From Lachnospiraceae bacterium (GTDB taxonomy: Bacteria > Bacillota > Clostridia > Lachnospirales > Lachnospiraceae), in assembly GCA_017467805.1 (NCBI GenBank), contig JAFUKJ010000030.1, forward strand, positions 1-64,000: a DNA stretch of 64,000 nucleotides. Reading direction: 5' to 3'. A model generated the notes under the pieces. That model searched no databases and had not been told where the DNA came from. It was given only the letters and a program-made list of their open reading frames with translations. The translations under genes were made by a program, and so were the position numbers. Of the stretch, positions 1 to 64,000 are shown in pieces; the first letter of the stretch is position 1, and each line of letters begins with the position of its first letter.

Positions 1-405
1 ATGGTACAACAAAGGTCAAAGTACTTATAAACAGATTCAACCATCTATACGTACTGCACAAACCTTGTTAGCGCATGCTCCTGAGTAGTCAGACATTCCA
101 AACTGTGACATATGAGGTACAGGCAAAATAATTTAAGCACAAGATATCAAAAACTAGTAAAACCGATATCCTATGCTCGATAAAAGTGTTCCTGTACCCA
201 AAAATCTTATTAAATGGATATAAAATACCTAGATTCGAGGTACCACGACAGGATTTTCGTTACAGTACCTCGTAGGTATTAGCAATATACAAATATAGGG
301 ATAAAACCAAGAGTTAAAGCACCTGTGTATAGGATAAATATGTACCGCAAGCTTTGCTTGGCTGATATGAAAGAACAGGGCATAATGTCTTTCATATCAG
401 CCAGT
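1..405. other. Non-coding region with nested inverted repeats; possible large structured RNA
   Basis: No convincing reading frame covers this stretch on either strand. It holds several complementary arms in nested order: GGTACA (3-8) with TGTACC (341-346); GGTACAGG (116-123) with CCTGTACC (191-198); AATACCTA (224-231) with TAGGTATT (273-280), enclosing CGAGGTAC (236-243) with GTACCTCG (265-272); a small CAAGC/GCTTG hairpin (348-360); and a perfect 16-bp stem (359-374 with 388-403) around a 13-nt loop. That resembles a multibranched RNA closed by the outermost pair. I cannot assign it to a known family and cannot tell the strand. The left edge is cut by the window. Confidence 0.4.
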
Positions 406-471
406 TAAATTAAAATTCAGCTAATTACCTATATAAATGATATGTCCGCATTTATTCTACTTCCTAGGCGT

Positions 472-486
472 GCGCCGTAAGAAGTC
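472..486 (-). repeat. Short dispersed repeat, copy A
   Basis: On the minus strand this reads GACTTCTTACGGCGC followed, after one extra A, by CGCCT. The same 15-mer followed directly by CGCCT occurs at 29369-29383 on the plus strand. Both copies are intergenic. Two copies in 64 kb suggest a small dispersed intergenic element. Confidence 0.5.
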
Positions 487-510
487 AACACCTCCTGATT
501 CATCGTATGC

Positions 511-540
511 AAAAGGCTGTGCCGCAATCGCGACACAGCC
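511..540 (-). terminator. Intrinsic terminator of the first aldolase gene
   Basis: On the minus strand a GC-rich stem (GGCTGTG with CACAGCC, 515-540) is followed by four T. It lies 24 bases past the aldolase stop, which fits rho-independent termination. Confidence 0.8.
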
Positions 541-563
541 TCGAATCATTTCATATAATATAA

Positions 564-1430
564 TTAGTTAGCCTTACCAACAGAACCGAATAATTCCATC
601 TTCTCCTTAACAGTAGCCTTAATAGCCTCTGCACCTGGAGCAAGTAACTTACGTGGGTCAAAGCCCTTACCCTCTAAGTCCTTACCAGCCTCTACATACT
701 TACGAGTAGCTGCTGCGAATGCTAACTGGCACTCTGTGTTAACGTTAATCTTAGCTACACCAAGAGAAATAGCCTTCTTAATCATATCCTCAGGGATACC
801 TGTACCACCGTGAAGAACTAATGGCATCTCACCTGTCTTCTGCTGAACAGCATCAAGTGTCTCAAAGCTAAGACCAGCCCAGTTTGCAGGATACTTACCA
901 TGAATGTTACCGATACCTGCTGCAAGCATATCAACGCCAAGATCAGCGATTGCCTTACACTCTGCTGGGTCTGCACACTCACCAGCACCAACAACACCGT
1001 CTTCTTCTCCACCGATAGAACCAACCTCTGCCTCGATAGAAAGTCCCTTAGCATGAGCTGCTGCTACTAACTCCTTAGTCTTCTCAACGTTCTCCTCGAT
1101 TGAATAGTGAGAACCATCAAACATAACTGAAGAGAAACCAGCCTCGATACACTTATAGCAGTGATCATAGCTGCCGTGATCTAAGTGAAGAGCTACAGGA
1201 ACAGTAATTCCCATCTCCTCAATCATACCGTTTACCATACCAACGATTGTCTTATATCCGCACATATACTTACCAGCACCCTCAGATACACCTAAGATTA
1301 CAGGGCTGTTTAACTCCTGTGCTGTCTGTAAGATAGACTTTGTCCACTCAAGATTGTTAATATTGAACTGACCTACTGCATAGTGGCCTGCTTTTGCTTT
1401 TTTAAGCATTTCTGTAGCTGAAACTAACAT
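564..1430 (-). CDS. fba: Class II fructose-1,6-bisphosphate aldolase
   Basis: Zinc-dependent cytoplasmic aldolase that splits fructose 1,6-bisphosphate into DHAP and glyceraldehyde 3-phosphate, and runs in reverse in gluconeogenesis. The 288-residue protein has the class II signature HLDHG at residues 82-86, with the catalytic Asp84 and a metal ligand His85. Further metal-ligand histidines lie at about 177 (NIHGKYP) and 207 (LHGGTG), and a GSHYS phosphate loop at 107-111. The start is preceded by GGAGG. It has its own promoter and terminator, so it is monocistronic. A second, diverged class II aldolase lies at 12095-13030. A tagatose-bisphosphate aldolase is a possible alternative, but nothing nearby points to that pathway. 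Confidence 0.93.
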   Translation of the reverse strand: MLVSATEMLKKAKAGHYAVGQFNINNLEWTKSILQTAQELNSPVILGVSEGAGKYMCGYKTIVGMVNGMIEEMGITVPVALHLDHGSYDHCYKCIEAGFSSVMFDGSHYSIEENVEKTKELVAAAHAKGLSIEAEVGSIGGEEDGVVGAGECADPAECKAIADLGVDMLAAGIGNIHGKYPANWAGLSFETLDAVQQKTGEMPLVLHGGTGIPEDMIKKAISLGVAKINVNTECQLAFAAATRKYVEAGKDLEGKGFDPRKLLAPGAEAIKATVKEKMELFGSVGKAN

Positions 1431-1476
1431 AATTAAAACCTCCGTTAATTTATTATTTTTTCACTTCGATGTCTAT

Positions 1477-1505
1477 AGTATAACCTTTTCATTCCATCTT
1501 GTAAA
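1477..1505 (-). promoter_or_regulatory. Sigma-A promoter of the first aldolase gene
   Basis: On the minus strand, TTTACA (1505-1500), a 17-bp spacer and TATACT (1482-1477) stand about 47 bases before the start codon. Spacing and boxes fit a strong housekeeping promoter. Confidence 0.65.
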
Positions 1506-1535
1506 TAAAATTGTCATTTTTTTAACGTTATCTTT

Positions 1536-3293
1536 TTAACTTTCAAAAAATCTTACGCAGACACCACCTGCCTGTAACACACCATCTGCAAGCTTCTGCG
1601 AGAACAAAATCTCACCTTGCTCAGGCCGTAAAAGCTTTACATCTTCCGTACTGCTGTTTACAACAATCTCAAGCTTCTCACTCCAGCCCATCTTCCAGAA
1701 CTGAATCACTCTTGGATTCTCATATTCGGATGGAAAATGGAAATTACGCTCGCGCATAAGCGGCTGTGACTTTCTAAGTGCAATCAGTTCACGCATAAAA
1801 TCAATACGCTCATCAAATACGCCACTCTCTATCTTATCCCAAGGCATACATCTGCGGCAATCAGGGTCAAAGCCACCCTCCATACCGATTTCCGTACCAT
1901 AATAAATACAGGTGCTTCCTGGCATGGTAAATAAAAGTGTCAGCAATGCGCGATACTCTTCCTCATTCTTCACCACATTACGCAGTCTGATGGTATCATG
2001 AGAATCCAGCATATTAAACAGTACATCATTGGTCTGCTGCATATAGTTTGTGTAGCAGCGATTGACCATATACTCAAAATCCTCTCCTGTCAGACTCTCA
2101 TCAATAAAGAAGTCCTTCATACTGCCTGCCAAAGGATAATTCATTACCGCGTCATATTCATCGCCGCGAAGCCATGCAATCGCATCATGCCAGATTTCTC
2201 CCAAAATATAAATATCAGGCTTGATTGCCTTCAACGCCGCGCGAAGCTCCTTGCAGAAGGTATGAGAAATCTCATTTGCAACATCAATACGAATACCATC
2301 TACATCGTATTTGCGCACCCAGTCGCACACAACACCAATCAAATACTCTCTTACCTTGGGATGATTGGTATTGAGCTTTGGCATACTGTCAAAGAAAGCA
2401 AAGGTATATAACTGCCCCTTCTTCGCTGCCCCCTTCTCAAGCGGCCATTCATTAATCATAAACCAATCATAATATTCAGACTGTGGTCCCTTCTCCAACA
2501 CATCCTGCCACGGCTTGAAATAAAAACCGCTATGATTAAACACTGCATCCAGCATAATACGAATGCCTTTACTGTGAGCGCTCTGTACAAGTGTCTTCAT
2601 TAACAACTCGTTTCCAAAATGAGGGTCAATATTTTCATAATCTGTAGTATCGTACTTGTGATTTGAAGGCGACTCATTGATTGGAGTCAGGTAAATTCCT
2701 GTGATACCAAGCTTCTGCAAATAATCCAGCTTATCCAGAATCCCCTGCAAATCGCCACCATATAAGTCACGATTTTCTATCGGCTTATCTGCATTCCATT
2801 CCAAAACATTTTCAGGATTGATATCTGGATTACCATTGCAGAATCTGTCAGGGAAAATCTGATACCAAATGGTTTCATTTACCCAATATGGTGTCTTATT
2901 CACATCAGAAGGATTCAGCCAAGGCATGGTAAAACACTGACGGCTTCTGCCGCTAAGCTGCATCTGTTCCTCACTGACAAAGCCATCCTCAAAATAATAC
3001 CACTTCTCGTCCTTAGTAATCAGCTCAAAGTAATACTTCAAACGCTTAAACTCAGGCACGATGGTCGTCGTCCACCAAAGCTGATTCTTCAAACGCTTCT
3101 TATATGGAATACCTGCCTTATCACCTGTCCATTCCTCACCACCGCCAAGGATACCGTTTGCAAAAGGGTCGCCATAAATGATATTGACCTCCTTTACATC
3201 ATACCCAGTCTTTATATTAATAATTAACTGATTCTCGTCCAATGCGTAACAATAGTTGTCTGTTGCTCTGTGAAATACTGCTCCAAATTCCAT
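1536..3293 (-). CDS. GH13 neopullulanase / cyclomaltodextrinase-type alpha-glucanase
   Basis: Cytoplasmic alpha-glucanase acting on malto-oligosaccharides, cyclodextrins or pullulan fragments. Numbered from the chosen start (585 residues), an N-terminal beta-sandwich of CBM34 type covers about 1-125, followed by the TIM barrel. The catalytic set is visible: nucleophile Asp337 in GIRIDVAN, acid/base Glu366 in ILGEIWHD, and the third Asp433 in LDSHDT. There is no signal peptide. The ATG at 3293 is preferred over the in-frame upstream ATG at 3320 because AGGTG stands five bases ahead of it. The promoter carries a CcpA-like palindrome, so catabolite repression or MalR-like control is likely. Exact substrate preference cannot be read from sequence. 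Confidence 0.88.
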   Translation of the reverse strand: MEFGAVFHRATDNYCYALDENQLIINIKTGYDVKEVNIIYGDPFANGILGGGEEWTGDKAGIPYKKRLKNQLWWTTTIVPEFKRLKYYFELITKDEKWYYFEDGFVSEEQMQLSGRSRQCFTMPWLNPSDVNKTPYWVNETIWYQIFPDRFCNGNPDINPENVLEWNADKPIENRDLYGGDLQGILDKLDYLQKLGITGIYLTPINESPSNHKYDTTDYENIDPHFGNELLMKTLVQSAHSKGIRIMLDAVFNHSGFYFKPWQDVLEKGPQSEYYDWFMINEWPLEKGAAKKGQLYTFAFFDSMPKLNTNHPKVREYLIGVVCDWVRKYDVDGIRIDVANEISHTFCKELRAALKAIKPDIYILGEIWHDAIAWLRGDEYDAVMNYPLAGSMKDFFIDESLTGEDFEYMVNRCYTNYMQQTNDVLFNMLDSHDTIRLRNVVKNEEEYRALLTLLFTMPGSTCIYYGTEIGMEGGFDPDCRRCMPWDKIESGVFDERIDFMRELIALRKSQPLMRERNFHFPSEYENPRVIQFWKMGWSEKLEIVVNSSTEDVKLLRPEQGEILFSQKLADGVLQAGGVCVRFFES

Positions 3294-3388
3294 AGTAACA
3301 CCTAACCTTTCCATCAGCATTCAATTACTGATGCTCTTATTACTTTTATTCCCATAATTTCTTTATTTATCAATTGGAAATATCGCTC

Positions 3389-3402
3389 GGAAAACGTTTT
3401 CC
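3389..3402. promoter_or_regulatory. Perfect 14-bp LacI-family operator (cre-like) before the GH13 gene
   Basis: GGAAAACGTTTTCC is a perfect palindrome with the central CG typical of LacI-family and CcpA (cre) operators. It lies just downstream of the predicted GH13 promoter, about +9 to +22, a roadblock position. CcpA with Crh/HPr-Ser-P, or a MalR-type regulator, could bind it. Confidence 0.7.
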
Positions 3403-3417
3403 AAATCGCTTTTTGTT

Positions 3418-3446
3418 ATCATACACCCTTTTGTAAAATAAAGCAA
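3418..3446 (-). promoter_or_regulatory. Promoter of the GH13 gene
   Basis: On the minus strand TTGCTT (3446-3441), a 17-bp spacer and TATGAT (3423-3418) form a sigma-A-like promoter whose start would fall near 3411, directly before the 3389-3402 palindrome. Confidence 0.55.
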
Positions 3447-3514
3447 GTACTTTCTTACTACAACCAATCCTAACATCACCTCATTATAACAAGCTTCTAT
3501 CACTGTTCCTTGTT

Positions 3515-3551
3515 GTTCATATTGCAATTCATATTGTAGTGCAATATGAAC
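3515..3551. repeat. 12-bp perfect inverted repeat in the divergent intergenic region
   Basis: GTTCATATTGCA (3515-3526) and TGCAATATGAAC (3540-3551) are exact complements around 13 bases. The spacer contains another TTCATATTG, so three copies of the half-site lie in 37 bp. It sits between the GH13 promoter and the plus-strand promoter at 3565. A regulator-binding site is likelier than a terminator because no T-run follows on either side. Confidence 0.45.
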
Positions 3552-3564
3552 AGAAATGTTCTAC

Positions 3565-3690
3565 TTGACTTCCATAGTCGAATATTGTATCTTTTTTATG
3601 TAATAGAAAAGTGCTCGAAAGTGGTGGAATTTAAACAAGAATCAGTTGTACTGATTCTTGCGAAGTGTTGCCGCTGGGCAACACTTTTTT
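3565..3690 (+). ncRNA. Candidate ~90-nt RNA with its own promoter and terminator
   Basis: TTGACT (3565-3570), a 17-bp spacer and TATCTT (3588-3593) look like a promoter, giving a start near 3600. The transcript would contain a 10-bp perfect hairpin (3636-3660, loop TTGTA), then a 9-bp hairpin AGTGTTGCC/GGCAACACT (3664-3685, loop GCTG) running into TTTTTT. The latter is a textbook intrinsic terminator. No plausible protein is encoded. It could be a stand-alone small RNA, or an upstream attenuator in the leader of the glycine riboswitch that begins only about 50 bases later. I recognise no RNA family. Confidence 0.5.
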
Positions 3691-3699
3691 ATGAAGTTA

Positions 3700-3872
3700 A
3701 TAACACATATGAAGCTTGCAGAACTGACAGGGACTGTGAGCGGATGTAACTCTGGAGAAGCTCACTTGTGGGTGCCGAAGGGGCAAGGCATTATGCTAAT
3801 CTCTCAGGCAAAAGGACAGAGAAGATACTAATAATCTTTGATGTTGGACAGAGTTTTATACTCTGTTTTTTT
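3700..3872 (+). promoter_or_regulatory. Glycine riboswitch with intrinsic terminator, upstream of the AGCS symporter
   Basis: The conserved gcvT-type aptamer core is plain: P1 strands CTCTG (3750-3754) and CAGAG (3817-3821), GGAGA pairing with TCTCT, GCCGAAGGGGCAA (3773-3785) and CTCTCAGGCAAAAGGAC (3801-3817). Only one full aptamer is visible; about 50 bases ahead may be a degenerate 5' ghost aptamer. An expression platform follows: ACAGAG (3848-3853), loop, CTCTGT (3861-3866) and seven T. The 5' arm of that terminator repeats GGACAGAG from the aptamer's P1 3' strand, so the two can compete for the same partner. Control of an amino-acid symporter fits. Confidence 0.88.
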
Positions 3873-3928
3873 AATGCACATTTTTTGTTCTTACTCTAGG
3901 AAAAATAATTAATATGAAGGAGATAACT

Positions 3929-5371
3929 ATGTGGGAGAATTTTAATGAAATCTTAGTAAAGATTGATGACTTTGTATGGGGTGTACCTCTTATGGTGCTC
4001 ATTATGGCAGGCGGTCTTTTGCTGACATTGCGTTTGGGCGTATTACAGGTTAGAAGATTACCACTCGCTCTTAAGTGGATGGTAAAGAACGAAGAAGGCG
4101 GTGAGGGTGAGGTTTCCTCATTCGGCGCACTTTGTACAGCACTTTCAGCTACTATCGGAACAGGTAACATCGTAGGTGTTGCTACTGCAGTTTGTGCAGG
4201 TGGTCCTGGTGCTTTGTTCTGGATGATTGTTGCTGCATTCCTTGGAATGGCAACAAAATATGCAGAGGGACTTTTAGCCGTTAAGTATCGTGTGATTGAC
4301 GAGAATAATCATTCTCTTGGTGGACCTTTCTATTACATAGAGCAGGGTATGGGTAAGAACTTTAAGTGGCTTGCTAAACTATTTGCAATCTTTGGTGTAT
4401 GTGCAGGTTTACTTGGAATTGGTACAATTACTCAGGTAAGTGGTATTGCATCAGCAGTTCAGGGATTCTTTGACCCTAATAATACAAATACTGTTGCTAT
4501 TCCAGTTATCGGTGAATACTCATGGGCTACTATCATTGCAGCTATTTTAGTTACACTTTGCGTTGCCATGGTTCTTATTGGTGGTATTCAGAGAATCACT
4601 AAGGTTTCAGAGATCATTGTTCCTTTTATGGCAATCCTTTATGTTGTATTCTGTCTTATCTTGATTATTACGAATATTACAGAGGTTCCATCTGCTATTG
4701 TTACAATCGTTAAGGGTGCGTTTAATCCTCAGGCTGTAACTGGTGGTATTGTAGGTTCTATGCTTGTTGCTATGCAGAAGGGTGTTGCAAGAGGTATCTT
4801 CTCTAATGAAGCTGGTCTTGGTTCTGCACCTATTGCAGCAGCAGCTGCTAAGACAAACAGTCCTGTTCGCCAGGGACTTGTTTCTATGACAGGTGTATTT
4901 ATTGATACAATTATCATCTGTACTATGACAGGTCTTTCTATCGTAGTAACAGGTGCTTGGCAGGTAGAAGGCTTAGAGGGTGTGCAGGTAACATCCTACG
5001 CATTCCAGAATGGTCTTCCATTCTCAACACAGGTATCTGCATTTGCACTTATGCTTTGCCTTGTATTCTTTGCATTTACTACGATTCTTGGTTGGGACTA
5101 CTACTCAGAGAGATGTCTTGAGTATCTTACCAAAAAGAACATGAAAGCCATCAAGGTATACAGATGGTTATACATCATCGCTGTATTCATTGGACCATTC
5201 CTTACAGTATCTGCTGTATGGACAATTGCTGATATCTTTAACGGACTTATGGCGATTCCAAACATGATTGCATTGTTTGCATTAAGCGGTGTGGTTGCTA
5301 AGGAGACTAAAGAGTTTTTCAAGAACTTTAAGAAAGAAAATGAAATAGATGAAATGAAGAAGGGCGCCTAA
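3929..5371 (+). CDS. AGCS-family sodium:alanine/glycine symporter
   Basis: Integral membrane cation symporter of the alanine/glycine:cation family, here probably taking up glycine. About 480 residues with some ten or more hydrophobic helices. The family signature ALSATIGTGNIVGVATAV lies near residues 70-90, and NEAGLGSAPIAAAAA sits in the middle of the chain. Translation should begin at 3929: the upstream in-frame ATG at 3914 is immediately followed by the AAGGAG that serves as ribosome binding site for the second ATG. A glycine riboswitch precedes it, which supports glycine as substrate and glycine-dependent attenuation. No other gene shares the transcript. Confidence 0.92.
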   Translation: MWENFNEILVKIDDFVWGVPLMVLIMAGGLLLTLRLGVLQVRRLPLALKWMVKNEEGGEGEVSSFGALCTALSATIGTGNIVGVATAVCAGGPGALFWMIVAAFLGMATKYAEGLLAVKYRVIDENNHSLGGPFYYIEQGMGKNFKWLAKLFAIFGVCAGLLGIGTITQVSGIASAVQGFFDPNNTNTVAIPVIGEYSWATIIAAILVTLCVAMVLIGGIQRITKVSEIIVPFMAILYVVFCLILIITNITEVPSAIVTIVKGAFNPQAVTGGIVGSMLVAMQKGVARGIFSNEAGLGSAPIAAAAAKTNSPVRQGLVSMTGVFIDTIIICTMTGLSIVVTGAWQVEGLEGVQVTSYAFQNGLPFSTQVSAFALMLCLVFFAFTTILGWDYYSERCLEYLTKKNMKAIKVYRWLYIIAVFIGPFLTVSAVWTIADIFNGLMAIPNMIALFALSGVVAKETKEFFKNFKKENEIDEMKKGA

Positions 5372-5380
5372 TTGGCGCCC
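5362..5380 (+). terminator. GC-rich hairpin overlapping the symporter stop codon
   Basis: GGGCGCC and GGCGCCC form a 7-bp stem whose loop contains the TAA stop. The following bases (TCATATACC) are not a T-run, so it is a weak terminator or an mRNA 3'-end stabilizer. Confidence 0.5.
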
Positions 5381-5417
5381 TCATATACCTAAAACAATAG
5401 CCATTTCAGCATTACCA

Positions 5418-6569
5418 TTACTTTATTGTCACATGAAGAATTTTTAGTTTTGGTTGCTGAATAGTATCCTTATCTACTATCTCGCAATATATATCTCCTG
5501 TTGACGATTGAAATGTAAATAACATAATTGTATTATTATCCAATAATTCTAATTTCCCATATTGTTTATTTATCAGATCATAACAGTATAATCCTTCTTG
5601 TTCTCCATAGCTATTCACTATCATGTATTGATCTAATAACGCATACGAAAACAAATCCTCTATTTCGATTACTTCTTTTTCCTCATTTTCAAAGACATAG
5701 CTATATATCTTTTCAGGCTGCAATTCATTACCTTCAGACCAAATACATCTCGTTCTATCCGATATAGGTTTGCATACTGTAGAATCACATGATAAATACT
5801 GCACTTGTTTGAATGTGTCCACTTCGTTACTCACAATATCGTATCCCTTTATTTTATTTGCTCGATATGTTGTTATAATCCCTTCATCTATAGCAACATG
5901 CTCATATGGCGAAGCCAAATCACACTCTTCTACTACTACATCTGTCTTTCCACTTTGTATATTATATTGCTTTAAACATGTGCTACCATTCCGATTCTGA
6001 TCATACCAATACAGATTATCCTCTATTAAATTTGGCGTAATAGACCAAAATCCACCAGAACCTTCTTCTGAACTCACTATTACTTTCGGATTATTCAATA
6101 TTTCCAGTTCCAGACATCTGATATTCCAGGTATTTTCCACATACTCCTCCCATATAACGTATCTTCCGTTACATCGGATATCCGTTACATTAATGCACCG
6201 TTCTTCATGATATTGATATAATATTTTATCTTCTCCACTTTCAGAGTCATATACTCGCACTTGTGTATTATACTCTGGAGCAAATTCTTTTGCATCTGTT
6301 TCTGTTTTATTAGTCATATAATCCGAAAAATCAACTAAATAATATACCTTATCCTGATATACACAAAAATTACCACAACTACTATTTATCGGTGTTTCAA
6401 ACTCTATTACATTCACCCGAAGATTACTCCATATATCAGGATTATATGTATATGAATATTTACAGAATTCTTCCTTTTCTAATACTACTTCTTTACTCTT
6501 CTCCTTCCATTGAAAAGCAACAACAATCAAACATAAAAATATTAAAATACTATAAATCCACTTTTTCAT
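5418..6569 (-). CDS. Membrane-anchored extracellular protein, probable beta-propeller
   Basis: Unnamed 383-residue protein. Residues 1-20 form a hydrophobic segment after MKK with no clear lipobox cysteine, so it is probably a membrane anchor. The rest looks extracellular: repeated blocks of about 45-50 residues with aromatic-rich strands such as 'VYYLVDFSD', 'NLYWYDQNR' and 'LYCYDLINK', as in TolB-like or DUF5050-like propellers. I see no enzyme motif. It starts 20 bases after the stop of the C39-like protease gene with a ribosome site AAAGGGAG, so the two form an operon. Its placement beside the LytTR system suggests a target or partner of that system. Confidence 0.6.
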   Translation of the reverse strand: MKKWIYSILIFLCLIVVAFQWKEKSKEVVLEKEEFCKYSYTYNPDIWSNLRVNVIEFETPINSSCGNFCVYQDKVYYLVDFSDYMTNKTETDAKEFAPEYNTQVRVYDSESGEDKILYQYHEERCINVTDIRCNGRYVIWEEYVENTWNIRCLELEILNNPKVIVSSEEGSGGFWSITPNLIEDNLYWYDQNRNGSTCLKQYNIQSGKTDVVVEECDLASPYEHVAIDEGIITTYRANKIKGYDIVSNEVDTFKQVQYLSCDSTVCKPISDRTRCIWSEGNELQPEKIYSYVFENEEKEVIEIEDLFSYALLDQYMIVNSYGEQEGLYCYDLINKQYGKLELLDNNTIMLFTFQSSTGDIYCEIVDKDTIQQPKLKILHVTIK

Positions 6570-6589
6570 GGATACATTCTCCCTTTATA

Positions 6590-7348
6590 CTAATATATCA
6601 TATATCTATTTGTTTCTGCATTGATTGTATTATATGCCTCTTCCAACGTTACAATATGCACACCGTAATATTCAGGATTGTAATTGCAATCGACAATACG
6701 CACTTTATCTGTGGTTCTATTAATATAATCAACACTCAAATAATGGTTAAGGTCTTTTCCACCGTAATACGTTAAATATTTTGTTTTTGCATGAAGCACC
6801 ACTGGTTTACAATTAGTAAGCGATCTCGCAATGTTATCTTCAAAGGTATTTATTGTCATGTTTTTTCCAACTTCATAAATATATCTTTGTGAACCTTTAT
6901 TATATTCATTTAACGCATTTCTCAACTGATATACAATCAAATGTCCTTGTCCATCTACATTATACTTTGCATCCAGTGTACTGATTTTGGCAGAATTATC
7001 CTCACCAGGTACATTTCCAGCACTTCCCAACCCATACAATGTTTGCAATGCTGTTGTAGTACCACAATTGTACGTTTTGGTCTGTTTTATATTAGTAACA
7101 TACTGATAGCATTCATTACCACCGCCGCCTCTCATCATTTTTCTATATCTACTATTTAATACATCTTCAATAAATTCTTCGGCGTATTCTTCTCCATATT
7201 CTTGAAGCATCATGCAAAACTGCTCATCATTTTGATACTCTTTATATATTTCTTCTTTTTCAGTCAATGTGTATTCTGCCGCATTTACCACCGATGCGTT
7301 CCCCATGATACACATTATCAATACTATTCCTATTATTTTTTTATACAT
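6590..7348 (-). CDS. Secreted C39-like (papain-fold) cysteine protease
   Basis: About 252 residues with a signal peptide ending near VNAA-E. A helical, Glu-rich stretch (about 25-70) and a GGGG hinge (about 74-77) precede a C39_2-type catalytic domain: Gln89 and Cys95 in KQTKTYNCGTTTALQ, His202 in LNHYLSVDY and Asp220 in IVDCNYN. Those are the oxyanion Gln and the catalytic triad. The ATG at 7348 is chosen over 7357 because AAGGA overlaps the first ATG and is correctly spaced for the second. The protease is free-standing, not fused to an ABC exporter as in bacteriocin transporters. The substrate is unknown; the short GG-containing peptide encoded 340 bases upstream is an attractive candidate. 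Confidence 0.75.
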   Translation of the reverse strand: MYKKIIGIVLIMCIMGNASVVNAAEYTLTEKEEIYKEYQNDEQFCMMLQEYGEEYAEEFIEDVLNSRYRKMMRGGGGNECYQYVTNIKQTKTYNCGTTTALQTLYGLGSAGNVPGEDNSAKISTLDAKYNVDGQGHLIVYQLRNALNEYNKGSQRYIYEVGKNMTINTFEDNIARSLTNCKPVVLHAKTKYLTYYGGKDLNHYLSVDYINRTTDKVRIVDCNYNPEYYGVHIVTLEEAYNTINAETNRYMIY

Positions 7349-7431
7349 TATGTTCATCCTTTCTTTTTTATTTCTAATAAGTATTTGCGGAAGGTCACGC
7401 TTATTTCTATCAGATATGATTTTTTATCACA

Positions 7432-7494
7432 GAATTCGTACCAGCGCACGAATTCATCCATGTTTGGTATAATGATTGCGAACGAATTTTGCAA
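7432..7494 (-). promoter_or_regulatory. Promoter region of the protease operon with an inverted repeat
   Basis: On the minus strand TTGCAA (7494-7489), 17 bp and TATACC (7471-7466) form a likely promoter. Immediately downstream GAATTCGT (7432-7439) and ACGAATTC (7448-7455) are an 8-bp inverted repeat near the transcription start, a possible operator or 5' hairpin. I did not find the LytTR direct repeat seen at 7809 here. Confidence 0.4.
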
Positions 7495-7613
7495 TTACCT
7501 ATTCGTCTTTACACTCATTCGAAAAAGTTGTACACTTCACTTAAGTACTTTTTTCCAAAGTGCTACCTACTTAGCTTCCCTTTCTAGTTTGCGCAGACTA
7601 TGGGGAAGCTTTT
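7468..7613 (+). ncRNA. Weak candidate plus-strand RNA opposite the signalling operon
   Basis: On the plus strand TGGTATAAT (7465-7473) is an extended -10 element, with only a poor -35. About 100 bases on, AGCTTCCC (7573-7580) and GGGAAGCT (7603-7610), with an inner TAGT/ACTA pair, are followed by TTTT. That makes a terminator in the plus direction only. Between them AGTACTTT and AAAGTGCT can pair. No protein is encoded. The promoter is weak, so this may be only a terminator. Confidence 0.25.
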
Positions 7614-7666
7614 ATATAAAATGATCAATATCACAAAATACCTTCCACAATATACCTTGTTCCATT

Positions 7667-7688
7667 AAAAACTCTCTTTTAGAGAACT
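7667..7688 (-). terminator. Hairpin and U-tract directly after the small peptide gene
   Basis: On the minus strand AGTTCTCT, AAA and AGAGAGTT pair with two G-U wobbles and run into TTTTT. It begins one base after the peptide stop codon, so most transcripts from the LytTR-type promoter would be about 110 nt and encode only the peptide. Confidence 0.55.
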
Positions 7689-7689
7689 T

Positions 7690-7752
7690 TTATTTTCCTC
7701 CCTTCAACATTTTTATAATCTCATCTAACCAATCTGTTCCTGAATAATACAT
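7690..7752 (-). CDS. 20-residue leader-like peptide gene
   Basis: Encodes MYYSGTDWLDEIIKMLKGGK. The ATG has an excellent ribosome binding site, GGGAGGTG, five bases upstream. An in-frame ATG at 7782 would give 30 residues, but it lacks such a site and probably lies upstream of the transcription start. The segment 'DWLDEIIKMLKGG' is amphipathic and has the spacing of a double-glycine leader: GG preceded by hydrophobic residues at -4, -7 and -12. Only one Lys follows the GG. No AgrB-like or Cys-containing AIP precursor is present. Context (LytTR repeats just upstream, kinase and regulator behind, C39-like protease ahead) suggests a secreted signal or its degraded precursor. Product unproven. 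Confidence 0.6.
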   Translation of the reverse strand: MYYSGTDWLDEIIKMLKGGK

Positions 7753-7808
7753 ACCTTCACCTCCCATTGAAATCATACTCATAATGTAACCCTTTTTTCA
7801 ATATCAAC

Positions 7809-7841
7809 GTCGTAGAATGCATTTTTATGTCGTGAAATGCA
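7809..7841 (-). promoter_or_regulatory. Direct-repeat LytTR-type binding site before the peptide gene
   Basis: GTCGTAGAATGCA (7809-7821) and GTCGTGAAATGCA (7829-7841) match at 11 of 13 positions and start exactly 20 bp apart, about two helical turns. That is the architecture bound by LytTR dimers such as AgrA. A TACATT -10-like box (7788-7783 on the minus strand) lies about 20 bp downstream, placing the repeats at an activator position. Confidence 0.65.
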
Positions 7842-7864
7842 AAAATGAACCCTACTTAGGTCCA
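7841..7864 (-). terminator. Terminator of the kinase gene
   Basis: On the minus strand TGGACC and GGGTTCA form a short stem (one G-U pair) followed by TTTTT, about 25 bases after the kinase stop. It separates the kinase transcript from the peptide promoter. Confidence 0.45.
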
Positions 7865-7888
7865 TTTCATACAAAATTATATATAATT

Positions 7889-9151
7889 TTAAATGCAAAT
7901 TTCCAATATCACCTTACCATCCTGATATTGATATTCCATACTCCCTTTTAACCTTTCTACGGCATTTCTAATATTTCTAACACCGTAGCCATGTTCGTCT
8001 TTGTTATCCTTCGAAGTATCTTCTCTCAATATATTCTGATACATCTCCTCCGTTGCTGAGTTTTCAAATCTGCAACAGAGTGTCTGATGATGGCTTAACA
8101 ACTTAACCTCAATCTCCTTATCATTCTCCATTTTATCACAAGCTTCTATCGCATTATTAATGGCATTCGAAAATACAGTACATAGTTCATATATATCACA
8201 ATGTAATCCTTGCTCCATTTCTCCTTCTATCTCTAACCTAATCCCTTTCTCCAATGCTTGCTGATTCATCATACTAAGAATTGCATCCAATCTTTCCTCT
8301 CCGATATGAATCTTTTGAAAAGACGCTTGTGTAAACTCCTGGTGAATACGATTAAGATAATTCTTCGCATCTACTACCTTATCTTCCTCTAATAGTAGTT
8401 GTAGCATTCCCATTTGGTTTGAAATATCATGACGAAATCTACGCATTTCTTTGTCCTTTTCGCAAAGTATCTCATAGTATGCCTGTTGTACACGAATCAC
8501 TTCATCCTTTAAAGCATTCTTTTCAAAAAAAACCTTCTTTTGGTAACTCTCAATAACCAGCCAAACAATCAAGCCCCAAATTCCACCAAATGCTATAGCT
8601 ATTGTTACCCTGAATATCATTATTCCTCTAACATCATTGAATTCTTCATGCAATATATTTCCCAATACTGCTATTGCAATGCTAAATATAAGTACAAACA
8701 TAATCAAAAAATATTTTCCAGCAGAAATGCTATTCATATACTTAATCATCTTATGATACCATTGCATTCTAGACACTATATAGAATATGATAGTTACTAT
8801 TCCTAAGCGAAGAAAATCTATCATTCTATCCATGAAAACATCATTTATCATAGTATCAATAAAAATATCAAGAAACGCATCTGCAAAAGCTATCATCCAA
8901 TATAAGAGAAGTATATTCAACAGCTTTCTAGTCCATCTTCCTTCGCATATCATAAACCATACTACTATTTCTAATATATAATAAATACTAAATAATTCTG
9001 GAAACAATACAAATTTGGATAATAACGCAACAGCATATAATGCCCCCGCTAATAACCATCTTCTTGGTTCCTTAACCGTCCAATGATTTGTCCATTCACC
9101 TATTAGAACCATACATAGCAAACTAAAAATAAAATATACTACCTCTACCAT
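7889..9151 (-). CDS. AgrC-like GHKL sensor histidine kinase
   Basis: Membrane sensor kinase of about 420 residues. Residues 1-200 hold six or seven hydrophobic helices, as in AgrC/ComD-type peptide receptors. A coiled linker (about 205-235) leads to the phosphoacceptor His241 in FRHDISNQ, then a GHKL ATPase domain with the N box FSNAINNAIEAC (about 327-338) and glycine box HGYGVRNI (about 387-394). An in-frame ATG at 9163 overlaps the regulator gene; I prefer the ATG at 9151, one base after the regulator's TGA, with GAGGTG upstream. It is co-transcribed with the LytTR regulator. No AgrB protease is present; the ligand is presumably a peptide, plausibly the one encoded at 7690-7752. Confidence 0.87.
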   Translation of the reverse strand: MVEVVYFIFSLLCMVLIGEWTNHWTVKEPRRWLLAGALYAVALLSKFVLFPELFSIYYILEIVVWFMICEGRWTRKLLNILLLYWMIAFADAFLDIFIDTMINDVFMDRMIDFLRLGIVTIIFYIVSRMQWYHKMIKYMNSISAGKYFLIMFVLIFSIAIAVLGNILHEEFNDVRGIMIFRVTIAIAFGGIWGLIVWLVIESYQKKVFFEKNALKDEVIRVQQAYYEILCEKDKEMRRFRHDISNQMGMLQLLLEEDKVVDAKNYLNRIHQEFTQASFQKIHIGEERLDAILSMMNQQALEKGIRLEIEGEMEQGLHCDIYELCTVFSNAINNAIEACDKMENDKEIEVKLLSHHQTLCCRFENSATEEMYQNILREDTSKDNKDEHGYGVRNIRNAVERLKGSMEYQYQDGKVILEICI

Positions 9152-9152
9152 C

Positions 9153-9848
9153 TCACACCTCATCCAGCTTACTTCTCAGATAGCTCCTATACTGCTCCAA
9201 TATAGCCCCCTTATTCTTACGACTTAAACGAATCCTCTTATCTTCTTCTAAGATAACTTCATCTTGGTTTTTATCGAATAACGCAAGATTTATAATGTAA
9301 GAGCGATTTACCCTACAGAAGTCCGTGTGTGGTAATACTTCTTCCCATTCCTTCATGGTTCGGCGTATTAGGTATTTTTCATCTTCTGTTACTAAATATG
9401 TATATTTATCCTCAGCCTCTATATATCTGACAGAATCTGCATAGACAACATATCGCTTTCCGTTCTCTTCCCATTCCACTGTTTTTCTATTGACAAACAG
9501 CTTCATCTTCTTAACAATCTGTGCAAAAGCAGTTTCCCGAATAGGCTTCTGTAAAAATCCTATCACATTCGCTCCAAATGCCTCTACCATACGTTCCTCA
9601 TGACTTGTCAGGAAAATAATCTTTACCCGTGATTTTTCTCTTTCCAAGATATCCTTTACATGTATACCATCCATCCCTGTCATCTCAATATCTAGGAATA
9701 AGAAATCATATTGCATATCTGACCCTAATAATTCTTCACCGTTCGTATAATAATCATATATGACATCTTCCTGCCCCAATATCCTCTTGCAGTTCTCTAT
9801 CACCGCTTCGCTATATAGTCTTTCATCATCACATATCGCGATTCGCAC
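9153..9848 (-). CDS. AgrA-like LytTR response regulator
   Basis: Cytoplasmic DNA-binding response regulator, 231 residues. The receiver domain (1-115) has the acidic pair in CDDE, phosphoacceptor Asp53 in FLFLDIEM, the Thr in FLTSHEE and Lys in LQKP. Residues 130-231 are a LytTR domain ('HTDFCRVNRSYIINL'). The start is GTG, with GGAGGT eight bases upstream. First gene of a two-gene operon with the kinase. LytTR domains bind paired direct repeats about 21 bp apart; such a pair lies at 7809-7841, before the small peptide gene, which makes that gene the obvious target. Confidence 0.9.
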   Translation of the reverse strand: MRIAICDDERLYSEAVIENCKRILGQEDVIYDYYTNGEELLGSDMQYDFLFLDIEMTGMDGIHVKDILEREKSRVKIIFLTSHEERMVEAFGANVIGFLQKPIRETAFAQIVKKMKLFVNRKTVEWEENGKRYVVYADSVRYIEAEDKYTYLVTEDEKYLIRRTMKEWEEVLPHTDFCRVNRSYIINLALFDKNQDEVILEEDKRIRLSRKNKGAILEQYRSYLRSKLDEV

Positions 9849-9971
9849 TTTACTGTACCTCCGTAATACCTATACCTTAGTCCGAATCCCCTATCTTATC
9901 ACATCCACACTTAACATAATACTCTATCACATGCACTTTTACTAGGAACTATAATTCCTAGTTGCAACAAT

Positions 9972-11867
9972 TTACAAGAAAAACTTCAACAGCATATATC
10001 CCACAGCTGCCACCCCTGCAAGGAATTTCCAAGCTTTTTTCCAAAAACTCTTCTTACGCTTCTTGGACTTTTTCTTCTTTTCCTTCTCCTTCTTTTCTGC
10101 CTGCTGTTCACGCTCTGCTTCCTCACGTTTAGACAGCTTTGGCTTCTTATAGATAGCAAGTGCCTTCTGCCAGCGTTCCTTTAGGTCGTCACGTTCAGCA
10201 GATAGCGCCAGCATTTGCGCATTCATCTCGGCAATATGCTCTGGTGTGTATGGCGGCTTGATGATGCTCATTCTGCCCATACCACTCTCAATGGTTTCCT
10301 TCGTATAATGAAGTCCCATGAAATGCTCCATACGTCTCTCCAATAGTGCCATGTCATCATTCTCCTGCTGGTCCTCCTGCAAGGTGGATAACAAACGCAT
10401 TGCTCCGCTATCATAGTGGGACGGATTGATACATACCAAATGCCAGATATTGCTTGTCTTGTCAGGCTTATCCTTAAACACGCGAATTGCGCGGCCACGC
10501 ATCTGATTACTCAGCATAAAAGAACCTACAAAGCTTGCAAGAATGAGTGAATTGATACATGGTGAATCCCAGCCCTCGCCTAAGAGTGACTTGGTTCCCA
10601 CCAATACCTGCATATAGCCTTGTGTAAATATCTCTGTCACTGCTGCAGTCAGAAAATGCGCATCTCCTACAGCATCAACCTTAAGATAATCCGTCTCGGC
10701 AAGCTGTCCTATCTTAGAGAAGGTTACTCTTCCTATACCTTCTATTGCTTTTTCTAGAGCTTCCTTTGCTTCTGCTGGTATAACCACAAGTGTGCCACAG
10801 AGTACACCAAGTCTTAACTTCTTCACCTGCTGTACACCTACTTGCGACAAATCTGTCTGACCTACTGATGCACAATCCGCTTCCTCTGCCTGCTCTGTTA
10901 TATCCTTTGTCTGCGCCTCTGTCTCAGGAGTCTGTGGCTGCTTCAATCTCTCCTCTATATCGCGTCTTAATATCTCAAAAAATGGTACAACACCAAGCTC
11001 ATAAACCTCCTTGGTCTCATCACCTACTGCCTTTTCATATTCCTTCTTAATAAAATCAGTCAGAATCAACAGTCTCAGCTCATCTCCAAAGGACTTATGC
11101 TCGTGTGCCACAATATCACGGATACTTTGAATCTTGCCCTTAGACTTCATAAGCTCCTTGTCACCAAGCTTCTGTTCTTCCTTAGTCGGATAATTAAAAT
11201 ATACATAGTCCTGATGAGGGCAAAGACTTCCCTCTTTTACCAGCTCAGGAATACTAATCTCCACATCAATCTCACCGCACATATCAATATAGCGCTTCCA
11301 CATAGATGGTGTAGAATCATAAGGCGGTGTTGCCGTAAGAGAAATCATGCGAATCCCATTACAGGCGCTTCTTACCTCTTCTAATGCCTTCCACCATTCA
11401 CTGCGCAGATGATGGCATTCATCAAGGCAGAATACACCTATGGCGTTGTCACGAATCTTGGCAATCACATCAAAGTCAGTGTAATCAATTCCTTCATCCT
11501 CCTCACCCTTACCATCGCACTTCTCACGTCTCAATGCACTATGAAGTGCCTGATAGGTTACTACTGTGATGACTCTAGGGTCTCGTAAATCCTGCGATAT
11601 GTAGTCCTCTGCATTCACACCCTCGCATAAGAAGCCCGATACTATACGCGCTACCCACTGCTCGCGAATGGTAATTGATGGTGCAAGCACCAGTGTCGGA
11701 CTCTGCATTCTCTTAATCAGTTCTATTCCCAATGTAGTCTTACCAGAGCCTGGCGCCGCCACAATATGTACCTTGCCGTCCTGCAAATACTTTGTTGCAT
11801 TCTCTAATGCTCTCGCCTGATAGGTTCTCCATGTTCCTTTAAACTGTAATATTCTGTCGTAATTCAT
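9972..11867 (-). CDS. SF2 DEAD/DEAH-box helicase with basic linker and hydrophobic tail
   Basis: 631-residue ATP-dependent helicase/translocase of the ResIII/XPB-like group. Motif I is APGSGKTT (38-45), motif II DECH (149-152), motif III LTATPP (177-182) and motif VI QMRGRAIRV in the second RecA domain. An insert of about 55 Glu/Gln/Thr-rich residues separates parts of the C-terminal half. Unusually, the end is a Lys/Glu-rich charged coil (about 570-612) and then a hydrophobic stretch of about 17 residues at the very C-terminus, like a tail anchor. It stands alone, with no nuclease or methylase neighbour. DNA repair, RNA remodelling or defence are all possible; I do not assign a role. Confidence 0.75.
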   Translation of the reverse strand: MNYDRILQFKGTWRTYQARALENATKYLQDGKVHIVAAPGSGKTTLGIELIKRMQSPTLVLAPSITIREQWVARIVSGFLCEGVNAEDYISQDLRDPRVITVVTYQALHSALRREKCDGKGEEDEGIDYTDFDVIAKIRDNAIGVFCLDECHHLRSEWWKALEEVRSACNGIRMISLTATPPYDSTPSMWKRYIDMCGEIDVEISIPELVKEGSLCPHQDYVYFNYPTKEEQKLGDKELMKSKGKIQSIRDIVAHEHKSFGDELRLLILTDFIKKEYEKAVGDETKEVYELGVVPFFEILRRDIEERLKQPQTPETEAQTKDITEQAEEADCASVGQTDLSQVGVQQVKKLRLGVLCGTLVVIPAEAKEALEKAIEGIGRVTFSKIGQLAETDYLKVDAVGDAHFLTAAVTEIFTQGYMQVLVGTKSLLGEGWDSPCINSLILASFVGSFMLSNQMRGRAIRVFKDKPDKTSNIWHLVCINPSHYDSGAMRLLSTLQEDQQENDDMALLERRMEHFMGLHYTKETIESGMGRMSIIKPPYTPEHIAEMNAQMLALSAERDDLKERWQKALAIYKKPKLSKREEAEREQQAEKKEKEKKKKSKKRKKSFWKKAWKFLAGVAAVGYMLLKFFL

Positions 11868-12015
11868 ATTCTCCCTCTCTCATATATGATTTCCTCATAG
11901 ATAACCTAAGTTTACCATATTTATGCAAGCCATGCACATAAATTCACAGCAGCATTGCTTCTTTTCGGTGTAGGTATTGCAATCTTTTCCAGTTGGTTGT
12001 ATATTATAGGCATAG

Positions 12016-12050
12016 GTAAAATATTTTAATTTTTAGTTAAAGTATTTTAC
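12016..12050. promoter_or_regulatory. 14-bp inverted repeat upstream of the second aldolase
   Basis: GTAAAATATTTTAA (12016-12029) and TTAAAGTATTTTAC (12037-12050) are complementary at 13 of 14 positions around a 7-base spacer. They lie 45-80 bases before the aldolase ATG. A related but poorer repeat stands before the GH43 gene at 46358-46389. Probable operator; the regulator is unknown. Confidence 0.45.
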
Positions 12051-12094
12051 ATAATAACAAATTCATTTTTTAATTGAGAAGGGATGGTTTAACT

Positions 12095-13030
12095 ATGGCA
12101 TTAGTTACTACTAAAGACATGTTTGCCAAGGCATATGCAGGCGGCTATGCAGTTGGTGCTTTCAATGTAAACAATATGGAAATCGTGCAGGGTATCACAG
12201 AAGCAGCTGGTGAGCTTCGCTCACCTATCGTTCTTCAGGTATCTGCAGGTGCCAGAAACTACGCTAATCATAACTACTTAGTAAAGCTCGTTGAAGCAGC
12301 TTTGATGCAGTATGATATTCCTGTAGCACTTCACTTAGACCACGGTGCTGACTTTGATATCTGTAAGTCATGTATCGACGGTGGATTTACTTCAGTTATG
12401 ATTGATGGTTCTCACCATTCATTTAAGGATAATATCGAATTAACAAGAAGAGTTGTAGATTACGCTCATTCAAAGGGTGTTGTAGTAGAGGGTGAGCTTG
12501 GACAGCTCGCTGGTATCGAGGATGATGTTAACGTATCTGCTGAGGATGCAAGCTATACACATCCAGATGAGGTTGAAGAGTTCGTTGATAAGACAGGTGT
12601 TGATTCCCTTGCTATCGCAATTGGAACAAGCCACGGTGCTTTCAAGTTCAAGCCAGGTCAGACACCACAGCTTCGTTTTGACATTCTTGACGAGGTTAGC
12701 AAGCGTCTTCCTAACTTCCCTATCGTACTTCATGGTGCATCAAGCGTTTCTCAGGAGTATGTAAAGATTATTCAGGCTAACGGTGGTAAGCTTGAAGATG
12801 CTATCGGTATTCCAGAGGATATGTTAAGACAGGCCGCTAGAAGTGCTGTATGTAAGATTAACATCGACTCAGACCTTCGTCTTGCTATGACAGCAGGTGT
12901 TCGTGAAGTATTATACAACAATCCTTCAGCATTCGACCCAAGAGAGTATCTCAAGGTTGGTCGTGCTAACGTTAAGGCTCTTGTTGCTCACAAGATTACA
13001 AACGTACTCGGAAGCGAGAACAAAGCTTAA
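12095..13030 (+). CDS. fba: Second class II fructose-bisphosphate aldolase
   Basis: 311-residue zinc aldolase of the same superfamily as the gene at 564, but clearly diverged. HLDHG at 80-84 (catalytic Asp82, metal His83), GSHHS at 105-109, metal-ligand His180 in IGTSHGAF and His213 in VLHGAS, and the phosphate-binding NIDSD in the C-terminal third. It carries an extra stretch near 220-240 ('IIQANGGKLEDA'). The ATG at 12095 is taken over an in-frame TTG at 12074; AGAAGGG precedes it, though 11 bases away. Monocistronic between an inverted-repeat operator and two terminators. Either the main glycolytic aldolase or a condition-specific paralogue; sequence alone does not settle which. Confidence 0.92.
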   Translation: MALVTTKDMFAKAYAGGYAVGAFNVNNMEIVQGITEAAGELRSPIVLQVSAGARNYANHNYLVKLVEAALMQYDIPVALHLDHGADFDICKSCIDGGFTSVMIDGSHHSFKDNIELTRRVVDYAHSKGVVVEGELGQLAGIEDDVNVSAEDASYTHPDEVEEFVDKTGVDSLAIAIGTSHGAFKFKPGQTPQLRFDILDEVSKRLPNFPIVLHGASSVSQEYVKIIQANGGKLEDAIGIPEDMLRQAARSAVCKINIDSDLRLAMTAGVREVLYNNPSAFDPREYLKVGRANVKALVAHKITNVLGSENKA

Positions 13031-13033
13031 TAA

Positions 13034-13084
13034 TGTGCGCCCGCTGGGCGCACATAAAAAAACTCCGCATCATGCGGAGTTTTT
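13034..13084. terminator. Two stacked hairpins, the second bidirectional, between aldolase and crh
   Basis: TGTGCGCCC/GGGCGCACA (13034-13054), then ACTCCGCA/TGCGGAGT (13062-13080) flanked by an A-run on the left and TTTTT on the right. The second terminates the plus-strand aldolase and also the minus-strand crh operon. Confidence 0.8.
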
Positions 13085-13092
13085 ATTATCTT

Positions 13093-13353
13093 TTATTCAT
13101 CCTGTCCGTTTAAAAATCTCTCGATATGTGCAATAGCGTCTGCTTCATCAGCGCCATCTGCAACTACTGTGAGCTCTTCGCCGTTATCAAGTCCAAGGCT
13201 CATCATACCCATAATACTCTTAGCATTGACCTTCTTATCGTCTACCTCTACGAAAACAGAGCTCTCGTACTGGCTTGCTACCTGTACAAATACAGCAACA
13301 GGTCTTGCCTCTAATCCATTGTCTAAATGAATTGTCATAGATTTTTGAATCAT
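13093..13353 (-). CDS. crh: Crh-type HPr homologue with Glu at position 15
   Basis: 86-residue HPr-fold protein. HPr of the PTS accepts phosphate on His15 in GLHARP; here the motif is GLEARP, so Glu15 replaces the phosphoacceptor and the protein cannot relay PTS phosphate. The regulatory Ser46 and its context NAKSIMGMMSLG are intact, so it should be a substrate of HprK and, as Ser46-P, a CcpA corepressor. The match to Bacillus subtilis Crh (Gln15) extends along the chain (ARPVAVFVQ, KKVNAKSIMG). Position supports this: it lies just after whiA and rapZ, as in Bacillus, with hprK a few genes upstream. Ribosome site GGAGG. A misannotated ptsH is the main alternative. Confidence 0.87.
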   Translation of the reverse strand: MIQKSMTIHLDNGLEARPVAVFVQVASQYESSVFVEVDDKKVNAKSIMGMMSLGLDNGEELTVVADGADEADAIAHIERFLNGQDE

Positions 13354-13368
13354 AATTCTTCCTCCTCT

Positions 13369-14259
13369 TTAACTGCGTAATCTATCCGCTAATTCACTCA
13401 GCTTACGCAGACGATGGTTCACACCCGACTTACCAACCTTAGGCTCCAGGCATTCCCCAAGCTCTTTAAGTGTTGCTTCAGGATACTCTAGTCTAACTAC
13501 TGCAATCTCTCGCAGATTATCAGACAAATTATCAAATCCATAATGGTCTCTAATATACTGAATATCCTCTATTTGCTTCGTTGCTGCATTTACTGTCTTG
13601 GTAATATTTGCAGCCTCGCAATTCACTCTTCTGTTAATGGAGTTACGCATATCCTTCAGAATACGCAGATTCTCCAAATTCATCAAGGCAACATGCGCTC
13701 CCATAACATTCAGAAGCTCAACAATGCCTTCACTTTCCTTGATATATACTACCTGATAACGCTTACGCTGTACTATCTTGGCTTCTATATCAAATGTATG
13801 TAACATGTCCTGTATCTGTCCTGCCTGCTCGATATTCTCACATACAAACTCCAGATGATATCCCTTCTCAGGATTACTCATGGAACCAATGCTCAAGAAT
13901 GCGCCTCTAAGAAACGCTCTCTTACAACAGGCACTCTTCACAACCAATGGACTAACGGTATGACTGCCTTCCACATATTTAATGGACATCAAAATCCTAT
14001 TTACCGCTTCCGAATCTATACATCGGCAATTAGGAGTTTCAGCCACACTGCCTATATTAAATGTTTTCTTCAATAATGTAAAGCATTTTCTTGTCGGAAA
14101 AAGAGATTCCTCATGCATTTCAATATAAAATTGTCCCTTTTCGTCCTTTTTTACCGCCATTGCATACTGTAAAATTGCCGCAAGCTCTGCTATCTGGCAA
14201 TGCTTAGGCGTTGGCAGCTGCTTTACTAATTCTTCCTTTACCTCTGCTGAAAATGACAA
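13369..14259 (-). CDS. whiA: WhiA-family DNA-binding regulator
   Basis: 296-residue protein of the WhiA/DUF199 family, combining a degenerate LAGLIDADG-like N-terminal domain (about 15-195) with a C-terminal helix-turn-helix (about 210-290, 'EYPEATLKELGECL' and 'GVNHRLRKLSELA'). WhiA influences cell division and chromosome segregation in Firmicutes and sporulation in actinomycetes. It stands between crh and rapZ, the conserved Firmicutes order, with short gaps that imply co-transcription. The length is slightly below the usual 310-330 but all parts appear present. Confidence 0.92.
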   Translation of the reverse strand: MSFSAEVKEELVKQLPTPKHCQIAELAAILQYAMAVKKDEKGQFYIEMHEESLFPTRKCFTLLKKTFNIGSVAETPNCRCIDSEAVNRILMSIKYVEGSHTVSPLVVKSACCKRAFLRGAFLSIGSMSNPEKGYHLEFVCENIEQAGQIQDMLHTFDIEAKIVQRKRYQVVYIKESEGIVELLNVMGAHVALMNLENLRILKDMRNSINRRVNCEAANITKTVNAATKQIEDIQYIRDHYGFDNLSDNLREIAVVRLEYPEATLKELGECLEPKVGKSGVNHRLRKLSELADRLRS

Positions 14260-14288
14260 CTATCTATCCCTTTGCCTTTCCATCTTAC

Positions 14289-15146
14289 TTATGATTTAAT
14301 CTCACGATGACGTAATGTCACACCATACTCACCATTGTTATATAAACGCCTGTATAACTCTCCTGCAAGCGTTACACTTCTATGCTGTCCGCCTGTACAG
14401 CCTATCGCTACTACCAGCTGATACTTGCCTTCCTTCACATACTGTGGAATCAGAAAACGCACCATATCCTCAAGCTTTGCCATAAATTCCTTTGCTTCAT
14501 CATAGCCCATAACATAATCCTGAACCTCTTTATCCAGTCCTGTCTTCTGCTTAAGCTCATCAATATAGAAGGGATTAGGCAGGAATCGTACATCAAATAC
14601 CAAATCAGCATCCTGCGGAATACCATGCTTAAATCCAAAGGATACAATATTTACCATGAGATTATTATATTTCTCATCCTTAACAAATATGCGGTCAAGC
14701 TCTTCCTTAAGCTCTCTTGTCAGAAGATTTGTTGTATCAATAATATAATCTGCCTCTGTCTTGATACTGCTTAATACCTTTCTCTCCTGCTGAATACCCT
14801 GCATCAGGTCTCCATCCGAAGAAAGTGGATGTAGACGACGGGTTTCCTTGTATCTCTTCAATAATACTTCATCTGAAGCCTGTAGAAATAACACTTCAAA
14901 AGGATATCCGTTGGTACGAAGTCTCTCTATCAGACTATTCACATCATCAAAGGACTGGTCTGCTCTGACATCTAACCCTAGGGCTACCTTTTCTATCTCA
15001 CAGCTTGGCATGGATAAAAGCTCCATAAATTTCTCAATCAAAGCCACTGGCATATTATCCGCACAATAATAACCTGCGTCCTCTAACATCTTCATAGTAA
15101 TACTCTTACCGCCACCACTCATACCGGTAACTATGACAAATCTCAT
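14289..15146 (-). CDS. rapZ: RapZ/YvcJ family nucleotide-binding protein
   Basis: About 285 residues. Walker A GMSGGGKS at 8-15, a Walker B-like region, and the C-terminal domain with IGCTGGQHRSV near residue 240, all diagnostic of RapZ. In Enterobacteria RapZ is an RNase adaptor for GlmZ; in Bacillus YvcJ the role is less defined and linked to cell-wall precursor and competence control. The ATG at 15146 is preferred to an in-frame TTG at 15164 because GGAAAGGAAGG directly precedes it. Cluster partners murB and whiA support a cell-envelope or division link. Confidence 0.92.
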   Translation of the reverse strand: MRFVIVTGMSGGGKSITMKMLEDAGYYCADNMPVALIEKFMELLSMPSCEIEKVALGLDVRADQSFDDVNSLIERLRTNGYPFEVLFLQASDEVLLKRYKETRRLHPLSSDGDLMQGIQQERKVLSSIKTEADYIIDTTNLLTRELKEELDRIFVKDEKYNNLMVNIVSFGFKHGIPQDADLVFDVRFLPNPFYIDELKQKTGLDKEVQDYVMGYDEAKEFMAKLEDMVRFLIPQYVKEGKYQLVVAIGCTGGQHRSVTLAGELYRRLYNNGEYGVTLRHREIKS

Positions 15147-15173
15147 ACCAACCTTCCTTTCCAAAGCGTTCTC

Positions 15174-16085
15174 TTAAAACTCTCCCAAACAAATCACTTC
15201 CGTCTCCAAAGTAACTCCAAACTCATTCGCTACTCTTTGACGAACCTCTTGTATCAAATTGAAAATCTCAGACGCTGTTGCCTGCTCTTTATTAATCACG
15301 AAACCGCAGTGCTTCTCTGATACCTGCGCACCGCCTACCTGAAAGCCTCTAAGCCCTGCATCCTGAATCAGCTTACCTGCAAAATATCCTTCAGGACGCT
15401 TGAAGGTTGAACCCGCACTTGGATATTCCAATGGCTGCTTCTCTCTTCTCTGTGATGCAAGAGCATCCATCTGTTCCTTTATCTTAGCATGCTCTCCTGC
15501 CTCTAAGCGTATGGTCGCACCCAGTACTATATAAGATGCTTCCTTTAAGATACTGTGTCGATACCCAAAATGCATCTCTTCACAGCTTTTCTCTATAATA
15601 TTGCCCTCTGCATCCATCAGACGAACAGCTTCTACAACCTGCTTCATCTCTCCGCCATAGGCTCCTGCATTCATAACAATCGCTCCGCCAAGACTTCCTG
15701 GTATACCTGCTGCAAATTCAAATCCCGTCAATGAATGCTCCAATGCAACTCTTGCTATCGCAGAAAGCGTTGCACCAGCCTCACAATATAAACGTCTTCC
15801 ATCCACCTTCACATCAGCAAAGCCCTTGGAAAGCTGTATCATAACTCCATCGTATCCCTTATCGCTAATAAGAAGATTACTACCATTTCCTATCAGGTAG
15901 TAATCTTCTCCCTCTGTTTTCATTAACGCCAGAATCTGCTGCAACTCTGCTTCACTTTCCACTCTAAGGAATAGCTTTGCTGGTCCTCCTACGCGAAAGG
16001 TCGTGTGAAGCTTCATCGGCTCCTGCTCCAGAATACGGTTCATCGGAATGTATTGATTAATCTTTGAAATCAATTCCTTACTCAC
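15174..16085 (-). CDS. murB: UDP-N-acetylenolpyruvoylglucosamine reductase
   Basis: FAD-dependent, NADPH-using enzyme that reduces UDP-GlcNAc-enolpyruvate to UDP-MurNAc, the second committed step of peptidoglycan synthesis. 303 residues of the shorter (type II) form. FAD-binding motifs NGSNLLISD (about 82-90) and AAGIPGSLGGA (about 125-135), the catalytic Ser in PSAGSTFKRP (about 222-231) and the C-terminal catalytic Glu in LETEVICLG are visible. It sits in tight order with rapZ and the ROK kinase, 27 bases from rapZ. Confidence 0.94.
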   Translation of the reverse strand: MSKELISKINQYIPMNRILEQEPMKLHTTFRVGGPAKLFLRVESEAELQQILALMKTEGEDYYLIGNGSNLLISDKGYDGVMIQLSKGFADVKVDGRRLYCEAGATLSAIARVALEHSLTGFEFAAGIPGSLGGAIVMNAGAYGGEMKQVVEAVRLMDAEGNIIEKSCEEMHFGYRHSILKEASYIVLGATIRLEAGEHAKIKEQMDALASQRREKQPLEYPSAGSTFKRPEGYFAGKLIQDAGLRGFQVGGAQVSEKHCGFVINKEQATASEIFNLIQEVRQRVANEFGVTLETEVICLGEF

Positions 16086-16118
16086 GTTAACTCCTATTCG
16101 TCTGTTTCTACTGAATAA

Positions 16119-17054
16119 TTATTTAATTACTAACTTCGCTGCACCACAAATTCCTGCATCATTTCCCAAAGTCGCAAGCTTAAATACTGCATCTGCACAA
16201 CCATGGAATGCATACTTCTGATAATACTTAGAAATATATTCGCAAAGAATATCTCCTGCCTTGGATACGCCGCCACCAATTACAAAAGCCTCAGGATTCA
16301 CTACAGCCGCAATCATAGCTAAGCCTTTACCTAAGTACTCGCCAAACTCCTCTGCGATTTCACATGCGACCTTATCTCCTGCCTTTACAGCATCAAAAAC
16401 CGTCTTTGCAGAAACCTCACCGCTGCGCAGAACACTGTCATCAGCTACTGTTGAAAGCTTTCTGTTTGCAAGTCTTACAATACCTGTTGCTGAAGCATAC
16501 TGCTCAAGACAACCTCTATTACCACAGCCGCATACTGCCTCTTCACTGGCATTCATGCAGATATGTCCAATCTCTCCACCTGCACCTGTAGCACCTGTAA
16601 CAATCTTGCCATCTACGATAATACCACCGCCGACACCTGTACCAAGTGTTGCAAGCACTAAATTCTGATAGCCCTTACCGCCGCCACACCACATCTCACC
16701 AAGTGCAGCTACATTCGCATCATTACCAACCTCTACAGGCAGTCCCAAAAACTTCTCAAGCTCAGCCTTCGCATCTAAAATACCCCAGCCAAGATTTACT
16801 GCCTTTCTGACAACACCCTTACTATCAACAGGACCAGGTACACCAATACCTACGCCAATCACGTCACTCTTTGTAATGCCCTTCTCCTCAAGCTTTGCCT
16901 CAACAGAAGCTGCAACATCAGGTAAAATCTCCTTACCGTTATCCTGTGTTCTTGTAGGAATCTCCCACTTATCCAAAATAGTACCATCAGGACTGAAAAG
17001 TCCTAACTTAACTGTTGTTCCTCCTACATCTACTCCAAAGCAATACTGACTCAT
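16119..17054 (-). CDS. glkA: ROK-family glucokinase
   Basis: ATP-dependent cytoplasmic kinase that phosphorylates glucose (possibly also mannose) at C6. 311 residues. The N-terminal phosphate loop GVDVGGTTVKLG (about 7-18), sugar-binding GNDANVAALGE (about 109-119), GTGVGGG (about 138-144), and the ROK zinc motif CGCGNRGCLE (about 175-184) are all present. A ROK kinase supplies glucose 6-phosphate from intracellular glucose released by the glycosidases and phosphorylases encoded in the same window. Its place between murB and hprK ties it to the carbon-control cluster. Confidence 0.92.
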   Translation of the reverse strand: MSQYCFGVDVGGTTVKLGLFSPDGTILDKWEIPTRTQDNGKEILPDVAASVEAKLEEKGITKSDVIGVGIGVPGPVDSKGVVRKAVNLGWGILDAKAELEKFLGLPVEVGNDANVAALGEMWCGGGKGYQNLVLATLGTGVGGGIIVDGKIVTGATGAGGEIGHICMNASEEAVCGCGNRGCLEQYASATGIVRLANRKLSTVADDSVLRSGEVSAKTVFDAVKAGDKVACEIAEEFGEYLGKGLAMIAAVVNPEAFVIGGGVSKAGDILCEYISKYYQKYAFHGCADAVFKLATLGNDAGICGAAKLVIK

Positions 17055-17155
17055 ATATTCCTCCTTGTTTTTCTCCTTTTGTTACTCAAACATTAAACCA
17101 TCACAAACCGAGAGAAATATGCTTCCTCTCGGTTCGCTTATCTAATTACTATTTT

Positions 17156-18097
17156 CTATTCCTCGTCATCCTCGCGCTTTCTGGAAAGCGAATTCTGTAC
17201 ACGCTGATATAACTCCTGTGCTGCATTGTAGCCCATCTTCTTCTGACGATGGTTAACAGCTGCACACTCACAAATAATCGCCAAGCTACGACCTGGTCTG
17301 ATTGGAATGTTATGACATACTACCTTATTACCAAGATATTCAGTATAACTCTCTTCAAGACCTAATCTATCATATTTCTTCTCCTTATCCCAGTCCTCAA
17401 GACGAATAACAAGATTAATATTCGCTGTATCCAATACGCTTGATACACCGTATAAGCTCTTTACATCAATAATACCGATACCACGAAGCTCAATAAAGTG
17501 CTTTGTAATATCAGGTGCCGAACCAATCAAAGTCTCATCGCTGACCTTACGAATCTCAACAACGTCATCCGATACCAGTCGATGTCCTCTCTTAATCAAC
17601 TCCAAAGCAGCCTCACTCTTACCGATACCACTCTCACCTGTAATCAATACACCTTCACCATATACGTCTACCAGTACACCGTGTACTGAAATGCAAGGTG
17701 CAAGCTTTACGTTCAGCCATCTGATAATCTCAGACATAAATGCTGAAGTAGAACGCTCTGTCATAAGAATCGGCACATTATTCTGTCTCGCAGTTTCTAA
17801 GAAAATCTCATCAGGCTCCAATCCTCGGCAAAATACAATACATGGAGTCTTTGGCGATAATACACGAGGATATACCTCTCTCTTTCTCGCATCGTCCATA
17901 TTCTGCATATAAGAATGCTCTACGAAACCGATAATCTGTAAACGCGTAACCTCATAATGCTCATAATAACCTGCAAGCTGTAACGCTGGTCTGTTAATAT
18001 CAGGCTGAGTAATCTTCTTAGCTGCAATATCAACATCTGGCGTCATGTTCTGTAAATTCATCTTTTCAATTACTGATTCAATACTTACACTCGGCAT
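17156..18097 (-). CDS. hprK: HPr kinase/phosphorylase
   Basis: Bifunctional cytoplasmic enzyme that phosphorylates Ser46 of HPr/Crh with ATP or pyrophosphate and removes it by phosphorolysis; the master sensor of carbon status in low-GC Gram-positives. 313 residues from the chosen ATG. His139 in SVHGVLVD, Walker A GESGIGKS (154-161), the DD of VSDDVVEI, and the HprK signature ELRGIGIIDV (203-212) are intact. The ATG at 18097 is taken over 18124 since AAAGGA stands eight bases before it. Its natural partner Crh is encoded about 3.8 kb downstream in the same direction. Confidence 0.95.
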   Translation of the reverse strand: MPSVSIESVIEKMNLQNMTPDVDIAAKKITQPDINRPALQLAGYYEHYEVTRLQIIGFVEHSYMQNMDDARKREVYPRVLSPKTPCIVFCRGLEPDEIFLETARQNNVPILMTERSTSAFMSEIIRWLNVKLAPCISVHGVLVDVYGEGVLITGESGIGKSEAALELIKRGHRLVSDDVVEIRKVSDETLIGSAPDITKHFIELRGIGIIDVKSLYGVSSVLDTANINLVIRLEDWDKEKKYDRLGLEESYTEYLGNKVVCHNIPIRPGRSLAIICECAAVNHRQKKMGYNAAQELYQRVQNSLSRKREDDEE

Positions 18098-18213
18098 AGC
18101 TTCTATCCTTTCCCCTGCACGCATACCCCTGCGCTTTTATAATATCTATACTTTTCCAATACTTGCAAACTTTGGGCCGCAGGCACAATATTTGCAACAC
18201 AAACTACGTTTGC

Positions 18214-18235
18214 GTGTGAAAATTTATTTTCACAC
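18214..18235. repeat. 9-bp perfect hairpin between uvrC and hprK
   Basis: GTGTGAAAA (18214-18222) and TTTTCACAC (18227-18235) around TTTA, preceded by a smaller CAAAC/GTTTG hairpin. It sits in the 180-base gap between the uvrC stop and the hprK start. No T-run follows, so it may be an operator or mRNA 5' structure of hprK instead of a strong terminator. Confidence 0.4.
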
Positions 18236-18280
18236 TATTCTGCCTATATGATAGCATAAAATAAAGAATGTGCAAAGGAT

Positions 18281-20158
18281 TTACTCAGTCTCTTTTTTAT
18301 GAAAAAATCTGTAGATTTCTTCCGCTACTCCTATCGGAATACCAGGCACTTGCGAAAGCTCACTAACCTCTGCCTGTTTTAGCTCATCAATCGAAGCAAA
18401 ATGCTTCATCAATGCCTTACGTCTGGTAGGTCCAATACCTGGAATCTCATCCAGAACGGAATGTACCTGTGCCTTTGTTCTAAGGGAGCGATGATAAGTA
18501 ATCGCGAATCTATGTGCCTCATCCTGAATGCGGGTAATCAGCTTAAAACCTTCCGAATTCCTGTCTATTGGAAGCTCCACATTTTGGAAATATAAGCCTC
18601 TGGTTCTATGATTATCATCCTTTACCATGCCACACACTGGAATGTGTATACCAAGTTCACCTAATACCTGCTCTGCAATATTGACCTGACCACGACCACC
18701 ATCCATCAATAGCAAATCTGGAAATTTGGTAAAGCTTCCAAAGCTTTCATCCATTTCACTGTCTCTAAGCTCCTGTCGTTCCTCAAGTCCATGCATAAAA
18801 CGACGTGTAAGTACCTCTCTCATACAAGCGTAATCATCAGGACCTGCCACGGTCTTCATCTTAAACTTACGGTAGTCACTTCGCTTTGGCTTACCCTTTT
18901 CATAAACTACCATAGAGCCTACATTTGCAAAGCCGCTGATATTGGAAATATCGAATGCCTCCATACGGGAAAGTCCTTCCAGACCAAGAATGTCCTCTAT
19001 CTCCTTCACCGCGCCAATGGTTCTTCCTTCTTCTCTGCGAATTCTCTCTCTATCCTGACTTAGTACCAATGCTGCATTCTTTGCCGCAAGCTCCACCAGC
19101 TTCTCCTTAGAACCCTTTAGTGGAACTCGCAAATAAGCTCTTGCACCACGCTTACCGCTCAGCCACTTCTCTACAAGCTCCATATCCTCTATCTCTTCCT
19201 GAAGCATAATCTCTCGTGGAATGAATGGGGTTCCTGCATAAAACTGCTTCACAAAGCTGGACAGAATCTTTGCTGGAAGTGCCTCCTCTAACTGCGTCAT
19301 ATAGAAATGCTCTCTGCCAATCAGCTTACCGTTCCTAAGGAAGAATACCTGCACCACTGCTTCATTTCCATCAAGCGCCAATGCAATAATGTCCTTATCC
19401 TCACCCACATTATCACTCATCTTCTGAGTTTCACTAATTTTCTTAACATTCTCAATCAAATCTCTATACTTCATCGCCTCTTCAAATTCCATCTTCTCAG
19501 AGGCAGCCTGCATCTTCTCCTTGAGTTCTCGAATTACCTGCTGATGCTTACCATTTAGAAAATCCAGTGCCTGTTCAATCTGTCCTGCATACTCCTCCTG
19601 ACTGACACATCCCTGACAAGGCGCACAACACTGTCCGATGTGATAATTCAGGCAAGGTCTTTCCTTTCCGATATCCTTAGGAAGTCGGCGGTTACAGGTT
19701 CTTAGCTGATAAAGCTTATTAATCAAATCGATGGTATCCTTTACGCCGCCATTAGTATAAGGTCCAAAATACCTTGCCTTATCCTTCTTCATCTGTCTGA
19801 CAAGCATGACCCTTGGATACTCCTCTCCTACTGTCACCTTGATATAAGGATAGGTCTTATCATCCTTGAGCATGGTATTATACTTTGGTCTATTCTCCTT
19901 AATCAGATTATTCTCCAATACCAGTGCTTCCAGCTCCGAATCCGTTACAATATATTCGAATCTGGCAATCAAAGTAACCATCTTATCAATCTGTGGACCT
20001 CTTCCAATATTTTCCTTAAAATAAGAGCGCACTCGATTATAAAGATTAATTGCCTTTCCTACATATAAAATTGTGTCATCCTTATCACGCATAATATATA
20101 CGCCTGGCTTTTTTGGAAGCTTACTAAGCTCCTCTTTTACATTAAATTCCTGACTCAT
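18281..20158 (-). CDS. uvrC: UvrABC excinuclease subunit C
   Basis: Nucleotide excision repair endonuclease making both incisions around a lesion marked by UvrAB. 625 residues, normal for the family. A GIY-YIG nuclease domain at about 12-95 ('[21 protein letters not shown]'), a cysteine-containing region (about 145-180), a UVR motif (about 205-240), the RNase H-like C-terminal nuclease (about 380-550, '[11 protein letters not shown]', 'LLMDGGRGQ') and a terminal helix-hairpin-helix pair ('[16 protein letters not shown]') are seen. It follows ftsH on the minus strand, separated by a terminator. Confidence 0.96.
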
Positions 20159-20178
20159 CCCATACCTCTTATCTATCG

Positions 20179-20205
20179 AAAAAAGTGCAAGCCAAAGCTT
20201 GCACT
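20179..20205 (-). terminator. Intrinsic terminator of ftsH
   Basis: On the minus strand AGTGCAAGC, loop, GCTTGCACT, then TTTTTT. A 9-bp perfect stem right after the ftsH stop codon. Confidence 0.85.
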
Positions 20206-20213
20206 ATTCTTTA

Positions 20214-22448
20214 CTATTTGCGATTTGAATCGTTATTCTGCTCCCATGCCTGACCAAAGCGTGATACCTCTTTCTTTGGCTGAGAAACCTTCTGCGCAGA
20301 ATCCTGTGGAGCCTCCTGAATATAATTCTCAGGTGTCTTCTGTGGCTCTACTGTTACACTCTCCTGCACTTCCTCAGCTGGCTGCTCTACAGCCTCAGTT
20401 GTCTGAGTCTGCTCTTCCAGTTCCTCAGAAAGTGGAGCATTCTCTACAACAGACTGCCAAGCCTGTGCTTCCTTCTGCTCAGGTGTAGGTGCTTCCTTCT
20501 TATCCTCTTCCTCAGGAAGTCCCTTTGCCTCACGGTAAATCTTCATGAATTCCTTACCTGTAATGGTCTCCTTCTCAATCAGATATGCTGCAATCTTATC
20601 AAGAACCTCACGATTCTCACGAAGCATGGCAAGTGCCTCCTCGTAAGCCTCCTTGAGTATCTTCATTACCTCTTCATCAATATCTGCTGCTGTATTCTCT
20701 GCACAATTAAGAGCACTTCTACCATCCAAATATCTACTCTCTACTGTCTCAAGACCAATCAGTCCAAACTTCTTACTCATACCATAGCGAGTTACCATAG
20801 AACGGGCAATGTTTGTAGCCTTCTCGATATCATTGGAAGCACCCGTGGTAACTGTATCAAAAACAATCTCCTCTGCTGCACGACCACCCAGAAGTCCCAC
20901 TATCATATCGTGAAGCTCTGCCTGTGTATTCAGATACTTCTCGTCCTCAGGTACATGCATAACATATCCCAATGCCCCCATAGTTCTAGGAACAATTGTA
21001 ATCTTCTGTACAGGCTCTGAGTTCTTCTGTAATGCACTTACCAAAGCATGACCAACCTCATGGTAAGAAACAATCTCCCGCTCCTTCTTACTCATAATAC
21101 GGTCCTTTTTCTCCTTACCAACAAGAACTACCTCAACAGCTGTGAATAAATCCTTCTGGCTTACAAACTCTCTACCTTCCTTAACTGCATTAATCGCAGC
21201 TTCATTAATCATATTCGCAAGGTCGGAACCAACCGCACCGCTTGTAGCCAGTGCAATCTCTTCCAAATCAACGGTTTCATCCATCAATACGTCCTTTGCA
21301 TGAACCTTTAGGATATTCACACGTCCCTTTAAATCAGGCTTATCAACAATAATTCTTCTATCAAAACGTCCAGGACGAAGAAGCGCCTTATCCAGAATCT
21401 CAGGTCTGTTAGTCGCTGCAAGAATAATAATACCCTTCTTACCATCAAAACCATCCATCTCTGAAAGCAGCTGATTCAATGTCTGCTCACGTTCTTCATT
21501 ACCACCGCCGTACTTAGAATCACGGCTTCTACCAATCGCATCAATCTCATCAATAAAGATAATACATGGTGTATTCTTCTCTGCTTCCTTAAATAAATCT
21601 CTTACTCGTGAAGCACCAACACCAACATATAACTCAATAAAATCAGAACCTGCGAGAGAGAAGAACGGCACATGTGCCTCTCCTGCTACTGCCTTAGCAA
21701 GTAATGTCTTACCTGTACCAGGAGGTCCTACTAAAAGGGCACCCTTTGGCAGCTTCGCGCCAATCTTTGCATACTTACCAGGGTTATGCAGGAAATCTAC
21801 TACCTCCTGTAAGGATTCCTTCGCTTCATCCTCACCTGCAACATCCTTGAAGGTAATACCTGTCTCCTTCTGAACATATACCTTTGCATTAGACTTACCC
21901 ATACTAAAGGCTCCGCCGCTACCGCCCATCTTACGGAACAGCATACTGAGAAGTCCCCACATCAAAAGTACAGGCAATACCCATGAAAGAATCGTAAGTA
22001 ACAAGCCTGAACCGTCCGCTGTTACACCACTAACCTCAACACCTGCATCAAGTAATCGCTGCGTCAGTGTATCATCATCCTCAATCTTACCTGTATAATA
22101 GCTTACTGTAGGCTGTGTATAGAACATCGCATACGCATTCTCTACCTTAGGGTAAATCGTAATCTCTGATGAACCTATCTCAACACTTTCAACCTTTCCA
22201 CTCTCAACCATGGCGATAAACTCGTTATAGGTTATCTCCTGATTGGTCGCTCCTGTAATCATCTGCATAAAGAAGCTGATTAAAAGCAAGGATAATAAAG
22301 CAGCAATCAGCATCGCCAAAAGATTATTCTTCTTTGGATTTTGATTGTTACCATTTCCTCCGTTATTTCCATTCCCCTGGCCGCCTTGATTGCGGTTGGA
22401 ACCATTATCATAATTATTAAACTGGTTGTTATCCATTCTAATAGCCAT
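20214..22448 (-). CDS. ftsH: ATP-dependent zinc metalloprotease FtsH
   Basis: Membrane-bound AAA+ protease that degrades misassembled membrane proteins and regulators. 744 residues, long for the family because of an Asn/Gly-rich N-terminal cytoplasmic tail (about 1-40) and a Glu/Gln/Pro-rich C-terminal extension (about 655-744). Two membrane helices flank an extracellular domain (about 43-65 and 149-172). Walker A GPPGTGKT at about 241-248, Walker B IIFIDEIDAIG, SRH with RPGRFDRR, and the zinc motif HEVGH are intact. It is separated from uvrC by a terminator and transcribed from its own upstream region. Confidence 0.95.
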   Translation of the reverse strand: MAIRMDNNQFNNYDNGSNRNQGGQGNGNNGGNGNNQNPKKNNLLAMLIAALLSLLLISFFMQMITGATNQEITYNEFIAMVESGKVESVEIGSSEITIYPKVENAYAMFYTQPTVSYYTGKIEDDDTLTQRLLDAGVEVSGVTADGSGLLLTILSWVLPVLLMWGLLSMLFRKMGGSGGAFSMGKSNAKVYVQKETGITFKDVAGEDEAKESLQEVVDFLHNPGKYAKIGAKLPKGALLVGPPGTGKTLLAKAVAGEAHVPFFSLAGSDFIELYVGVGASRVRDLFKEAEKNTPCIIFIDEIDAIGRSRDSKYGGGNEEREQTLNQLLSEMDGFDGKKGIIILAATNRPEILDKALLRPGRFDRRIIVDKPDLKGRVNILKVHAKDVLMDETVDLEEIALATSGAVGSDLANMINEAAINAVKEGREFVSQKDLFTAVEVVLVGKEKKDRIMSKKEREIVSYHEVGHALVSALQKNSEPVQKITIVPRTMGALGYVMHVPEDEKYLNTQAELHDMIVGLLGGRAAEEIVFDTVTTGASNDIEKATNIARSMVTRYGMSKKFGLIGLETVESRYLDGRSALNCAENTAADIDEEVMKILKEAYEEALAMLRENREVLDKIAAYLIEKETITGKEFMKIYREAKGLPEEEDKKEAPTPEQKEAQAWQSVVENAPLSEELEEQTQTTEAVEQPAEEVQESVTVEPQKTPENYIQEAPQDSAQKVSQPKKEVSRFGQAWEQNNDSNRK

Positions 22449-22572
22449 ACCTTTCCTAATTTCGCCTTTTATAATGCCAATTATTCACTATTATTATAGA
22501 GATTACAGAATTATAAATCAATGTTTTATTTGTGAAATAAACAAAAGGAACTATTAATATTTTATAAACTAA

Positions 22573-23445
22573 TTATTTTTCACTTAACTCTTTCACAATC
22601 CTCTGAGCTGTCGGAGTGATTGCCAGTCCCTCTCCTCCCGTCTCTCGAAGACAGGCTGGAATCTGCTTTCCGATTCTTCTCATGGAATCTATTACCTCAT
22701 CAGGTGGAATTGCACTCTTAATATGTGCCAATGCCATCTGCGCACATACTACTGCATTAACCGCTCCCGACACATTACGCTTTACACAGGGAACCTCTAC
22801 CAGCCCTGCCACAGGGTCACAGGTAAGTCCAAGCATATTCTTCAAAGCAAGGGCTGTGGCATGAATAATCTGTTCATTATCTCCGCCCTCCATATATACA
22901 ACTGCTCCTGCCGCCATGGCACTGGCACTTCCAATCTCTGCCTGACAGCCGCCCTCTGCACCTGAAATACTGGAACTTTCTGCCAATACACTACCAATCC
23001 CTGCTGCCACAAAAAGTGCCTTTACCAGCTCATCCTCAGGAAGCTGCTTTTGCTCCTCATAAGAAAGTAAAACTGCTGGCAATACACCACAGGAGCCTGC
23101 TGTCGGTGCTGCTACAATTCGCTTCATACAGGCATTGGACTCACTCATCTTGACTGCCTTCTCCATAATCTGTGACATAAATTCCCCAAAAAGGCTCTTT
23201 CCTTCTAAACGGAATCTCTCAAGCTTTGCACCATCGCCGCCTACCAGACCACTTGCCGAATGCAGTGTCGGGTCATAATGCATATCTGCCTCCTGCATGG
23301 CATGCAGCATCCCACGCATAGTTTCAAAGGATTCTACTTCACTAACATTTCTCTCCGTACAATCGTCTTCTAAAATAATCTTCCAAAACGGTTTGTCATT
23401 TTTCTCGGCTACCGACACAATCTCATGTAAATATTTATATCCCAT
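22573..23445 (-). CDS. sdaAA: L-serine dehydratase, alpha subunit (iron-sulfur)
   Basis: Catalytic subunit of the oxygen-sensitive 4Fe-4S serine dehydratase that converts L-serine to pyruvate and ammonia. 290 residues from the ATG at 23445. Conserved Cys-containing segments 'APTAGSCGVLP', 'GAEGGCQAEIGSA' and 'LTCDPVAGLVEVPC' hold the cluster ligands and substrate-binding Ser/Gly. The start at 23445 overlaps the beta-subunit stop as TAATG with GGAGG just upstream, so the two subunits are translationally coupled. Serine use pairs well with the glycine symporter at the other end of the window. Confidence 0.94.
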   Translation of the reverse strand: MGYKYLHEIVSVAEKNDKPFWKIILEDDCTERNVSEVESFETMRGMLHAMQEADMHYDPTLHSASGLVGGDGAKLERFRLEGKSLFGEFMSQIMEKAVKMSESNACMKRIVAAPTAGSCGVLPAVLLSYEEQKQLPEDELVKALFVAAGIGSVLAESSSISGAEGGCQAEIGSASAMAAGAVVYMEGGDNEQIIHATALALKNMLGLTCDPVAGLVEVPCVKRNVSGAVNAVVCAQMALAHIKSAIPPDEVIDSMRRIGKQIPACLRETGGEGLAITPTAQRIVKELSEK

Positions 23446-24110
23446 TATGATTCCTCCAAGCTCAGATAGGTCACCTTTTCGATTCCCTCCAAATGTGCAA
23501 GCCACTGAATGGCTCCCTGCGGAATCTCCTGGTCACACTCTATTACCATAACCGCATTACCGCCTCTGTTAGAGCGATACAACTGCATCTTTGCAATATT
23601 TACTGACTTATGCGCCAGCATACTTGTTACCTCTGCAAGATGTCCAGGCTGGTCATGATTATGTACGATAAGCGTTGCATAATCACCTGAAAAATTTGCT
23701 GACAAACCATCTATCTGCGCAATATTGATAATGGAACCACCAAGGGATTCTCCTACAATTTCTAACTTTCTTCCACTCTTACCTACCAGTAACAGCTGGG
23801 TAGAATTAGGGTGCGCTTCCTTTAAAATCGCTTCACCAAAGCTAAGCTTTATCCCTCTTTCCTTTGCTATCTCCAGGCTATGAGGAATCCTTTCATCATC
23901 AGGCTTCATGCCAAGTAAGCCTGCCACAAGAGCAAGCTGTGTTCCATGTCCCTTACCCGTTGCTAGAAAGGAACCATATAGTAAAATCTTAGCCTCTACA
24001 ATCTCTTCCCCCATAAGCCGTCTTGATACATAGCCAATCTTTACAGCCCCTGCCGTATGGGAGCTTGAAGGTCCTACCATAACAGGACCTAAAATATCAA
24101 ATAACCCCAT
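23445..24110 (-). CDS. sdaAB: L-serine dehydratase, beta subunit with ACT domain
   Basis: 221-residue regulatory/structural subunit of the two-chain serine dehydratase found in Clostridia and Bacilli. Residues 1-135 form the beta domain ('ILGPVMVGPSSSHTAGAVKIG'), and 145-215 an ACT domain ('LIVHNHDQPGHLAEVTSML') that may sense amino acids. It precedes and overlaps the alpha subunit by one base, forming a two-gene operon. Confidence 0.93.
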   Translation of the reverse strand: MGLFDILGPVMVGPSSSHTAGAVKIGYVSRRLMGEEIVEAKILLYGSFLATGKGHGTQLALVAGLLGMKPDDERIPHSLEIAKERGIKLSFGEAILKEAHPNSTQLLLVGKSGRKLEIVGESLGGSIINIAQIDGLSANFSGDYATLIVHNHDQPGHLAEVTSMLAHKSVNIAKMQLYRSNRGGNAVMVIECDQEIPQGAIQWLAHLEGIEKVTYLSLEES

Positions 24111-24153
24111 TTTACACCTTACCTTCCCGAACCTAACAAAACAGATATTTCTA

Positions 24154-26073
24154 TTATTTCACAATCAGTCCCTGTCTATACGCCGCAAGTAGCATTTCCA
24201 AGTCGTGAATCGTTTCTTTAATCTTTGCTCCATTGTCTGTGTCCTTTACCATAACACGAACAGGCTCCGTTTCAAAGAAATCCGACGTAGACTCAATATC
24301 CTTATTCTCCTCTAACACCTTCTCAATACTTTCAAAAGGCTGATGTGCCTTCAAACGCATACCGTGCGAATTATAAATCAATGTGTAGCCTGCAATACCT
24401 GTAGTCTTCTGGTATGCCTTGCAAAAGCCGCCATCTATTACAATTAACCGCTTATTCGCCTTTAACGGAGATTCTCCTGCCGCCACCTTAATCGGCGTAT
24501 GACCGTTGATAATATGAGAGGTAGGCGCATTCAGGCCAAACTCCTTTAATATCTTAATACAATACGCTTCCTCCTGATAGAAGCGGTAGTATGGATTCTT
24601 CTCCTCTTCCCACGCTGACTCATCATCAATAAAGGTACGCTCGAAGGTCTTCATATTTCTTCCCGCAAGAGGCGACTTGCTTCCACACCAGAGATACCAC
24701 ATAAAATCAAGGCTTGGCACATCACCGCCACCAAAGTATGCCTGTCTTGCCACCTGTGCCGCATAGTCCATGTATGCCTTACCTTTATATGTCGTATTGC
24801 CTATCTTCATACCATCAAACTCTCCGCTCTCATCCATAGGGATACATCCGTGATATAAAAGATTACCGTTATAGCAACGATAAATATTGCCCTTTTCATA
24901 TAGAAATTCTATATGACGTCGTAACATATGACTGTTACGAAAAGCAGCCTTTAGGTCATCCATAACCTGCTGTTCTTCCTTGGTCAGACGATAAATCTGT
25001 CCCTCTTTCAATGTAGGAAAATCTGTATCATTCAAAGAATATTCCTTACTGCCAATTCTGACTGTTCCCCTGCTCAAATCAATCTTATCCAGCAAAAGTC
25101 TGTCACTCATGCCATACTCAGGATGGCGCAGAATAATCTGTCCCTCCAGCTTGAAAAGAATCACGGAAATCGCCTTTAATGCCGCCTCCATAGGGGCAAG
25201 CTTCGGATAGGTCTTCTCTGCAAAAATAGTCAGGGAACGAAGACTGATGGCATAGGAATTCTCCAGTATTTCAATATTATCGTACTTAATATTATTGCGC
25301 AGTACATTGGCAATACATGCCTCACTGCCGCTTGCCGCTCCCATCCACAGGATATCGTGATTCCCCCACTCGATATCCACAGAATGATACTGCATCAGCA
25401 AATCTAATATGTGGTCAGCACTGCTTCCTCTGTCATAGATATCACCCACGATATGCAGATGGTCTACCGCAAGACGCTTTACAAGCTTGGAAATAGCCAC
25501 AATAAAAGCATCCGCGCTCTTAATATCTATAATGGTATCAATGATTTTCTCGTGATATACATGCTGGTTGTTATCCTCATCAGACTGTGCATGTAATAAC
25601 TCATCTATAATGTAACTAAAGTCCGCAGGCAATGCCTTACGAACCTTAGAACGTGTATATTTGGAAGATAAGAGCTTTGCAAGCTCCATCAGATTCTTAA
25701 GCGTCAGCTTATACCAATAGGGTGTCAGCACCTGCTCTTCTCTGAGTCTCTTGAGCTTCTCCACGGGATAATACACCAAAGTACAGATTTCCCGACGCTC
25801 TCTTGGGGAGAGTCTCTCACCAAATATCATGTCTACCTTCTCCTTAATAACGCCCGCCGCATTATTCAGCAGATGATAGAACGCCTCATACTCTCCGTGC
25901 AAATCACTCATAAAATGCTCCGTACCCTTTGGCAGATTCAAAATTGCCTGCAGATTAATAATCTCTCGGCACACGGACGGTACAGACGGATACTGCTCCG
26001 ATAACAGTCTTAAATACTTAAGCTTATCCTCTGATAATAAAATATGGTTCCCCTCTTCAAGCCTTAATTCCAA
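24154..26073 (-). CDS. fbp: Class III fructose-1,6-bisphosphatase
   Basis: Gluconeogenic phosphatase of the Firmicutes-type (class III), about 639 residues, within the usual 640-670. Metallophosphoesterase signatures are visible: 'MSDLHGEYEAF' near 58-68, 'HIVGDIYDRG' near 206-215, 'GNHDILWMGA' near 237-246, and 'INGHTPIKV' near the C-terminal third. It hydrolyses fructose 1,6-bisphosphate to fructose 6-phosphate, opposing glycolysis, and complements the two aldolases in the window. It is separated from sdaAB by about 40 bases and probably shares transcripts with it. Confidence 0.94.
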   Translation of the reverse strand: MELRLEEGNHILLSEDKLKYLRLLSEQYPSVPSVCREIINLQAILNLPKGTEHFMSDLHGEYEAFYHLLNNAAGVIKEKVDMIFGERLSPRERREICTLVYYPVEKLKRLREEQVLTPYWYKLTLKNLMELAKLLSSKYTRSKVRKALPADFSYIIDELLHAQSDEDNNQHVYHEKIIDTIIDIKSADAFIVAISKLVKRLAVDHLHIVGDIYDRGSSADHILDLLMQYHSVDIEWGNHDILWMGAASGSEACIANVLRNNIKYDNIEILENSYAISLRSLTIFAEKTYPKLAPMEAALKAISVILFKLEGQIILRHPEYGMSDRLLLDKIDLSRGTVRIGSKEYSLNDTDFPTLKEGQIYRLTKEEQQVMDDLKAAFRNSHMLRRHIEFLYEKGNIYRCYNGNLLYHGCIPMDESGEFDGMKIGNTTYKGKAYMDYAAQVARQAYFGGGDVPSLDFMWYLWCGSKSPLAGRNMKTFERTFIDDESAWEEEKNPYYRFYQEEAYCIKILKEFGLNAPTSHIINGHTPIKVAAGESPLKANKRLIVIDGGFCKAYQKTTGIAGYTLIYNSHGMRLKAHQPFESIEKVLEENKDIESTSDFFETEPVRVMVKDTDNGAKIKETIHDLEMLLAAYRQGLIVK

Positions 26074-26107
26074 GTTCTTATCCTCCCAAATCTACTGCTT
26101 CATCTAC

Positions 26108-26932
26108 TTAAAACTCCTCAGTGAAATGGAATGCATAACCATATTCCGCATTCACTGCAAAGGTCTTAAGCTCTTCCTCGGTAAAATATCCGCGAAGTTC
26201 ATCTTCTTCTATTATAACCTCATAACCCTCTGCAAGTAAACGCTCGTATTCTTTAATTAGAGGAGAATTTTTGTCATAAACTTCTTCTCCACCATAAATG
26301 ACTTCCAATGTAAGCTGTTCGCCCTCCTCAAAGACATCAATCGTTACATAGTATTGAACTGCCTGCCCTGCGTATGCTTTCATAGCCTCCTCTAATTCAT
26401 AGAAGTAGAAATATTCTCCCTTTTCTGGAGTGGCATAGCATACTGACACTTCCATTTTGGCAGTTTCACCATCCACTTCTGCAGTCTTAGAGTACTCACT
26501 AATAATCGTCATTGTTTCCTTGTTTCCTGCCTCTTGGGCCGCCATATCTGCTGCCATATCAGATACTTCTTCTGTTTTAGCGGATTCCGTCGTAGTAGAT
26601 GTTGTTGTACTGCTGGCTCCGTTCGCTATCTCTTTTGCTTCCTCTTTTGCTTCCTCTACATAAACTTCTTCTGTCACAGAGTCAGTTACTGAATAGACTG
26701 CTGCAGTATCCACACTGGCACTTTCAGTCGCATCATAAGAGCGTGTTCCCTGTCTGAGTGCCACTGCAGCAACGCAAAGCACTACAAAGCCTGCCGCAAC
26801 ACTGCCCCATCTGGTCCATTTGCTCCATTGAATAGTCTTTTTCACCTTGGATGCTCCCACATCTAACGCTGCCTCCTGCACGAAACTGTCATCGATATAC
26901 CCAATATCCTTTAATAAATCAATGCCTCTCAT
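26108..26932 (-). CDS. Single-pass membrane protein, putative anti-sigma factor
   Basis: 274 residues: a cytoplasmic N-terminus of about 42 residues, one membrane helix (about 43-60), a low-complexity Ser/Thr/Glu/Ala-rich linker (about 65-135), and an extracellular globular domain (about 140-274) rich in Glu and aromatic residues. The gene overlaps the ECF sigma stop codon by four bases (ATGA), the usual arrangement for a sigma factor and its membrane anti-sigma. I see no zinc-binding HxxxCxxC motif, so it is not a ZAS-type anti-sigma. The role is inferred from position and topology only. Confidence 0.65.
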   Translation of the reverse strand: MRGIDLLKDIGYIDDSFVQEAALDVGASKVKKTIQWSKWTRWGSVAAGFVVLCVAAVALRQGTRSYDATESASVDTAAVYSVTDSVTEEVYVEEAKEEAKEIANGASSTTTSTTTESAKTEEVSDMAADMAAQEAGNKETMTIISEYSKTAEVDGETAKMEVSVCYATPEKGEYFYFYELEEAMKAYAGQAVQYYVTIDVFEEGEQLTLEVIYGGEEVYDKNSPLIKEYERLLAEGYEVIIEEDELRGYFTEEELKTFAVNAEYGYAFHFTEEF

Positions 26933-27486
26933 AATACAATACCCTCCTCTTCCAAATGCTCGCGCAGCTTACCACGCATACGAAACAGGATAGATTTCAC
27001 CTTGCTGTCACTCATATTATATGCCTTAGCTATATCCGTGATGGAATCCATATACCAGTATCTTCTGACGAATACCTTACGCATCTGCTCTGTCTGTGTA
27101 TGTAAAAACTCACTGATAATTCTTCCGATTTCCTCACTCTCCATTTTACGGGTGTAATCATCAGGGGCGGATATACAATTCTCCAGTTCTGTGCTTAACT
27201 CTACAACTAACGCATCTCTTTTCTTTGCCTTCTGATAATCCAGTTTTCCAAAACAGAAGTTTCTTGCTATCTTTGCCAGATATGCAAAGAAGAACTCAGG
27301 TCTCTTTGGCGGTATGGTATTCCACGCCGCATGATAGGTGTCATTTACGCACTCCTCTGAGTCTTCTTGATTGTACAATATCTTCTGAGACAAAGTATGA
27401 AGCTGTCTTCCGTATTTACCATCCGTTTCTGTAATCGCTTGTTGTGAGCGTTGCCAATATAATTCAATGATTTCTGTATCTTCCAT
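26929..27486 (-). CDS. ECF-family RNA polymerase sigma factor
   Basis: 185 residues from the ATG at 27486, which has GGAGG seven bases upstream; an in-frame ATG at 27513 lacks one. Region 2 lies at about 15-80 ('EECVNDTYHAAWNTIP') and region 4 at about 125-180, with the helix-turn-helix 'DSITDIAKAYNMSDSKVKSILFR'. It sits between an M56 protease gene and a putative anti-sigma gene. That arrangement suggests proteolysis-linked activation of the sigma factor under envelope stress, but the stimulus is unknown. Confidence 0.9.
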   Translation of the reverse strand: MEDTEIIELYWQRSQQAITETDGKYGRQLHTLSQKILYNQEDSEECVNDTYHAAWNTIPPKRPEFFFAYLAKIARNFCFGKLDYQKAKKRDALVVELSTELENCISAPDDYTRKMESEEIGRIISEFLHTQTEQMRKVFVRRYWYMDSITDIAKAYNMSDSKVKSILFRMRGKLREHLEEEGIVL

Positions 27487-27521
27487 GTTGTTTCCTCCTT
27501 CTGTATTCGGCACACTTCCAC

Positions 27522-28907
27522 TTACTTTATATAAGGGATTTCTTCTTCGCTGGTTGCATTTTCTCTCTCAATTCGATAAATACTCCATATATAATCCATT
27601 CCTGCTACTCCGTCATGATAAATTTTGACTAACCAAATGGCCTTATTCATTCTCAGAAGACAATAGCCTTCTTCTAACTCAATATATCCTATACTCTCAC
27701 ATAACTCGCTAATATTCTCTATAACTCTTTCATCCAATTCAAAAGCATATAATGCTCTCCATTCTTCATCTGTGTATGGAAATTCCTTCCATTCCAGGCT
27801 TTCCAGCTCCATACGGTGTTCTATACCACTGCTTAAATTTTTTAATACAAATAAATTTTCTTCCACGTAATAAATCTGACCCGAAGCACCATTTATCGGA
27901 AGATATGAGCTTAAGAGGTTCATGTACAGACACTCCTTAGAGGTGTAGGTTCCTTGTGGTAATTCCTGAACTTCTCTTGGATTTGACAAGAAACATACAC
28001 TCACTATCACACATATCAAGCTTGCCCCTGACAATGCCCAAAATGTAGGCTTCTTGTAGACTAATACATTGCGAACCCTTTCCTTTACGCCCACTTCACC
28101 GAATGCCAAAGGACAGGCAGATATCATTTTCCTTGAGACACTGCACTGCAATAATGCCTCAGAATATGGCTTTTTCTCCATCTCTCCTAACTCTTTTATC
28201 ACTTTCTCATCACATGCAAGCTCAATGTCTCTACTAAACAATACATAGGCAACCCAAAGCACTGGGTTATACCAATATAAAGACAAAAGCAAGAATCCTA
28301 ATGGCTTCCACCAATGGTCATGTCTTCTGATATGGGCTTTTTCATGAGCAATGGCATAAGTACTGATATCCTGCTCCAAATCCGACGGAAGATAGATTCT
28401 TGGCTTAATGACACCTAATATAAAAGGTGCGGCAATATCATCACATATATAAATATTTTCTTTAACAGGTATTGATGCTGACACCCTTCCTCGAATTCTT
28501 AGGTAGCTATAAATCACATAAAGGAACATTGCAAATATACCTATTAACCATACCCATGACACAACAAAGGTAATCACCTGCAACGGATTGACACTATCTC
28601 CCACAGTTGGTGCAAGGCTCTCTGAAATCACAGGATTCACGTAGCTGTTCACAAAACTGATTCCACTGTGAATCGTTGGTTCTGTCGCATATAAAATATC
28701 CTGCGGTATGGTCTGTGCACTTGGAATCAGACTTAACCCACTCTCCCACGTAATCGGTATCACCAAGCGAACTGCCACCAATGCCCACAACACGCATCTG
28801 ACAGCCTTTGGCATCTTCTTAATAAATCCTCTTAGAATAACTATTGCTAATACCATCCAACCCGCTGAGATACTCATATTCAGTAATTTAAGAAATAATT
28901 CCTCCAT
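27522..28907 (-). CDS. M56 (BlaR1-like) membrane metalloprotease without penicillin sensor
   Basis: 461-residue integral membrane protease. Helices lie near 10-28, 36-52, 110-135 and 285-306. The zinc motif HEKAH (188-192) and the downstream Glu of 'DIELACDEKVI' (about 229) are intact on a cytoplasmic loop. After the last helix there are only about 150 residues with no SxxK/KTG penicillin-binding motifs, so it is not a beta-lactam sensor of the true BlaR1 kind. It follows the BlaI-like gene by two bases. Probably cleaves the BlaI-like repressor, and perhaps the anti-sigma product, in response to an unknown extracellular cue. Confidence 0.85.
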   Translation of the reverse strand: MEELFLKLLNMSISAGWMVLAIVILRGFIKKMPKAVRCVLWALVAVRLVIPITWESGLSLIPSAQTIPQDILYATEPTIHSGISFVNSYVNPVISESLAPTVGDSVNPLQVITFVVSWVWLIGIFAMFLYVIYSYLRIRGRVSASIPVKENIYICDDIAAPFILGVIKPRIYLPSDLEQDISTYAIAHEKAHIRRHDHWWKPLGFLLLSLYWYNPVLWVAYVLFSRDIELACDEKVIKELGEMEKKPYSEALLQCSVSRKMISACPLAFGEVGVKERVRNVLVYKKPTFWALSGASLICVIVSVCFLSNPREVQELPQGTYTSKECLYMNLLSSYLPINGASGQIYYVEENLFVLKNLSSGIEHRMELESLEWKEFPYTDEEWRALYAFELDERVIENISELCESIGYIELEEGYCLLRMNKAIWLVKIYHDGVAGMDYIWSIYRIERENATSEEEIPYIK

Positions 28908-28909
28908 AC

Positions 28910-29272
28910 TTACTCCTCCTCATAGGCATCAATCATTTTACGAATCTGAGCTATTTCCTCACTTGTTAATGCTTTTCTAGTGGTAAAAGCATTCAAAAAG
29001 GCTGGCAGTGAACCCTCGAAGGTCTCCTCCACAAACCTTTCACTTTGCATGGCATGAAACTCCTGCTTTGATATCACCGCACTTACAATGCCATCCACAT
29101 TCTGAAACAAGCCTCTCTCACAAAGCTTTCTTAATACCGTATATGTAGTTGGTCTCTTCCAATTCAACTCTCTCTCACAAATTTCCGACAAAGCTCTGGA
29201 CTGTATCGGCTCATTTTCCCAGATAATATCTGCAAAACGTGACTCCACAACTCCTAATTTAACATCCTCCAT
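28910..29272 (-). CDS. BlaI/MecI-family repressor
   Basis: 120-residue winged-helix repressor. The N-terminal wHTH covers about 1-80 ('SRALSEICERELNWKRPTT'), with a short C-terminal dimer domain that is the usual protease target. The ATG at 29272 is preferred over 29308: AAGGAG precedes it, eight bases away. First gene of a four-gene cluster (repressor, M56 protease, ECF sigma, putative anti-sigma). Likely binds its own promoter between 29273 and 29340. Confidence 0.88.
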   Translation of the reverse strand: MEDVKLGVVESRFADIIWENEPIQSRALSEICERELNWKRPTTYTVLRKLCERGLFQNVDGIVSAVISKQEFHAMQSERFVEETFEGSLPAFLNAFTTRKALTSEEIAQIRKMIDAYEEE

Positions 29273-29368
29273 AAAACAATCTCCTTCCTGTTTATCAGAA
29301 ATAAACAACTATTAGTTTATTCTCAATAAACAGATTTGTCAATATATGTGTTCAAATTCGGGTTTGCC

Positions 29369-29383
29369 GACTTCTTACGGCGC
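29369..29383 (+). repeat. Short dispersed repeat, copy B
   Basis: GACTTCTTACGGCGC followed by CGCCT; same 15-mer as at 472-486 (minus). Here it lies inside a wider imperfect inverted repeat (AAATTCGGGTTTG near 29354 and CATACCCAAATTT near 29400), as in small REP/MITE-like elements. Confidence 0.5.
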
Positions 29384-29419
29384 CGCCTTAACAGCCCGAC
29401 ATACCCAAATTTAGTAACG

Positions 29420-29451
29420 TAAAAGACGCTTCGGATAAAATCCGAAGCGTC
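29420..29451 (-). terminator. Intrinsic terminator of the LamG lipoprotein gene
   Basis: On the minus strand GACGCTTCGGAT, TTT, ATCCGAAGCGTC (12-bp perfect stem) then TTTTAC. It ends the 46-29 kb transport region. Confidence 0.88.
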
Positions 29452-29477
29452 CTCTATTATTAATGTATTAGCATTGA

Positions 29478-31103
29478 TTACTGAATATCAAGGAATCCGC
29501 CTTCTGTTGATAAGCAGTAGTATAAATCACCATCTACAGCAATACCTGTGTATGACTGTGTATAAACTGTACCAGCTGCTGTTGTAACTGTAGCTACGAT
29601 ATCAGCTGTCTCACCGTTGTTTGTAATAGCTAATGCTACATCTGCACGGTCGATATCTGACTTAAATGTCTCCCAGTTCCAATCACATGTTGGTGTTGCA
29701 ATGTTATCATAACCAGCACCCCAACCGAAGTTATCTGCACGAACTACAGCATACTCTTTGTAGTTTGCATCATCAGTTGCTGAATGACCTGCTGCTACGT
29801 TCTGAAGAATTACAACGAAGTTGTTCCAGTTATTTAACTGGCTAGAGTAGTTCTTGAAGTTAACAGTTACTGTCTCACCTGCTGGAACAGCTACTACGTC
29901 AGAGAATGCTGACCACCATCCTGTTGAACAGTCTGTAGCACCTACTACTGTACCTGTTGTAACAACATCGCTATGATCTGCTGCAACTGGCTCAACTTCA
30001 ACTTCCTGCTCTACTACTGTACCATCAGCTAAAACAGGCTCAACTGTTGCATCACCTAAAGCATAAAGAGAAGCAACCTGACCAGCTGTAAGAGCTGTAT
30101 CATATACATATAAATCATCTACATAACCCTTGAAGATTGTATCCCAGTAGTTAACACCGAATAATGACTCGAACTCCTTGTCACCTGGCTCCATGATATT
30201 TGGAGCTAATGTAGCATCCCATGTATACTCGAAGTATGTACCATTCATGTAGTTATCCTGTGAATCGTATACCTTAGCACCGTTGATGTAGTACTGAGCA
30301 CCTACTGTTGTAGAACCAAGTGGACTAGCCTGCTCTTCACCAGAACATACGATAGTTACATGACACCACTCTCTCTTACCATGGATAGAATCATCCCATC
30401 CATACATCCATGGCCAGCAGTCTGTACCGTCAGCACCGTCAGATGCCTCGTTACGGCTCCATACGATAGGGAAAATCTTAGCAGAGTTAGCACCCCACTC
30501 AGACTGTGTTACGTTTAACCATGTTACATCGTTTCCAACATCTGCAGCCTTACCCATATCATAACCCATCTGAAGAGTTGGTCCGAATGTAGCTAATCTG
30601 TCTGCATTTACCCAGAATGAAACTGTGTATGCATCTGTATTTGTAGGCTCAAGACCTAAATCAAGACCTGCCTTACCATCTAAGAAAATACAGTTACCAA
30701 CAGGACCTGTAGCGTACTGGAATGTACCCTCAGCTGCAGCAATATCATATGTTGCGCCATCATTTGCGCTGTCTGCTGCCTTCTCCACCTGAGTAACAAG
30801 TGTATATCCCTCATCTTCGCCATCAAATGTAAGATGTGCAAATGGTGTCTCTGGAAGAGCTTCTGGCTCTGCAACTACAGGACCAGCTGGAGCTTCTTCA
30901 GCTGCTGTAGTCTCTTCTACAGCCTTTGTCTCCTCAACCTTAACTTCTTCAACCTTTGTTTCCTCAACCTTTGTCTCTTCTGCCTTTGACTCCTCAACCT
31001 TTGTCTCTGGTGTAGAAGATGTGTCCTCTGTGCTTCCGCAGCCTGTCATTAATGCTGCAAGCATGCTTACGCTAAGAACTGATGCTAATAATTTCTTTTT
31101 CAT
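29478..31103 (-). CDS. LamG-domain surface lipoprotein, probable glycan-binding
   Basis: 541-residue lipoprotein: signal peptide with lipobox MTGC (Cys22), then a Lys/Glu/Thr-rich linker built from repeated VEETK units (about 32-72). A concanavalin A/LamG-like beta-sandwich follows (about 80-350, 'TPFAHLTFDGEDEGYTL', 'AYTVSFWVNADRLATFG', 'WCHVTIVCSG', 'YVDDLYVYDTALTAGQVASLY'). A second sandwich (about 375-541) resembles a CBM ('GWWSAFSDVVAVPAG', 'NWETFKSDID'). No catalytic residues are recognisable. It follows the binding protein at 31286 and probably captures polysaccharide at the cell surface for that transporter. Confidence 0.72.
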   Translation of the reverse strand: MKKKLLASVLSVSMLAALMTGCGSTEDTSSTPETKVEESKAEETKVEETKVEEVKVEETKAVEETTAAEEAPAGPVVAEPEALPETPFAHLTFDGEDEGYTLVTQVEKAADSANDGATYDIAAAEGTFQYATGPVGNCIFLDGKAGLDLGLEPTNTDAYTVSFWVNADRLATFGPTLQMGYDMGKAADVGNDVTWLNVTQSEWGANSAKIFPIVWSRNEASDGADGTDCWPWMYGWDDSIHGKREWCHVTIVCSGEEQASPLGSTTVGAQYYINGAKVYDSQDNYMNGTYFEYTWDATLAPNIMEPGDKEFESLFGVNYWDTIFKGYVDDLYVYDTALTAGQVASLYALGDATVEPVLADGTVVEQEVEVEPVAADHSDVVTTGTVVGATDCSTGWWSAFSDVVAVPAGETVTVNFKNYSSQLNNWNNFVVILQNVAAGHSATDDANYKEYAVVRADNFGWGAGYDNIATPTCDWNWETFKSDIDRADVALAITNNGETADIVATVTTAAGTVYTQSYTGIAVDGDLYYCLSTEGGFLDIQ

Positions 31104-31285
31104 GTTTTTCCTCCTTATATATCACAGGATGTCACGAAATACCCGCTGCGACATCCTGCGTATTACTTATATAGTTTTCAATATTCTATGGAAACTCCTT
31201 TGCAAGCTCCATAGCTGTAACACCTATTATTTGTCTAAAAATTAAACATCTTTATTCAATTATGTACTAAAACATTATACTGCAA

Positions 31286-32884
31286 TTATGAATTATCTGC
31301 AACCATCTGCTCATATAATGCAACTTCTTCATCAGACAAGATATCATATCCTGCTGAACCGAAGTAATCAAGCATTGCCTGTGCATGGTAAAGGTTAGCC
31401 TTCTCTGTAGCCTCTAAAGCGTAGTCAGCTGCCTTAGCAGTACCCTTATCTACCAAATCATGAATACCAATTGTGTTAAAGTACTCAGCACAATAGTTCC
31501 AGTAACCTGCGATAGATGTCCATCCGAATGGGATAGGCTGCATACAGCTTGCGAAGTAATTCTCCCAATGAGCTACATGCTCTTCATCCATTCCCTTTGT
31601 ATACATTGCAATGTAAGCATCCCAAACTTCCTCATTCTTTGTAATAGGAGCTGGCATTACATCATACTTTAATGCAAGACCAGAAGCGTTTGTGATAGTC
31701 TCATCATTGTACATCTCAATTCTTGTCATCCATCCGTCCTTACCAAAGCTCATGAACTTTAAGAGTTCGTATGCTTCACGAGGATACTCACAAGATGTTG
31801 TAACACCACCAAAGTCGATAGTAGCGATTGAATGGTGATCTGCTGATGCATCAGCCTCGCTTACAGCAGGTACAACGTAAGGAACGATATCTAAGTCATA
31901 CTGCTCGAAAGCTTCTGTAGCCCATGTACCCTGGTATGTCCAGAATGCCTCTGAGAATAACGCAACATGTCCTGTAGCACCAAACCAAGCCTCCCAGTCT
32001 CCAGCCCAGTCTTCCATCTCCTGTGTCTCTACAGCAGGTGCAACATATCCACCAAGCTTAAGGTCTGAGAACTCCTGCTCACCTACAGCCCATACACCAA
32101 GGTCAAAGTCAGTTCCATCAAAACCGAACTCACCGATAATCTCCTGGCTAGCTGCGATACCGTAGTAAGAGTCAAGTCTGTTGTATACACCTAATCCGTA
32201 GTAAGCCATTCCATCAGGAGAATCAAGTACTGTACAATCCTTGATTAACTGAATCATCTCTGGCCATGTCCAATCCTGTCCAGGAACCTCTACGTTCAAT
32301 GTCTCTAATACATTTCTGTCGATGAACATAACACCTGGGAAGAACTTAACAGGAACACCATACTGTCCGCTTGTCATATATGTACCAATCTTTGCTGATG
32401 CAATTGTATCTGCAAGATTAGCTGTCTCAGGGTCTGCATCCCAATATTCCTTAACGTCTGCTAATAACATGTTACTTAATGCAAAGTCACAATCTGAATA
32501 CATGATTACGTCAGGGCTCTCGCCGTTAGCGATAAGAGCTAATAATGTATCATTGTATGTAGCAACGTTCTCATACTTAACATTAACCTTGATCTTTGGA
32601 TATAACTCCATGAATCTGTCTGCAAGGTACTGTACTGTCTCATCCTGATCAAAATGGAAGTATGTTAACTCAATATTCTCATCTGTTAAATCTGTTGCAA
32701 GAGAATATGTATATCCGTTAATCTCCTTCTCTGTAACCTTCTCCTCAGTAGTAGCAACTGTATCACCTGATGTAGATGATGTTGATGATGTTGAAGTAGA
32801 TGATGAATCATCACTGCTTCCGCAACCAACCAAACCTGTTACCATTACTGTAGACAGTAATAATGCCAATAGTTTCTTTTTCAT
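31286..32884 (-). CDS. Carbohydrate ABC transporter solute-binding lipoprotein
   Basis: 532 residues, signal peptide with lipobox LVGC (Cys21), a Ser/Thr linker (about 24-45), then a family-1 (SBP_bac_1) periplasmic-binding fold ('TYFHFDQDETVQYLADRFMELYPKIKVNVKYENV', 'ANGESPDVIMYSD', 'LKFMSFGKDGW'). Trp-rich segments near 290-320 probably line a sugar site. It lies downstream of the permease pair at 33202-35236 but behind a set of strong hairpins and its own promoter region, so it may be expressed separately and at a higher level, as is common for binding proteins. Confidence 0.88.
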   Translation of the reverse strand: MKKKLLALLLSTVMVTGLVGCGSSDDSSSTSTSSTSSTSGDTVATTEEKVTEKEINGYTYSLATDLTDENIELTYFHFDQDETVQYLADRFMELYPKIKVNVKYENVATYNDTLLALIANGESPDVIMYSDCDFALSNMLLADVKEYWDADPETANLADTIASAKIGTYMTSGQYGVPVKFFPGVMFIDRNVLETLNVEVPGQDWTWPEMIQLIKDCTVLDSPDGMAYYGLGVYNRLDSYYGIAASQEIIGEFGFDGTDFDLGVWAVGEQEFSDLKLGGYVAPAVETQEMEDWAGDWEAWFGATGHVALFSEAFWTYQGTWATEAFEQYDLDIVPYVVPAVSEADASADHHSIATIDFGGVTTSCEYPREAYELLKFMSFGKDGWMTRIEMYNDETITNASGLALKYDVMPAPITKNEEVWDAYIAMYTKGMDEEHVAHWENYFASCMQPIPFGWTSIAGYWNYCAEYFNTIGIHDLVDKGTAKAADYALEATEKANLYHAQAMLDYFGSAGYDILSDEEVALYEQMVADNS

Positions 32885-33021
32885 TGTTTTTCCTCCTTAT
32901 CATCACAACTGCCTTATTCGTATTACAAAGCTTACGAATACCCGTTACGCAGTTGAAAAATGCTTATGTTTAGTTTATACCATAATATTTCACAAAAAGA
33001 TATAGTTTTTGTAAAAAAAGT

Positions 33022-33051
33022 TAAAGTTTTTTAGTTAAAACTAAAACTTTA
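33022..33051. promoter_or_regulatory. Inverted repeat upstream of the solute-binding lipoprotein gene
   Basis: TAAAGTTTTTTAGTT (33022-33036) and AACTAAAACTTTA (33039-33051) are complementary apart from two extra T. A TGGTATAAA extended -10 on the minus strand lies at about 32974-32982, so the repeat would be upstream of the promoter. Candidate activator site. Confidence 0.4.
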
Positions 33052-33067
33052 TGAAATACTAACTAAA

Positions 33068-33202
33068 ATAAGATGCCGAAATTGTTTACTTTTTCGGCAT
33101 CTTATCTATTCATTCGACATTACTATTTTAATTTAGCCTGTCGAGTTTGCAGTTAATGCAAACTCGTGCATAAAAAATCTTCGATATAAGGATTTTTTAT
33201 GC
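33068..33202 (-). terminator. Three consecutive strong hairpins after the permease operon
   Basis: Three perfect stems follow the permease stop: GCATAAAAAATC (33168-33179 with 33191-33202), CGAGTTTGCA (33142-33151 with 33157-33166) and a 14-bp stem around TAAGATGCCGAAA (33068-33081 with 33092-33105). The first touches the stop codon. They should end or trim the long operon transcript and protect its 3' end, separating it from the binding-protein gene. Confidence 0.7.
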
Positions 33203-34236
33203 TATTCGCCTGTAATACCTGCACGGTCGATACTCTCTACGAAATATCTCTGGAGCACGAAATACATAATCAATACAGGTAAAATACTTAGCATTGTACC
33301 AGCCATACTGATTGACTCATTAAGGCTTGTCGCACCACTTTGTGCTGTCTGCGCATACTGAGAATAGTTACTTGCAAACTTATCAAGCTGAATAACGAGT
33401 GAAGTCCAACCAGACTCTGTCATAATACCTGATACATACATCTGTGTTAAGTATGACTCATTCCAGTACCATACGAATGAGAACAGGAATACTGTCAAAA
33501 TCGCAGGTGCTGCCGATGGCAGAGAAATCCTGATAAATGACTTAAAATATCCCGCACCATCAATCTGTGCTGCTTCAATCAATACCTTAGGTACCTGACG
33601 GAAGAACTGGAAGAATATCAGTATGAAAATCGGTGCATTAATACCCTGTGCCAAAAGTGACGGAAGGATAAATGCCTTAAGACTTCCAAGAATACCAATA
33701 TTATTATAAAGCACATATGTAGGAATCATGGTTACCTGGCTTGGAAGGATAAATGAGAATATAATAACTCCAAGAATCGCCTTCTTGCCTGGGAACTCAA
33801 ATCTCGCCAAACCATAGCCTACTATCGAACACGACAATACATTTAATATAGTCGGTACACCTGCAATGATTATACTCATTCCAAGAGACTTCCAGAAGTC
33901 CATACTTCTTCCCGCCTGTGCATAGTTCGCTATATTCAATGTACTTGGAATCCAGTTAATGGAAGAATCCAACAAATCATCCAAATTCATCAATGAACTA
34001 CTCAGCATATACAATATCGGATAAAGGTAAATAAAGCCGATACAAATCAGAAGGGCATATACCACCAACTGCTTTAAAAAACCTTCCTTTTCTTTAGAAC
34101 CAAACAGGAATCTCTGAATCTTATCCTTATCGGTCTCTGTCAGCTTATGAGGTCTGAAAGCGGCTTTAGTAGTCGCCTGAGCCATCGTAGGTTGAGTATT
34201 TGCGTTTTGCTCTTGCTTTTTCAATCTTCTTGGCAT
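33202..34236 (-). CDS. Carbohydrate ABC transporter permease (MalG type), transporter 2
   Basis: 344 residues: a cytoplasmic N-terminus of about 65 residues, then six membrane helices. The EAA loop, contact site for the ATPase, is 'EAAQIDGAGYFKSFIRISLP' at about 220-240. Translation starts at 34236, with AGGAGG nine bases upstream, although this lies 71 bases inside the preceding permease gene; the next in-frame ATG (34185) has no ribosome site. Second permease of the pair with 34166-35236. The substrate is probably an oligosaccharide handled by a neighbouring binding protein. No ATPase is encoded in the window. Confidence 0.9.
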   Translation of the reverse strand: MPRRLKKQEQNANTQPTMAQATTKAAFRPHKLTETDKDKIQRFLFGSKEKEGFLKQLVVYALLICIGFIYLYPILYMLSSSLMNLDDLLDSSINWIPSTLNIANYAQAGRSMDFWKSLGMSIIIAGVPTILNVLSCSIVGYGLARFEFPGKKAILGVIIFSFILPSQVTMIPTYVLYNNIGILGSLKAFILPSLLAQGINAPIFILIFFQFFRQVPKVLIEAAQIDGAGYFKSFIRISLPSAAPAILTVFLFSFVWYWNESYLTQMYVSGIMTESGWTSLVIQLDKFASNYSQYAQTAQSGATSLNESISMAGTMLSILPVLIMYFVLQRYFVESIDRAGITGE

Positions 34237-35236
34237 TTCTTGCTGACCTCCTTTCTACCTTTCTCTCCATTCTTGCTTCTTTCTTCATTGCCTTTTTAGC
34301 CTTCTTAACCTGACGTTCATAAACATCCTTACGCGCCATGAGAAGCACTGCGAAGAGTCCAACAATTAACAATACAACTAAAGAATATATCCATGCCATT
34401 GCTGATGCATATCCATAACCCTTTTCCTTTGTTCCTGAGAACATCGCACTCTGAATCAATCCAATAATACTATTCTGATCATTGCCTGAAATAAATACAA
34501 CAGTATATACAACGTTAATCAAAATCATCGGCTTAATAGTAGGAAGTGTAATCTTCCAGAAACACTCCCAGCCTGAACCACCATCAATCTGTGCTGCCTC
34601 ATACATAGAACGGTCAATCTTCTGCAATGCAGATAAGAAAATCAAAATCTGCACACCTGAATACCAAAGAATCATAATCATACTTTGGAATAATTCCGAA
34701 ATCGCATCTGCCATACCCTTTGGCAAAAAGGTTGATATCGCATCTACAATCGTCTGTGTATCAATTGTGGAAATCGTAGCTGCCCCCTGCTCTGAAAGCA
34801 TACCCATAACAGGTCCGCTTACTACGATAACAGGAAGGAAGAAAATCAATCTAAAGAAGCCTTTAAACTTGATATTTCCATTCAATAGCATCGCAATAAT
34901 CAAAGCAAATACTACAACAATCGGTACCGACAAAATCGTTGAAGTCATATACTCCACAATCTGAATCGGAAAATCAGGATCCGAGAACAAAATCTGCGTA
35001 AAATTTCCTGTTCCAAGGAAAGTAAACTTATATCCCTTTGGTGTGATTCTGATATTATTAAGCGCGTACCAGAAGGAATTTCCCATGGTGTAAATGAGGA
35101 AAATTGCGCAACCGATAATCCACGGTGTAACGAAAAGCAATCCTGTAATTGCTTCACGTCTGGCAAGACGTCCCGGCTTAATTTTTGCTTTATTCTTTTT
35201 TTCAAGCTTTTTTGCCATTCTGCTTTCTTTACTCAT
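34166..35236 (-). CDS. Carbohydrate ABC transporter permease (MalF type), transporter 2
   Basis: 356 residues with six membrane helices and the EAA loop 'YEAAQIDGGSGWECFWKITLP' at about 210-230. Both ends are very basic: Lys/Arg-rich residues 1-27 and a long C-terminal tail of about 55 residues ('KKAKKAMKKEARMERKVERR') that overlaps the next gene in another frame. That tail is unusual for MalF-type permeases. It starts directly after the DUF5696-like gene (no gap), indicating one mRNA and possibly coupled translation. Confidence 0.9.
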   Translation of the reverse strand: MSKESRMAKKLEKKNKAKIKPGRLARREAITGLLFVTPWIIGCAIFLIYTMGNSFWYALNNIRITPKGYKFTFLGTGNFTQILFSDPDFPIQIVEYMTSTILSVPIVVVFALIIAMLLNGNIKFKGFFRLIFFLPVIVVSGPVMGMLSEQGAATISTIDTQTIVDAISTFLPKGMADAISELFQSMIMILWYSGVQILIFLSALQKIDRSMYEAAQIDGGSGWECFWKITLPTIKPMILINVVYTVVFISGNDQNSIIGLIQSAMFSGTKEKGYGYASAMAWIYSLVVLLIVGLFAVLLMARKDVYERQVKKAKKAMKKEARMERKVERRSARNAKKIEKARAKRKYSTYDGSGDY

Positions 35237-37429
35237 TTACTTCACCACCTTTGCAGATAAGCCATCAATTGTAACACCTTCTACTGTTACAGCATTATCC
35301 GTATAGTTTACATAAATCACAACGCCGTTATCGTATGTAACTTTGTTGACACCTGTCTCTACCTTGTCATGACGTGCAATATATGCGTCTGCTGTTGCTT
35401 CTGCAATCGCTTTAAACTCCGCATCATATGCAATCACTGAATCTCTGTAGGTATCATACTTTGTACTATAAAGATCAGAAGACTTGGTATAAATCAAATC
35501 TGCAGAATCTTCATAGGTCAGATAGAAGGATGGATATACACCTGCTTCTATCATCTGTAATCTGAACTCCTGCTTATTCGCCTGGAAATTCACATAGTCA
35601 GAATACATAGGGATGCTTCCCTTTAATACCATCGACATAAATGGAATCTCTTCATCCTCATACATATAAGCAGAAGAACCAAGCGGCATATCAAGGAATG
35701 CTTGCGCATCCTTCCAAAGGTAAGCAAACGGCTCCTCGAGAATCAAATTTGTCTTGTCAGCTATGTTAGAAACAATATTCTCATAAGTCTTTGCACAATC
35801 AAATCTTGTGTAGAACTTACCGCTGTAGCTATAAGAGAAAATATTATCCGTAATACCTGCAAGTGCAAGATTATTAACACCCTTATCTGTATATGACTCA
35901 ACAAACTTATCCAAAATTGTCTCTGTCTTGAATGGTAATACATAATTAAAGGTCTGGTATACATTGTCACGGGATGTAATCTCAAGCTTTCTCTTATTTA
36001 CCTTCTTAACCGCATTAAAGGTTGTATTATTCTCCTCAGGGTTAGAAAGTAAAGACTCATTGTAAAGATATACATCATAATTCTTCTCAGCCCAGTCTGT
36101 AATCAGCTCTGTCACTGCAGAAGTACCGCCAATCTCACCATCTGCCTTATACTTTGTAATCGGAACATCATAGAGACCGCCTGCCTGCCAACCCTTATAG
36201 ACAGATAACAGGCTGTTTACGCCATTACTCTGTAAATCAGCAAACATCTCCTCCATCTGCTCTGTAGTTGTCATGGTAACAGCTCTCTTGAATACCATGA
36301 ATTCTTCTCTCTCTGTACCAAGGAAGTCTACACGAGTCTTATACTCTGTATCCGCAGCCTCAAGCATACCATTCGCCTGAAGATACTCACGGTAAGCAAC
36401 TGCCATACCTGAGTAATCTGCTGCATCATCAGTCAACAGGACATAACGAACCTGTAAATTACTATGTGTTCTGTCTGCCTCAGCCTGTGTTACTGTACCT
36501 GAGTTAGAATTGTTCAATGGCTGTACATAAATCTTACGCACGGTAAACTTCGCAAAGCAACGATTGTAATTAACCATAACTCCGTTTGGATGCGCTTCAA
36601 TGCTGGCTCTCTGATTACCATCCTCAACGATGGCAAGATAACCAATCTTATCCTCTGTATGCATCATACCAAATATAGGCGCAAGCACTTTCTCAGGATC
36701 AACTACTGTATCATATCTTTCCCACAACAGAACCTCTGTAGTAGAATCTGTAAAACCTGCATCCGAACCATAAATCACCTGTGAGAAACCACTTGCATAA
36801 CGTCCATCCTTATCATCAAGATAAATCATTGCACCGTTTCCATCAGGAATAAACATATAGCCTTCCTTTGCATCAAGGTAGCTATAGCCCATCATAGGGA
36901 ACAAGCTTACAGTTCCAATATAAGCTGAGCTGTTCTCATAGATAGACTCCTCAGGAACACAAACTATCAGTTCGTCTCCTTCTAAGGATACTTCAACAGC
37001 CAGACCAAAGTCATACTCCTTAAACTCAATGCTCGCTACAAATCCATTATCTGTATATTCATAGCTAATCTCGTTAGGACAGCTTACAAGGTCAACCTGA
37101 TAAGTGTCATTCGCACCCTTAATAGCTGTAAGAACAATACCTGACTGCATATATGCTGTCCAAGTCTTATTATTAATTCCGTCGTCATCCTCAGCCATTA
37201 AGGTTGAGTACAATACCTGACCATTTGTCTTATTCTCTAGGATAACTGACATGGTAGGCTCATATAAATATAATTTATAGCTATCGCTCTCTGCTACCTG
37301 CGCATACTCAGAAGGAATATTTGCAGCCGCAGATGCTGTAAGCTTAGTGCCTGGCAGGCAAGTGATACACATAAGCACTGCCAGCAGCATACATATAACT
37401 CTCTTTAATGCAAATCCTTTAGTTGCCAA
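35237..37429 (-). CDS. Secreted DUF5696-like protein, probable glycan-active or glycan-binding
   Basis: About 731 residues from a TTG at 37429, the best start: AGGTGG precedes it, and it overlaps the upstream stop by 11 bases. Translation further upstream would run through another gene. A signal peptide (to about TASA) is followed by beta-sandwich-rich residues (about 40-330) and a C-terminal half with an alternating helix/strand pattern ('SNGVNSLLSVYKGWQAGGLYDVP', 'LITDWAEKNYDVYLYNE', 'TNLILEEPFAYLW') like a TIM barrel. It resembles DUF5696 proteins that accompany sugar ABC transporters. Enzymatic activity is unproven; I cannot name catalytic residues. Confidence 0.68.
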   Translation of the reverse strand: MATKGFALKRVICMLLAVLMCITCLPGTKLTASAAANIPSEYAQVAESDSYKLYLYEPTMSVILENKTNGQVLYSTLMAEDDDGINNKTWTAYMQSGIVLTAIKGANDTYQVDLVSCPNEISYEYTDNGFVASIEFKEYDFGLAVEVSLEGDELIVCVPEESIYENSSAYIGTVSLFPMMGYSYLDAKEGYMFIPDGNGAMIYLDDKDGRYASGFSQVIYGSDAGFTDSTTEVLLWERYDTVVDPEKVLAPIFGMMHTEDKIGYLAIVEDGNQRASIEAHPNGVMVNYNRCFAKFTVRKIYVQPLNNSNSGTVTQAEADRTHSNLQVRYVLLTDDAADYSGMAVAYREYLQANGMLEAADTEYKTRVDFLGTEREEFMVFKRAVTMTTTEQMEEMFADLQSNGVNSLLSVYKGWQAGGLYDVPITKYKADGEIGGTSAVTELITDWAEKNYDVYLYNESLLSNPEENNTTFNAVKKVNKRKLEITSRDNVYQTFNYVLPFKTETILDKFVESYTDKGVNNLALAGITDNIFSYSYSGKFYTRFDCAKTYENIVSNIADKTNLILEEPFAYLWKDAQAFLDMPLGSSAYMYEDEEIPFMSMVLKGSIPMYSDYVNFQANKQEFRLQMIEAGVYPSFYLTYEDSADLIYTKSSDLYSTKYDTYRDSVIAYDAEFKAIAEATADAYIARHDKVETGVNKVTYDNGVVIYVNYTDNAVTVEGVTIDGLSAKVVK

Positions 37430-39473
37430 TGCGATACACCACCTCTCCGCCAATCGCGATAATAAACTCAAATACCTGTGCCCAAAGTACATAAATGATA
37501 AAGATTAAAAGGGCAAGGATTAAAATTGTAAATACTGTTAATGCAAGTACCTTAAAGGTCTCTTTCATCGTATAGTAGTTAATTTCCTTCACAGAAAGTA
37601 CAAACAATATTGCACACCATGCATAAATCAAAATATATGCAAAAGTAATTAAGAACTCTTCATTGATTGTTACTACATGTGAGAACAGGAATACTACAGG
37701 AATCAATGTAATATATGGTGTTAACGAATATACGAAAGAGCAATATAACTTCTTAATCGTACCTTCACCATCATTGATTGTAGATACCAAATAGCTACAA
37801 CCTGTTACTGCAATCAGAACAATTACAATAGTTGCAATATCAGAGAATAACTCATATCTACCCTCACGAACATTCTTCCAAAGGAAACCACTTAAATACT
37901 TATTAATAATATACTCAATTGCAAATACTGCAACAAGGAAATTAGCAACCCTTAAAGATGCCTTACCTTCTCTTGCAATTCCGTATGTACCTTCAAACGG
38001 ATGCTTCATAAAGTACCATGCATACTGAAGCTTTGCAATAAAGTCAATAGATCCTATCTTCTCCTTAACATCTCTAACTGGCTGTAAGATATTCTTCTTC
38101 TGATCAAGTCTCTTAATAACCTTAGAAAGAACCCAAAGACCAACTACACACCAGATGAAAGGTACGATGTATTTCTTCAATTGAAGATTACGAATCTCCC
38201 ATGAAGCATCTGAGTATCCTTCATAATCCTTTGCAAGCTTTGAATAGTACTGTGCCTTCTCGTAATTTTCTTCCTGGAAGTATGCTCTACCCATAGCCTT
38301 ATTCGCATAGTCAAACATACTGTTCATCTTAAGAACTTCCTCTAATGGTGCCTTACTCTCTGTATAACGTCCTGTTGCATAGAGATTCAGCGCCTCATGC
38401 AGAAGATTAGTAAACTCTGTCGGCTCGAAAATCTGAATCTGTGCCTTATCCTGATCCAGGATATAGATTCTATCCTCTGTATCTACGCCAATTGCGCTTA
38501 CCAATGTACAAAGACCAACTCGCTGAGTACCGTCGTCAGCACCACCGAATACATACAGAATCTCACCTTCATTGTTAAACTCATATACATAACCCTGCTG
38601 AGAAACCATAAATACGTTATCGTGGTTACCAGCTGCAACTGCTGCTGGAATATCATCATAAGTATCAGGCTCAATCATATTCTTACCAGCGATATTCAAT
38701 CTTTTCAGAGTATCATACTCTTCACCACGTGTAACCGTGTAGATAAGACCATTATCATCAATACAAAGGTTATCAGGAGTTGATGGAATATTAGATACCA
38801 TCTTTGCTCTCTGAGCATCTGAAGCAATCGCTCTGTAGATAATTGTCTGAAGAGAACGCTCCGCCTGGTTCGTACCGAAGTATCCAAGGAAGGTTCCTCC
38901 CTCATTTGGCGAAATCTCTACGATACCATTCGTATTAGATTCGCAGACAACATACATGATTCCTGCATCATTAACAACAATCTTGATAGGAAGGAACTCT
39001 AATGCATCACCGTACAGTGGGCTTGCAGGCTTACCATACTGATTCAGCAAATCTCCATTCTCATCAAATTCAAAAATACTCTGGGCATCTCTGTCCGCAA
39101 CATAAACATGATTGTTCTTTGTTACAAATACACCCTTTGGTGTCTTCAGAGTACCTTCACCGATAATCTTAACAAGATTACCCTCTAAGTCACCGACAAC
39201 AACACGGCTGTTGCCTGTATCGGCAACATAAATAAATCCGTCATCGGTAATACACATATCACTCGGACCACTTAATGCTTCCTCATCAAACTTAGCAATC
39301 GTCTCATAAGGAAGATAAGCTGTCTGTGTCTGCATAATTGAGCCATAGCCATCAAAGGTATACGTCTTATAAGGCGCATCCTCTGCCTGTACTGTAAGAG
39401 CACTACTCATTACCAGTACCATAGCAAGCAGGCTTAAAGCTATTCTTTTAAAGTTCAATATATACTTTTTCAT
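37419..39473 (-). CDS. Membrane protein with NHL propeller, TPR and Yip1 domain
   Basis: 684 residues: a signal-like first helix (about 8-30), an extracellular six-bladed NHL propeller (about 50-345, blades with 'PSDMCITDDGFIYVADTGNSRVVV' and 'PKGVFVTKNNHVYVADRD'), a TPR-like pair of helices (about 350-410, 'AMGRAYFQEENYEKAQYYSKLA'), a membrane helix (about 420), a cytoplasmic loop, and a C-terminal five-helix Yip1-type membrane domain (about 490-680). It is encoded between two permease pairs in one operon. An assembly scaffold or substrate-presenting partner of the importers is plausible; no function is established from sequence. Confidence 0.75.
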   Translation of the reverse strand: MKKYILNFKRIALSLLAMVLVMSSALTVQAEDAPYKTYTFDGYGSIMQTQTAYLPYETIAKFDEEALSGPSDMCITDDGFIYVADTGNSRVVVGDLEGNLVKIIGEGTLKTPKGVFVTKNNHVYVADRDAQSIFEFDENGDLLNQYGKPASPLYGDALEFLPIKIVVNDAGIMYVVCESNTNGIVEISPNEGGTFLGYFGTNQAERSLQTIIYRAIASDAQRAKMVSNIPSTPDNLCIDDNGLIYTVTRGEEYDTLKRLNIAGKNMIEPDTYDDIPAAVAAGNHDNVFMVSQQGYVYEFNNEGEILYVFGGADDGTQRVGLCTLVSAIGVDTEDRIYILDQDKAQIQIFEPTEFTNLLHEALNLYATGRYTESKAPLEEVLKMNSMFDYANKAMGRAYFQEENYEKAQYYSKLAKDYEGYSDASWEIRNLQLKKYIVPFIWCVVGLWVLSKVIKRLDQKKNILQPVRDVKEKIGSIDFIAKLQYAWYFMKHPFEGTYGIAREGKASLRVANFLVAVFAIEYIINKYLSGFLWKNVREGRYELFSDIATIVIVLIAVTGCSYLVSTINDGEGTIKKLYCSFVYSLTPYITLIPVVFLFSHVVTINEEFLITFAYILIYAWCAILFVLSVKEINYYTMKETFKVLALTVFTILILALLIFIIYVLWAQVFEFIIAIGGEVVYRIGN

Positions 39474-39492
39474 ACGCTAACCGCCTTCTTAA

Positions 39493-40362
39493 TTATTTGA
39501 TACCGGAATGTGCCATTGTGTTCATAACGTTCTTCTGTAAGATACAGAATAATACAAGGTTTGGCACGAACATAATCAATGCTGCTGCCGCTGCCATACC
39601 CTGACCAGCTACAGTGTTATTGGCATTTGCCAATGTATTCATATAGAAGGTCAGTGTCTTCATACTGTCATCATTCACGAAATAGTTAGAGGTCTCCATA
39701 TTGGTCCATACCTGCTGGAATACCAAAATCGCAGCTGTTGCAATCGCAGGCTTAATCATTGGAAGAATAATCTTAAAATAAACCTTAAGGTCATTTGCTC
39801 CATCAATATATGCCGCCTCTAACAAGGAATCAGGCACCTGATCCACGAACTGTTTTACAAGGAAAAGTGCTACAGGCACAGCCAAAAGTGGAAGAATATG
39901 TGCTGCATAGCTATCTACCATTCCACCAAGACTGATTACCAGGTATCTTGGAATCAATACCGCTGTTCCTACGAACATAATCGCAATCTGGTTAATATTC
40001 ATCAAAATATGCTTTGCCTTAAACTTAATCTTTGATAACGCGAATGCCGCGCAGGTTGTAAATAACAAAGAAAGAAAAATTGTTACTACAGTTACGATGA
40101 GACTGTTAAATACATAACGGCTCAGCGGAATACCTGCTGTACGGCTTGCTTTAATCAAAGCCGTAAAATTATCCAATGTAGGATTCTTAACAATAAATGT
40201 CGGTGGGAAGGCAAATAACTCTTCCATCGGCTTAAATGCATGATTAATGATAAAGACAATCGGTAGTGCCATAAAAATAACCAAAGGAAGCACTGCAATA
40301 ATAATCTTTATCTGACTTTTTTCAAAATGTTGCGGATTAATCCGTCGTCCCTTATATGCCAT
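39493..40362 (-). CDS. Carbohydrate ABC transporter permease (MalG type), transporter 1
   Basis: 289 residues, six membrane helices, EAA loop 'LEAAYIDGANDLKVYFKIILP' at about 178-198. It follows its MalF-type partner by eight bases and precedes the NHL/Yip1 gene by 19 bases, so all are in one operon. Together with 40371-41291 and the 1003-residue binding protein it makes the first importer of the cluster. Confidence 0.92.
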   Translation of the reverse strand: MAYKGRRINPQHFEKSQIKIIIAVLPLVIFMALPIVFIINHAFKPMEELFAFPPTFIVKNPTLDNFTALIKASRTAGIPLSRYVFNSLIVTVVTIFLSLLFTTCAAFALSKIKFKAKHILMNINQIAIMFVGTAVLIPRYLVISLGGMVDSYAAHILPLLAVPVALFLVKQFVDQVPDSLLEAAYIDGANDLKVYFKIILPMIKPAIATAAILVFQQVWTNMETSNYFVNDDSMKTLTFYMNTLANANNTVAGQGMAAAAALIMFVPNLVLFCILQKNVMNTMAHSGIK

Positions 40363-40370
40363 ATTGCCTC

Positions 40371-41291
40371 CTAATCTTCTTCTGTAAAGAGCTTATTAGC
40401 TACCTTAGAGAATATTTGCACAATCAATAACAACACTACAGATACAGCCGCTGCATAACCCATTTCATAACGTAAGAAACCGTAGTCCTCAATGTGGTTA
40501 ACTAACAACTGTGAAGCATATCCAGGTGAAGGGTTACCTGTTAATAAGGTATAGATAGAACCTGCCTGGAATGCATTTACGATACTCATAACCGCTGCAA
40601 AGAACATCTGTGGCTTCATACTTGGAATCGTAATGTAAATCATCTCCTGGAATCTGTTCTTAATACCGTCAATTGCTCCCGCTTCATATAGAGATTCATC
40701 AACATTCAGAATACCTGCAATCAAGGACAGGAAACCAATACCCATACTTGACCATAAACCGATAACGATAACAATCGGTAACAGATAATTCTCATTAATC
40801 AACCAGATAATCGGCTCTGTAATAATACCAAGCTCCATAAGCCAGCTGTTCAAAAGACCTGTCTGGTCACCTGAGAAAATAACCTTCCATACAACACCCA
40901 TTGCAACACCAGCTGTCATACTTGGTGAATAAATAATCAAAGCAAACACCGTTCTGAGCATACTTGGAAGATTACAAAGAGCCCAAGCAAGTACGAAGGA
41001 TAAGATATATCCACCGACACCTACTACCAACGCATATACTACTGTATTCGGAAGTACATGCTGCATAAATACCTCATCATTGGTTAGAACTGTAATGTAG
41101 TTCAGGAAACCAACCCATGATGGAAACTCAATCGCATTAAAGTTTGTAAACGATAAGATTACTGCCAAAATAACAGGCACTAAAATGAAAATCGTAAACA
41201 CAATTGCATAAGGCAAAATGAACAGATAACCGTTTTTGTTATTATCTCTTCTTGCCAGTTTCTTTGAAGTAGTGACTAATTTTTTACTCAT
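40371..41291 (-). CDS. Carbohydrate ABC transporter permease (MalF type), transporter 1
   Basis: 306 residues, six membrane helices, EAA loop '[20 protein letters not shown]' at about 201-220. It starts 15 bases after the large binding-protein gene. Typical MalF length without the large periplasmic loop of enterobacterial MalF. Confidence 0.92.
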
Positions 41292-41306
41292 ATCTATTCA
41301 TCACCC

Positions 41307-44300
41307 CTATTCTTCCCTGCCTAACAATCTACGCACTGTTTCGATTGTCGGAATTCTATATTCTTCGATAGTATTACCCTCACTATCAATGTACTCAAAC
41401 TCTTCCAGCTTTCTGTCGATTTCTCGATTAATTGTCTTAACCGCTTCATCAATTCGAGTCTGTGCTGTGTCACCGTTAACAACGATGTCATTAAATGCGT
41501 TACTAATCTCACGCTCTAATAAGTATGTACCTGGTACTCTAGCAACATCTATTACATGAGACATCTGCTCTGCAATTACCTGCTTATCCTGAGTATCCCA
41601 AGGAAGCTGCATAAATGCATCAAGATTAGCTGTTGTCCACATATACTCATCACCATAGATATTCTGTAAGTTCTGACCGAACTCAGCCTGAATCTCTGTT
41701 GATGACCACCACTCAACAAACTGCCATGCCTTCTGCTCACGCTCTGCATCCGACTTAAAGATAACGCTACTCTCTGCACAACCACATACTGTTCTGTCGA
41801 TTGTACCATCCTCCTGCTCTACACCTGGAACCAAAGCGATTTCCCATGAGTTCTGAAGCTCAGGTGCTGCATTGGACATAAGGTTGTAAGTTGCATAATC
41901 AGCTACACCGATTGGCATATCGCCATTTCTTAAGTGCTGATAGAAGTTATCAATGTTGATTGGCATATCATAAATTGTGAAAAGCTCTGTTAAATATGTA
42001 AATCCATCAATTGCCTCTGCATTACCAAATGCTGTACCTTCCTGTGCTGTCGCCTCATATAAAGAACCGCCAAACTGATGAATTAAAGGTGTTGTACCAT
42101 GGAAGTTTCTCATAGCAAGCATACCTGATACAGGCTGATAATAATTCAAACCTCTCATCTTAAGCTCTGGAAGCATATCTACTACATCCTGCATTGTATC
42201 AGGAACCTCAAGTCCTAACTTATCCAAAATATCAGAACGGTAGAATAACACCCAGAAGTTCATGGTCTCAGGCATAGAGTAAATACTGTCATTAATCGTA
42301 CCTGTTAAGAAGAAACCTTCTCCATAAGGCTCAGCCGCCTCCTGGAAACCTTCAAACTGTGTCATATCCACAAGCGCTCCTCTAATAGCAAGCTCGTATG
42401 GAATTGTATAGTTAATACCTGTTGCTACGTCAGGTGCGTTACCTGATGTATTCGCAAGTACCAGCTTATACTGGTCAGGCATGATACTGATATCTACCTC
42501 AATACCTGTCTCAGGAGTAAATGACTCATCAATCATCTTCTGCATAATCTGAACATACTGGCTTGAACGGTTAACCCATACCTGTAAATGGTCAGGGTCT
42601 GTATTATTAGTTGAATAAGCCTGGTCTGTAAAGGAAGCTACGAATCTCTTAATATTCAGACCTGCTGAAGCAAAGATATTAGGCTTCTTAGGAAGCTCTG
42701 CTCCCTCCTGATAAATGTAAATTCTATCAATCGCAAGGTTATTCTTAATTAAGTTATCTACTGTATTCGCAAGATGTCTGTTAACACTGGATGCACTTGT
42801 ACAAAGCTCTGCTACACGGTAAGGAATCTCATCAGGCTCCTCTGCAAGAGAGATTAACTGCTCTGCTGCAATACTCATAGATGAAAGAATCGCAATCGCC
42901 TTATCTGTCTTCGCATGGTCACGTACTGTCTCCTGCAATGCATATAATCTGTCAGCATATCCGAACAACTGCTCCTCAAGGTTCGGAATATACTTAGAAA
43001 GCTTCAGGTCACGGTACTTATCTGAATTCGTACCTGCTACCTTAGTAATCTCTAACGCAAGGTCATTAACACCTGACATAATCTCATCAAGCGCTTCCAT
43101 AATCTCTCTAAGCTCATCAATCGCTATTGTATAAGAGATTGTATGTGTTCCCTCTTCAAGATAAACACTCAGCTTCTGCTCTGTAGCATCCTGTAAAGTT
43201 ACTGTCTTATACTTATTGGTATAATCCAAAGCATAAGAAGCAAATGCTGTGTTAGGAATCTCACCATCAATTTCAATATTAACAAATACAGGGAAGTCAT
43301 TCTTATCTGACTGTCTGTAGTTCATTCCAATATAATAGTAACCAGCCTTCTCTACATTGAATTCATATGTAATCTTCTGTCCTGCTGATGAGTAAGATGC
43401 AGAATCAATTGTATTCAATACCGTATCTGTTACCTCATATGGATCAAGGCTTGTATCATACTCAGCGATTGCATGAATCGAAGAATCATTTCTATAGGTA
43501 AAGTCCTCTGCCTGAATCTGAATAAAAGCATCGCCCTCTGCCACCTCTGAAGAAGTGTACTCGGCAATTACCTCTGGCTGTGTCAGGATAATACCACCTA
43601 ATAAGAAGTTACCTTCATTAATCTTAAGAGTAAGCTCATGTGTACCTGCTGTAAGCTCTACATTCAATGCTCTTGAATAACGGTAGCTACCGTCACCTAT
43701 AGCCTTAACCTCCCACTGTATTAACTTGTCAGGTACTGTAACGATTTCATTATCGTATCTATCATAAGACTTCTCTGCCTTAGCTACCCATGTAGTCTCG
43801 AACTCGAGATTACGAAGCTCATAGAATGGATAGTCACCATCTATCTGCATAGCGATACCTACAGGAAGTACAGAAGCATCATATGATAAATACTCTAACT
43901 GCATCTCATATACCGCAGTCTCAGGCACATCAATTGTCAAAGTAACCTCTTCATCTACCTTAAGGCCTAATACCTGAGAAGCCTTCTCATACTCATATGT
44001 ATCAGATGTCAGCTTATCAGAGCCTGCCGCCATATCCTGTGCCGCAAAATAAACATCCTCTCCCTGATAATTATCAGCAGTGTACTTCGCACTTACTTTC
44101 GTATAGTTGCGGGAAATCATCTCACTGATGTATTCCTCCTCCATATTATAAGTAGAAGCGTACTCGCTGCTTTCTTCATCTGCTCTTACAATAAGTGCTG
44201 ATGAAGTATCCACGCATATACCGAAGCACATGCTTGCTGCCATTCCCAAAGAAATAATTCTTGAAATCAATCTCGATGATATTCTTTTGGTTTTTCTGTT

Positions 44301-44318
44301 GGCGCTCTTAACCTTCAT
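41307..44318 (-). CDS. Giant secreted solute-binding protein with N-terminal carbohydrate-binding-like domains
   Basis: 1003 residues, about twice the usual size. Signal peptide to about residue 47 (cut likely after VRA), with no clear lipobox. Two beta-sandwich domains of CBM type (about 75-255 and 265-395; 'YEYEKASQVLGLKVDEEVTLTID', 'QIQAEDFTYRNDSS') and a helical linker (about 398-540) precede a family-1 solute-binding fold (about 560-960; 'GNAPDVATGINYTIPYELA', 'WQFVEWWSSTEIQAEFG'). First gene of the operon running to 33202. The CBM-like front suggests it grasps polymer or long oligosaccharides before delivery to the permeases. The ligand is not deducible. Confidence 0.82.
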   Translation of the reverse strand: MKVKSANRKTKRISSRLISRIISLGMAASMCFGICVDTSSALIVRADEESSEYASTYNMEEEYISEMISRNYTKVSAKYTADNYQGEDVYFAAQDMAAGSDKLTSDTYEYEKASQVLGLKVDEEVTLTIDVPETAVYEMQLEYLSYDASVLPVGIAMQIDGDYPFYELRNLEFETTWVAKAEKSYDRYDNEIVTVPDKLIQWEVKAIGDGSYRYSRALNVELTAGTHELTLKINEGNFLLGGIILTQPEVIAEYTSSEVAEGDAFIQIQAEDFTYRNDSSIHAIAEYDTSLDPYEVTDTVLNTIDSASYSSAGQKITYEFNVEKAGYYYIGMNYRQSDKNDFPVFVNIEIDGEIPNTAFASYALDYTNKYKTVTLQDATEQKLSVYLEEGTHTISYTIAIDELREIMEALDEIMSGVNDLALEITKVAGTNSDKYRDLKLSKYIPNLEEQLFGYADRLYALQETVRDHAKTDKAIAILSSMSIAAEQLISLAEEPDEIPYRVAELCTSASSVNRHLANTVDNLIKNNLAIDRIYIYQEGAELPKKPNIFASAGLNIKRFVASFTDQAYSTNNTDPDHLQVWVNRSSQYVQIMQKMIDESFTPETGIEVDISIMPDQYKLVLANTSGNAPDVATGINYTIPYELAIRGALVDMTQFEGFQEAAEPYGEGFFLTGTINDSIYSMPETMNFWVLFYRSDILDKLGLEVPDTMQDVVDMLPELKMRGLNYYQPVSGMLAMRNFHGTTPLIHQFGGSLYEATAQEGTAFGNAEAIDGFTYLTELFTIYDMPINIDNFYQHLRNGDMPIGVADYATYNLMSNAAPELQNSWEIALVPGVEQEDGTIDRTVCGCAESSVIFKSDAEREQKAWQFVEWWSSTEIQAEFGQNLQNIYGDEYMWTTANLDAFMQLPWDTQDKQVIAEQMSHVIDVARVPGTYLLEREISNAFNDIVVNGDTAQTRIDEAVKTINREIDRKLEEFEYIDSEGNTIEEYRIPTIETVRRLLGREE

Positions 44319-44640
44319 ATTTCAACCCTGCCCTTTCCTGAGTTTTAATTTTATTTTTGAGTTAAACATTTTAGTCATTTCTATACACTAATTAATCTAC
44401 TCTTTTCTGCTGATAAAGTCAATGGATAGAGCTTAGTTTTTTTGTGCTATTTTATTATTTTACATACTTTTTTCCACTTTCAATTCGTTAGTTTTATAAA
44501 ACAATACAAAAATTACTTTTTTACTTTGTGCATTTTGTATACAGCACCGAAATCATTTACTATACCCCAAAAACTTTTACTCAAATTTTGAATACTTCAC
44601 GAAATAATAATATATCTTACTAATTACTATAATTATACCA
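44319..44640. promoter_or_regulatory. AT-rich regulatory region of the large transport operon
   Basis: About 320 bases without a gene, between the GH43 terminator and the 1003-residue protein. It contains AGTTAAACATTTTAG (near 44360), similar to the right half of the inverted repeat at 12037, and TTTGTGCA (near 44526), a motif repeated at 46470 (reversed) and 62690. I could not fix one promoter with confidence. Confidence 0.3.
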
Positions 44641-44674
44641 AAAAGGCTTTGTCCTATAAACATAGAACAAAGCC
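44641..44674 (-). terminator. Intrinsic terminator of the GH43 gene
   Basis: On the minus strand GGCTTTGTTCTAT, a short loop and ATAGGACAAAGCC (one wobble) then TTTTTGG. It separates the GH43 gene from the transport operon. Confidence 0.8.
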
Positions 44675-44687
44675 CTTTATTATCTTA

Positions 44688-46304
44688 TTAATATTTTACA
44701 GCCCATACACTTTGGTTGCTTCCAACTGCTGTGAAGGTCATTACCTTTGTACCTGCCTCATCAAGCATCTCGCAGAATACACCGCTATAATTCTTCTCAT
44801 CATAGCTAAAATGCATATAATATGTACCATCTGTCATTTCCCAGGTACCCTCGATATCATTGCCCCATAAAGTACCATCCTCTTCGAGGACAATCTTAAT
44901 CGGCTCAGCAATTGAAGCACTAATATCCATACCCTGATTAATCAAATAATATTCACCAACTACCTGGTCCATACTATAGCCTGTTTCAGAAATCGTCTCA
45001 CCATTAGTTGCATATGGCAGCATGCATGGCCATCCTTCTTCATTTACAAAGAACTGCTTCACGCGAGGAGAATGTCCCTCTGTACCATCATCAAATCTTG
45101 TATGATATACAATATACTTCTTACCATCATCATCAATAAAGGCTGAGTTGTGTCCTGTCGCCATATAAGCGCGCTTTAAGCTCGGAAGGAAATAATTACC
45201 CGAAAGCTTCAAACCATAGTATGAATGATTTCCATTATTATTAGGATAATTACCATTCATATCCACATATTCGCCATCCACTGTCTCAGAACGGAATACA
45301 CGAATCTGGTATCCACCCTCTCTTGTCAGCGAACCATAAGAAACAAATAGGTAATAATATCCGCTTACATCATCATATAAAATATACGGTCCTTCAATTG
45401 ACTTATGTCCGCCACCAATTAACTTCTTTCCAAAATATGGGTCTACATTATTCTCAGGGTCAGCCTCAGGGTGAATTACCTGACCTGTCTTCTCATCCAA
45501 TTCCAAAAGGAACATGCCGCCTGACCATGAGCCATAAACCATCCAAAGTCTTCCGTCTTCATCATAGAACACCGATGGGTCAATAGCATTCGGCCATTCC
45601 TCATATTCGTAAGTACCGCCAAGTGTCAGATAAGTATCTGCTGCATATTCTTCTGAAACATAATCATACACATCAGTCGCACCTATCGTTTCCTCTGTAA
45701 AGCCCGAATAAATCAAAGCTCCCTGCCATTCATAAGGTCCCTCTACACTCTCTGATACACCGTAGCAAAGATTAGAAGCATTCCATGTTGAGGTAGTACA
45801 ATAATATAAATAGTACAAGCCTGTCTCCTCATTATAGATTGCATCAGGCGCCCACACATGAGTTCCACCATCATCGGTCTTAATCAAGCTATCTCCATTA
45901 CCCGCGTAATCAAAGACATGAAGTCCTTCTTCAAACAAATTACCGTATACAGTATTCGTCTCTGTATATCCGTTACCAACTCTGGTCCATGTACGAAGGT
46001 CCTCGGTTACACCTCCAGCCATATGGGAACCAAAAATATAATACTTACCATCTGCCTTAATAATAGAAGGATCATGGACAGCCACCCTCGCATTCACGCT
46101 TCCTGTTGCAATGCCGTCATAGCTTACCTCCAGAATCGGTCTCTCCACCTGCTCCTGTGTCTGCGTTTCCTCAACAGCCTGTGTTTCCTCCGCATTCTGA
46201 GATTCCTGTACATCATCCGATGTTTCTTGGGTTGCCTGTCCACAAGCACATGCAGATGCAGCCATACAGATACATAACACTGTAGAAATCAATTTCTTTT
46301 TCAT
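44688..46304 (-). CDS. GH43 surface lipoprotein, probable endo-arabinanase
   Basis: 538 residues. Signal peptide with a Cys at about 20 (ACAC, lipobox-like), an acidic Glu/Gln/Thr linker (about 27-55), then a five-bladed GH43 propeller. Catalytic residues are visible: base Asp in VAVHDPSIIKADGKYY (about 75-90), the pKa-modulating Asp in NAIDPSVFYDEDGR (about 238-251), and the acid Glu in KSIEGPYILY (about 302-311). A C-terminal beta domain (about 440-538) follows. Closest in pattern to arabinan endo-1,5-alpha-L-arabinosidases with a two-domain layout. Likely cuts arabinan outside the cell; divergent from an ArsR-type regulator. Confidence 0.85.
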   Translation of the reverse strand: MKKKLISTVLCICMAASACACGQATQETSDDVQESQNAEETQAVEETQTQEQVERPILEVSYDGIATGSVNARVAVHDPSIIKADGKYYIFGSHMAGGVTEDLRTWTRVGNGYTETNTVYGNLFEEGLHVFDYAGNGDSLIKTDDGGTHVWAPDAIYNEETGLYYLYYCTTSTWNASNLCYGVSESVEGPYEWQGALIYSGFTEETIGATDVYDYVSEEYAADTYLTLGGTYEYEEWPNAIDPSVFYDEDGRLWMVYGSWSGGMFLLELDEKTGQVIHPEADPENNVDPYFGKKLIGGGHKSIEGPYILYDDVSGYYYLFVSYGSLTREGGYQIRVFRSETVDGEYVDMNGNYPNNNGNHSYYGLKLSGNYFLPSLKRAYMATGHNSAFIDDDGKKYIVYHTRFDDGTEGHSPRVKQFFVNEEGWPCMLPYATNGETISETGYSMDQVVGEYYLINQGMDISASIAEPIKIVLEEDGTLWGNDIEGTWEMTDGTYYMHFSYDEKNYSGVFCEMLDEAGTKVMTFTAVGSNQSVWAVKY

Positions 46305-46357
46305 AATGATACTTCCTCTTTTCTCATTTCCAATTATATTCGATTGTATTATTTTGC

Positions 46358-46389
46358 TAAAATATTTTAATAATAATTAAAACATACTA
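46358..46389. promoter_or_regulatory. Imperfect inverted repeat in the GH43/ArsR divergent region
   Basis: TAAAATATTTTAA (46358-46370) and TTAAAACATACTA (46377-46389), 10 of 13 complementary positions. The left arm is identical to that of the repeat at 12016. It lies 55-85 bases before the GH43 start and could bind the adjacent regulator. Confidence 0.35.
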
Positions 46390-46620
46390 TGACTACATCA
46401 AAAAGTCAATAACATGCTTTATAAATAATGACTGTATAAATCAAAAACCTCTCAATTTTTGTTGATTATTTTGCACAAATAATCTTTTGTTAATTTTAAC
46501 CCTTTTTTAATTATTATAGCATTGACTTTAATAATCACATTGTTTATTATAGGAAATAGAAAAATATATTATGTCATTAATATTTTCAATAAATTTACAC
46601 ATAATATACAGGGGGTTACT

Positions 46621-47538
46621 ATGTTATATTTTCGTTCAATAGGAGAGGCTGAAAATGTATTCAAGGCACTCAGCACGCCTATGCGTCTCAAAATCATGGA
46701 AATGATATATGAAGATGACACGTTAAGTATGAATGACTTAGCGGAAGCACTTGGACTTACCAACGGTGCCATTTCCATGCATGTGAACAAGTTAGAGGAA
46801 GCCGGACTTGTACAGATTAAGATAACATCCGGCAAGAGAGGTACGATGAAGATTGTTCGTCCTCGTTTTGATCGTCTTATGATTGATCTTGCTCCTGCCA
46901 AGGAGGCAAGACATTGTTATACAGATGACATCCGTGTTGGCTATTATACAACCTGCAAGGGTACGCCGACATGTGGACTGGCAACCAGCAAGGAAATCAT
47001 CGGTTCTTTGGATGACCCAAGAGTATTCTCTTTCCCTGATCGTTTTCAGGCAGGTATATTATGGTTTGCCAGCGGTTATGTAGAGTATAATTTACCAAAC
47101 CATCTTCAGGCAGGGCAAACACTTACTGAGCTGCATATCTCATTTGAGATTTCCTCAGAATGTCCGGAGACCAACGAAGACTATCCATCTGATATTTATT
47201 TCAGTATTAACAACATACCACTTGGTATGTGGATTAGTCCAGGTGATTACGGTGCAAGACCAGGATATGTTTCTCCGCAGTGGTGGCCAGAGCCATTGAA
47301 TCAGTATGGCTTATTAAAGACTCTTATTATCAACAGTGAGGGATGCTTCATTGATGGTACTAACAAGATTTCAGATGTTACCATTCAGGATTTGAACATT
47401 AATTATAACAGTTATATAACCTTCCGCATCGAAGTTCCGAAGGACACTGCCAATGTCGGCGGCTGTACACTCTTCGGTGAGGACTTCGGCGATCATAATC
47501 AGGCTATTAGAATTAAGGCTTATTATGATGAAGAGTAA
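46621..47538 (+). CDS. ArsR-type winged-helix regulator with large C-terminal sensor domain
   Basis: 305 residues. The wHTH covers 1-85 ('FKALSTPMRLKIMEMIYEDDTLSMNDLAEALGLTNGAISMHVNKLEEAGLV'-type pattern). Unlike metal-sensing ArsR proteins, it continues for about 215 residues with a beta-rich domain ('PNHLQAGQTLTELHISFEIS', 'VGGCTLFGEDFGDHNQAIRI') that could bind sugar. The ATG at 46621 is selected: GGGGG stands seven bases upstream, and 33 extra residues from 46522 would be AT-rich intergenic sequence. Divergent from GH43. Likely controls arabinan or related glycan genes. Confidence 0.82.
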   Translation: MLYFRSIGEAENVFKALSTPMRLKIMEMIYEDDTLSMNDLAEALGLTNGAISMHVNKLEEAGLVQIKITSGKRGTMKIVRPRFDRLMIDLAPAKEARHCYTDDIRVGYYTTCKGTPTCGLATSKEIIGSLDDPRVFSFPDRFQAGILWFASGYVEYNLPNHLQAGQTLTELHISFEISSECPETNEDYPSDIYFSINNIPLGMWISPGDYGARPGYVSPQWWPEPLNQYGLLKTLIINSEGCFIDGTNKISDVTIQDLNINYNSYITFRIEVPKDTANVGGCTLFGEDFGDHNQAIRIKAYYDEE

Positions 47539-47550
47539 TCTATGTATTAC

Positions 47551-47577
47551 AAAGGGGCTGCACAAGCAGCCCCTTTT
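47551..47577. terminator. Bidirectional terminator between the ArsR-type gene and uppP
   Basis: AAGGGGCTGC, ACAA, GCAGCCCCTT with A- and T-tracts at both sides. The genes converge here, and the 10-bp stem serves both. Confidence 0.88.
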
Positions 47578-47584
47578 CTAATCT

Positions 47585-48424
47585 CTATGCATTTATCACA
47601 CCTGTTAATCCCAGTATAATCACTATCGCGCCAAGCACAATACGATACCAGCCAAACACCTGGAAATCATGCTTCTTAATATAATCCATCAGGAATCTGA
47701 TAACAATTACAGATACTACAAACGCTACTACCATACCCACTCCAAGCACAGCAAGCTCCATACCCGTAAAAGCAAAACCAAACTTTAATATCTTTAAAAG
47801 ACTTGCTCCCAGCATAACAGGAATTGCAAGGAAGAATGTAAACTCAGAAGCAACCGTTCTGGATACTCCAATCAACAATGCTCCGACAATTGTTGCTCCC
47901 GAACGAGAAGTTCCAGGGAAAATCGCAGCTATCAACTGAAACATACCAATTATAAAAGCCGTTTTAAAGGTAAGTGCCTCTAAAGAATCAATCTGCGCCT
48001 GCTTACCTTTATTCCTGCGTTCAATCACAATAAACGCAATACCGAATACAATCAAAGCAATTGCTACTGGAATCGCACTGTAAAACAATTCCTCGCACTT
48101 CTCATCCAATCCCAGCACCACAATCATTCCCGCAGGAATACATGCAACAACAATCTTACACCAAAGCCAAATCTTATCCATCTCAATCACAGGCTTTTTC
48201 TTATCCTTGAACTGGAATGGAAAAATCTTATTCCAAAACAATAGAATAACTGCAAGAATCGCCCCAAGCTGAATCACCACCAAAAACATCTCCAAAAACT
48301 CAGGTGTACAATCCAGTTTAATAAATTCGTCCAAAATAATCATATGTCCTGTACTGCTGACAGGTAACCACTCTGTGATTCCTTCTACAATACCGAACAA
48401 AATTGCCTTTAATATCTCAATCAT
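47585..48424 (-). CDS. uppP: Undecaprenyl-diphosphatase (BacA family)
   Basis: Membrane phosphatase that recycles undecaprenyl pyrophosphate to the lipid carrier for cell-wall synthesis; overproduction gives bacitracin resistance in other bacteria. 279 residues, about eight hydrophobic segments. The conserved EGITEWLPVSSTGHMI (14-29) and PGTSRSGATIVGALLIG (about 168-184) motifs are intact. Stands apart from the sugar genes, in the same direction as the aminotransferase gene but 70 bases downstream. Confidence 0.95.
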   Translation of the reverse strand: MIEILKAILFGIVEGITEWLPVSSTGHMIILDEFIKLDCTPEFLEMFLVVIQLGAILAVILLFWNKIFPFQFKDKKKPVIEMDKIWLWCKIVVACIPAGMIVVLGLDEKCEELFYSAIPVAIALIVFGIAFIVIERRNKGKQAQIDSLEALTFKTAFIIGMFQLIAAIFPGTSRSGATIVGALLIGVSRTVASEFTFFLAIPVMLGASLLKILKFGFAFTGMELAVLGVGMVVAFVVSVIVIRFLMDYIKKHDFQVFGWYRIVLGAIVIILGLTGVINA

Positions 48425-48496
48425 TTTACATCTCCCAAATAACTCTTTTTACTATTCTAATTTTTTCAATATATCCTCATGCATCTCTCAATAACC

Positions 48497-49684
48497 TTAC
48501 TTATACTCTGCCTCTACAAACTTGCGAAGTGCTGCAAGAGAGCGTTCTACCTTCTCGGTAGTTACACAGTATGCCATTCTGAAATAGCCAGGACATCCAA
48601 AGGAATCACCAGGCACCAATACCAAATCATACTTCAACGCCTTCTGGCAGAAAGCAATAGAATCCTCCTCCAATGCCTTCGGGAATATGTAGAAGGTTCC
48701 GCCAGGCTTTACGCAGGTAAATCCAAGGTCTGTCAATTCATTGTATAAAAGGTTCATATTCTTCTCGTACACATCCAAATCTGCAGTAATACCAAGCACC
48801 TCAGATACTGCAATCTGAATAATAGATGGCGGACAATTGTGTCCGATTCCTCGGGATACCTGAGAACACATAACCGAAATCAGCTCAGCATCCGTACACT
48901 TTGGATTGGCAGCTACATAGCCAAGTCTCTCTCCTGGAATAGATAAGGACTTTGCATAGGAATAGCAGGAAAGTGTATTATCATAGAACTTTGACACATA
49001 TGGCGCATCCACACCATCAAATACAATATCACGATATGGCTCATCTGAAATAACGAAAATATCATGACCATATTCCTTTTGCTTTGCCTCCAAAATTGAC
49101 GCAAGCTTTGTCAAAGTCTCTGTTGAGTATACAATACCTGACGGGTTGTTTGGTGTATTCACCAGAATCGCCATTGTCTTCTCATTAATCATCTGCTCGA
49201 AAGCCTCGAAATTAATCTGGAAGCTCTCTGTATCGGCAGGTACAATCTTAAGCACTGCACCCGACTGATTAATATAATGATTATACTCTGGGAAGAACGG
49301 CGCAAAAGTAATTACCTCATCCCCTGGCTGTGTTACTACACGTACTGCATGAGCAACCGCTCCTGCTGCACCTGTTGTCATAAATATATGCTCCGCGGTG
49401 TAATTCATTCCATATGTTTTATTCAAATAATCAGCAAACTTCGCGCGCACAGATGGAATACCCTGAGACTGGCTATAGCCATGAAGCTCCATCACGTCTC
49501 TTGTCTGCAACAACTCTATCATCTTATCCGTAAACTCCTGTGGAACAGGAACGGACGGATTCCCTAAACTATAATCAAATACGTTATCGTAGCCAATCTC
49601 GCTGCCTCTCTTATTCGCCCAAGCAGACATCTCACGAATAACTGACTTTGCCTGCAGCATATCCTTATACTTTTGTGAAACCAT
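48497..49684 (-). CDS. PLP-dependent aminotransferase, class I/II
   Basis: 395-residue fold-type I aminotransferase of the AspC/AlaT-like group. The PLP lysine lies in 'SYAKSLSIPGERLGYVA' (Lys at about 233), the cofactor Asn/Asp/Tyr set in 'NNPSGIVYS' and 'VISDEPYRDIVF'. It lacks a membrane segment and is probably cytoplasmic. The substrate (aspartate, alanine or aromatic amino acids) cannot be settled from these motifs. It starts with no close upstream partner; downstream is uppP. Confidence 0.88.
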   Translation of the reverse strand: MVSQKYKDMLQAKSVIREMSAWANKRGSEIGYDNVFDYSLGNPSVPVPQEFTDKMIELLQTRDVMELHGYSQSQGIPSVRAKFADYLNKTYGMNYTAEHIFMTTGAAGAVAHAVRVVTQPGDEVITFAPFFPEYNHYINQSGAVLKIVPADTESFQINFEAFEQMINEKTMAILVNTPNNPSGIVYSTETLTKLASILEAKQKEYGHDIFVISDEPYRDIVFDGVDAPYVSKFYDNTLSCYSYAKSLSIPGERLGYVAANPKCTDAELISVMCSQVSRGIGHNCPPSIIQIAVSEVLGITADLDVYEKNMNLLYNELTDLGFTCVKPGGTFYIFPKALEEDSIAFCQKALKYDLVLVPGDSFGCPGYFRMAYCVTTEKVERSLAALRKFVEAEYK

Positions 49685-49847
49685 TTTATTCCCCGCCTTT
49701 CAATTATTTCTAAACTTCTCTATATTTATATATGCATATTTATGCGAACTCCAATAGTTTAAAGTTACTTCATTTATGTCGTTTCGTCAACCAAAAACGT
49801 ACTTTTACGTCAACCCGAACACAGTCAAATCCATTCAGACACAAGGA

Positions 49848-49871
49848 GAGCGCCATCTTTCGATGACGCCC
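49848..49871 (-). terminator. Weak terminator after the GH1-PMI fusion gene
   Basis: On the minus strand GGGCGTCATC, GAAA loop, GATGGCGCTC (two wobbles). The GAAA tetraloop makes a stable hairpin, but TCCTTGTG follows and not a T-run. Located 10 bases past the gene. Confidence 0.5.
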
Positions 49872-49881
49872 TGTAAATCTT

Positions 49882-52188
49882 TTATGCAATTGTCGAAGCA
49901 ATCAATTCCATCTTGCCCTGCATATGAACCTCGCCATAAGCATATGGCAATATGAAATGGTCACCCTTCTTAATATACTGACCGTTAATCAGACCATCGC
50001 CCGATAGCACGCTCATAATAAGGAAAGGATATTCCTGTACAAACTGCATTTCGTTCGTTATATCCAACTTCCACACGCAATAATAATCGCAGGAAATCAG
50101 CTCATTGAATACATTTTCCTTTGAAGCATCCACCGCAACAATGCTATCCTCTACAGACTTGGCAGGGACTGTAATAACATCAAGACTCTTCTCCACATGA
50201 AGCTCTCTTGGCTTACCGTCTGTTAATCTGCCGTAGTCGTAAACACGATATGTAATGTCTGAGTTCTGCTGTGTCTCCAGAATCTGAATACCACCCTTAA
50301 TTGCATGAACCGTTCCTGGGTCAATCTGAATAAAGTCGCCAGCCTTTACTGGAACTTCACGGATGAACTCCTTCCATCTTCCCTCATGAATCATGCTATC
50401 TAACTCAGCCTTATCCTTGGCATTGTGTCCAATAACAAGCGTTGCACCCTCTGTAGCATCGAGGATATACCAGCATTCTGTCTTACCAAGAGAACCATTC
50501 TCATTAACTGCTGCATAAGTATCGTTCGGATGCACCTGAATACTCAAATCATCCTTCGCATCAATAATCTTGATTAATAGCGGGAAACGGTCACTATCCA
50601 CATTTCCAAATAATTCAGGCTGCTCTGTCCACAATTGACTCAGAGTTTTCCCCGCAAAGCTGCCCTCTGCAATCCTGCAATCTCCGTTTGGATGTGCGCT
50701 GACTGCCCAGCACTCTCCCGTATTATCTCCTGGAATATCATATCCCCACTGGGTTCCAAGCTTATTGCCGCCCCAAATCATCTGCTTAAATACAGGCTCC
50801 ATACGCAGGATTTCCTGCTTTGGCTGATTCACGCTTAAAATGGCACCATTTGTTTCCATTACCTTCTGATACCAGTATGCAGAATCCTTCACAATTCGCT
50901 TCTGTGTCTTATAATCCACATAGACAAGTCCAAATCTCTCACTATATCCCTTATCCCACTCAAAATTATCCAAGAATGTCCACAGGAAATAGCCCTTTAC
51001 ATCCACGCCTTCATCTACAGCCTTCTGAATACATGATAAATACTTATCAAGGAAATCAATACGATTGCTGTCGTGAACTCTGCCATCTGCGGATATCTGG
51101 TCATGACACGCCATACCATTCTCCGTGATGTAGATTGGCATATGATATCTTTCATAGATAAACTTCACACCCCAGTACAGACACTCAGGTGTAACAGGCC
51201 AATTCGTAGAAGTCTTAGGGAATCCAGGTCCTCTGTCTACATATTCAGGCTTGCCATCCTTGCCCGCACGAATAAAGTAGCCATTGTATATATTCTGTCC
51301 CATAAAATCAAGAGGCTGATGAATTAATTCCATATCCTCATCTGTGATTTCAGGTAAATATTCTTTATACTTTTCCAATGCTTCCTGTGGATACTTTCCA
51401 AGGAATATAGGGTCTGAGAACCATGCCACATTCCATGTCCAGTTAGAAATTGGCTGGTCGAAGCCAAAGTAAATGCTTCTTGCCGCCTCAATATCCTCTG
51501 GCGAATTTGTATATGGGTATGCCACTCCGCAGGTTGGCGCATAGCCTACCTTAATCGGCTGCTTTGCATATTCACGAAGCTTCTTCACAGCAAGTCCATG
51601 TGCGCGAAGTGCATTGTGGGATATCTGGAAAACATCCTTCGGGTTAAGCTGTAAGCCTGGCGCATGTACACCACTTAAATGACCAAGTCCTACGAAGCAC
51701 TGAGGCTCATTTAAGGTAATAAAATATGTCGCAATATCAGAGAAATTCTCTGCAACAACCTTCGCATATTCTCCAAACCACTCGATTACCTCCTCATTTA
51801 ACCAGCCGCCTCTGTCCTGAAGTGCCTGAGGAAATTCCCAATGGTACATTGTTACATACGGCTCGATTCCATTCTTCTTCATTTCAAGAATCATATCTCG
51901 ATAAAGCGCAATCGCTTTCTCATTCACTCTGCCCGTTCCTTCAGGCATGATTCTCGCCCAGCTAATAGAAAAGCGGTATGCCTTTACACCAAGCAGACGC
52001 ATCAGTGCAAAGTCTTCCTTATATCTATGTATATGGTCGCAGGCAATATCCGCATTCTGATTCTCGTAAACTCTTCCCTGCTCCGCAAAGGTATCCCAAA
52101 TCATCTTACCTCTGCCATCTTCCTTATCTGTTCCTTCTATCTGATAGGCGCTGCTGGCAACGCCCCACACAAAGTCCTTCTGAAACAT
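49882..52188 (-). CDS. Fusion of GH1 beta-glycosidase and type I phosphomannose isomerase
   Basis: 768-residue protein with two complete enzymes. Residues 1-450 are GH1: acid/base Glu161 in FITLNEPQ and nucleophile Glu356 in YITENGM, cytoplasmic (no signal peptide). Residues 462-768 are a ManA-like cupin isomerase: GECWAVSAHPNGD (491-503), metal ligands in QVHPND (551-556) and KTECW (569-573, Glu571), and TVHAIKGG (about 623-630). The GH1 half cleaves beta-linked gluco- or manno-oligosaccharides; the isomerase interconverts mannose 6-phosphate and fructose 6-phosphate. The fusion joins hydrolysis to hexose-phosphate entry into glycolysis. Last gene of the mannan operon, 17 bases after the CE2-like esterase. 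Confidence 0.88.
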   Translation of the reverse strand: MFQKDFVWGVASSAYQIEGTDKEDGRGKMIWDTFAEQGRVYENQNADIACDHIHRYKEDFALMRLLGVKAYRFSISWARIMPEGTGRVNEKAIALYRDMILEMKKNGIEPYVTMYHWEFPQALQDRGGWLNEEVIEWFGEYAKVVAENFSDIATYFITLNEPQCFVGLGHLSGVHAPGLQLNPKDVFQISHNALRAHGLAVKKLREYAKQPIKVGYAPTCGVAYPYTNSPEDIEAARSIYFGFDQPISNWTWNVAWFSDPIFLGKYPQEALEKYKEYLPEITDEDMELIHQPLDFMGQNIYNGYFIRAGKDGKPEYVDRGPGFPKTSTNWPVTPECLYWGVKFIYERYHMPIYITENGMACHDQISADGRVHDSNRIDFLDKYLSCIQKAVDEGVDVKGYFLWTFLDNFEWDKGYSERFGLVYVDYKTQKRIVKDSAYWYQKVMETNGAILSVNQPKQEILRMEPVFKQMIWGGNKLGTQWGYDIPGDNTGECWAVSAHPNGDCRIAEGSFAGKTLSQLWTEQPELFGNVDSDRFPLLIKIIDAKDDLSIQVHPNDTYAAVNENGSLGKTECWYILDATEGATLVIGHNAKDKAELDSMIHEGRWKEFIREVPVKAGDFIQIDPGTVHAIKGGIQILETQQNSDITYRVYDYGRLTDGKPRELHVEKSLDVITVPAKSVEDSIVAVDASKENVFNELISCDYYCVWKLDITNEMQFVQEYPFLIMSVLSGDGLINGQYIKKGDHFILPYAYGEVHMQGKMELIASTIA

Positions 52189-52205
52189 AACATTATTCTC
52201 CTTAA

Positions 52206-53306
52206 TTACATTAAGCCTTTGATATACTCTGTTAAAACCTCAGCCGCCTGCTTATGACACAAGGCTCCAGGATGCCATCTTGAACCAACATTTGTCTCAT
52301 CCGTATTCGGCAGTTCCAAATAAGTTACTTTCTTGTCTTCCGACTCTTCACAATACATTGCAAGTCCGTCCTTGATTGGCTTTTCAAAAGGAAGCCCCAG
52401 CATACCATAACACCAGATAATCTGCGCATCAGGATTACAGCCACGCAAGGTATACAGGAATGACTTCATCGCACCCTGAAATGCTCTGATATCCTCTTCA
52501 CAGTAGCTTCCATCAGGATTCTTGCGCATCTTATGACGTTCACCAGTTTTTTCATCCACCCATTCAGGCTGTTCAAAAGCACTGGCATCATTTGTTCCAA
52601 GATTTACCACCACAAACTGCGGCTGCCACTGACTAAAATCATAAAGCTTCGTACCACCAAGCTTCTCATTGGTTTCCCCTGGCATCAGCCCGCAAATCTG
52701 ACGATAAAACCTTGGCAATGCGCCCTTTCTGTTATTATCCCAGGTATTATAAACACCCCAGCCACTCTGCGAAAATACTCTATACTCTGCATCAAGTGCA
52801 TTTGCTGTTAAATACGGATAGCTTTTCAATGCCGAGAAGAACATAGGAATCCAATCCTCCTCTTCCTTTGCACCAAACGCACCTTCTCCCGAAGTAATAC
52901 TGTCTCCGATAAACTCAATCTTTAACACCTTTTCCACCACAGGGTAGAACTCTCCATCATGACGCAATGCATGTATATGAATATAAGACTCTCCATCATC
53001 ACTCATCGCCTGTAAATCCTTATAGAATCTGACATTCTTGATTTTCTCAGGATTCATACCTCTAAACAACGGTACCCAGTATCTTCCCTTCGGAAGCATC
53101 TGTCTGCCAATCCAGTCACCATTTACAGTGTAGCTAAACCATGGTTCATAACAATTGTAGGTAACCTCTACCTCTACCCAAAGCTCTGAGCCTGACACAT
53201 TGCATTCAAATCCGCTCGCTGTCCAGAACAGTGTCAATGGCTCCCTACAGTCTGTTGTTCTTCCATGTACCTTTAATTCCTGTATATTCTTAACTGCTGT
53301 TTCCAT
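52206..53306 (-). CDS. CE2-like intracellular carbohydrate acetylesterase
   Basis: 366 residues: an N-terminal jelly-roll domain (about 15-130, 'VEVEVTYNCYEPWFSYTVNG') and a C-terminal SGNH hydrolase (about 135-366). Nucleophile Ser in FIGDSITSGEG (about 138-148), block Gly/Asn in NLGTNDASAF, and Asp/His near 'RWHPGALCHKQAAEVL'. No signal peptide, so it acts on imported oligosaccharides, presumably removing acetyl groups from acetylated manno-oligosaccharides (as known for the Roseburia CE2 enzyme). Preceded by the second SGNH esterase gene in the same operon. Confidence 0.82.
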   Translation of the reverse strand: METAVKNIQELKVHGRTTDCREPLTLFWTASGFECNVSGSELWVEVEVTYNCYEPWFSYTVNGDWIGRQMLPKGRYWVPLFRGMNPEKIKNVRFYKDLQAMSDDGESYIHIHALRHDGEFYPVVEKVLKIEFIGDSITSGEGAFGAKEEEDWIPMFFSALKSYPYLTANALDAEYRVFSQSGWGVYNTWDNNRKGALPRFYRQICGLMPGETNEKLGGTKLYDFSQWQPQFVVVNLGTNDASAFEQPEWVDEKTGERHKMRKNPDGSYCEEDIRAFQGAMKSFLYTLRGCNPDAQIIWCYGMLGLPFEKPIKDGLAMYCEESEDKKVTYLELPNTDETNVGSRWHPGALCHKQAAEVLTEYIKGLM

Positions 53307-53337
53307 ATCGTCCTCACTTATATCTTACGACTTTTCC

Positions 53338-54456
53338 TTACTTAGAAGCAATGATAGATGTCAGATAAAACGGAACCTTATCATCCTCATGTGTTTCAAT
53401 AATCTCAATCTTTACCTCATGAAGTCCGCCTGCAATATGCTCTGCTATTGTCTCAAGATGCAAGCTGTCGCCCCATGTTTCCTCAAAATTACCATCCAAA
53501 ATAACTGCCTCGTCCTCTTTTCCATCAATCACGGCTCTGGCAATTGGAGTTGGCTGCACTACTGACTTACGATACTGCACCGCAAGACAGGTTCCCTCTA
53601 CCATGAAAGTAATGGATGCGCCCTTCTGGGATGCCGTCCAGCCATTTCTGAAGATTTCTCTAATATCATTCTGAGGTGTTTCATCCGAATCAAAGCCTCT
53701 GTTAATCGGATACGCTTCATTATTCTGATATCTTACAGAATCCTCGTAAGCATTCTCCGTCATCGGTGCAGGCATCTCCCAATCCTGCTCTGTTGCATTC
53801 TCAAGGTCTGCATATACCTGCTCTAAGAAATAAGTAATCACCTCTGCCATCAGTCCATGACCTGCATCATTTGGATGTAAATCATCAGGTGTGATATCAG
53901 TATTCTTAATCTCTCCGTTTTCTACCTTCGCATAAATAGTCGGCTTCATGCTGACGCAAGGAAGCTGATACAGCTTACCAATCTCATTATGCTTCTCCTG
54001 GGCATTCACACCATCATTGTACTGTACACTGTTTACAATCAGTAACGCTGGTGCTGTCTTAGAGCTATAAAGCTTTCTGATTAATCCCTCATAGGTCTCC
54101 TGAAAATGGTCATTATTTACATCATTCACACTGAACTCTACAACGCTAAAATCAATGTCATACGCAAGTAAATCCTTGTCCGCTCTGGCAACACCAAACT
54201 GAGAGGTAGTTCCGCCAATTCCTGCATTCACATAGTTCACCTTTGTATTTGGGAACTTATTTTTCCACCACTCATATACCAGATATGCATAGCAGGTCTT
54301 AGGGGTTGATGAAAGACAGCCCTGTGTAATAGAGCCTCCCAAAAAGCCTACTGTGATTTCCTCTCCGCTCATTGCCTTACGCATTACTCTTTTTAAACGA
54401 TACCAGTTTCCTTTGTTTAATATGCCTTTTTCAGGTTCGATTCTGAGATTATTCAT
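53338..54456 (-). CDS. CE17-like acetylesterase with CBM35-type C-terminal domain
   Basis: 372 residues. The SGNH domain (about 30-225) has nucleophile Ser in FLGGSITQGC, Gly in NAGIGGTTS, Asn in EFSVNDVNNDHF and the Asp/His pair in DLHPNDAGH. The C-terminal beta-sandwich (about 245-372, 'GASITFMVEGTCLAVQYRKSV') resembles CBM35. The two-domain layout matches the manno-oligosaccharide acetylesterases of family CE17. No signal peptide. It begins four bases from the GH130 gene stop and is 31 bases from the CE2-like gene, so all are co-transcribed. Confidence 0.82.
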   Translation of the reverse strand: MNNLRIEPEKGILNKGNWYRLKRVMRKAMSGEEITVGFLGGSITQGCLSSTPKTCYAYLVYEWWKNKFPNTKVNYVNAGIGGTTSQFGVARADKDLLAYDIDFSVVEFSVNDVNNDHFQETYEGLIRKLYSSKTAPALLIVNSVQYNDGVNAQEKHNEIGKLYQLPCVSMKPTIYAKVENGEIKNTDITPDDLHPNDAGHGLMAEVITYFLEQVYADLENATEQDWEMPAPMTENAYEDSVRYQNNEAYPINRGFDSDETPQNDIREIFRNGWTASQKGASITFMVEGTCLAVQYRKSVVQPTPIARAVIDGKEDEAVILDGNFEETWGDSLHLETIAEHIAGGLHEVKIEIIETHEDDKVPFYLTSIIASK

Positions 54457-54460
54457 ACTT

Positions 54461-55633
54461 TTAGCCTTTCTTCATAAACTCGATATTTTTCTTAATAAAG
54501 TCACATCTCTGCTCTACACACTTCACTGAACGCAACGGGTCAGTTGGTGTATTGAAAGTATAATCAATTAATTTATCAATTGTAGTTGTTGCAACATGAA
54601 GTCTTGTATCACTTGATGCGTAGTAAATATATACCTCTCCATTATCTCTTGCAATGGCACCATTTGTAAATACTACATTGGATACATCACCAACTCTTTC
54701 TTCCGCAAGAGGAGCAATAAAGAAGCCGCTTGGCTCAGCGATAACCTTTGTTGGGTCCTCTAAGCTTGTTGCAAATACATAAATAACATATCTTAAGCCT
54801 GCTGCTGTATTTCTTACACCATGGGCAATATGAATCCAGCCCTTATCTGTCTTAATTGGTGTTGCACCTGCACCATTCTTCGCCTCTGTGATGGTATGGT
54901 ACTTTCTTCTGCTGGTCATGATTTCCTCATCAATCACTGCATGCTCGATATCATCACATAATCCAAAGCCAACTCCGCCGCCGCTTCCTGTCTCGATGAA
55001 ATCATCCATTGGACGTGTATAGAAGGCATATTTGCCATTTACAAACTCAGGATGCAATACTACATTTCTCTGCTGTGGCGAATTCAAGGTCTTAAGATTA
55101 TCAAGACGCTCCCAAGTCTTCAAATCCTTTGTTCTAACGATACCTGCTGCCGCTACTGCTGCCGACAAGTCATTAACTGAAGTATCCTTGCTTTCAGAAC
55201 AGAATACACCATAGATGTAACCGTCCTCATGCTTTGTCAGACGCATATCATAAACGTTTGTCTCCTCTGGGCATACATCATCCAGTAAAATCGGATAATC
55301 CCAGAATCTGAAGCCGTCAATACCATTATCACTCTCTGCTACTGCAAAGAAAGACTTTCTGTCATTTCCTTCTACGCGGGCAACAAGATAGAACTTGCCA
55401 TTTAACTCAATCGCTCCTGAATTAAATACTGCATTTACTCCCAGTCTTTCCATAAAATAAGGATTTGTTTCAGGATTCATATCATATTTCCAAAATGGAG
55501 GAATATGGTCTCTTGTTAATACAGGATACTCATATCTGTCATAAATACCATTATAAAACTCTGATTTCTTATTCTTACGGGTTACTACCGCCTCATACTT
55601 ATCCATTACTGCTTTCTTGTTCTGTTCAAACAT
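54461..55633 (-). CDS. GH130 4-O-beta-D-mannosyl-D-glucose phosphorylase
   Basis: 390-residue five-bladed propeller phosphorylase that uses phosphate to split mannosyl-glucose into mannose 1-phosphate and glucose. The catalytic Asp129 in [15 protein letters not shown], arginines for phosphate ('FYTRPMDDF' near 210), and the length match the GH130_1 subfamily. It acts after the 2-epimerase encoded directly upstream. The mannose 1-phosphate would need a phosphomannomutase (not in the window) before the isomerase fused to GH1. Cytoplasmic. Confidence 0.88.
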
Positions 55634-55678
55634 TTCTTAAAACCTCTTCTTTCTATATAACTAAACCTTACAATACTC

Positions 55679-56866
55679 TTAGAGCCTTTTTATCACTTCA
55701 AAGCACATTCTGCCGTTATGATACGGACACTTCCACTGCTCTACTATCGGCTTCTCCTCATCAGGCTTGCCGTTAGCATCCACACGCCAGAACCATTCGC
55801 TGCCATTTCTCTTATCAAGTACACATCTCTTGATAAACTCCCACTGTGCAAGAGCGGCATCAAGATACTTCTCTAGCTTCTCCTTATCATCGGCATTCTT
55901 CTGACTGCCATTGAGGAAGCCTACTACTGTCTCAGCCTGCACCCACCAGATACGCCAATCATTTACTACTCCACGCTCGCACTCATTGGCAAGTGACTCT
56001 CCATTAAATGCCACCTTATAAATCTGCTCTGTCAAATCCTTGGTAATCGGAGACATCTTCGCTTCATATGCCTTATCTCCAAGCACCTCAACACTTCTGT
56101 CTACCAGCCAGGCTGTCTCAATGTCATGTCCATAGGAATGCAAATCAATGATAGAATTCCACTTATCATCAAAAAATACTTCCTGACGATGAAGCTCTGG
56201 ATTATACACCTTGTCAGCAATGATATCCATCATCCACTTAATCTTCTCTGCTACCTTTGGATTACCATCTACTCGATAAAGCTCTGTATATGCCTCAAAC
56301 ACATGCAACAATGTATTCATAGTCTTTAAAGCAATTACACCATTCTCTGAAAGCTTTTCATTATCAATCTCATGAAAGGTCTCGTCAAAAGCCTCCTTAT
56401 AGCCAAGCTCATCCCGCATTCTTCCTTCGATTAAATCATAGAGAATATATGCCATTTCCAATGCCTCTTTATCCCCGCTTGCTTCATAATAGGAAGAAAG
56501 TGCATAAATCGAAAACGCCTGATTATAGGTATGCTTAATTGTTTCTTCAGGTGTTCCGTCATATCCAACCGACCAGTAAACACCGCCATTCTTCTTATCC
56601 CAGCAATGATTCTTCAAGAATTCAAAGCCATGCTTTGCTTCTTCCAGTAAGGACTCATCCTTTAAAAGTGTATAAGCATTCGAGAAGAACCATGTAATAC
56701 GGCTATTCAGAATACATCCCTTTGCTGCCTTTTTATCTACTGTCAAATCGTAATTTACCCAACCATAATATCCGCCGAACTCATCATCTCTAAGTCCCTT
56801 CCAAAATGGAATAATATCCTTAGTCAGATGGCTGCGCATTTCATTTTTCCATTCCTGCATGTTCAT
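55679..56866 (-). CDS. Cellobiose / mannobiose 2-epimerase (AGE family)
   Basis: 395-residue (alpha/alpha)6-barrel epimerase that converts the reducing-end mannose of beta-1,4-mannobiose to glucose, giving the substrate for the GH130 phosphorylase. Catalytic His segments 'SYGHDIETAWL' (about 250-260) and 'NGSEWFWRVDANG' (about 355-367), plus the first-part 'RITWFFSNAY', are typical of cellobiose epimerases and not of N-acyl-glucosamine epimerases. First gene of the mannan operon; divergent from an AraC gene and preceded by two copies of an AATTAATTT-type motif. Confidence 0.87.
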   Translation of the reverse strand: MNMQEWKNEMRSHLTKDIIPFWKGLRDDEFGGYYGWVNYDLTVDKKAAKGCILNSRITWFFSNAYTLLKDESLLEEAKHGFEFLKNHCWDKKNGGVYWSVGYDGTPEETIKHTYNQAFSIYALSSYYEASGDKEALEMAYILYDLIEGRMRDELGYKEAFDETFHEIDNEKLSENGVIALKTMNTLLHVFEAYTELYRVDGNPKVAEKIKWMMDIIADKVYNPELHRQEVFFDDKWNSIIDLHSYGHDIETAWLVDRSVEVLGDKAYEAKMSPITKDLTEQIYKVAFNGESLANECERGVVNDWRIWWVQAETVVGFLNGSQKNADDKEKLEKYLDAALAQWEFIKRCVLDKRNGSEWFWRVDANGKPDEEKPIVEQWKCPYHNGRMCFEVIKRL

Positions 56867-57040
56867 AAATAGAGCACCGCCTTTCGTTAACCTAAAAACA
56901 GTTTAAAATTACTTTATCATTTAGTCATCAATTAAAATTGTGAATAATATTCAAATATTGCATTTCTCTATCTTTTCCTCTATTTATACAATAAAACAAA
57001 TTAAATTTTGTTTAATGTGCATAAGTTTTTTAGCTTAAAT

Positions 57041-57097
57041 AAATTAATTTCGCTTTTTACTTTAGTCTTTTTTAGCTTCATGGCGAATTAATTTAAC
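57041..57097. promoter_or_regulatory. Inverted pair of AATTAATTT motifs before the mannan operon
   Basis: AAATTAATTTCGC (57041-57053) and GCGAATTAATTTAAC (57083-57097) are opposed copies in the 380-base divergent region between the epimerase and AraC genes. The same motif recurs twice before the LacI gene (59222 and 59314). Candidate operators of that LacI regulator or of the AraC protein. No other gene or clear promoter is fixed in this region. Confidence 0.4.
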
Positions 57098-57250
57098 TTA
57101 ACATTAAGTAAATTTATAATCAATATGTCATATCCTATTATTTGATTTTATATTCATTTCTTGCTTTCTAATATATCTGGTTTTATACTTATTTTATAAG
57201 CCATATAAATCGAAACAAATTTCCATAGTAAATAACAGGAGAGAATCAAT

Positions 57251-58150
57251 ATGCAATCATTCAATATTCAGGACGAATTTCTTGCAAACTTAACACATAC
57301 GGAAGCACATTCCCGTTTTTCTTTCAAAGATTACTTAGGTAAGATATATGCTAGTGACTACGATTTCTGTGAGCTTCTTCCACAGCTTTACAGCTACAAA
57401 AGCATATTGGTTACCTCTCCATTTTCTTATGAACTAAGAAATCTTGACACATATTGTCTTATTTTAACCACCAAAGGAAGTGGCAGACTCTTGTATCAGG
57501 ATATGGAATATGAGCTGACAGCAGGCACTCTGGCTTTTATCGACTGTCAAAAGACACATAAGCTTACCTGTACACACACCACATGGGAATATACCATCTG
57601 TTTTGTCAGCCGCACGATAACAGAATATTATTACTCTAAGCTTTGCACACAATCCTGCACATTTAAGCTTACTCCATATTCCAACCTTATGCCGATATGG
57701 GAGCAGCTTCGTAAAGAAGAGGAGAACGATTACACACATGCACTGATTCGCGCCAAGCTATTAGTACAGCTTTATACAGAACTATTTATATTGCGTTCCT
57801 TGGAAGCCTCTGATTCTTATCATATTCCAACCTATCTATTAGATATGAAAAAAAGCTTCGATACCGCTTATTACGAACCATTCTCTTTGGACGAGCTTGC
57901 TCAAAAATACCAAATCAGCAAATATCGTCTCTGTAGAGAATTTGCGCAGTATTTTCAAGAGACCCCTTTGCAATATCTCAATCAGGTTCGAATTGAAAAG
58001 GCAAAGGAACTGTTGCTATCTACTGATGACAAAATCGGTGTCATCGGACAACATGTAGGTATCGAAAACACAAACCATTTTATTCGTTTATTCAAAGACA
58101 AAACAGGCGTTACCCCGCTTTACTTTCGCAAGGAAACGCCTATCCTATAA
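57251..58150 (+). CDS. AraC-family transcriptional regulator
   Basis: 299 residues: an N-terminal cupin sensor (about 50-150, 'YCLILTTKGSGRLLYQDMEYELTAGTLAFIDC') and two helix-turn-helix motifs at the C-terminus (about 205-295, 'FSLDELAQKYQISKYRLCREFAQYF' pattern and 'KIGVIGQHVGIENTNHFIRLFK'). Ribosome site AGGAGAG. It reads away from the 2-epimerase operon and most likely activates it in response to a manno-oligosaccharide. It converges on the LacI gene with only seven bases between them. Confidence 0.9.
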   Translation: MQSFNIQDEFLANLTHTEAHSRFSFKDYLGKIYASDYDFCELLPQLYSYKSILVTSPFSYELRNLDTYCLILTTKGSGRLLYQDMEYELTAGTLAFIDCQKTHKLTCTHTTWEYTICFVSRTITEYYYSKLCTQSCTFKLTPYSNLMPIWEQLRKEEENDYTHALIRAKLLVQLYTELFILRSLEASDSYHIPTYLLDMKKSFDTAYYEPFSLDELAQKYQISKYRLCREFAQYFQETPLQYLNQVRIEKAKELLLSTDDKIGVIGQHVGIENTNHFIRLFKDKTGVTPLYFRKETPIL

Positions 58151-58157
58151 TTCATTA

Positions 58158-59183
58158 TTATTGATTGAGGTCCTTTACTGTCTCACGCTCGATTAATCTG
58201 CCTGGAACTACATGAATACTTTCATTGTAGGTAACATTCTCCATCTTCTTAATCAGATTACGAAGCGTGATACGGGACATCTCAGCCATATCAACTGCAT
58301 AAGTCGTTATCTTAGAATCACCATATTCAGGATGCAGATAATCATCATAACCTACAACCGAAACATCCTCAGGAACACGATAACCCGCTTCTTCCAGATG
58401 CTTAATTACACCATATGCAGTAATATCATTATTACATACAAAGGCTGTCGGCATCTCAGAAGGTAATTCAAAGCGATATCCCTTCTCGATTGTCCTGCTG
58501 CCTGACTTCTCTCGGTCTTCAATTACCCAATCCTCTCTCAGCTCGATACCAGCCTCCATTAAAGCCTTACGATAACCGAGATATCTGTCCGTGATACTCT
58601 CCGTACTCATCAAGGTACCAACATAAGCAATCTTCCTATGTCCTTTTCTAATCAGGTAATTGGTAACCTTGTAGGAACCATAATAACTCTCCGATACAAC
58701 AAAATCACAATCTTCTTCCCCATCATAAAAATCAAGGAAAATCATCGGTGTCTTCTTATACTGGTAAAGAAGCTTTAAATATTCCTTACTCGGCTGACCG
58801 ATAATTACAATACCATCTACCTTGTCCTCCTGCAGAAGCTTAGGTGGCTGCAAGCTCTTAACATCCTGCTCACTAATAACCTCGAGCATAGTAAAGCAAT
58901 TCTTTTTCACAGCACTTGTCGCAATCTCCTGATACATCTTCCAATAAAAAGATGCAAATTTTGCAAAGTAGCTTTCTAAACTAATGACCCCTATCGTATA
59001 AGATTTACTCTTTTCCTTGCGCGAGCCATGAATTGGTGTATATCCCATCTCATCTGCCAAGTCCTTAATCTTCTTCCTTAGCTCCTCGCTTACCCCCTTT
59101 TGTCCTGCCAATGCTTTGGACACCGTAACTACACTGACGTTCAACTCTGCCGCTATATCAGCAAGCTTCACTGATTTAACCAT
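58158..59183 (-). CDS. LacI-family regulator of the mannan genes
   Basis: 341 residues. N-terminal HTH and hinge ('VKLADIAAELNVSVVTVSKALAG', 5-27; 'EMGYTP'), then a type 1 periplasmic-binding effector domain ('IGVISLESYFAKF', 'DGIVIIGQPSKEY', 'AYVGTLMSTESITDRYLGYRKAL', 'VSVVGYDDYLHPEYGDSKITT'). Acts as sugar-relieved repressor. Motifs of AATTAATTT type stand before it and before the epimerase operon, fitting autoregulation plus operon control. Confidence 0.9.
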   Translation of the reverse strand: MVKSVKLADIAAELNVSVVTVSKALAGQKGVSEELRKKIKDLADEMGYTPIHGSRKEKSKSYTIGVISLESYFAKFASFYWKMYQEIATSAVKKNCFTMLEVISEQDVKSLQPPKLLQEDKVDGIVIIGQPSKEYLKLLYQYKKTPMIFLDFYDGEEDCDFVVSESYYGSYKVTNYLIRKGHRKIAYVGTLMSTESITDRYLGYRKALMEAGIELREDWVIEDREKSGSRTIEKGYRFELPSEMPTAFVCNNDITAYGVIKHLEEAGYRVPEDVSVVGYDDYLHPEYGDSKITTYAVDMAEMSRITLRNLIKKMENVTYNESIHVVPGRLIERETVKDLNQ

Positions 59184-59221
59184 ACTTCTTTCGCCTTTCC
59201 TGTATTACGCATAAACTAAAT

Positions 59222-59327
59222 TAAATTAATTTACTTCATAGTTTTTAACTAATTTTAATATAATTTAGTCTACATCATTTGTCAATATCAAATAGAACAT
59301 AATTCAGGAGATAGCGAATTAATTTAC
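59222..59327. promoter_or_regulatory. Two AATTAATTT motifs in the LacI/GH36 gap
   Basis: TAAATTAATTTAC (59222-59234) lies about 40 bases before the LacI start; GCGAATTAATTTA (59314-59326) lies near the 3' end of the GH36 gene. They match the pair at 57041-57097. Confidence 0.4.
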
Positions 59328-59362
59328 TCAAAATATGTCCAGTCAGTATTCTTTCAAATGCC

Positions 59363-61552
59363 TTAAGCCTCTATTAGATGAATCAGTCTTGCCTGGAAAT
59401 CACCCCAAGGATTTGGAACCTGCAAGCCTGCATACATCAGAAGTTCTCCACTGTATACAGCCTCCTCGCCTTCGATTCGATAAAGCTTATTTGCATCCAG
59501 CTCCTTTAAATAAATTCGTCTTGACTTGAAGTTAGGTCTGTTCAATACCTGTACATAGGTAACCAGTGCCTCTTTCTTATCCTCGCTTACAACCTCCCAG
59601 CAATCATACTGATGATTCTCTGAATAGGATGCAATACGATAATAATCCCCCTGTCTTACCAAATCATTGTACTTATGGTACATCGCTACCTGCTCGGGAA
59701 TCATATCTCTGTCTGCCTGTGGAATCTTGGTAACATCAAGCTCATATCCAAAGGTTCCTGCTAAAGCCACGATACCTCTTGTCTCAAATGGTGTTACTCT
59801 TCCAACTGTATGGTTAGGGCAGTCTGCAACATGCGCTCCCATCGTAGACAGCGGATAAATAAGTGCTGTACCCTCTTGAATAGAGAGACGTTCTATCGCG
59901 TCCGCATCATCAGAACACCAAATCTGTGGACTGAAATAAAGCATACCAGGGTCAAAGCGCGCACCACCGCCCGAACAGTTCTCTAATAATAAGTGTGGGA
60001 ATTCCTTTGTCAGTCTATCCTGCAATTCATATACAGCAAGTACATATCTGTGATACAGCTCGCCCTGTCTGTCAGCTGGCAGGCAATAGCTTCCAAGGTC
60101 TGTCAGCTCACGATTCATATCCCATTTCACATACTCAATATTTGCACTGCGAAGTACGGATGCCACTCTCTCATATACATAATCCACTATCTCTGGTCTT
60201 GATAAATCCAACACATACTGCTGTCTTGACTCTGTTGCCTTACGTCCAGGAATAGCAATTGCCCAGTCAGGATGTTCGCGATACAAATCAGAATCTGGCG
60301 AAATCATCTCAGGCTCAAACCAGATACCAAACTTCATCCCCAGCTTATTGACTTCATCTACAAGATATTTCAAACCACCCTGCAGCTTATCTTCATTCAC
60401 ATACCAGTCACCCAGCGCACAGTTATCGCTGTTTCTCTTGCCAAACCAGCCATCGTCCATAACCAGCATCTCAATGCCAAGCTTAGACGCTTCTCTTGCA
60501 ATACTAAGAAGCTTCTCTGTATCAAAGTTGAAGTAAGTAGCCTCCCAGTTATTAATCAGAATTGGTCTCTTCTTATCCTTATACTCTCCACGAATCAGAT
60601 GTTTCTTATACAAACGATGGAAGGCTGTTGTCATACCGTCAAGACCTGTTGCAGAGTAAACCATAACTACCTCAGGCGCCTGGAAGCTCTTACCACACTC
60701 CAGTTTCCAGCAGAAGTTCTCTGTATGAATACCCATCGCCATTCTCACGCTGTCAAACTGTGACACCTCTGCCTGTGCGCAGAAATTGCCTGAATACACA
60801 AAGTTCATGGCATATACCTCACCTGTTTCCTGCGTGGTATTCTTTGTTACCAATGCAAGGAAAGGATGATTCTGGTGGCTTGACTTTCCTCTAAAGGAGG
60901 TTGCCCCCTGCATACCAAAGCCCAAGGTCTTTCTCTGAATATGACGCTCTCTTGCCCAGCTTCCATGAAGGGTAATCATATCAAAGTCTTTATTATCCAT
61001 ATCAATACATGCTGAATATACCTTTGTCAGATAAAATGGCTCATTACCAATATTTCTAATACGCACACTTCTTGTAATCGCATCTGTATCCTTAAAGGCT
61101 GTATAAATCAGTACATACTCTATTCCCGCATGCTTATCCTCACAAATAAGCTCCAGAGTATCACAGGTATCTGCCTCTCCAAAGGTTGCAGGAAGCCCTT
61201 CTAATGCAGGCTTTCCACCATAGATTTTATGCGATACATAAGATAAAGACGAACCAACATTACCATTTGCAGTGCGCAGACTAAAGCAACTGTCACGGTA
61301 ATCTCCCAAGCCCCCTGTCGGATATTCAAATGGGAAACAGTCATAGAAGGAGCATCTCTCTCTATTATTCTTACTTGGTACAAAAGGCGGCTCCTGGGTC
61401 CTCATAAGATATCCTGCCTCATGTCCTGCAAGGCGTTTTCCATAGTAAATATGCCCTACAAAATTTTCCTCATCTACAAGTCCAATCATATAGCTTGTAT
61501 TTGGTGTATCCAACTTAAAAATTCTCTCTTTTTCAAAATATGTAATGCTCAT
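59363..61552 (-). CDS. GH36 alpha-galactosidase
   Basis: 729-residue cytoplasmic enzyme removing alpha-1,6-galactose from galactomanno-oligosaccharides or raffinose-type sugars. An N-terminal beta-supersandwich (about 1-320), then a TIM barrel. Substrate-binding WEATYFNFD (336-344) and MDDGWFGKR (about 365-373), nucleophile Asp478 in VKWDMNREL, and acid/base Asp near 548 in WCSDDADAIERL. No signal peptide. Follows a LacI gene by 19 bases (same operon) with ribosome site AAGGAG. It supplies debranched substrate to the epimerase/phosphorylase pathway. Confidence 0.93.
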   Translation of the reverse strand: MSITYFEKERIFKLDTPNTSYMIGLVDEENFVGHIYYGKRLAGHEAGYLMRTQEPPFVPSKNNRERCSFYDCFPFEYPTGGLGDYRDSCFSLRTANGNVGSSLSYVSHKIYGGKPALEGLPATFGEADTCDTLELICEDKHAGIEYVLIYTAFKDTDAITRSVRIRNIGNEPFYLTKVYSACIDMDNKDFDMITLHGSWARERHIQRKTLGFGMQGATSFRGKSSHQNHPFLALVTKNTTQETGEVYAMNFVYSGNFCAQAEVSQFDSVRMAMGIHTENFCWKLECGKSFQAPEVVMVYSATGLDGMTTAFHRLYKKHLIRGEYKDKKRPILINNWEATYFNFDTEKLLSIAREASKLGIEMLVMDDGWFGKRNSDNCALGDWYVNEDKLQGGLKYLVDEVNKLGMKFGIWFEPEMISPDSDLYREHPDWAIAIPGRKATESRQQYVLDLSRPEIVDYVYERVASVLRSANIEYVKWDMNRELTDLGSYCLPADRQGELYHRYVLAVYELQDRLTKEFPHLLLENCSGGGARFDPGMLYFSPQIWCSDDADAIERLSIQEGTALIYPLSTMGAHVADCPNHTVGRVTPFETRGIVALAGTFGYELDVTKIPQADRDMIPEQVAMYHKYNDLVRQGDYYRIASYSENHQYDCWEVVSEDKKEALVTYVQVLNRPNFKSRRIYLKELDANKLYRIEGEEAVYSGELLMYAGLQVPNPWGDFQARLIHLIEA

Positions 61553-61571
61553 TATTAGTCTCCTTAAATAA

Positions 61572-62591
61572 TTATTTGTCTAATATCGGATAGGTTGCCA
61601 CTGTCACAAACGCAATATCCATCTGCGGATTCTTTACCCTGTCAATCAGTGATTTAACAAGGCGCTTACCAAGCTCCTCAATACGCACCTCCACTGTGAT
61701 AATATCTTTCTTGAAGAAGTCCTCTTCAATGGTATTATCAAAGCCTGTGATTACTGTGCGTCTTGCAAGGTCAGGGTCTCTTTGCACCAACACAAGAGCA
61801 GCCGCCTTTGCAATATCATCATTCTCACATATAATCGCATCAGGCATATATGGCATACGCTTGATTACCTCTTCTACCATTCCATATGAAAAATAAGTCT
61901 GGTTAGAAGGTCTGGTAAACTGCATCGCATCATCCAGTTGAATACCATGCTGATTGCAGGCATTCATATAACCTAAAAATCTTGCCTGCACCACTCGCGA
62001 GCCTTCTGCATAGCCAATAAAGCTCAGCTTGCGGCAATTCTTCTTATCAATCACATAGCTGGTAAGATGATTCATAGAGTAAAAGCTCTCTACATTATAA
62101 ACATCTCCACGCTCAATATACTCAATAGCATTAACAGGTGTATTAAAGAAGGTCATAGGCAGTCCTGCCTTTTCAATACCTTTCACGAAACGTATCGGAA
62201 AAATGCACAGGAACAAAATACCTTTAACATCAGGCCCAATTACTTTAAGTGTCTCTTCACCATCTTCATCTGCTTCATCTACAATATGCAGTTGCATACG
62301 ATAGCCCTCTTCACTAACACCAGTGCTAATACCTGCCAATGTTCTATTCCAAAATGCTGATTCCCATCGGTTAAACAACACTAGAATCGTTCCCGAATTC
62401 GTACGCTTCTTCTTCTCATGATACTCTGTAACCAAACTATCCTCAAGCTTTGCATATCCCATCTCCATGGCCTTTTGCACAACTGCGTATTTTGTCTGCG
62501 CAGATACTGCACCATCACTAAGTGCTTTTGCTACTGTATTACGGCTCAAGCCCATTTCCTTGGCAATATCCTGTATCGTTACACGCTTCAT
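61572..62591 (-). CDS. LacI-family regulator of the alpha-galactosidase gene
   Basis: 339 residues. HTH 'VTIQDIAKEMGLSRNTVAKALSDG' at 3-26, hinge 'AMEMGYAK', effector domain with 'TILVLFNRWESAFWNRTLAGISTG' and 'TVITGFDNTIEEDFF'. The effector domain is divergent from typical CcpA/LacI sequences. First gene of the LacI-GH36 operon, so autoregulation is expected; the upstream gap holds five TGCA-centred half-sites. Confidence 0.9.
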   Translation of the reverse strand: MKRVTIQDIAKEMGLSRNTVAKALSDGAVSAQTKYAVVQKAMEMGYAKLEDSLVTEYHEKKKRTNSGTILVLFNRWESAFWNRTLAGISTGVSEEGYRMQLHIVDEADEDGEETLKVIGPDVKGILFLCIFPIRFVKGIEKAGLPMTFFNTPVNAIEYIERGDVYNVESFYSMNHLTSYVIDKKNCRKLSFIGYAEGSRVVQARFLGYMNACNQHGIQLDDAMQFTRPSNQTYFSYGMVEEVIKRMPYMPDAIICENDDIAKAAALVLVQRDPDLARRTVITGFDNTIEEDFFKKDIITVEVRIEELGKRLVKSLIDRVKNPQMDIAFVTVATYPILDK

Positions 62592-62631
62592 TGTATTTCC
62601 TCCTTCTTTTGTTATTCTATTCTCATATTAC

Positions 62632-62710
62632 AAAATGCACACCTCATTTGTCAATTGGGCGTGCATTCATTTTGCAATTTTCTCTATACATTTTGTGCAT
62701 TATTGTGCAT
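62632..62710. promoter_or_regulatory. Repeated TGCA half-sites upstream of the LacI-GH36 operon
   Basis: AAAATGCAC (62632-62640), GCGTGCATT (62659-62667), TTTTGCAA (62670-62677), TTTTGTGCAT (62691-62700) and ATTGTGCAT (62702-62710) fall in 79 bases. The last two are direct repeats 11 bp apart. Likely binding region for the adjacent LacI-type regulator. Confidence 0.4.
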
Positions 62711-62724
62711 TTATGTAAACTCTA

Positions 62725-63339
62725 TTACATTTCCAAAAAGGCAAAGGGATTTTCTTCATCCGACTGTAAAAACTGCATTAATAGATATGCAGCTCTAATA
62801 GAAACCTTTTCCTCTCTGAAGATTCTTGCGACCTCTTTTCTATCAGCAAGCAGAACCTGAATAGATTCTGTCTCCTCCATTTGTTCCGTGCTAAACTTGC
62901 CAGAAGCATATCCATACACCGTAGAGCAGCTTTCATCTGTAAATCCAGCCCCCATAAAGAACGGCTTCCTCCAGGAAGGATTTCCACCCTCGTATACTTC
63001 AAATGTAAGTCCCGTTTCTTCCAGCATTTCACGGATTGCAGACTCACCAGCCTGTTCTCCTTCATCAATCAGCCCCGCTGGGAGCTCATATAAATAGTCA
63101 TCTAATGGGTATCTGTACTGGCGAATCATCACAATTTTATTCGGGTCTTCCTTCCATACAGGATAAATAACTACCCCTTCTGCACGACTATCCTTCGTTA
63201 ACAGCTTGATTTCATTCTCCTTACGTCTGGATACAAAAAAGTACTCAAATTCTCTTCCTGTATCCGTTAGCGCATCCAGTTTAAATAAATTCAAGAATCT
63301 ATTATTTGATAATTTATGAATTTTGGTATATTTTTTCAT
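62725..63339 (-). CDS. NUDIX hydrolase, ADP-ribose pyrophosphatase type
   Basis: 204 residues. A complete NUDIX box runs from G-L-I-D-E-G to R-E-M-L-E-E-T-G-L (about 107-129), within an ADP-ribose pyrophosphatase-like frame ('MIRQYRYPLDDYLYELPAGLI'). Hydrolyses ADP-ribose or related nucleoside diphosphate compounds. GGGAGA precedes the start. Stands alone, convergent with nothing, and divergent from the HD-GYP-like gene. Confidence 0.88.
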   Translation of the reverse strand: MKKYTKIHKLSNNRFLNLFKLDALTDTGREFEYFFVSRRKENEIKLLTKDSRAEGVVIYPVWKEDPNKIVMIRQYRYPLDDYLYELPAGLIDEGEQAGESAIREMLEETGLTFEVYEGGNPSWRKPFFMGAGFTDESCSTVYGYASGKFSTEQMEETESIQVLLADRKEVARIFREEKVSIRAAYLLMQFLQSDEENPFAFLEM

Positions 63340-63458
63340 TTTATTTCTCCCGTTGTTTGACTTTTGTCTTTTATAATATTATTATATATATATAGTAGTG
63401 ATTTTGTCGATTGATTTTGACTACATTCGTGTTTTATATATTTTTTGTGGAGGTCGTT

Positions 63459-64000
63459 ATGAAAAAGGTGTCTCTTGTCGAATTAGTACCCGGCATGGTA
63501 ACCGCAGAAGATGTCTTGAACTATGATATGAAAATGGTGGTGCCAAAAGGCGTAGTATTAACCGAAAACATCATATCCCGACTTGAAGCGTACTCTATCT
63601 ACTATGTTTCCATCGAGAATGAGGTGGTAGATGAATTATATAATAAGTCTATCATTTCCCCAGCAAAGGAGGATACACCGACAACAGAGTCCAGCAAGTC
63701 AAGAATCTACAACAGCGAGCAATTCGCTGTATTTTCTCGTGATTTTAACCAGTGTGCCGAACATTATAAAGACAATCTCATGAAAGCCCTTTACAAGCAT
63801 GAACCATTTCAGGCGGATGTGTTATTAACAGAAACCATGAATCTGATGAAGCAGGGCGAAACTCATGTCAGCGTTTTTGATATGCTGCTTAATATGAGAA
63901 ATATTGATGATTCCATTTATGCTCATTGTATTGATGTTGCACTCATCTCTAACATGATAGCTCGATGGCTTCATTTTTCAGAGGAAGAACAGCGTTTGGC
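63459..64000 (+). CDS. HD-GYP-like phosphodiesterase, N-terminal part (cut by window)
   Basis: The reading frame opens at an ATG with GTGGAGG seven bases upstream and stays open to the window edge (180 codons). The N-terminal 50 residues ('VELVPGMVTAEDVLNYD', 'VPKGVVLTENIISRLEAYSIYYV') are the domain typically found before HD-GYP domains, and residues 145-180 ('NIDDSIYAHCIDVALISNMIARWLHFSEEE') are the first helices of the HD domain with its first His. Probable cyclic-di-GMP phosphodiesterase. The HD and GYP motifs lie beyond the window. Confidence 0.75.
   Translation, partial: MKKVSLVELVPGMVTAEDVLNYDMKMVVPKGVVLTENIISRLEAYSIYYVSIENEVVDELYNKSIISPAKEDTPTTESSKSRIYNSEQFAVFSRDFNQCAEHYKDNLMKALYKHEPFQADVLLTETMNLMKQGETHVSVFDMLLNMRNIDDSIYAHCIDVALISNMIARWLHFSEEEQRL

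Follow-up and report, generated by a model that had tools for sequence, protein, structure and literature searches.

Within the window, by which is meant the whole 64,000-nucleotide stretch of Lachnospiraceae DNA that was analysed, the gene order on the minus strand is LytTR regulator, GHKL kinase, peptide ORF, C39-like protein and a 383-aa protein. In the direction of transcription the features are:

9153..9848, minus strand: AgrA-like response regulator with a LytTR domain, 231 aa, GTG start (PF04397, PF00072)
7889..9163, minus strand: AgrC-like GHKL sensor kinase, 424 aa, with about six N-terminal hydrophobic stretches (PF14501, E 4e-22)
7809..7841, minus strand: LytTR-type direct repeat TGCATTTCACGAC-N7-TGCATTCTACGAC, 20-bp period, centred near -60 of the presumed transcription start
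7772..7801, minus strand: putative promoter, -35 TTGAAA at 7801-7796, 18-nt spacer, -10 TATGAT at 7777-7772
7753..7765, minus strand: ribosome binding site GGGAGGTGAAGGT, which contains GGAGGTGA; given the presumed start, probably the whole 5' UTR
7752..7690, minus strand: leaderless peptide ORF MYYSGTDWLDEIIKMLKGGK, 20 residues, ATG at 7752-7750 and stop at 7692-7690
7666..7692, minus strand: A/U-rich 12-bp hairpin that includes the stop codon, a possible weak terminator
6590..7357, minus strand: secreted C39-like protein, a possible regulon member
5418..6569, minus strand: membrane-anchored or secreted 383-aa protein, partner of the C39-like protein

The peptide ORF is missing from the annotation, and the original prediction that drew attention to it had its sequence, coordinates and strand right. 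It was equally right about a near-ideal ribosome site: the Shine-Dalgarno GGAGGTGA that stands before the ATG occurs just once in the window, both strands counted. Transcription is presumed to start about 7 bases past the -10, i.e., near 7765, and as the in-frame ATGs at 7782, 7776 and 7767 precede that point, the ATG at 7752 is the likely start codon. The peptide seems to have a short transcript to itself. As a class, promoter-like sites are not enriched in a scan of the window (25 found against 26.9 expected from shuffles). That 7752..7690 is a genuine short gene is well supported.

With up to 3 mismatches allowed, the word that makes up the direct repeat matches the 3.0 Mb genome once, at the window's own site, so the loop looks dedicated. 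A pattern drawn from the sites of the window and of three congeneric loci (L009, L010 and L012) was run against 397 sampled genomes of the family, those three congeners excluded, and gave the window's own only; in that sample the word is therefore not shared outside the genus, while the 20-bp period is. At the other end, the mRNA had been thought to stop one base past the stop codon. This proved weak: a 12-bp hairpin does span the stop codon, but a terminator scan does not list 7666..7692 and a 121-nt fold around it is no better than shuffles (z 0.5). A conserved terminator behind the peptide was rejected, there being on average no difference in depth and no sharing of the hairpin by relatives.

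The 20 residues had been likened to a free double-glycine leader of the type cut by C39 peptidases. GG is residues 18-19 and, counted from it, the Leu at -4, Ile at -7 and Trp at -12 on which that likeness was founded are indeed there. However, Met at -5, Ile at -8 and Leu at -11 are hydrophobic as well, a pattern that is not specific to C39 leaders and is that of an amphipathic helix; the computed hydrophobic moment of the peptide, 0.729, exceeds that of all 2000 residue shuffles of it. As a single Lys follows GG, there is no core to release. The peptide has no Cys, its sole Ser is residue 4, near the N-terminus, and there is no acidic tail. A peptide search with E up to 1 covered 39 genomes of the genus and brought up no usable sequence relative; the matches in 4 of the 39 were the window's own ORF and three weak ones within frames of 726-731 residues, which were discarded.

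The neighbouring kinase, regulator and secreted C39-like protein are as had been described, and so is the lack of an adjoining AgrB. Regulator and kinase genes overlap by 11 nt if the kinase's first ATG is used. No AgrB lies near the window's kinase; the genome's one AgrB above cut-off is on a different contig, accompanied by an AgrD-like ORF and a kinase of its own. That AgrD-like ORF (locus L124, contig C53, 2049-2186) has 45 residues and no Cys; should it be real, its AIP would have to be closed as a lactone or in some other way. Inspection by eye of the ORFs of 60 aa or more at 1-20000 of the window showed no ABC exporter.

The C39-like protein and its partner

What is the secreted C39-like protein? 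It has no Pfam match above the cut-off and no NCBIfam match, and is 28% identical to a plasmid-encoded protein that carries the annotation 'C39 family peptidase' (E 2e-15 pairwise, E 2e-7 by tblastn). Its Cys98, His205 and Asp223 are at positions aligned with the annotated peptidase, and we take them to be its catalytic residues. A single-sequence AlphaFold model (pLDDT 36) was unusable. Apart from the one plasmid match, relatives were sought in genome contigs and viral contigs, and none was found there; within the genus it is represented in 3 of 39 genomes including its own, the other two having C-terminal pieces. The congeneric loci L006 and L007 have C-terminal C39 remnants before a homologue of the 383-aa partner (about 30% identity). 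As there is no kinase match in the 3 kb examined at each of these loci, and no 20/21-bp repeat upstream of the window's own C39-like gene, nothing but its nearness links that gene to the peptide. A pair of genes in Bacillus is alike in order, but its second protein does not match the 383-aa protein (E 0.21), so the pairing of the two rests on L006 and L007. The protein downstream of the peptide at another locus, L018, was rejected as C39-like, being a different protein.

Elsewhere in the window a glycine riboswitch aptamer (RF00504, 57.6 bits; 3742-3829, plus strand) precedes a gene of the sodium:alanine symporter family at 3914-5371 (PF01235). Two class II fructose-bisphosphate aldolase genes (PF01116), at 564-1430 on the minus strand and 12074-13030 on the plus strand, flank the stretch on opposite strands.

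Short peptides behind related kinases

As the peptide itself is without a usable sequence relative, the kinase was used as the search anchor. Three congeners have kinases with 27-32% identity; L009 has MIQTYSMYTTFSAWVLKYFGI and L010 has MIQTYSIYTIFSDWVLKYFGI in the same place, and L011 has none. Kinase profile searches provided the best 97 regions among the matches listed (six of them from other searches), and a 4-row kinase profile run on genome contigs gave 5 loci, 3 of them on contigs already found. Behind these Lachnospiraceae kinases a comparable ORF of 15-28 residues was recognised, partly by eye, in 33 of the 97 best-ranked regions, and no peptide was recognised in the other 64. Examples are MWLNGDLSFWEWMKKLLGGK (L066), MYFANDNTIWEWILSILNGGR (L018), MGSNNNQNARDIWSELWKWLFG (L106), MHFFYANIFDDIWKKLFG (L073) and MLCDIDWINWFISMFGKKK (L054), of which that of L066 has 20 residues, ends in LLGGK and is behind a period-20 repeat. 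The statistics given for 32 peptides concern a list partly chosen by eye, and omit L078, a near-copy of L076, and L096, where one likely extra 12-mer, seen when 16 repeat-bearing regions without a peptide were checked, was left uncounted. Two loci, L112 and L119, seem to have misread frames; they were retained in the 97 and in the kinase tree described below.

A strict criterion specified an ATG with AGGAG, GGAGG or AGGAGG 4-11 nt before it, a length of 14-30 aa and a position within 350 nt of the kinase stop. It was applied to 88 deduplicated regions, 9 of the 97 having been dropped as near-copies or as shorter than 350 nt, and it picked out an ORF in 20 of them, as against none of the 88 on the reverse strand and a chance level of 2.29 +/- 1.49 (maximum 8) in 200 dinucleotide shuffles. 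Between 800 and 1150 nt downstream there were 3 in 85 stretches, one of them the duplicated peptide of L086. The strict peptides are 10.8% Trp, the shuffle mean being 1.8% and the highest shuffle 10.7%. The mean best hydrophobic moment of the 20 is 0.532, a value reached by none of 1000 residue-shuffled sets (0.378 +/- 0.024). Net charge ranges from -6 to +1, with +1 in 6 of the 32 peptides. A Gly occurs among the last six residues of 25 of the 32 peptides and, if the strict 20 are taken alone, of 14, and the GG of MYYSGTDWLDEIIKMLKGGK is one form of this C-terminal Gly tendency.

The original prediction had made conservation of GG in relatives a test on which the free double-glycine leader could be refuted; GG is present in just 5 of the 32, and that leader is given up. 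Short ORFs behind the kinases of related Lachnospiraceae do recur by the strict count, and selection on such frames is also suggested: over three close pairs, one of them a within-contig duplicate, pN/pS is 0.26 (P = 0.014; non-synonymous changes number about 9 and synonymous ones 7), though the sample is small and the pair L009/L010 runs opposite, with 3 non-synonymous changes and 1 synonymous.

Two loci are of separate note. At L012, in congener G029 (about 870-960 in kinase orientation), the kinase end and the repeat are kept and the peptide frame runs into the neighbouring gene, which may reflect a signal-blind strain or a contig-level artefact. At L086 (G292) the kinase end, the promoter region and the peptide gene are present twice in tandem; of the kinase copies the second looks like a remnant, and the second peptide gene is open, with changes near its C-terminus.

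The genes that follow the peptide in relatives are varied. They include secreted proteins in L066, L106 and L010 (no clear family), L076 (DUF5626), L067 (CHAT/C25-like) and L085 (Amidase_6). Precursor genes are among them in L019, a lanthipeptide alpha precursor, and in L047, a GG-type precursor with a weak ComC match, and Cys-rich RiPP-like ORFs in L009/L028 and L055. Behind the L009/L028 peptide, the stretch 6783-10194 of L028 (plus strand) carries a pair of Cys-rich precursor-like ORFs together with an ABC exporter-like and a radical SAM gene, apparently a RiPP cluster under the same type of kinase. Its exporter-like gene, about 1.1 kb behind the kinase, has no C39 domain match, and because of its presence the absence of an exporter is claimed for the window's locus only.

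The phased repeat and the extent of the group

Direct repeats of 12-mers, at least 10 of 12 positions identical, were scanned for between kinase stop and peptide start. Of the 32 regions, 16 have one at period 20 and 3 have one at period 21, with periods 14-19 and 22-30 giving 0 or 1; shuffle means are 0.22 for period 20 and 0.30 for period 21, and the maximum in 60 rounds is 2. A period of 20/21 bp is what a dimeric regulator on one face of the DNA would require. Within 130 nt downstream of the kinase such a repeat is present in 19 of 31 regions with a peptide, but also in 19 of 57 family regions without a recognised one, so the site is typical of the kinase group and no proof of a peptide.

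How far does the group extend? The share of regions with a peptide drops with kinase rank, being 8/12, 11/30 and 12/49 on the by-eye list and 6/12, 6/29 and 7/44 on the strict criterion. A fresh set, the next 40 ranked Lachnospiraceae kinases, was taken once the criterion was fixed; with one region shorter than 350 nt dropped, 2 of 39 had a strict ORF (chance mean 0.98, reverse strand 1), neither of them a clear member by eye. Among the matches listed from 391 sampled genomes of the class, 29 loci, 27 of them from other families, gave no strict ORF (chance mean 0.46). The 20/21 repeat is in the first 130 nt of 4 of the 40 fresh-set regions and 4 of the 29 class-set regions. In a tree of 68 kinases, many of whose forks are unsupported, the peptide-bearing ones are mostly in one broad part and weakly clustered (13 changes, with 65 of 500 shuffles as low).

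An AgrB-like protein is beside 1 of the 97 regions examined. By kind, in a count made by iterative search of flanks of up to about 1.5 kb, for many loci the downstream side only, it adjoins none of the 32 peptide-bearing kinases, 1 of the 65 other family kinases and 6 of the 29 class kinases; with just 1 in 65, absence of AgrB does not single out the peptide-bearing kinases.

Signal, effector or something else

What the sequence shows is the gene with its ribosome site, the phased repeat, the regulator-kinase-peptide order and the recurrence of this layout within Lachnospiraceae. What the peptide does is a further step. The reading we prefer, with a probability of roughly 0.6, is that it would be the leaderless pheromone of the adjacent AgrB-less AgrC-like two-component system, acting in a positive loop. 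The peptide would exit the cell, possibly trimmed, and bind the multi-helix membrane domain of the kinase, whose ligand it probably is. The phosphorylated LytTR regulator would then bind the 20-bp-phased repeat centred at about -60 and switch on the short peptide transcript, so closing the loop, and may control the secreted C39-like protein next to it. Across the group, position, size class and chemical character are kept while the sequence changes, and AgrB is absent, for which reasons a kinase ligand fits best. That the peptide is the signal is plausible. The core of the original proposal, a short peptide serving a kinase/regulator pair with neither AgrB nor a cyclic AIP, gains strong support from the comparison: similar leaderless ORFs, often with a repeat upstream, recur in the corresponding position, but the double-glycine component has gone. 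A broader proposal, on which the odds seem to us about even, is that the pheromones of a group of Lachnospiraceae AgrC-like kinases, the window's with its peptide included, would be linear peptides of about 12-28 residues, rich in Trp, amphipathic and without a leader. Each would have its gene immediately behind that of its kinase, on a transcript under LytTR control, would be made with neither AgrB nor a double-glycine leader, and would switch secreted proteins and RiPP/bacteriocin clusters.

How does this compare with known systems? In agr the signal has a Cys (or Ser) thiolactone or lactone core with an acidic tail, whereas the window's peptide has no Cys and its kinase has no adjoining AgrB or AgrD. 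The resemblance to agr (AgrBDCA, FsrABDC) is in the multi-helix AgrC-like GHKL kinase, the AgrA-like LytTR regulator, the repeat near -60 and the 18-nt spacer: according to PMC4227749, AgrA has a direct repeat near -60 at P2 and P3, and the P2 spacer is 18 nt. With three-component pheromone systems (ComCDE, BlpCHR, plantaricin and sakacin type) the locus shares gene order, GHKL kinase, LytTR regulator, phased repeat and a short peptide, the ubericin K cluster having, according to PMC8515946, the order regulator-kinase-pheromone with a GHKL kinase, a LytTR regulator and phased direct repeats before the controlled promoters. As in those systems, bacteriocin or RiPP-like genes follow the peptide in some relatives; unlike them, the window is without a double-glycine leader plus core, and no exporter was seen in the locus. 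In length the entire product is close to the mature pheromone of such a system. As encoded, the system is built like a three-component pheromone system but fails the leader test.

The main rival to the pheromone, unlikely in our estimation, is an effector: a small amphipathic membrane-active peptide, activated by LytTR like the staphylococcal phenol-soluble modulins, with the kinase sensing something else. It is the main rival because modulins are also short, leaderless, amphipathic and AgrA-driven. Like them and delta-haemolysin, the peptide is leaderless, with about 20 residues and a computed moment of 0.729, and has upstream of it an AgrA-like site and a promoter with a spacer of 18 nt; according to PMC4227749, psm genes are activated directly by AgrA. 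However, unlike the modulins the peptides are Trp-rich, directly behind a kinase, and neutral to acidic, only 6 of the 32 attaining the +1 that is the upper end of their range. Their wide variation, while position and type of repeat stay, would also fit signal-receptor pairs better than one lytic function.

Could the peptide act without leaving the cell? Small proteins such as MgrB or SafA act from inside on other kinases, and a small membrane-binding protein that is never exported and acts back on its own kinase would accord with the amphipathic helix, the regulator-type repeat upstream, the want of a leader and no exporter having been seen. We consider this decidedly improbable: at 15-28 residues with internal charges most of the peptides look too short to span a membrane, and the gene order is that of the regulator-kinase-pheromone systems with a secreted product, as given in PMC8515946.

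Alternatively, translation of a Trp-rich ORF could, as a regulatory leader peptide, control the gene behind it, with a hairpin at the stop codon as the switch. In the window and in L086 a hairpin does include the stop codon, but hairpins at stop codons, with a mean of -4.7 kcal/mol, are no deeper than those farther downstream (-4.9 kcal/mol), amphipathic periodicity is a feature at the protein level, and nine downstream proteins of relatives searched against Pfam include none that looks like a Trp gene; such control is very improbable. An ORF behind the kinase by chance and not a gene, for which the 64 of 97 regions with no recognised peptide and the want of a relative of the exact peptide might speak, is hardly credible in the face of the enrichment, strand bias, composition, periodicity and phased repeats.

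Returning to the pheromone, there is a precedent for a signal made in this manner, SIP of Streptococcus pyogenes, the receptor of which is cytosolic and not a membrane kinase. SIP is, in what PMC6563777 relates of Do et al. 2017, a secreted signal made without a leader, as the window's peptide would be, and unlike that peptide has eight residues. For leaderless peptides behind AgrC-like kinases, no description was found in titles and the starts of abstracts of the open-licence PMC literature, outside of which most subscription journals lie.

Annotation libraries miss genes of such size: none of ten of the peptides tested has a Pfam or NCBIfam match. If it is true that the short ORF is the ligand, the signal of orphan kinases could be read from the genome, and linear synthetic peptides would be directly testable. 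Lachnospiraceae are abundant gut bacteria, and their genomes among the matches listed have, at a first look and unconfirmed, from 4 to 63 AgrC-like kinase candidates each.
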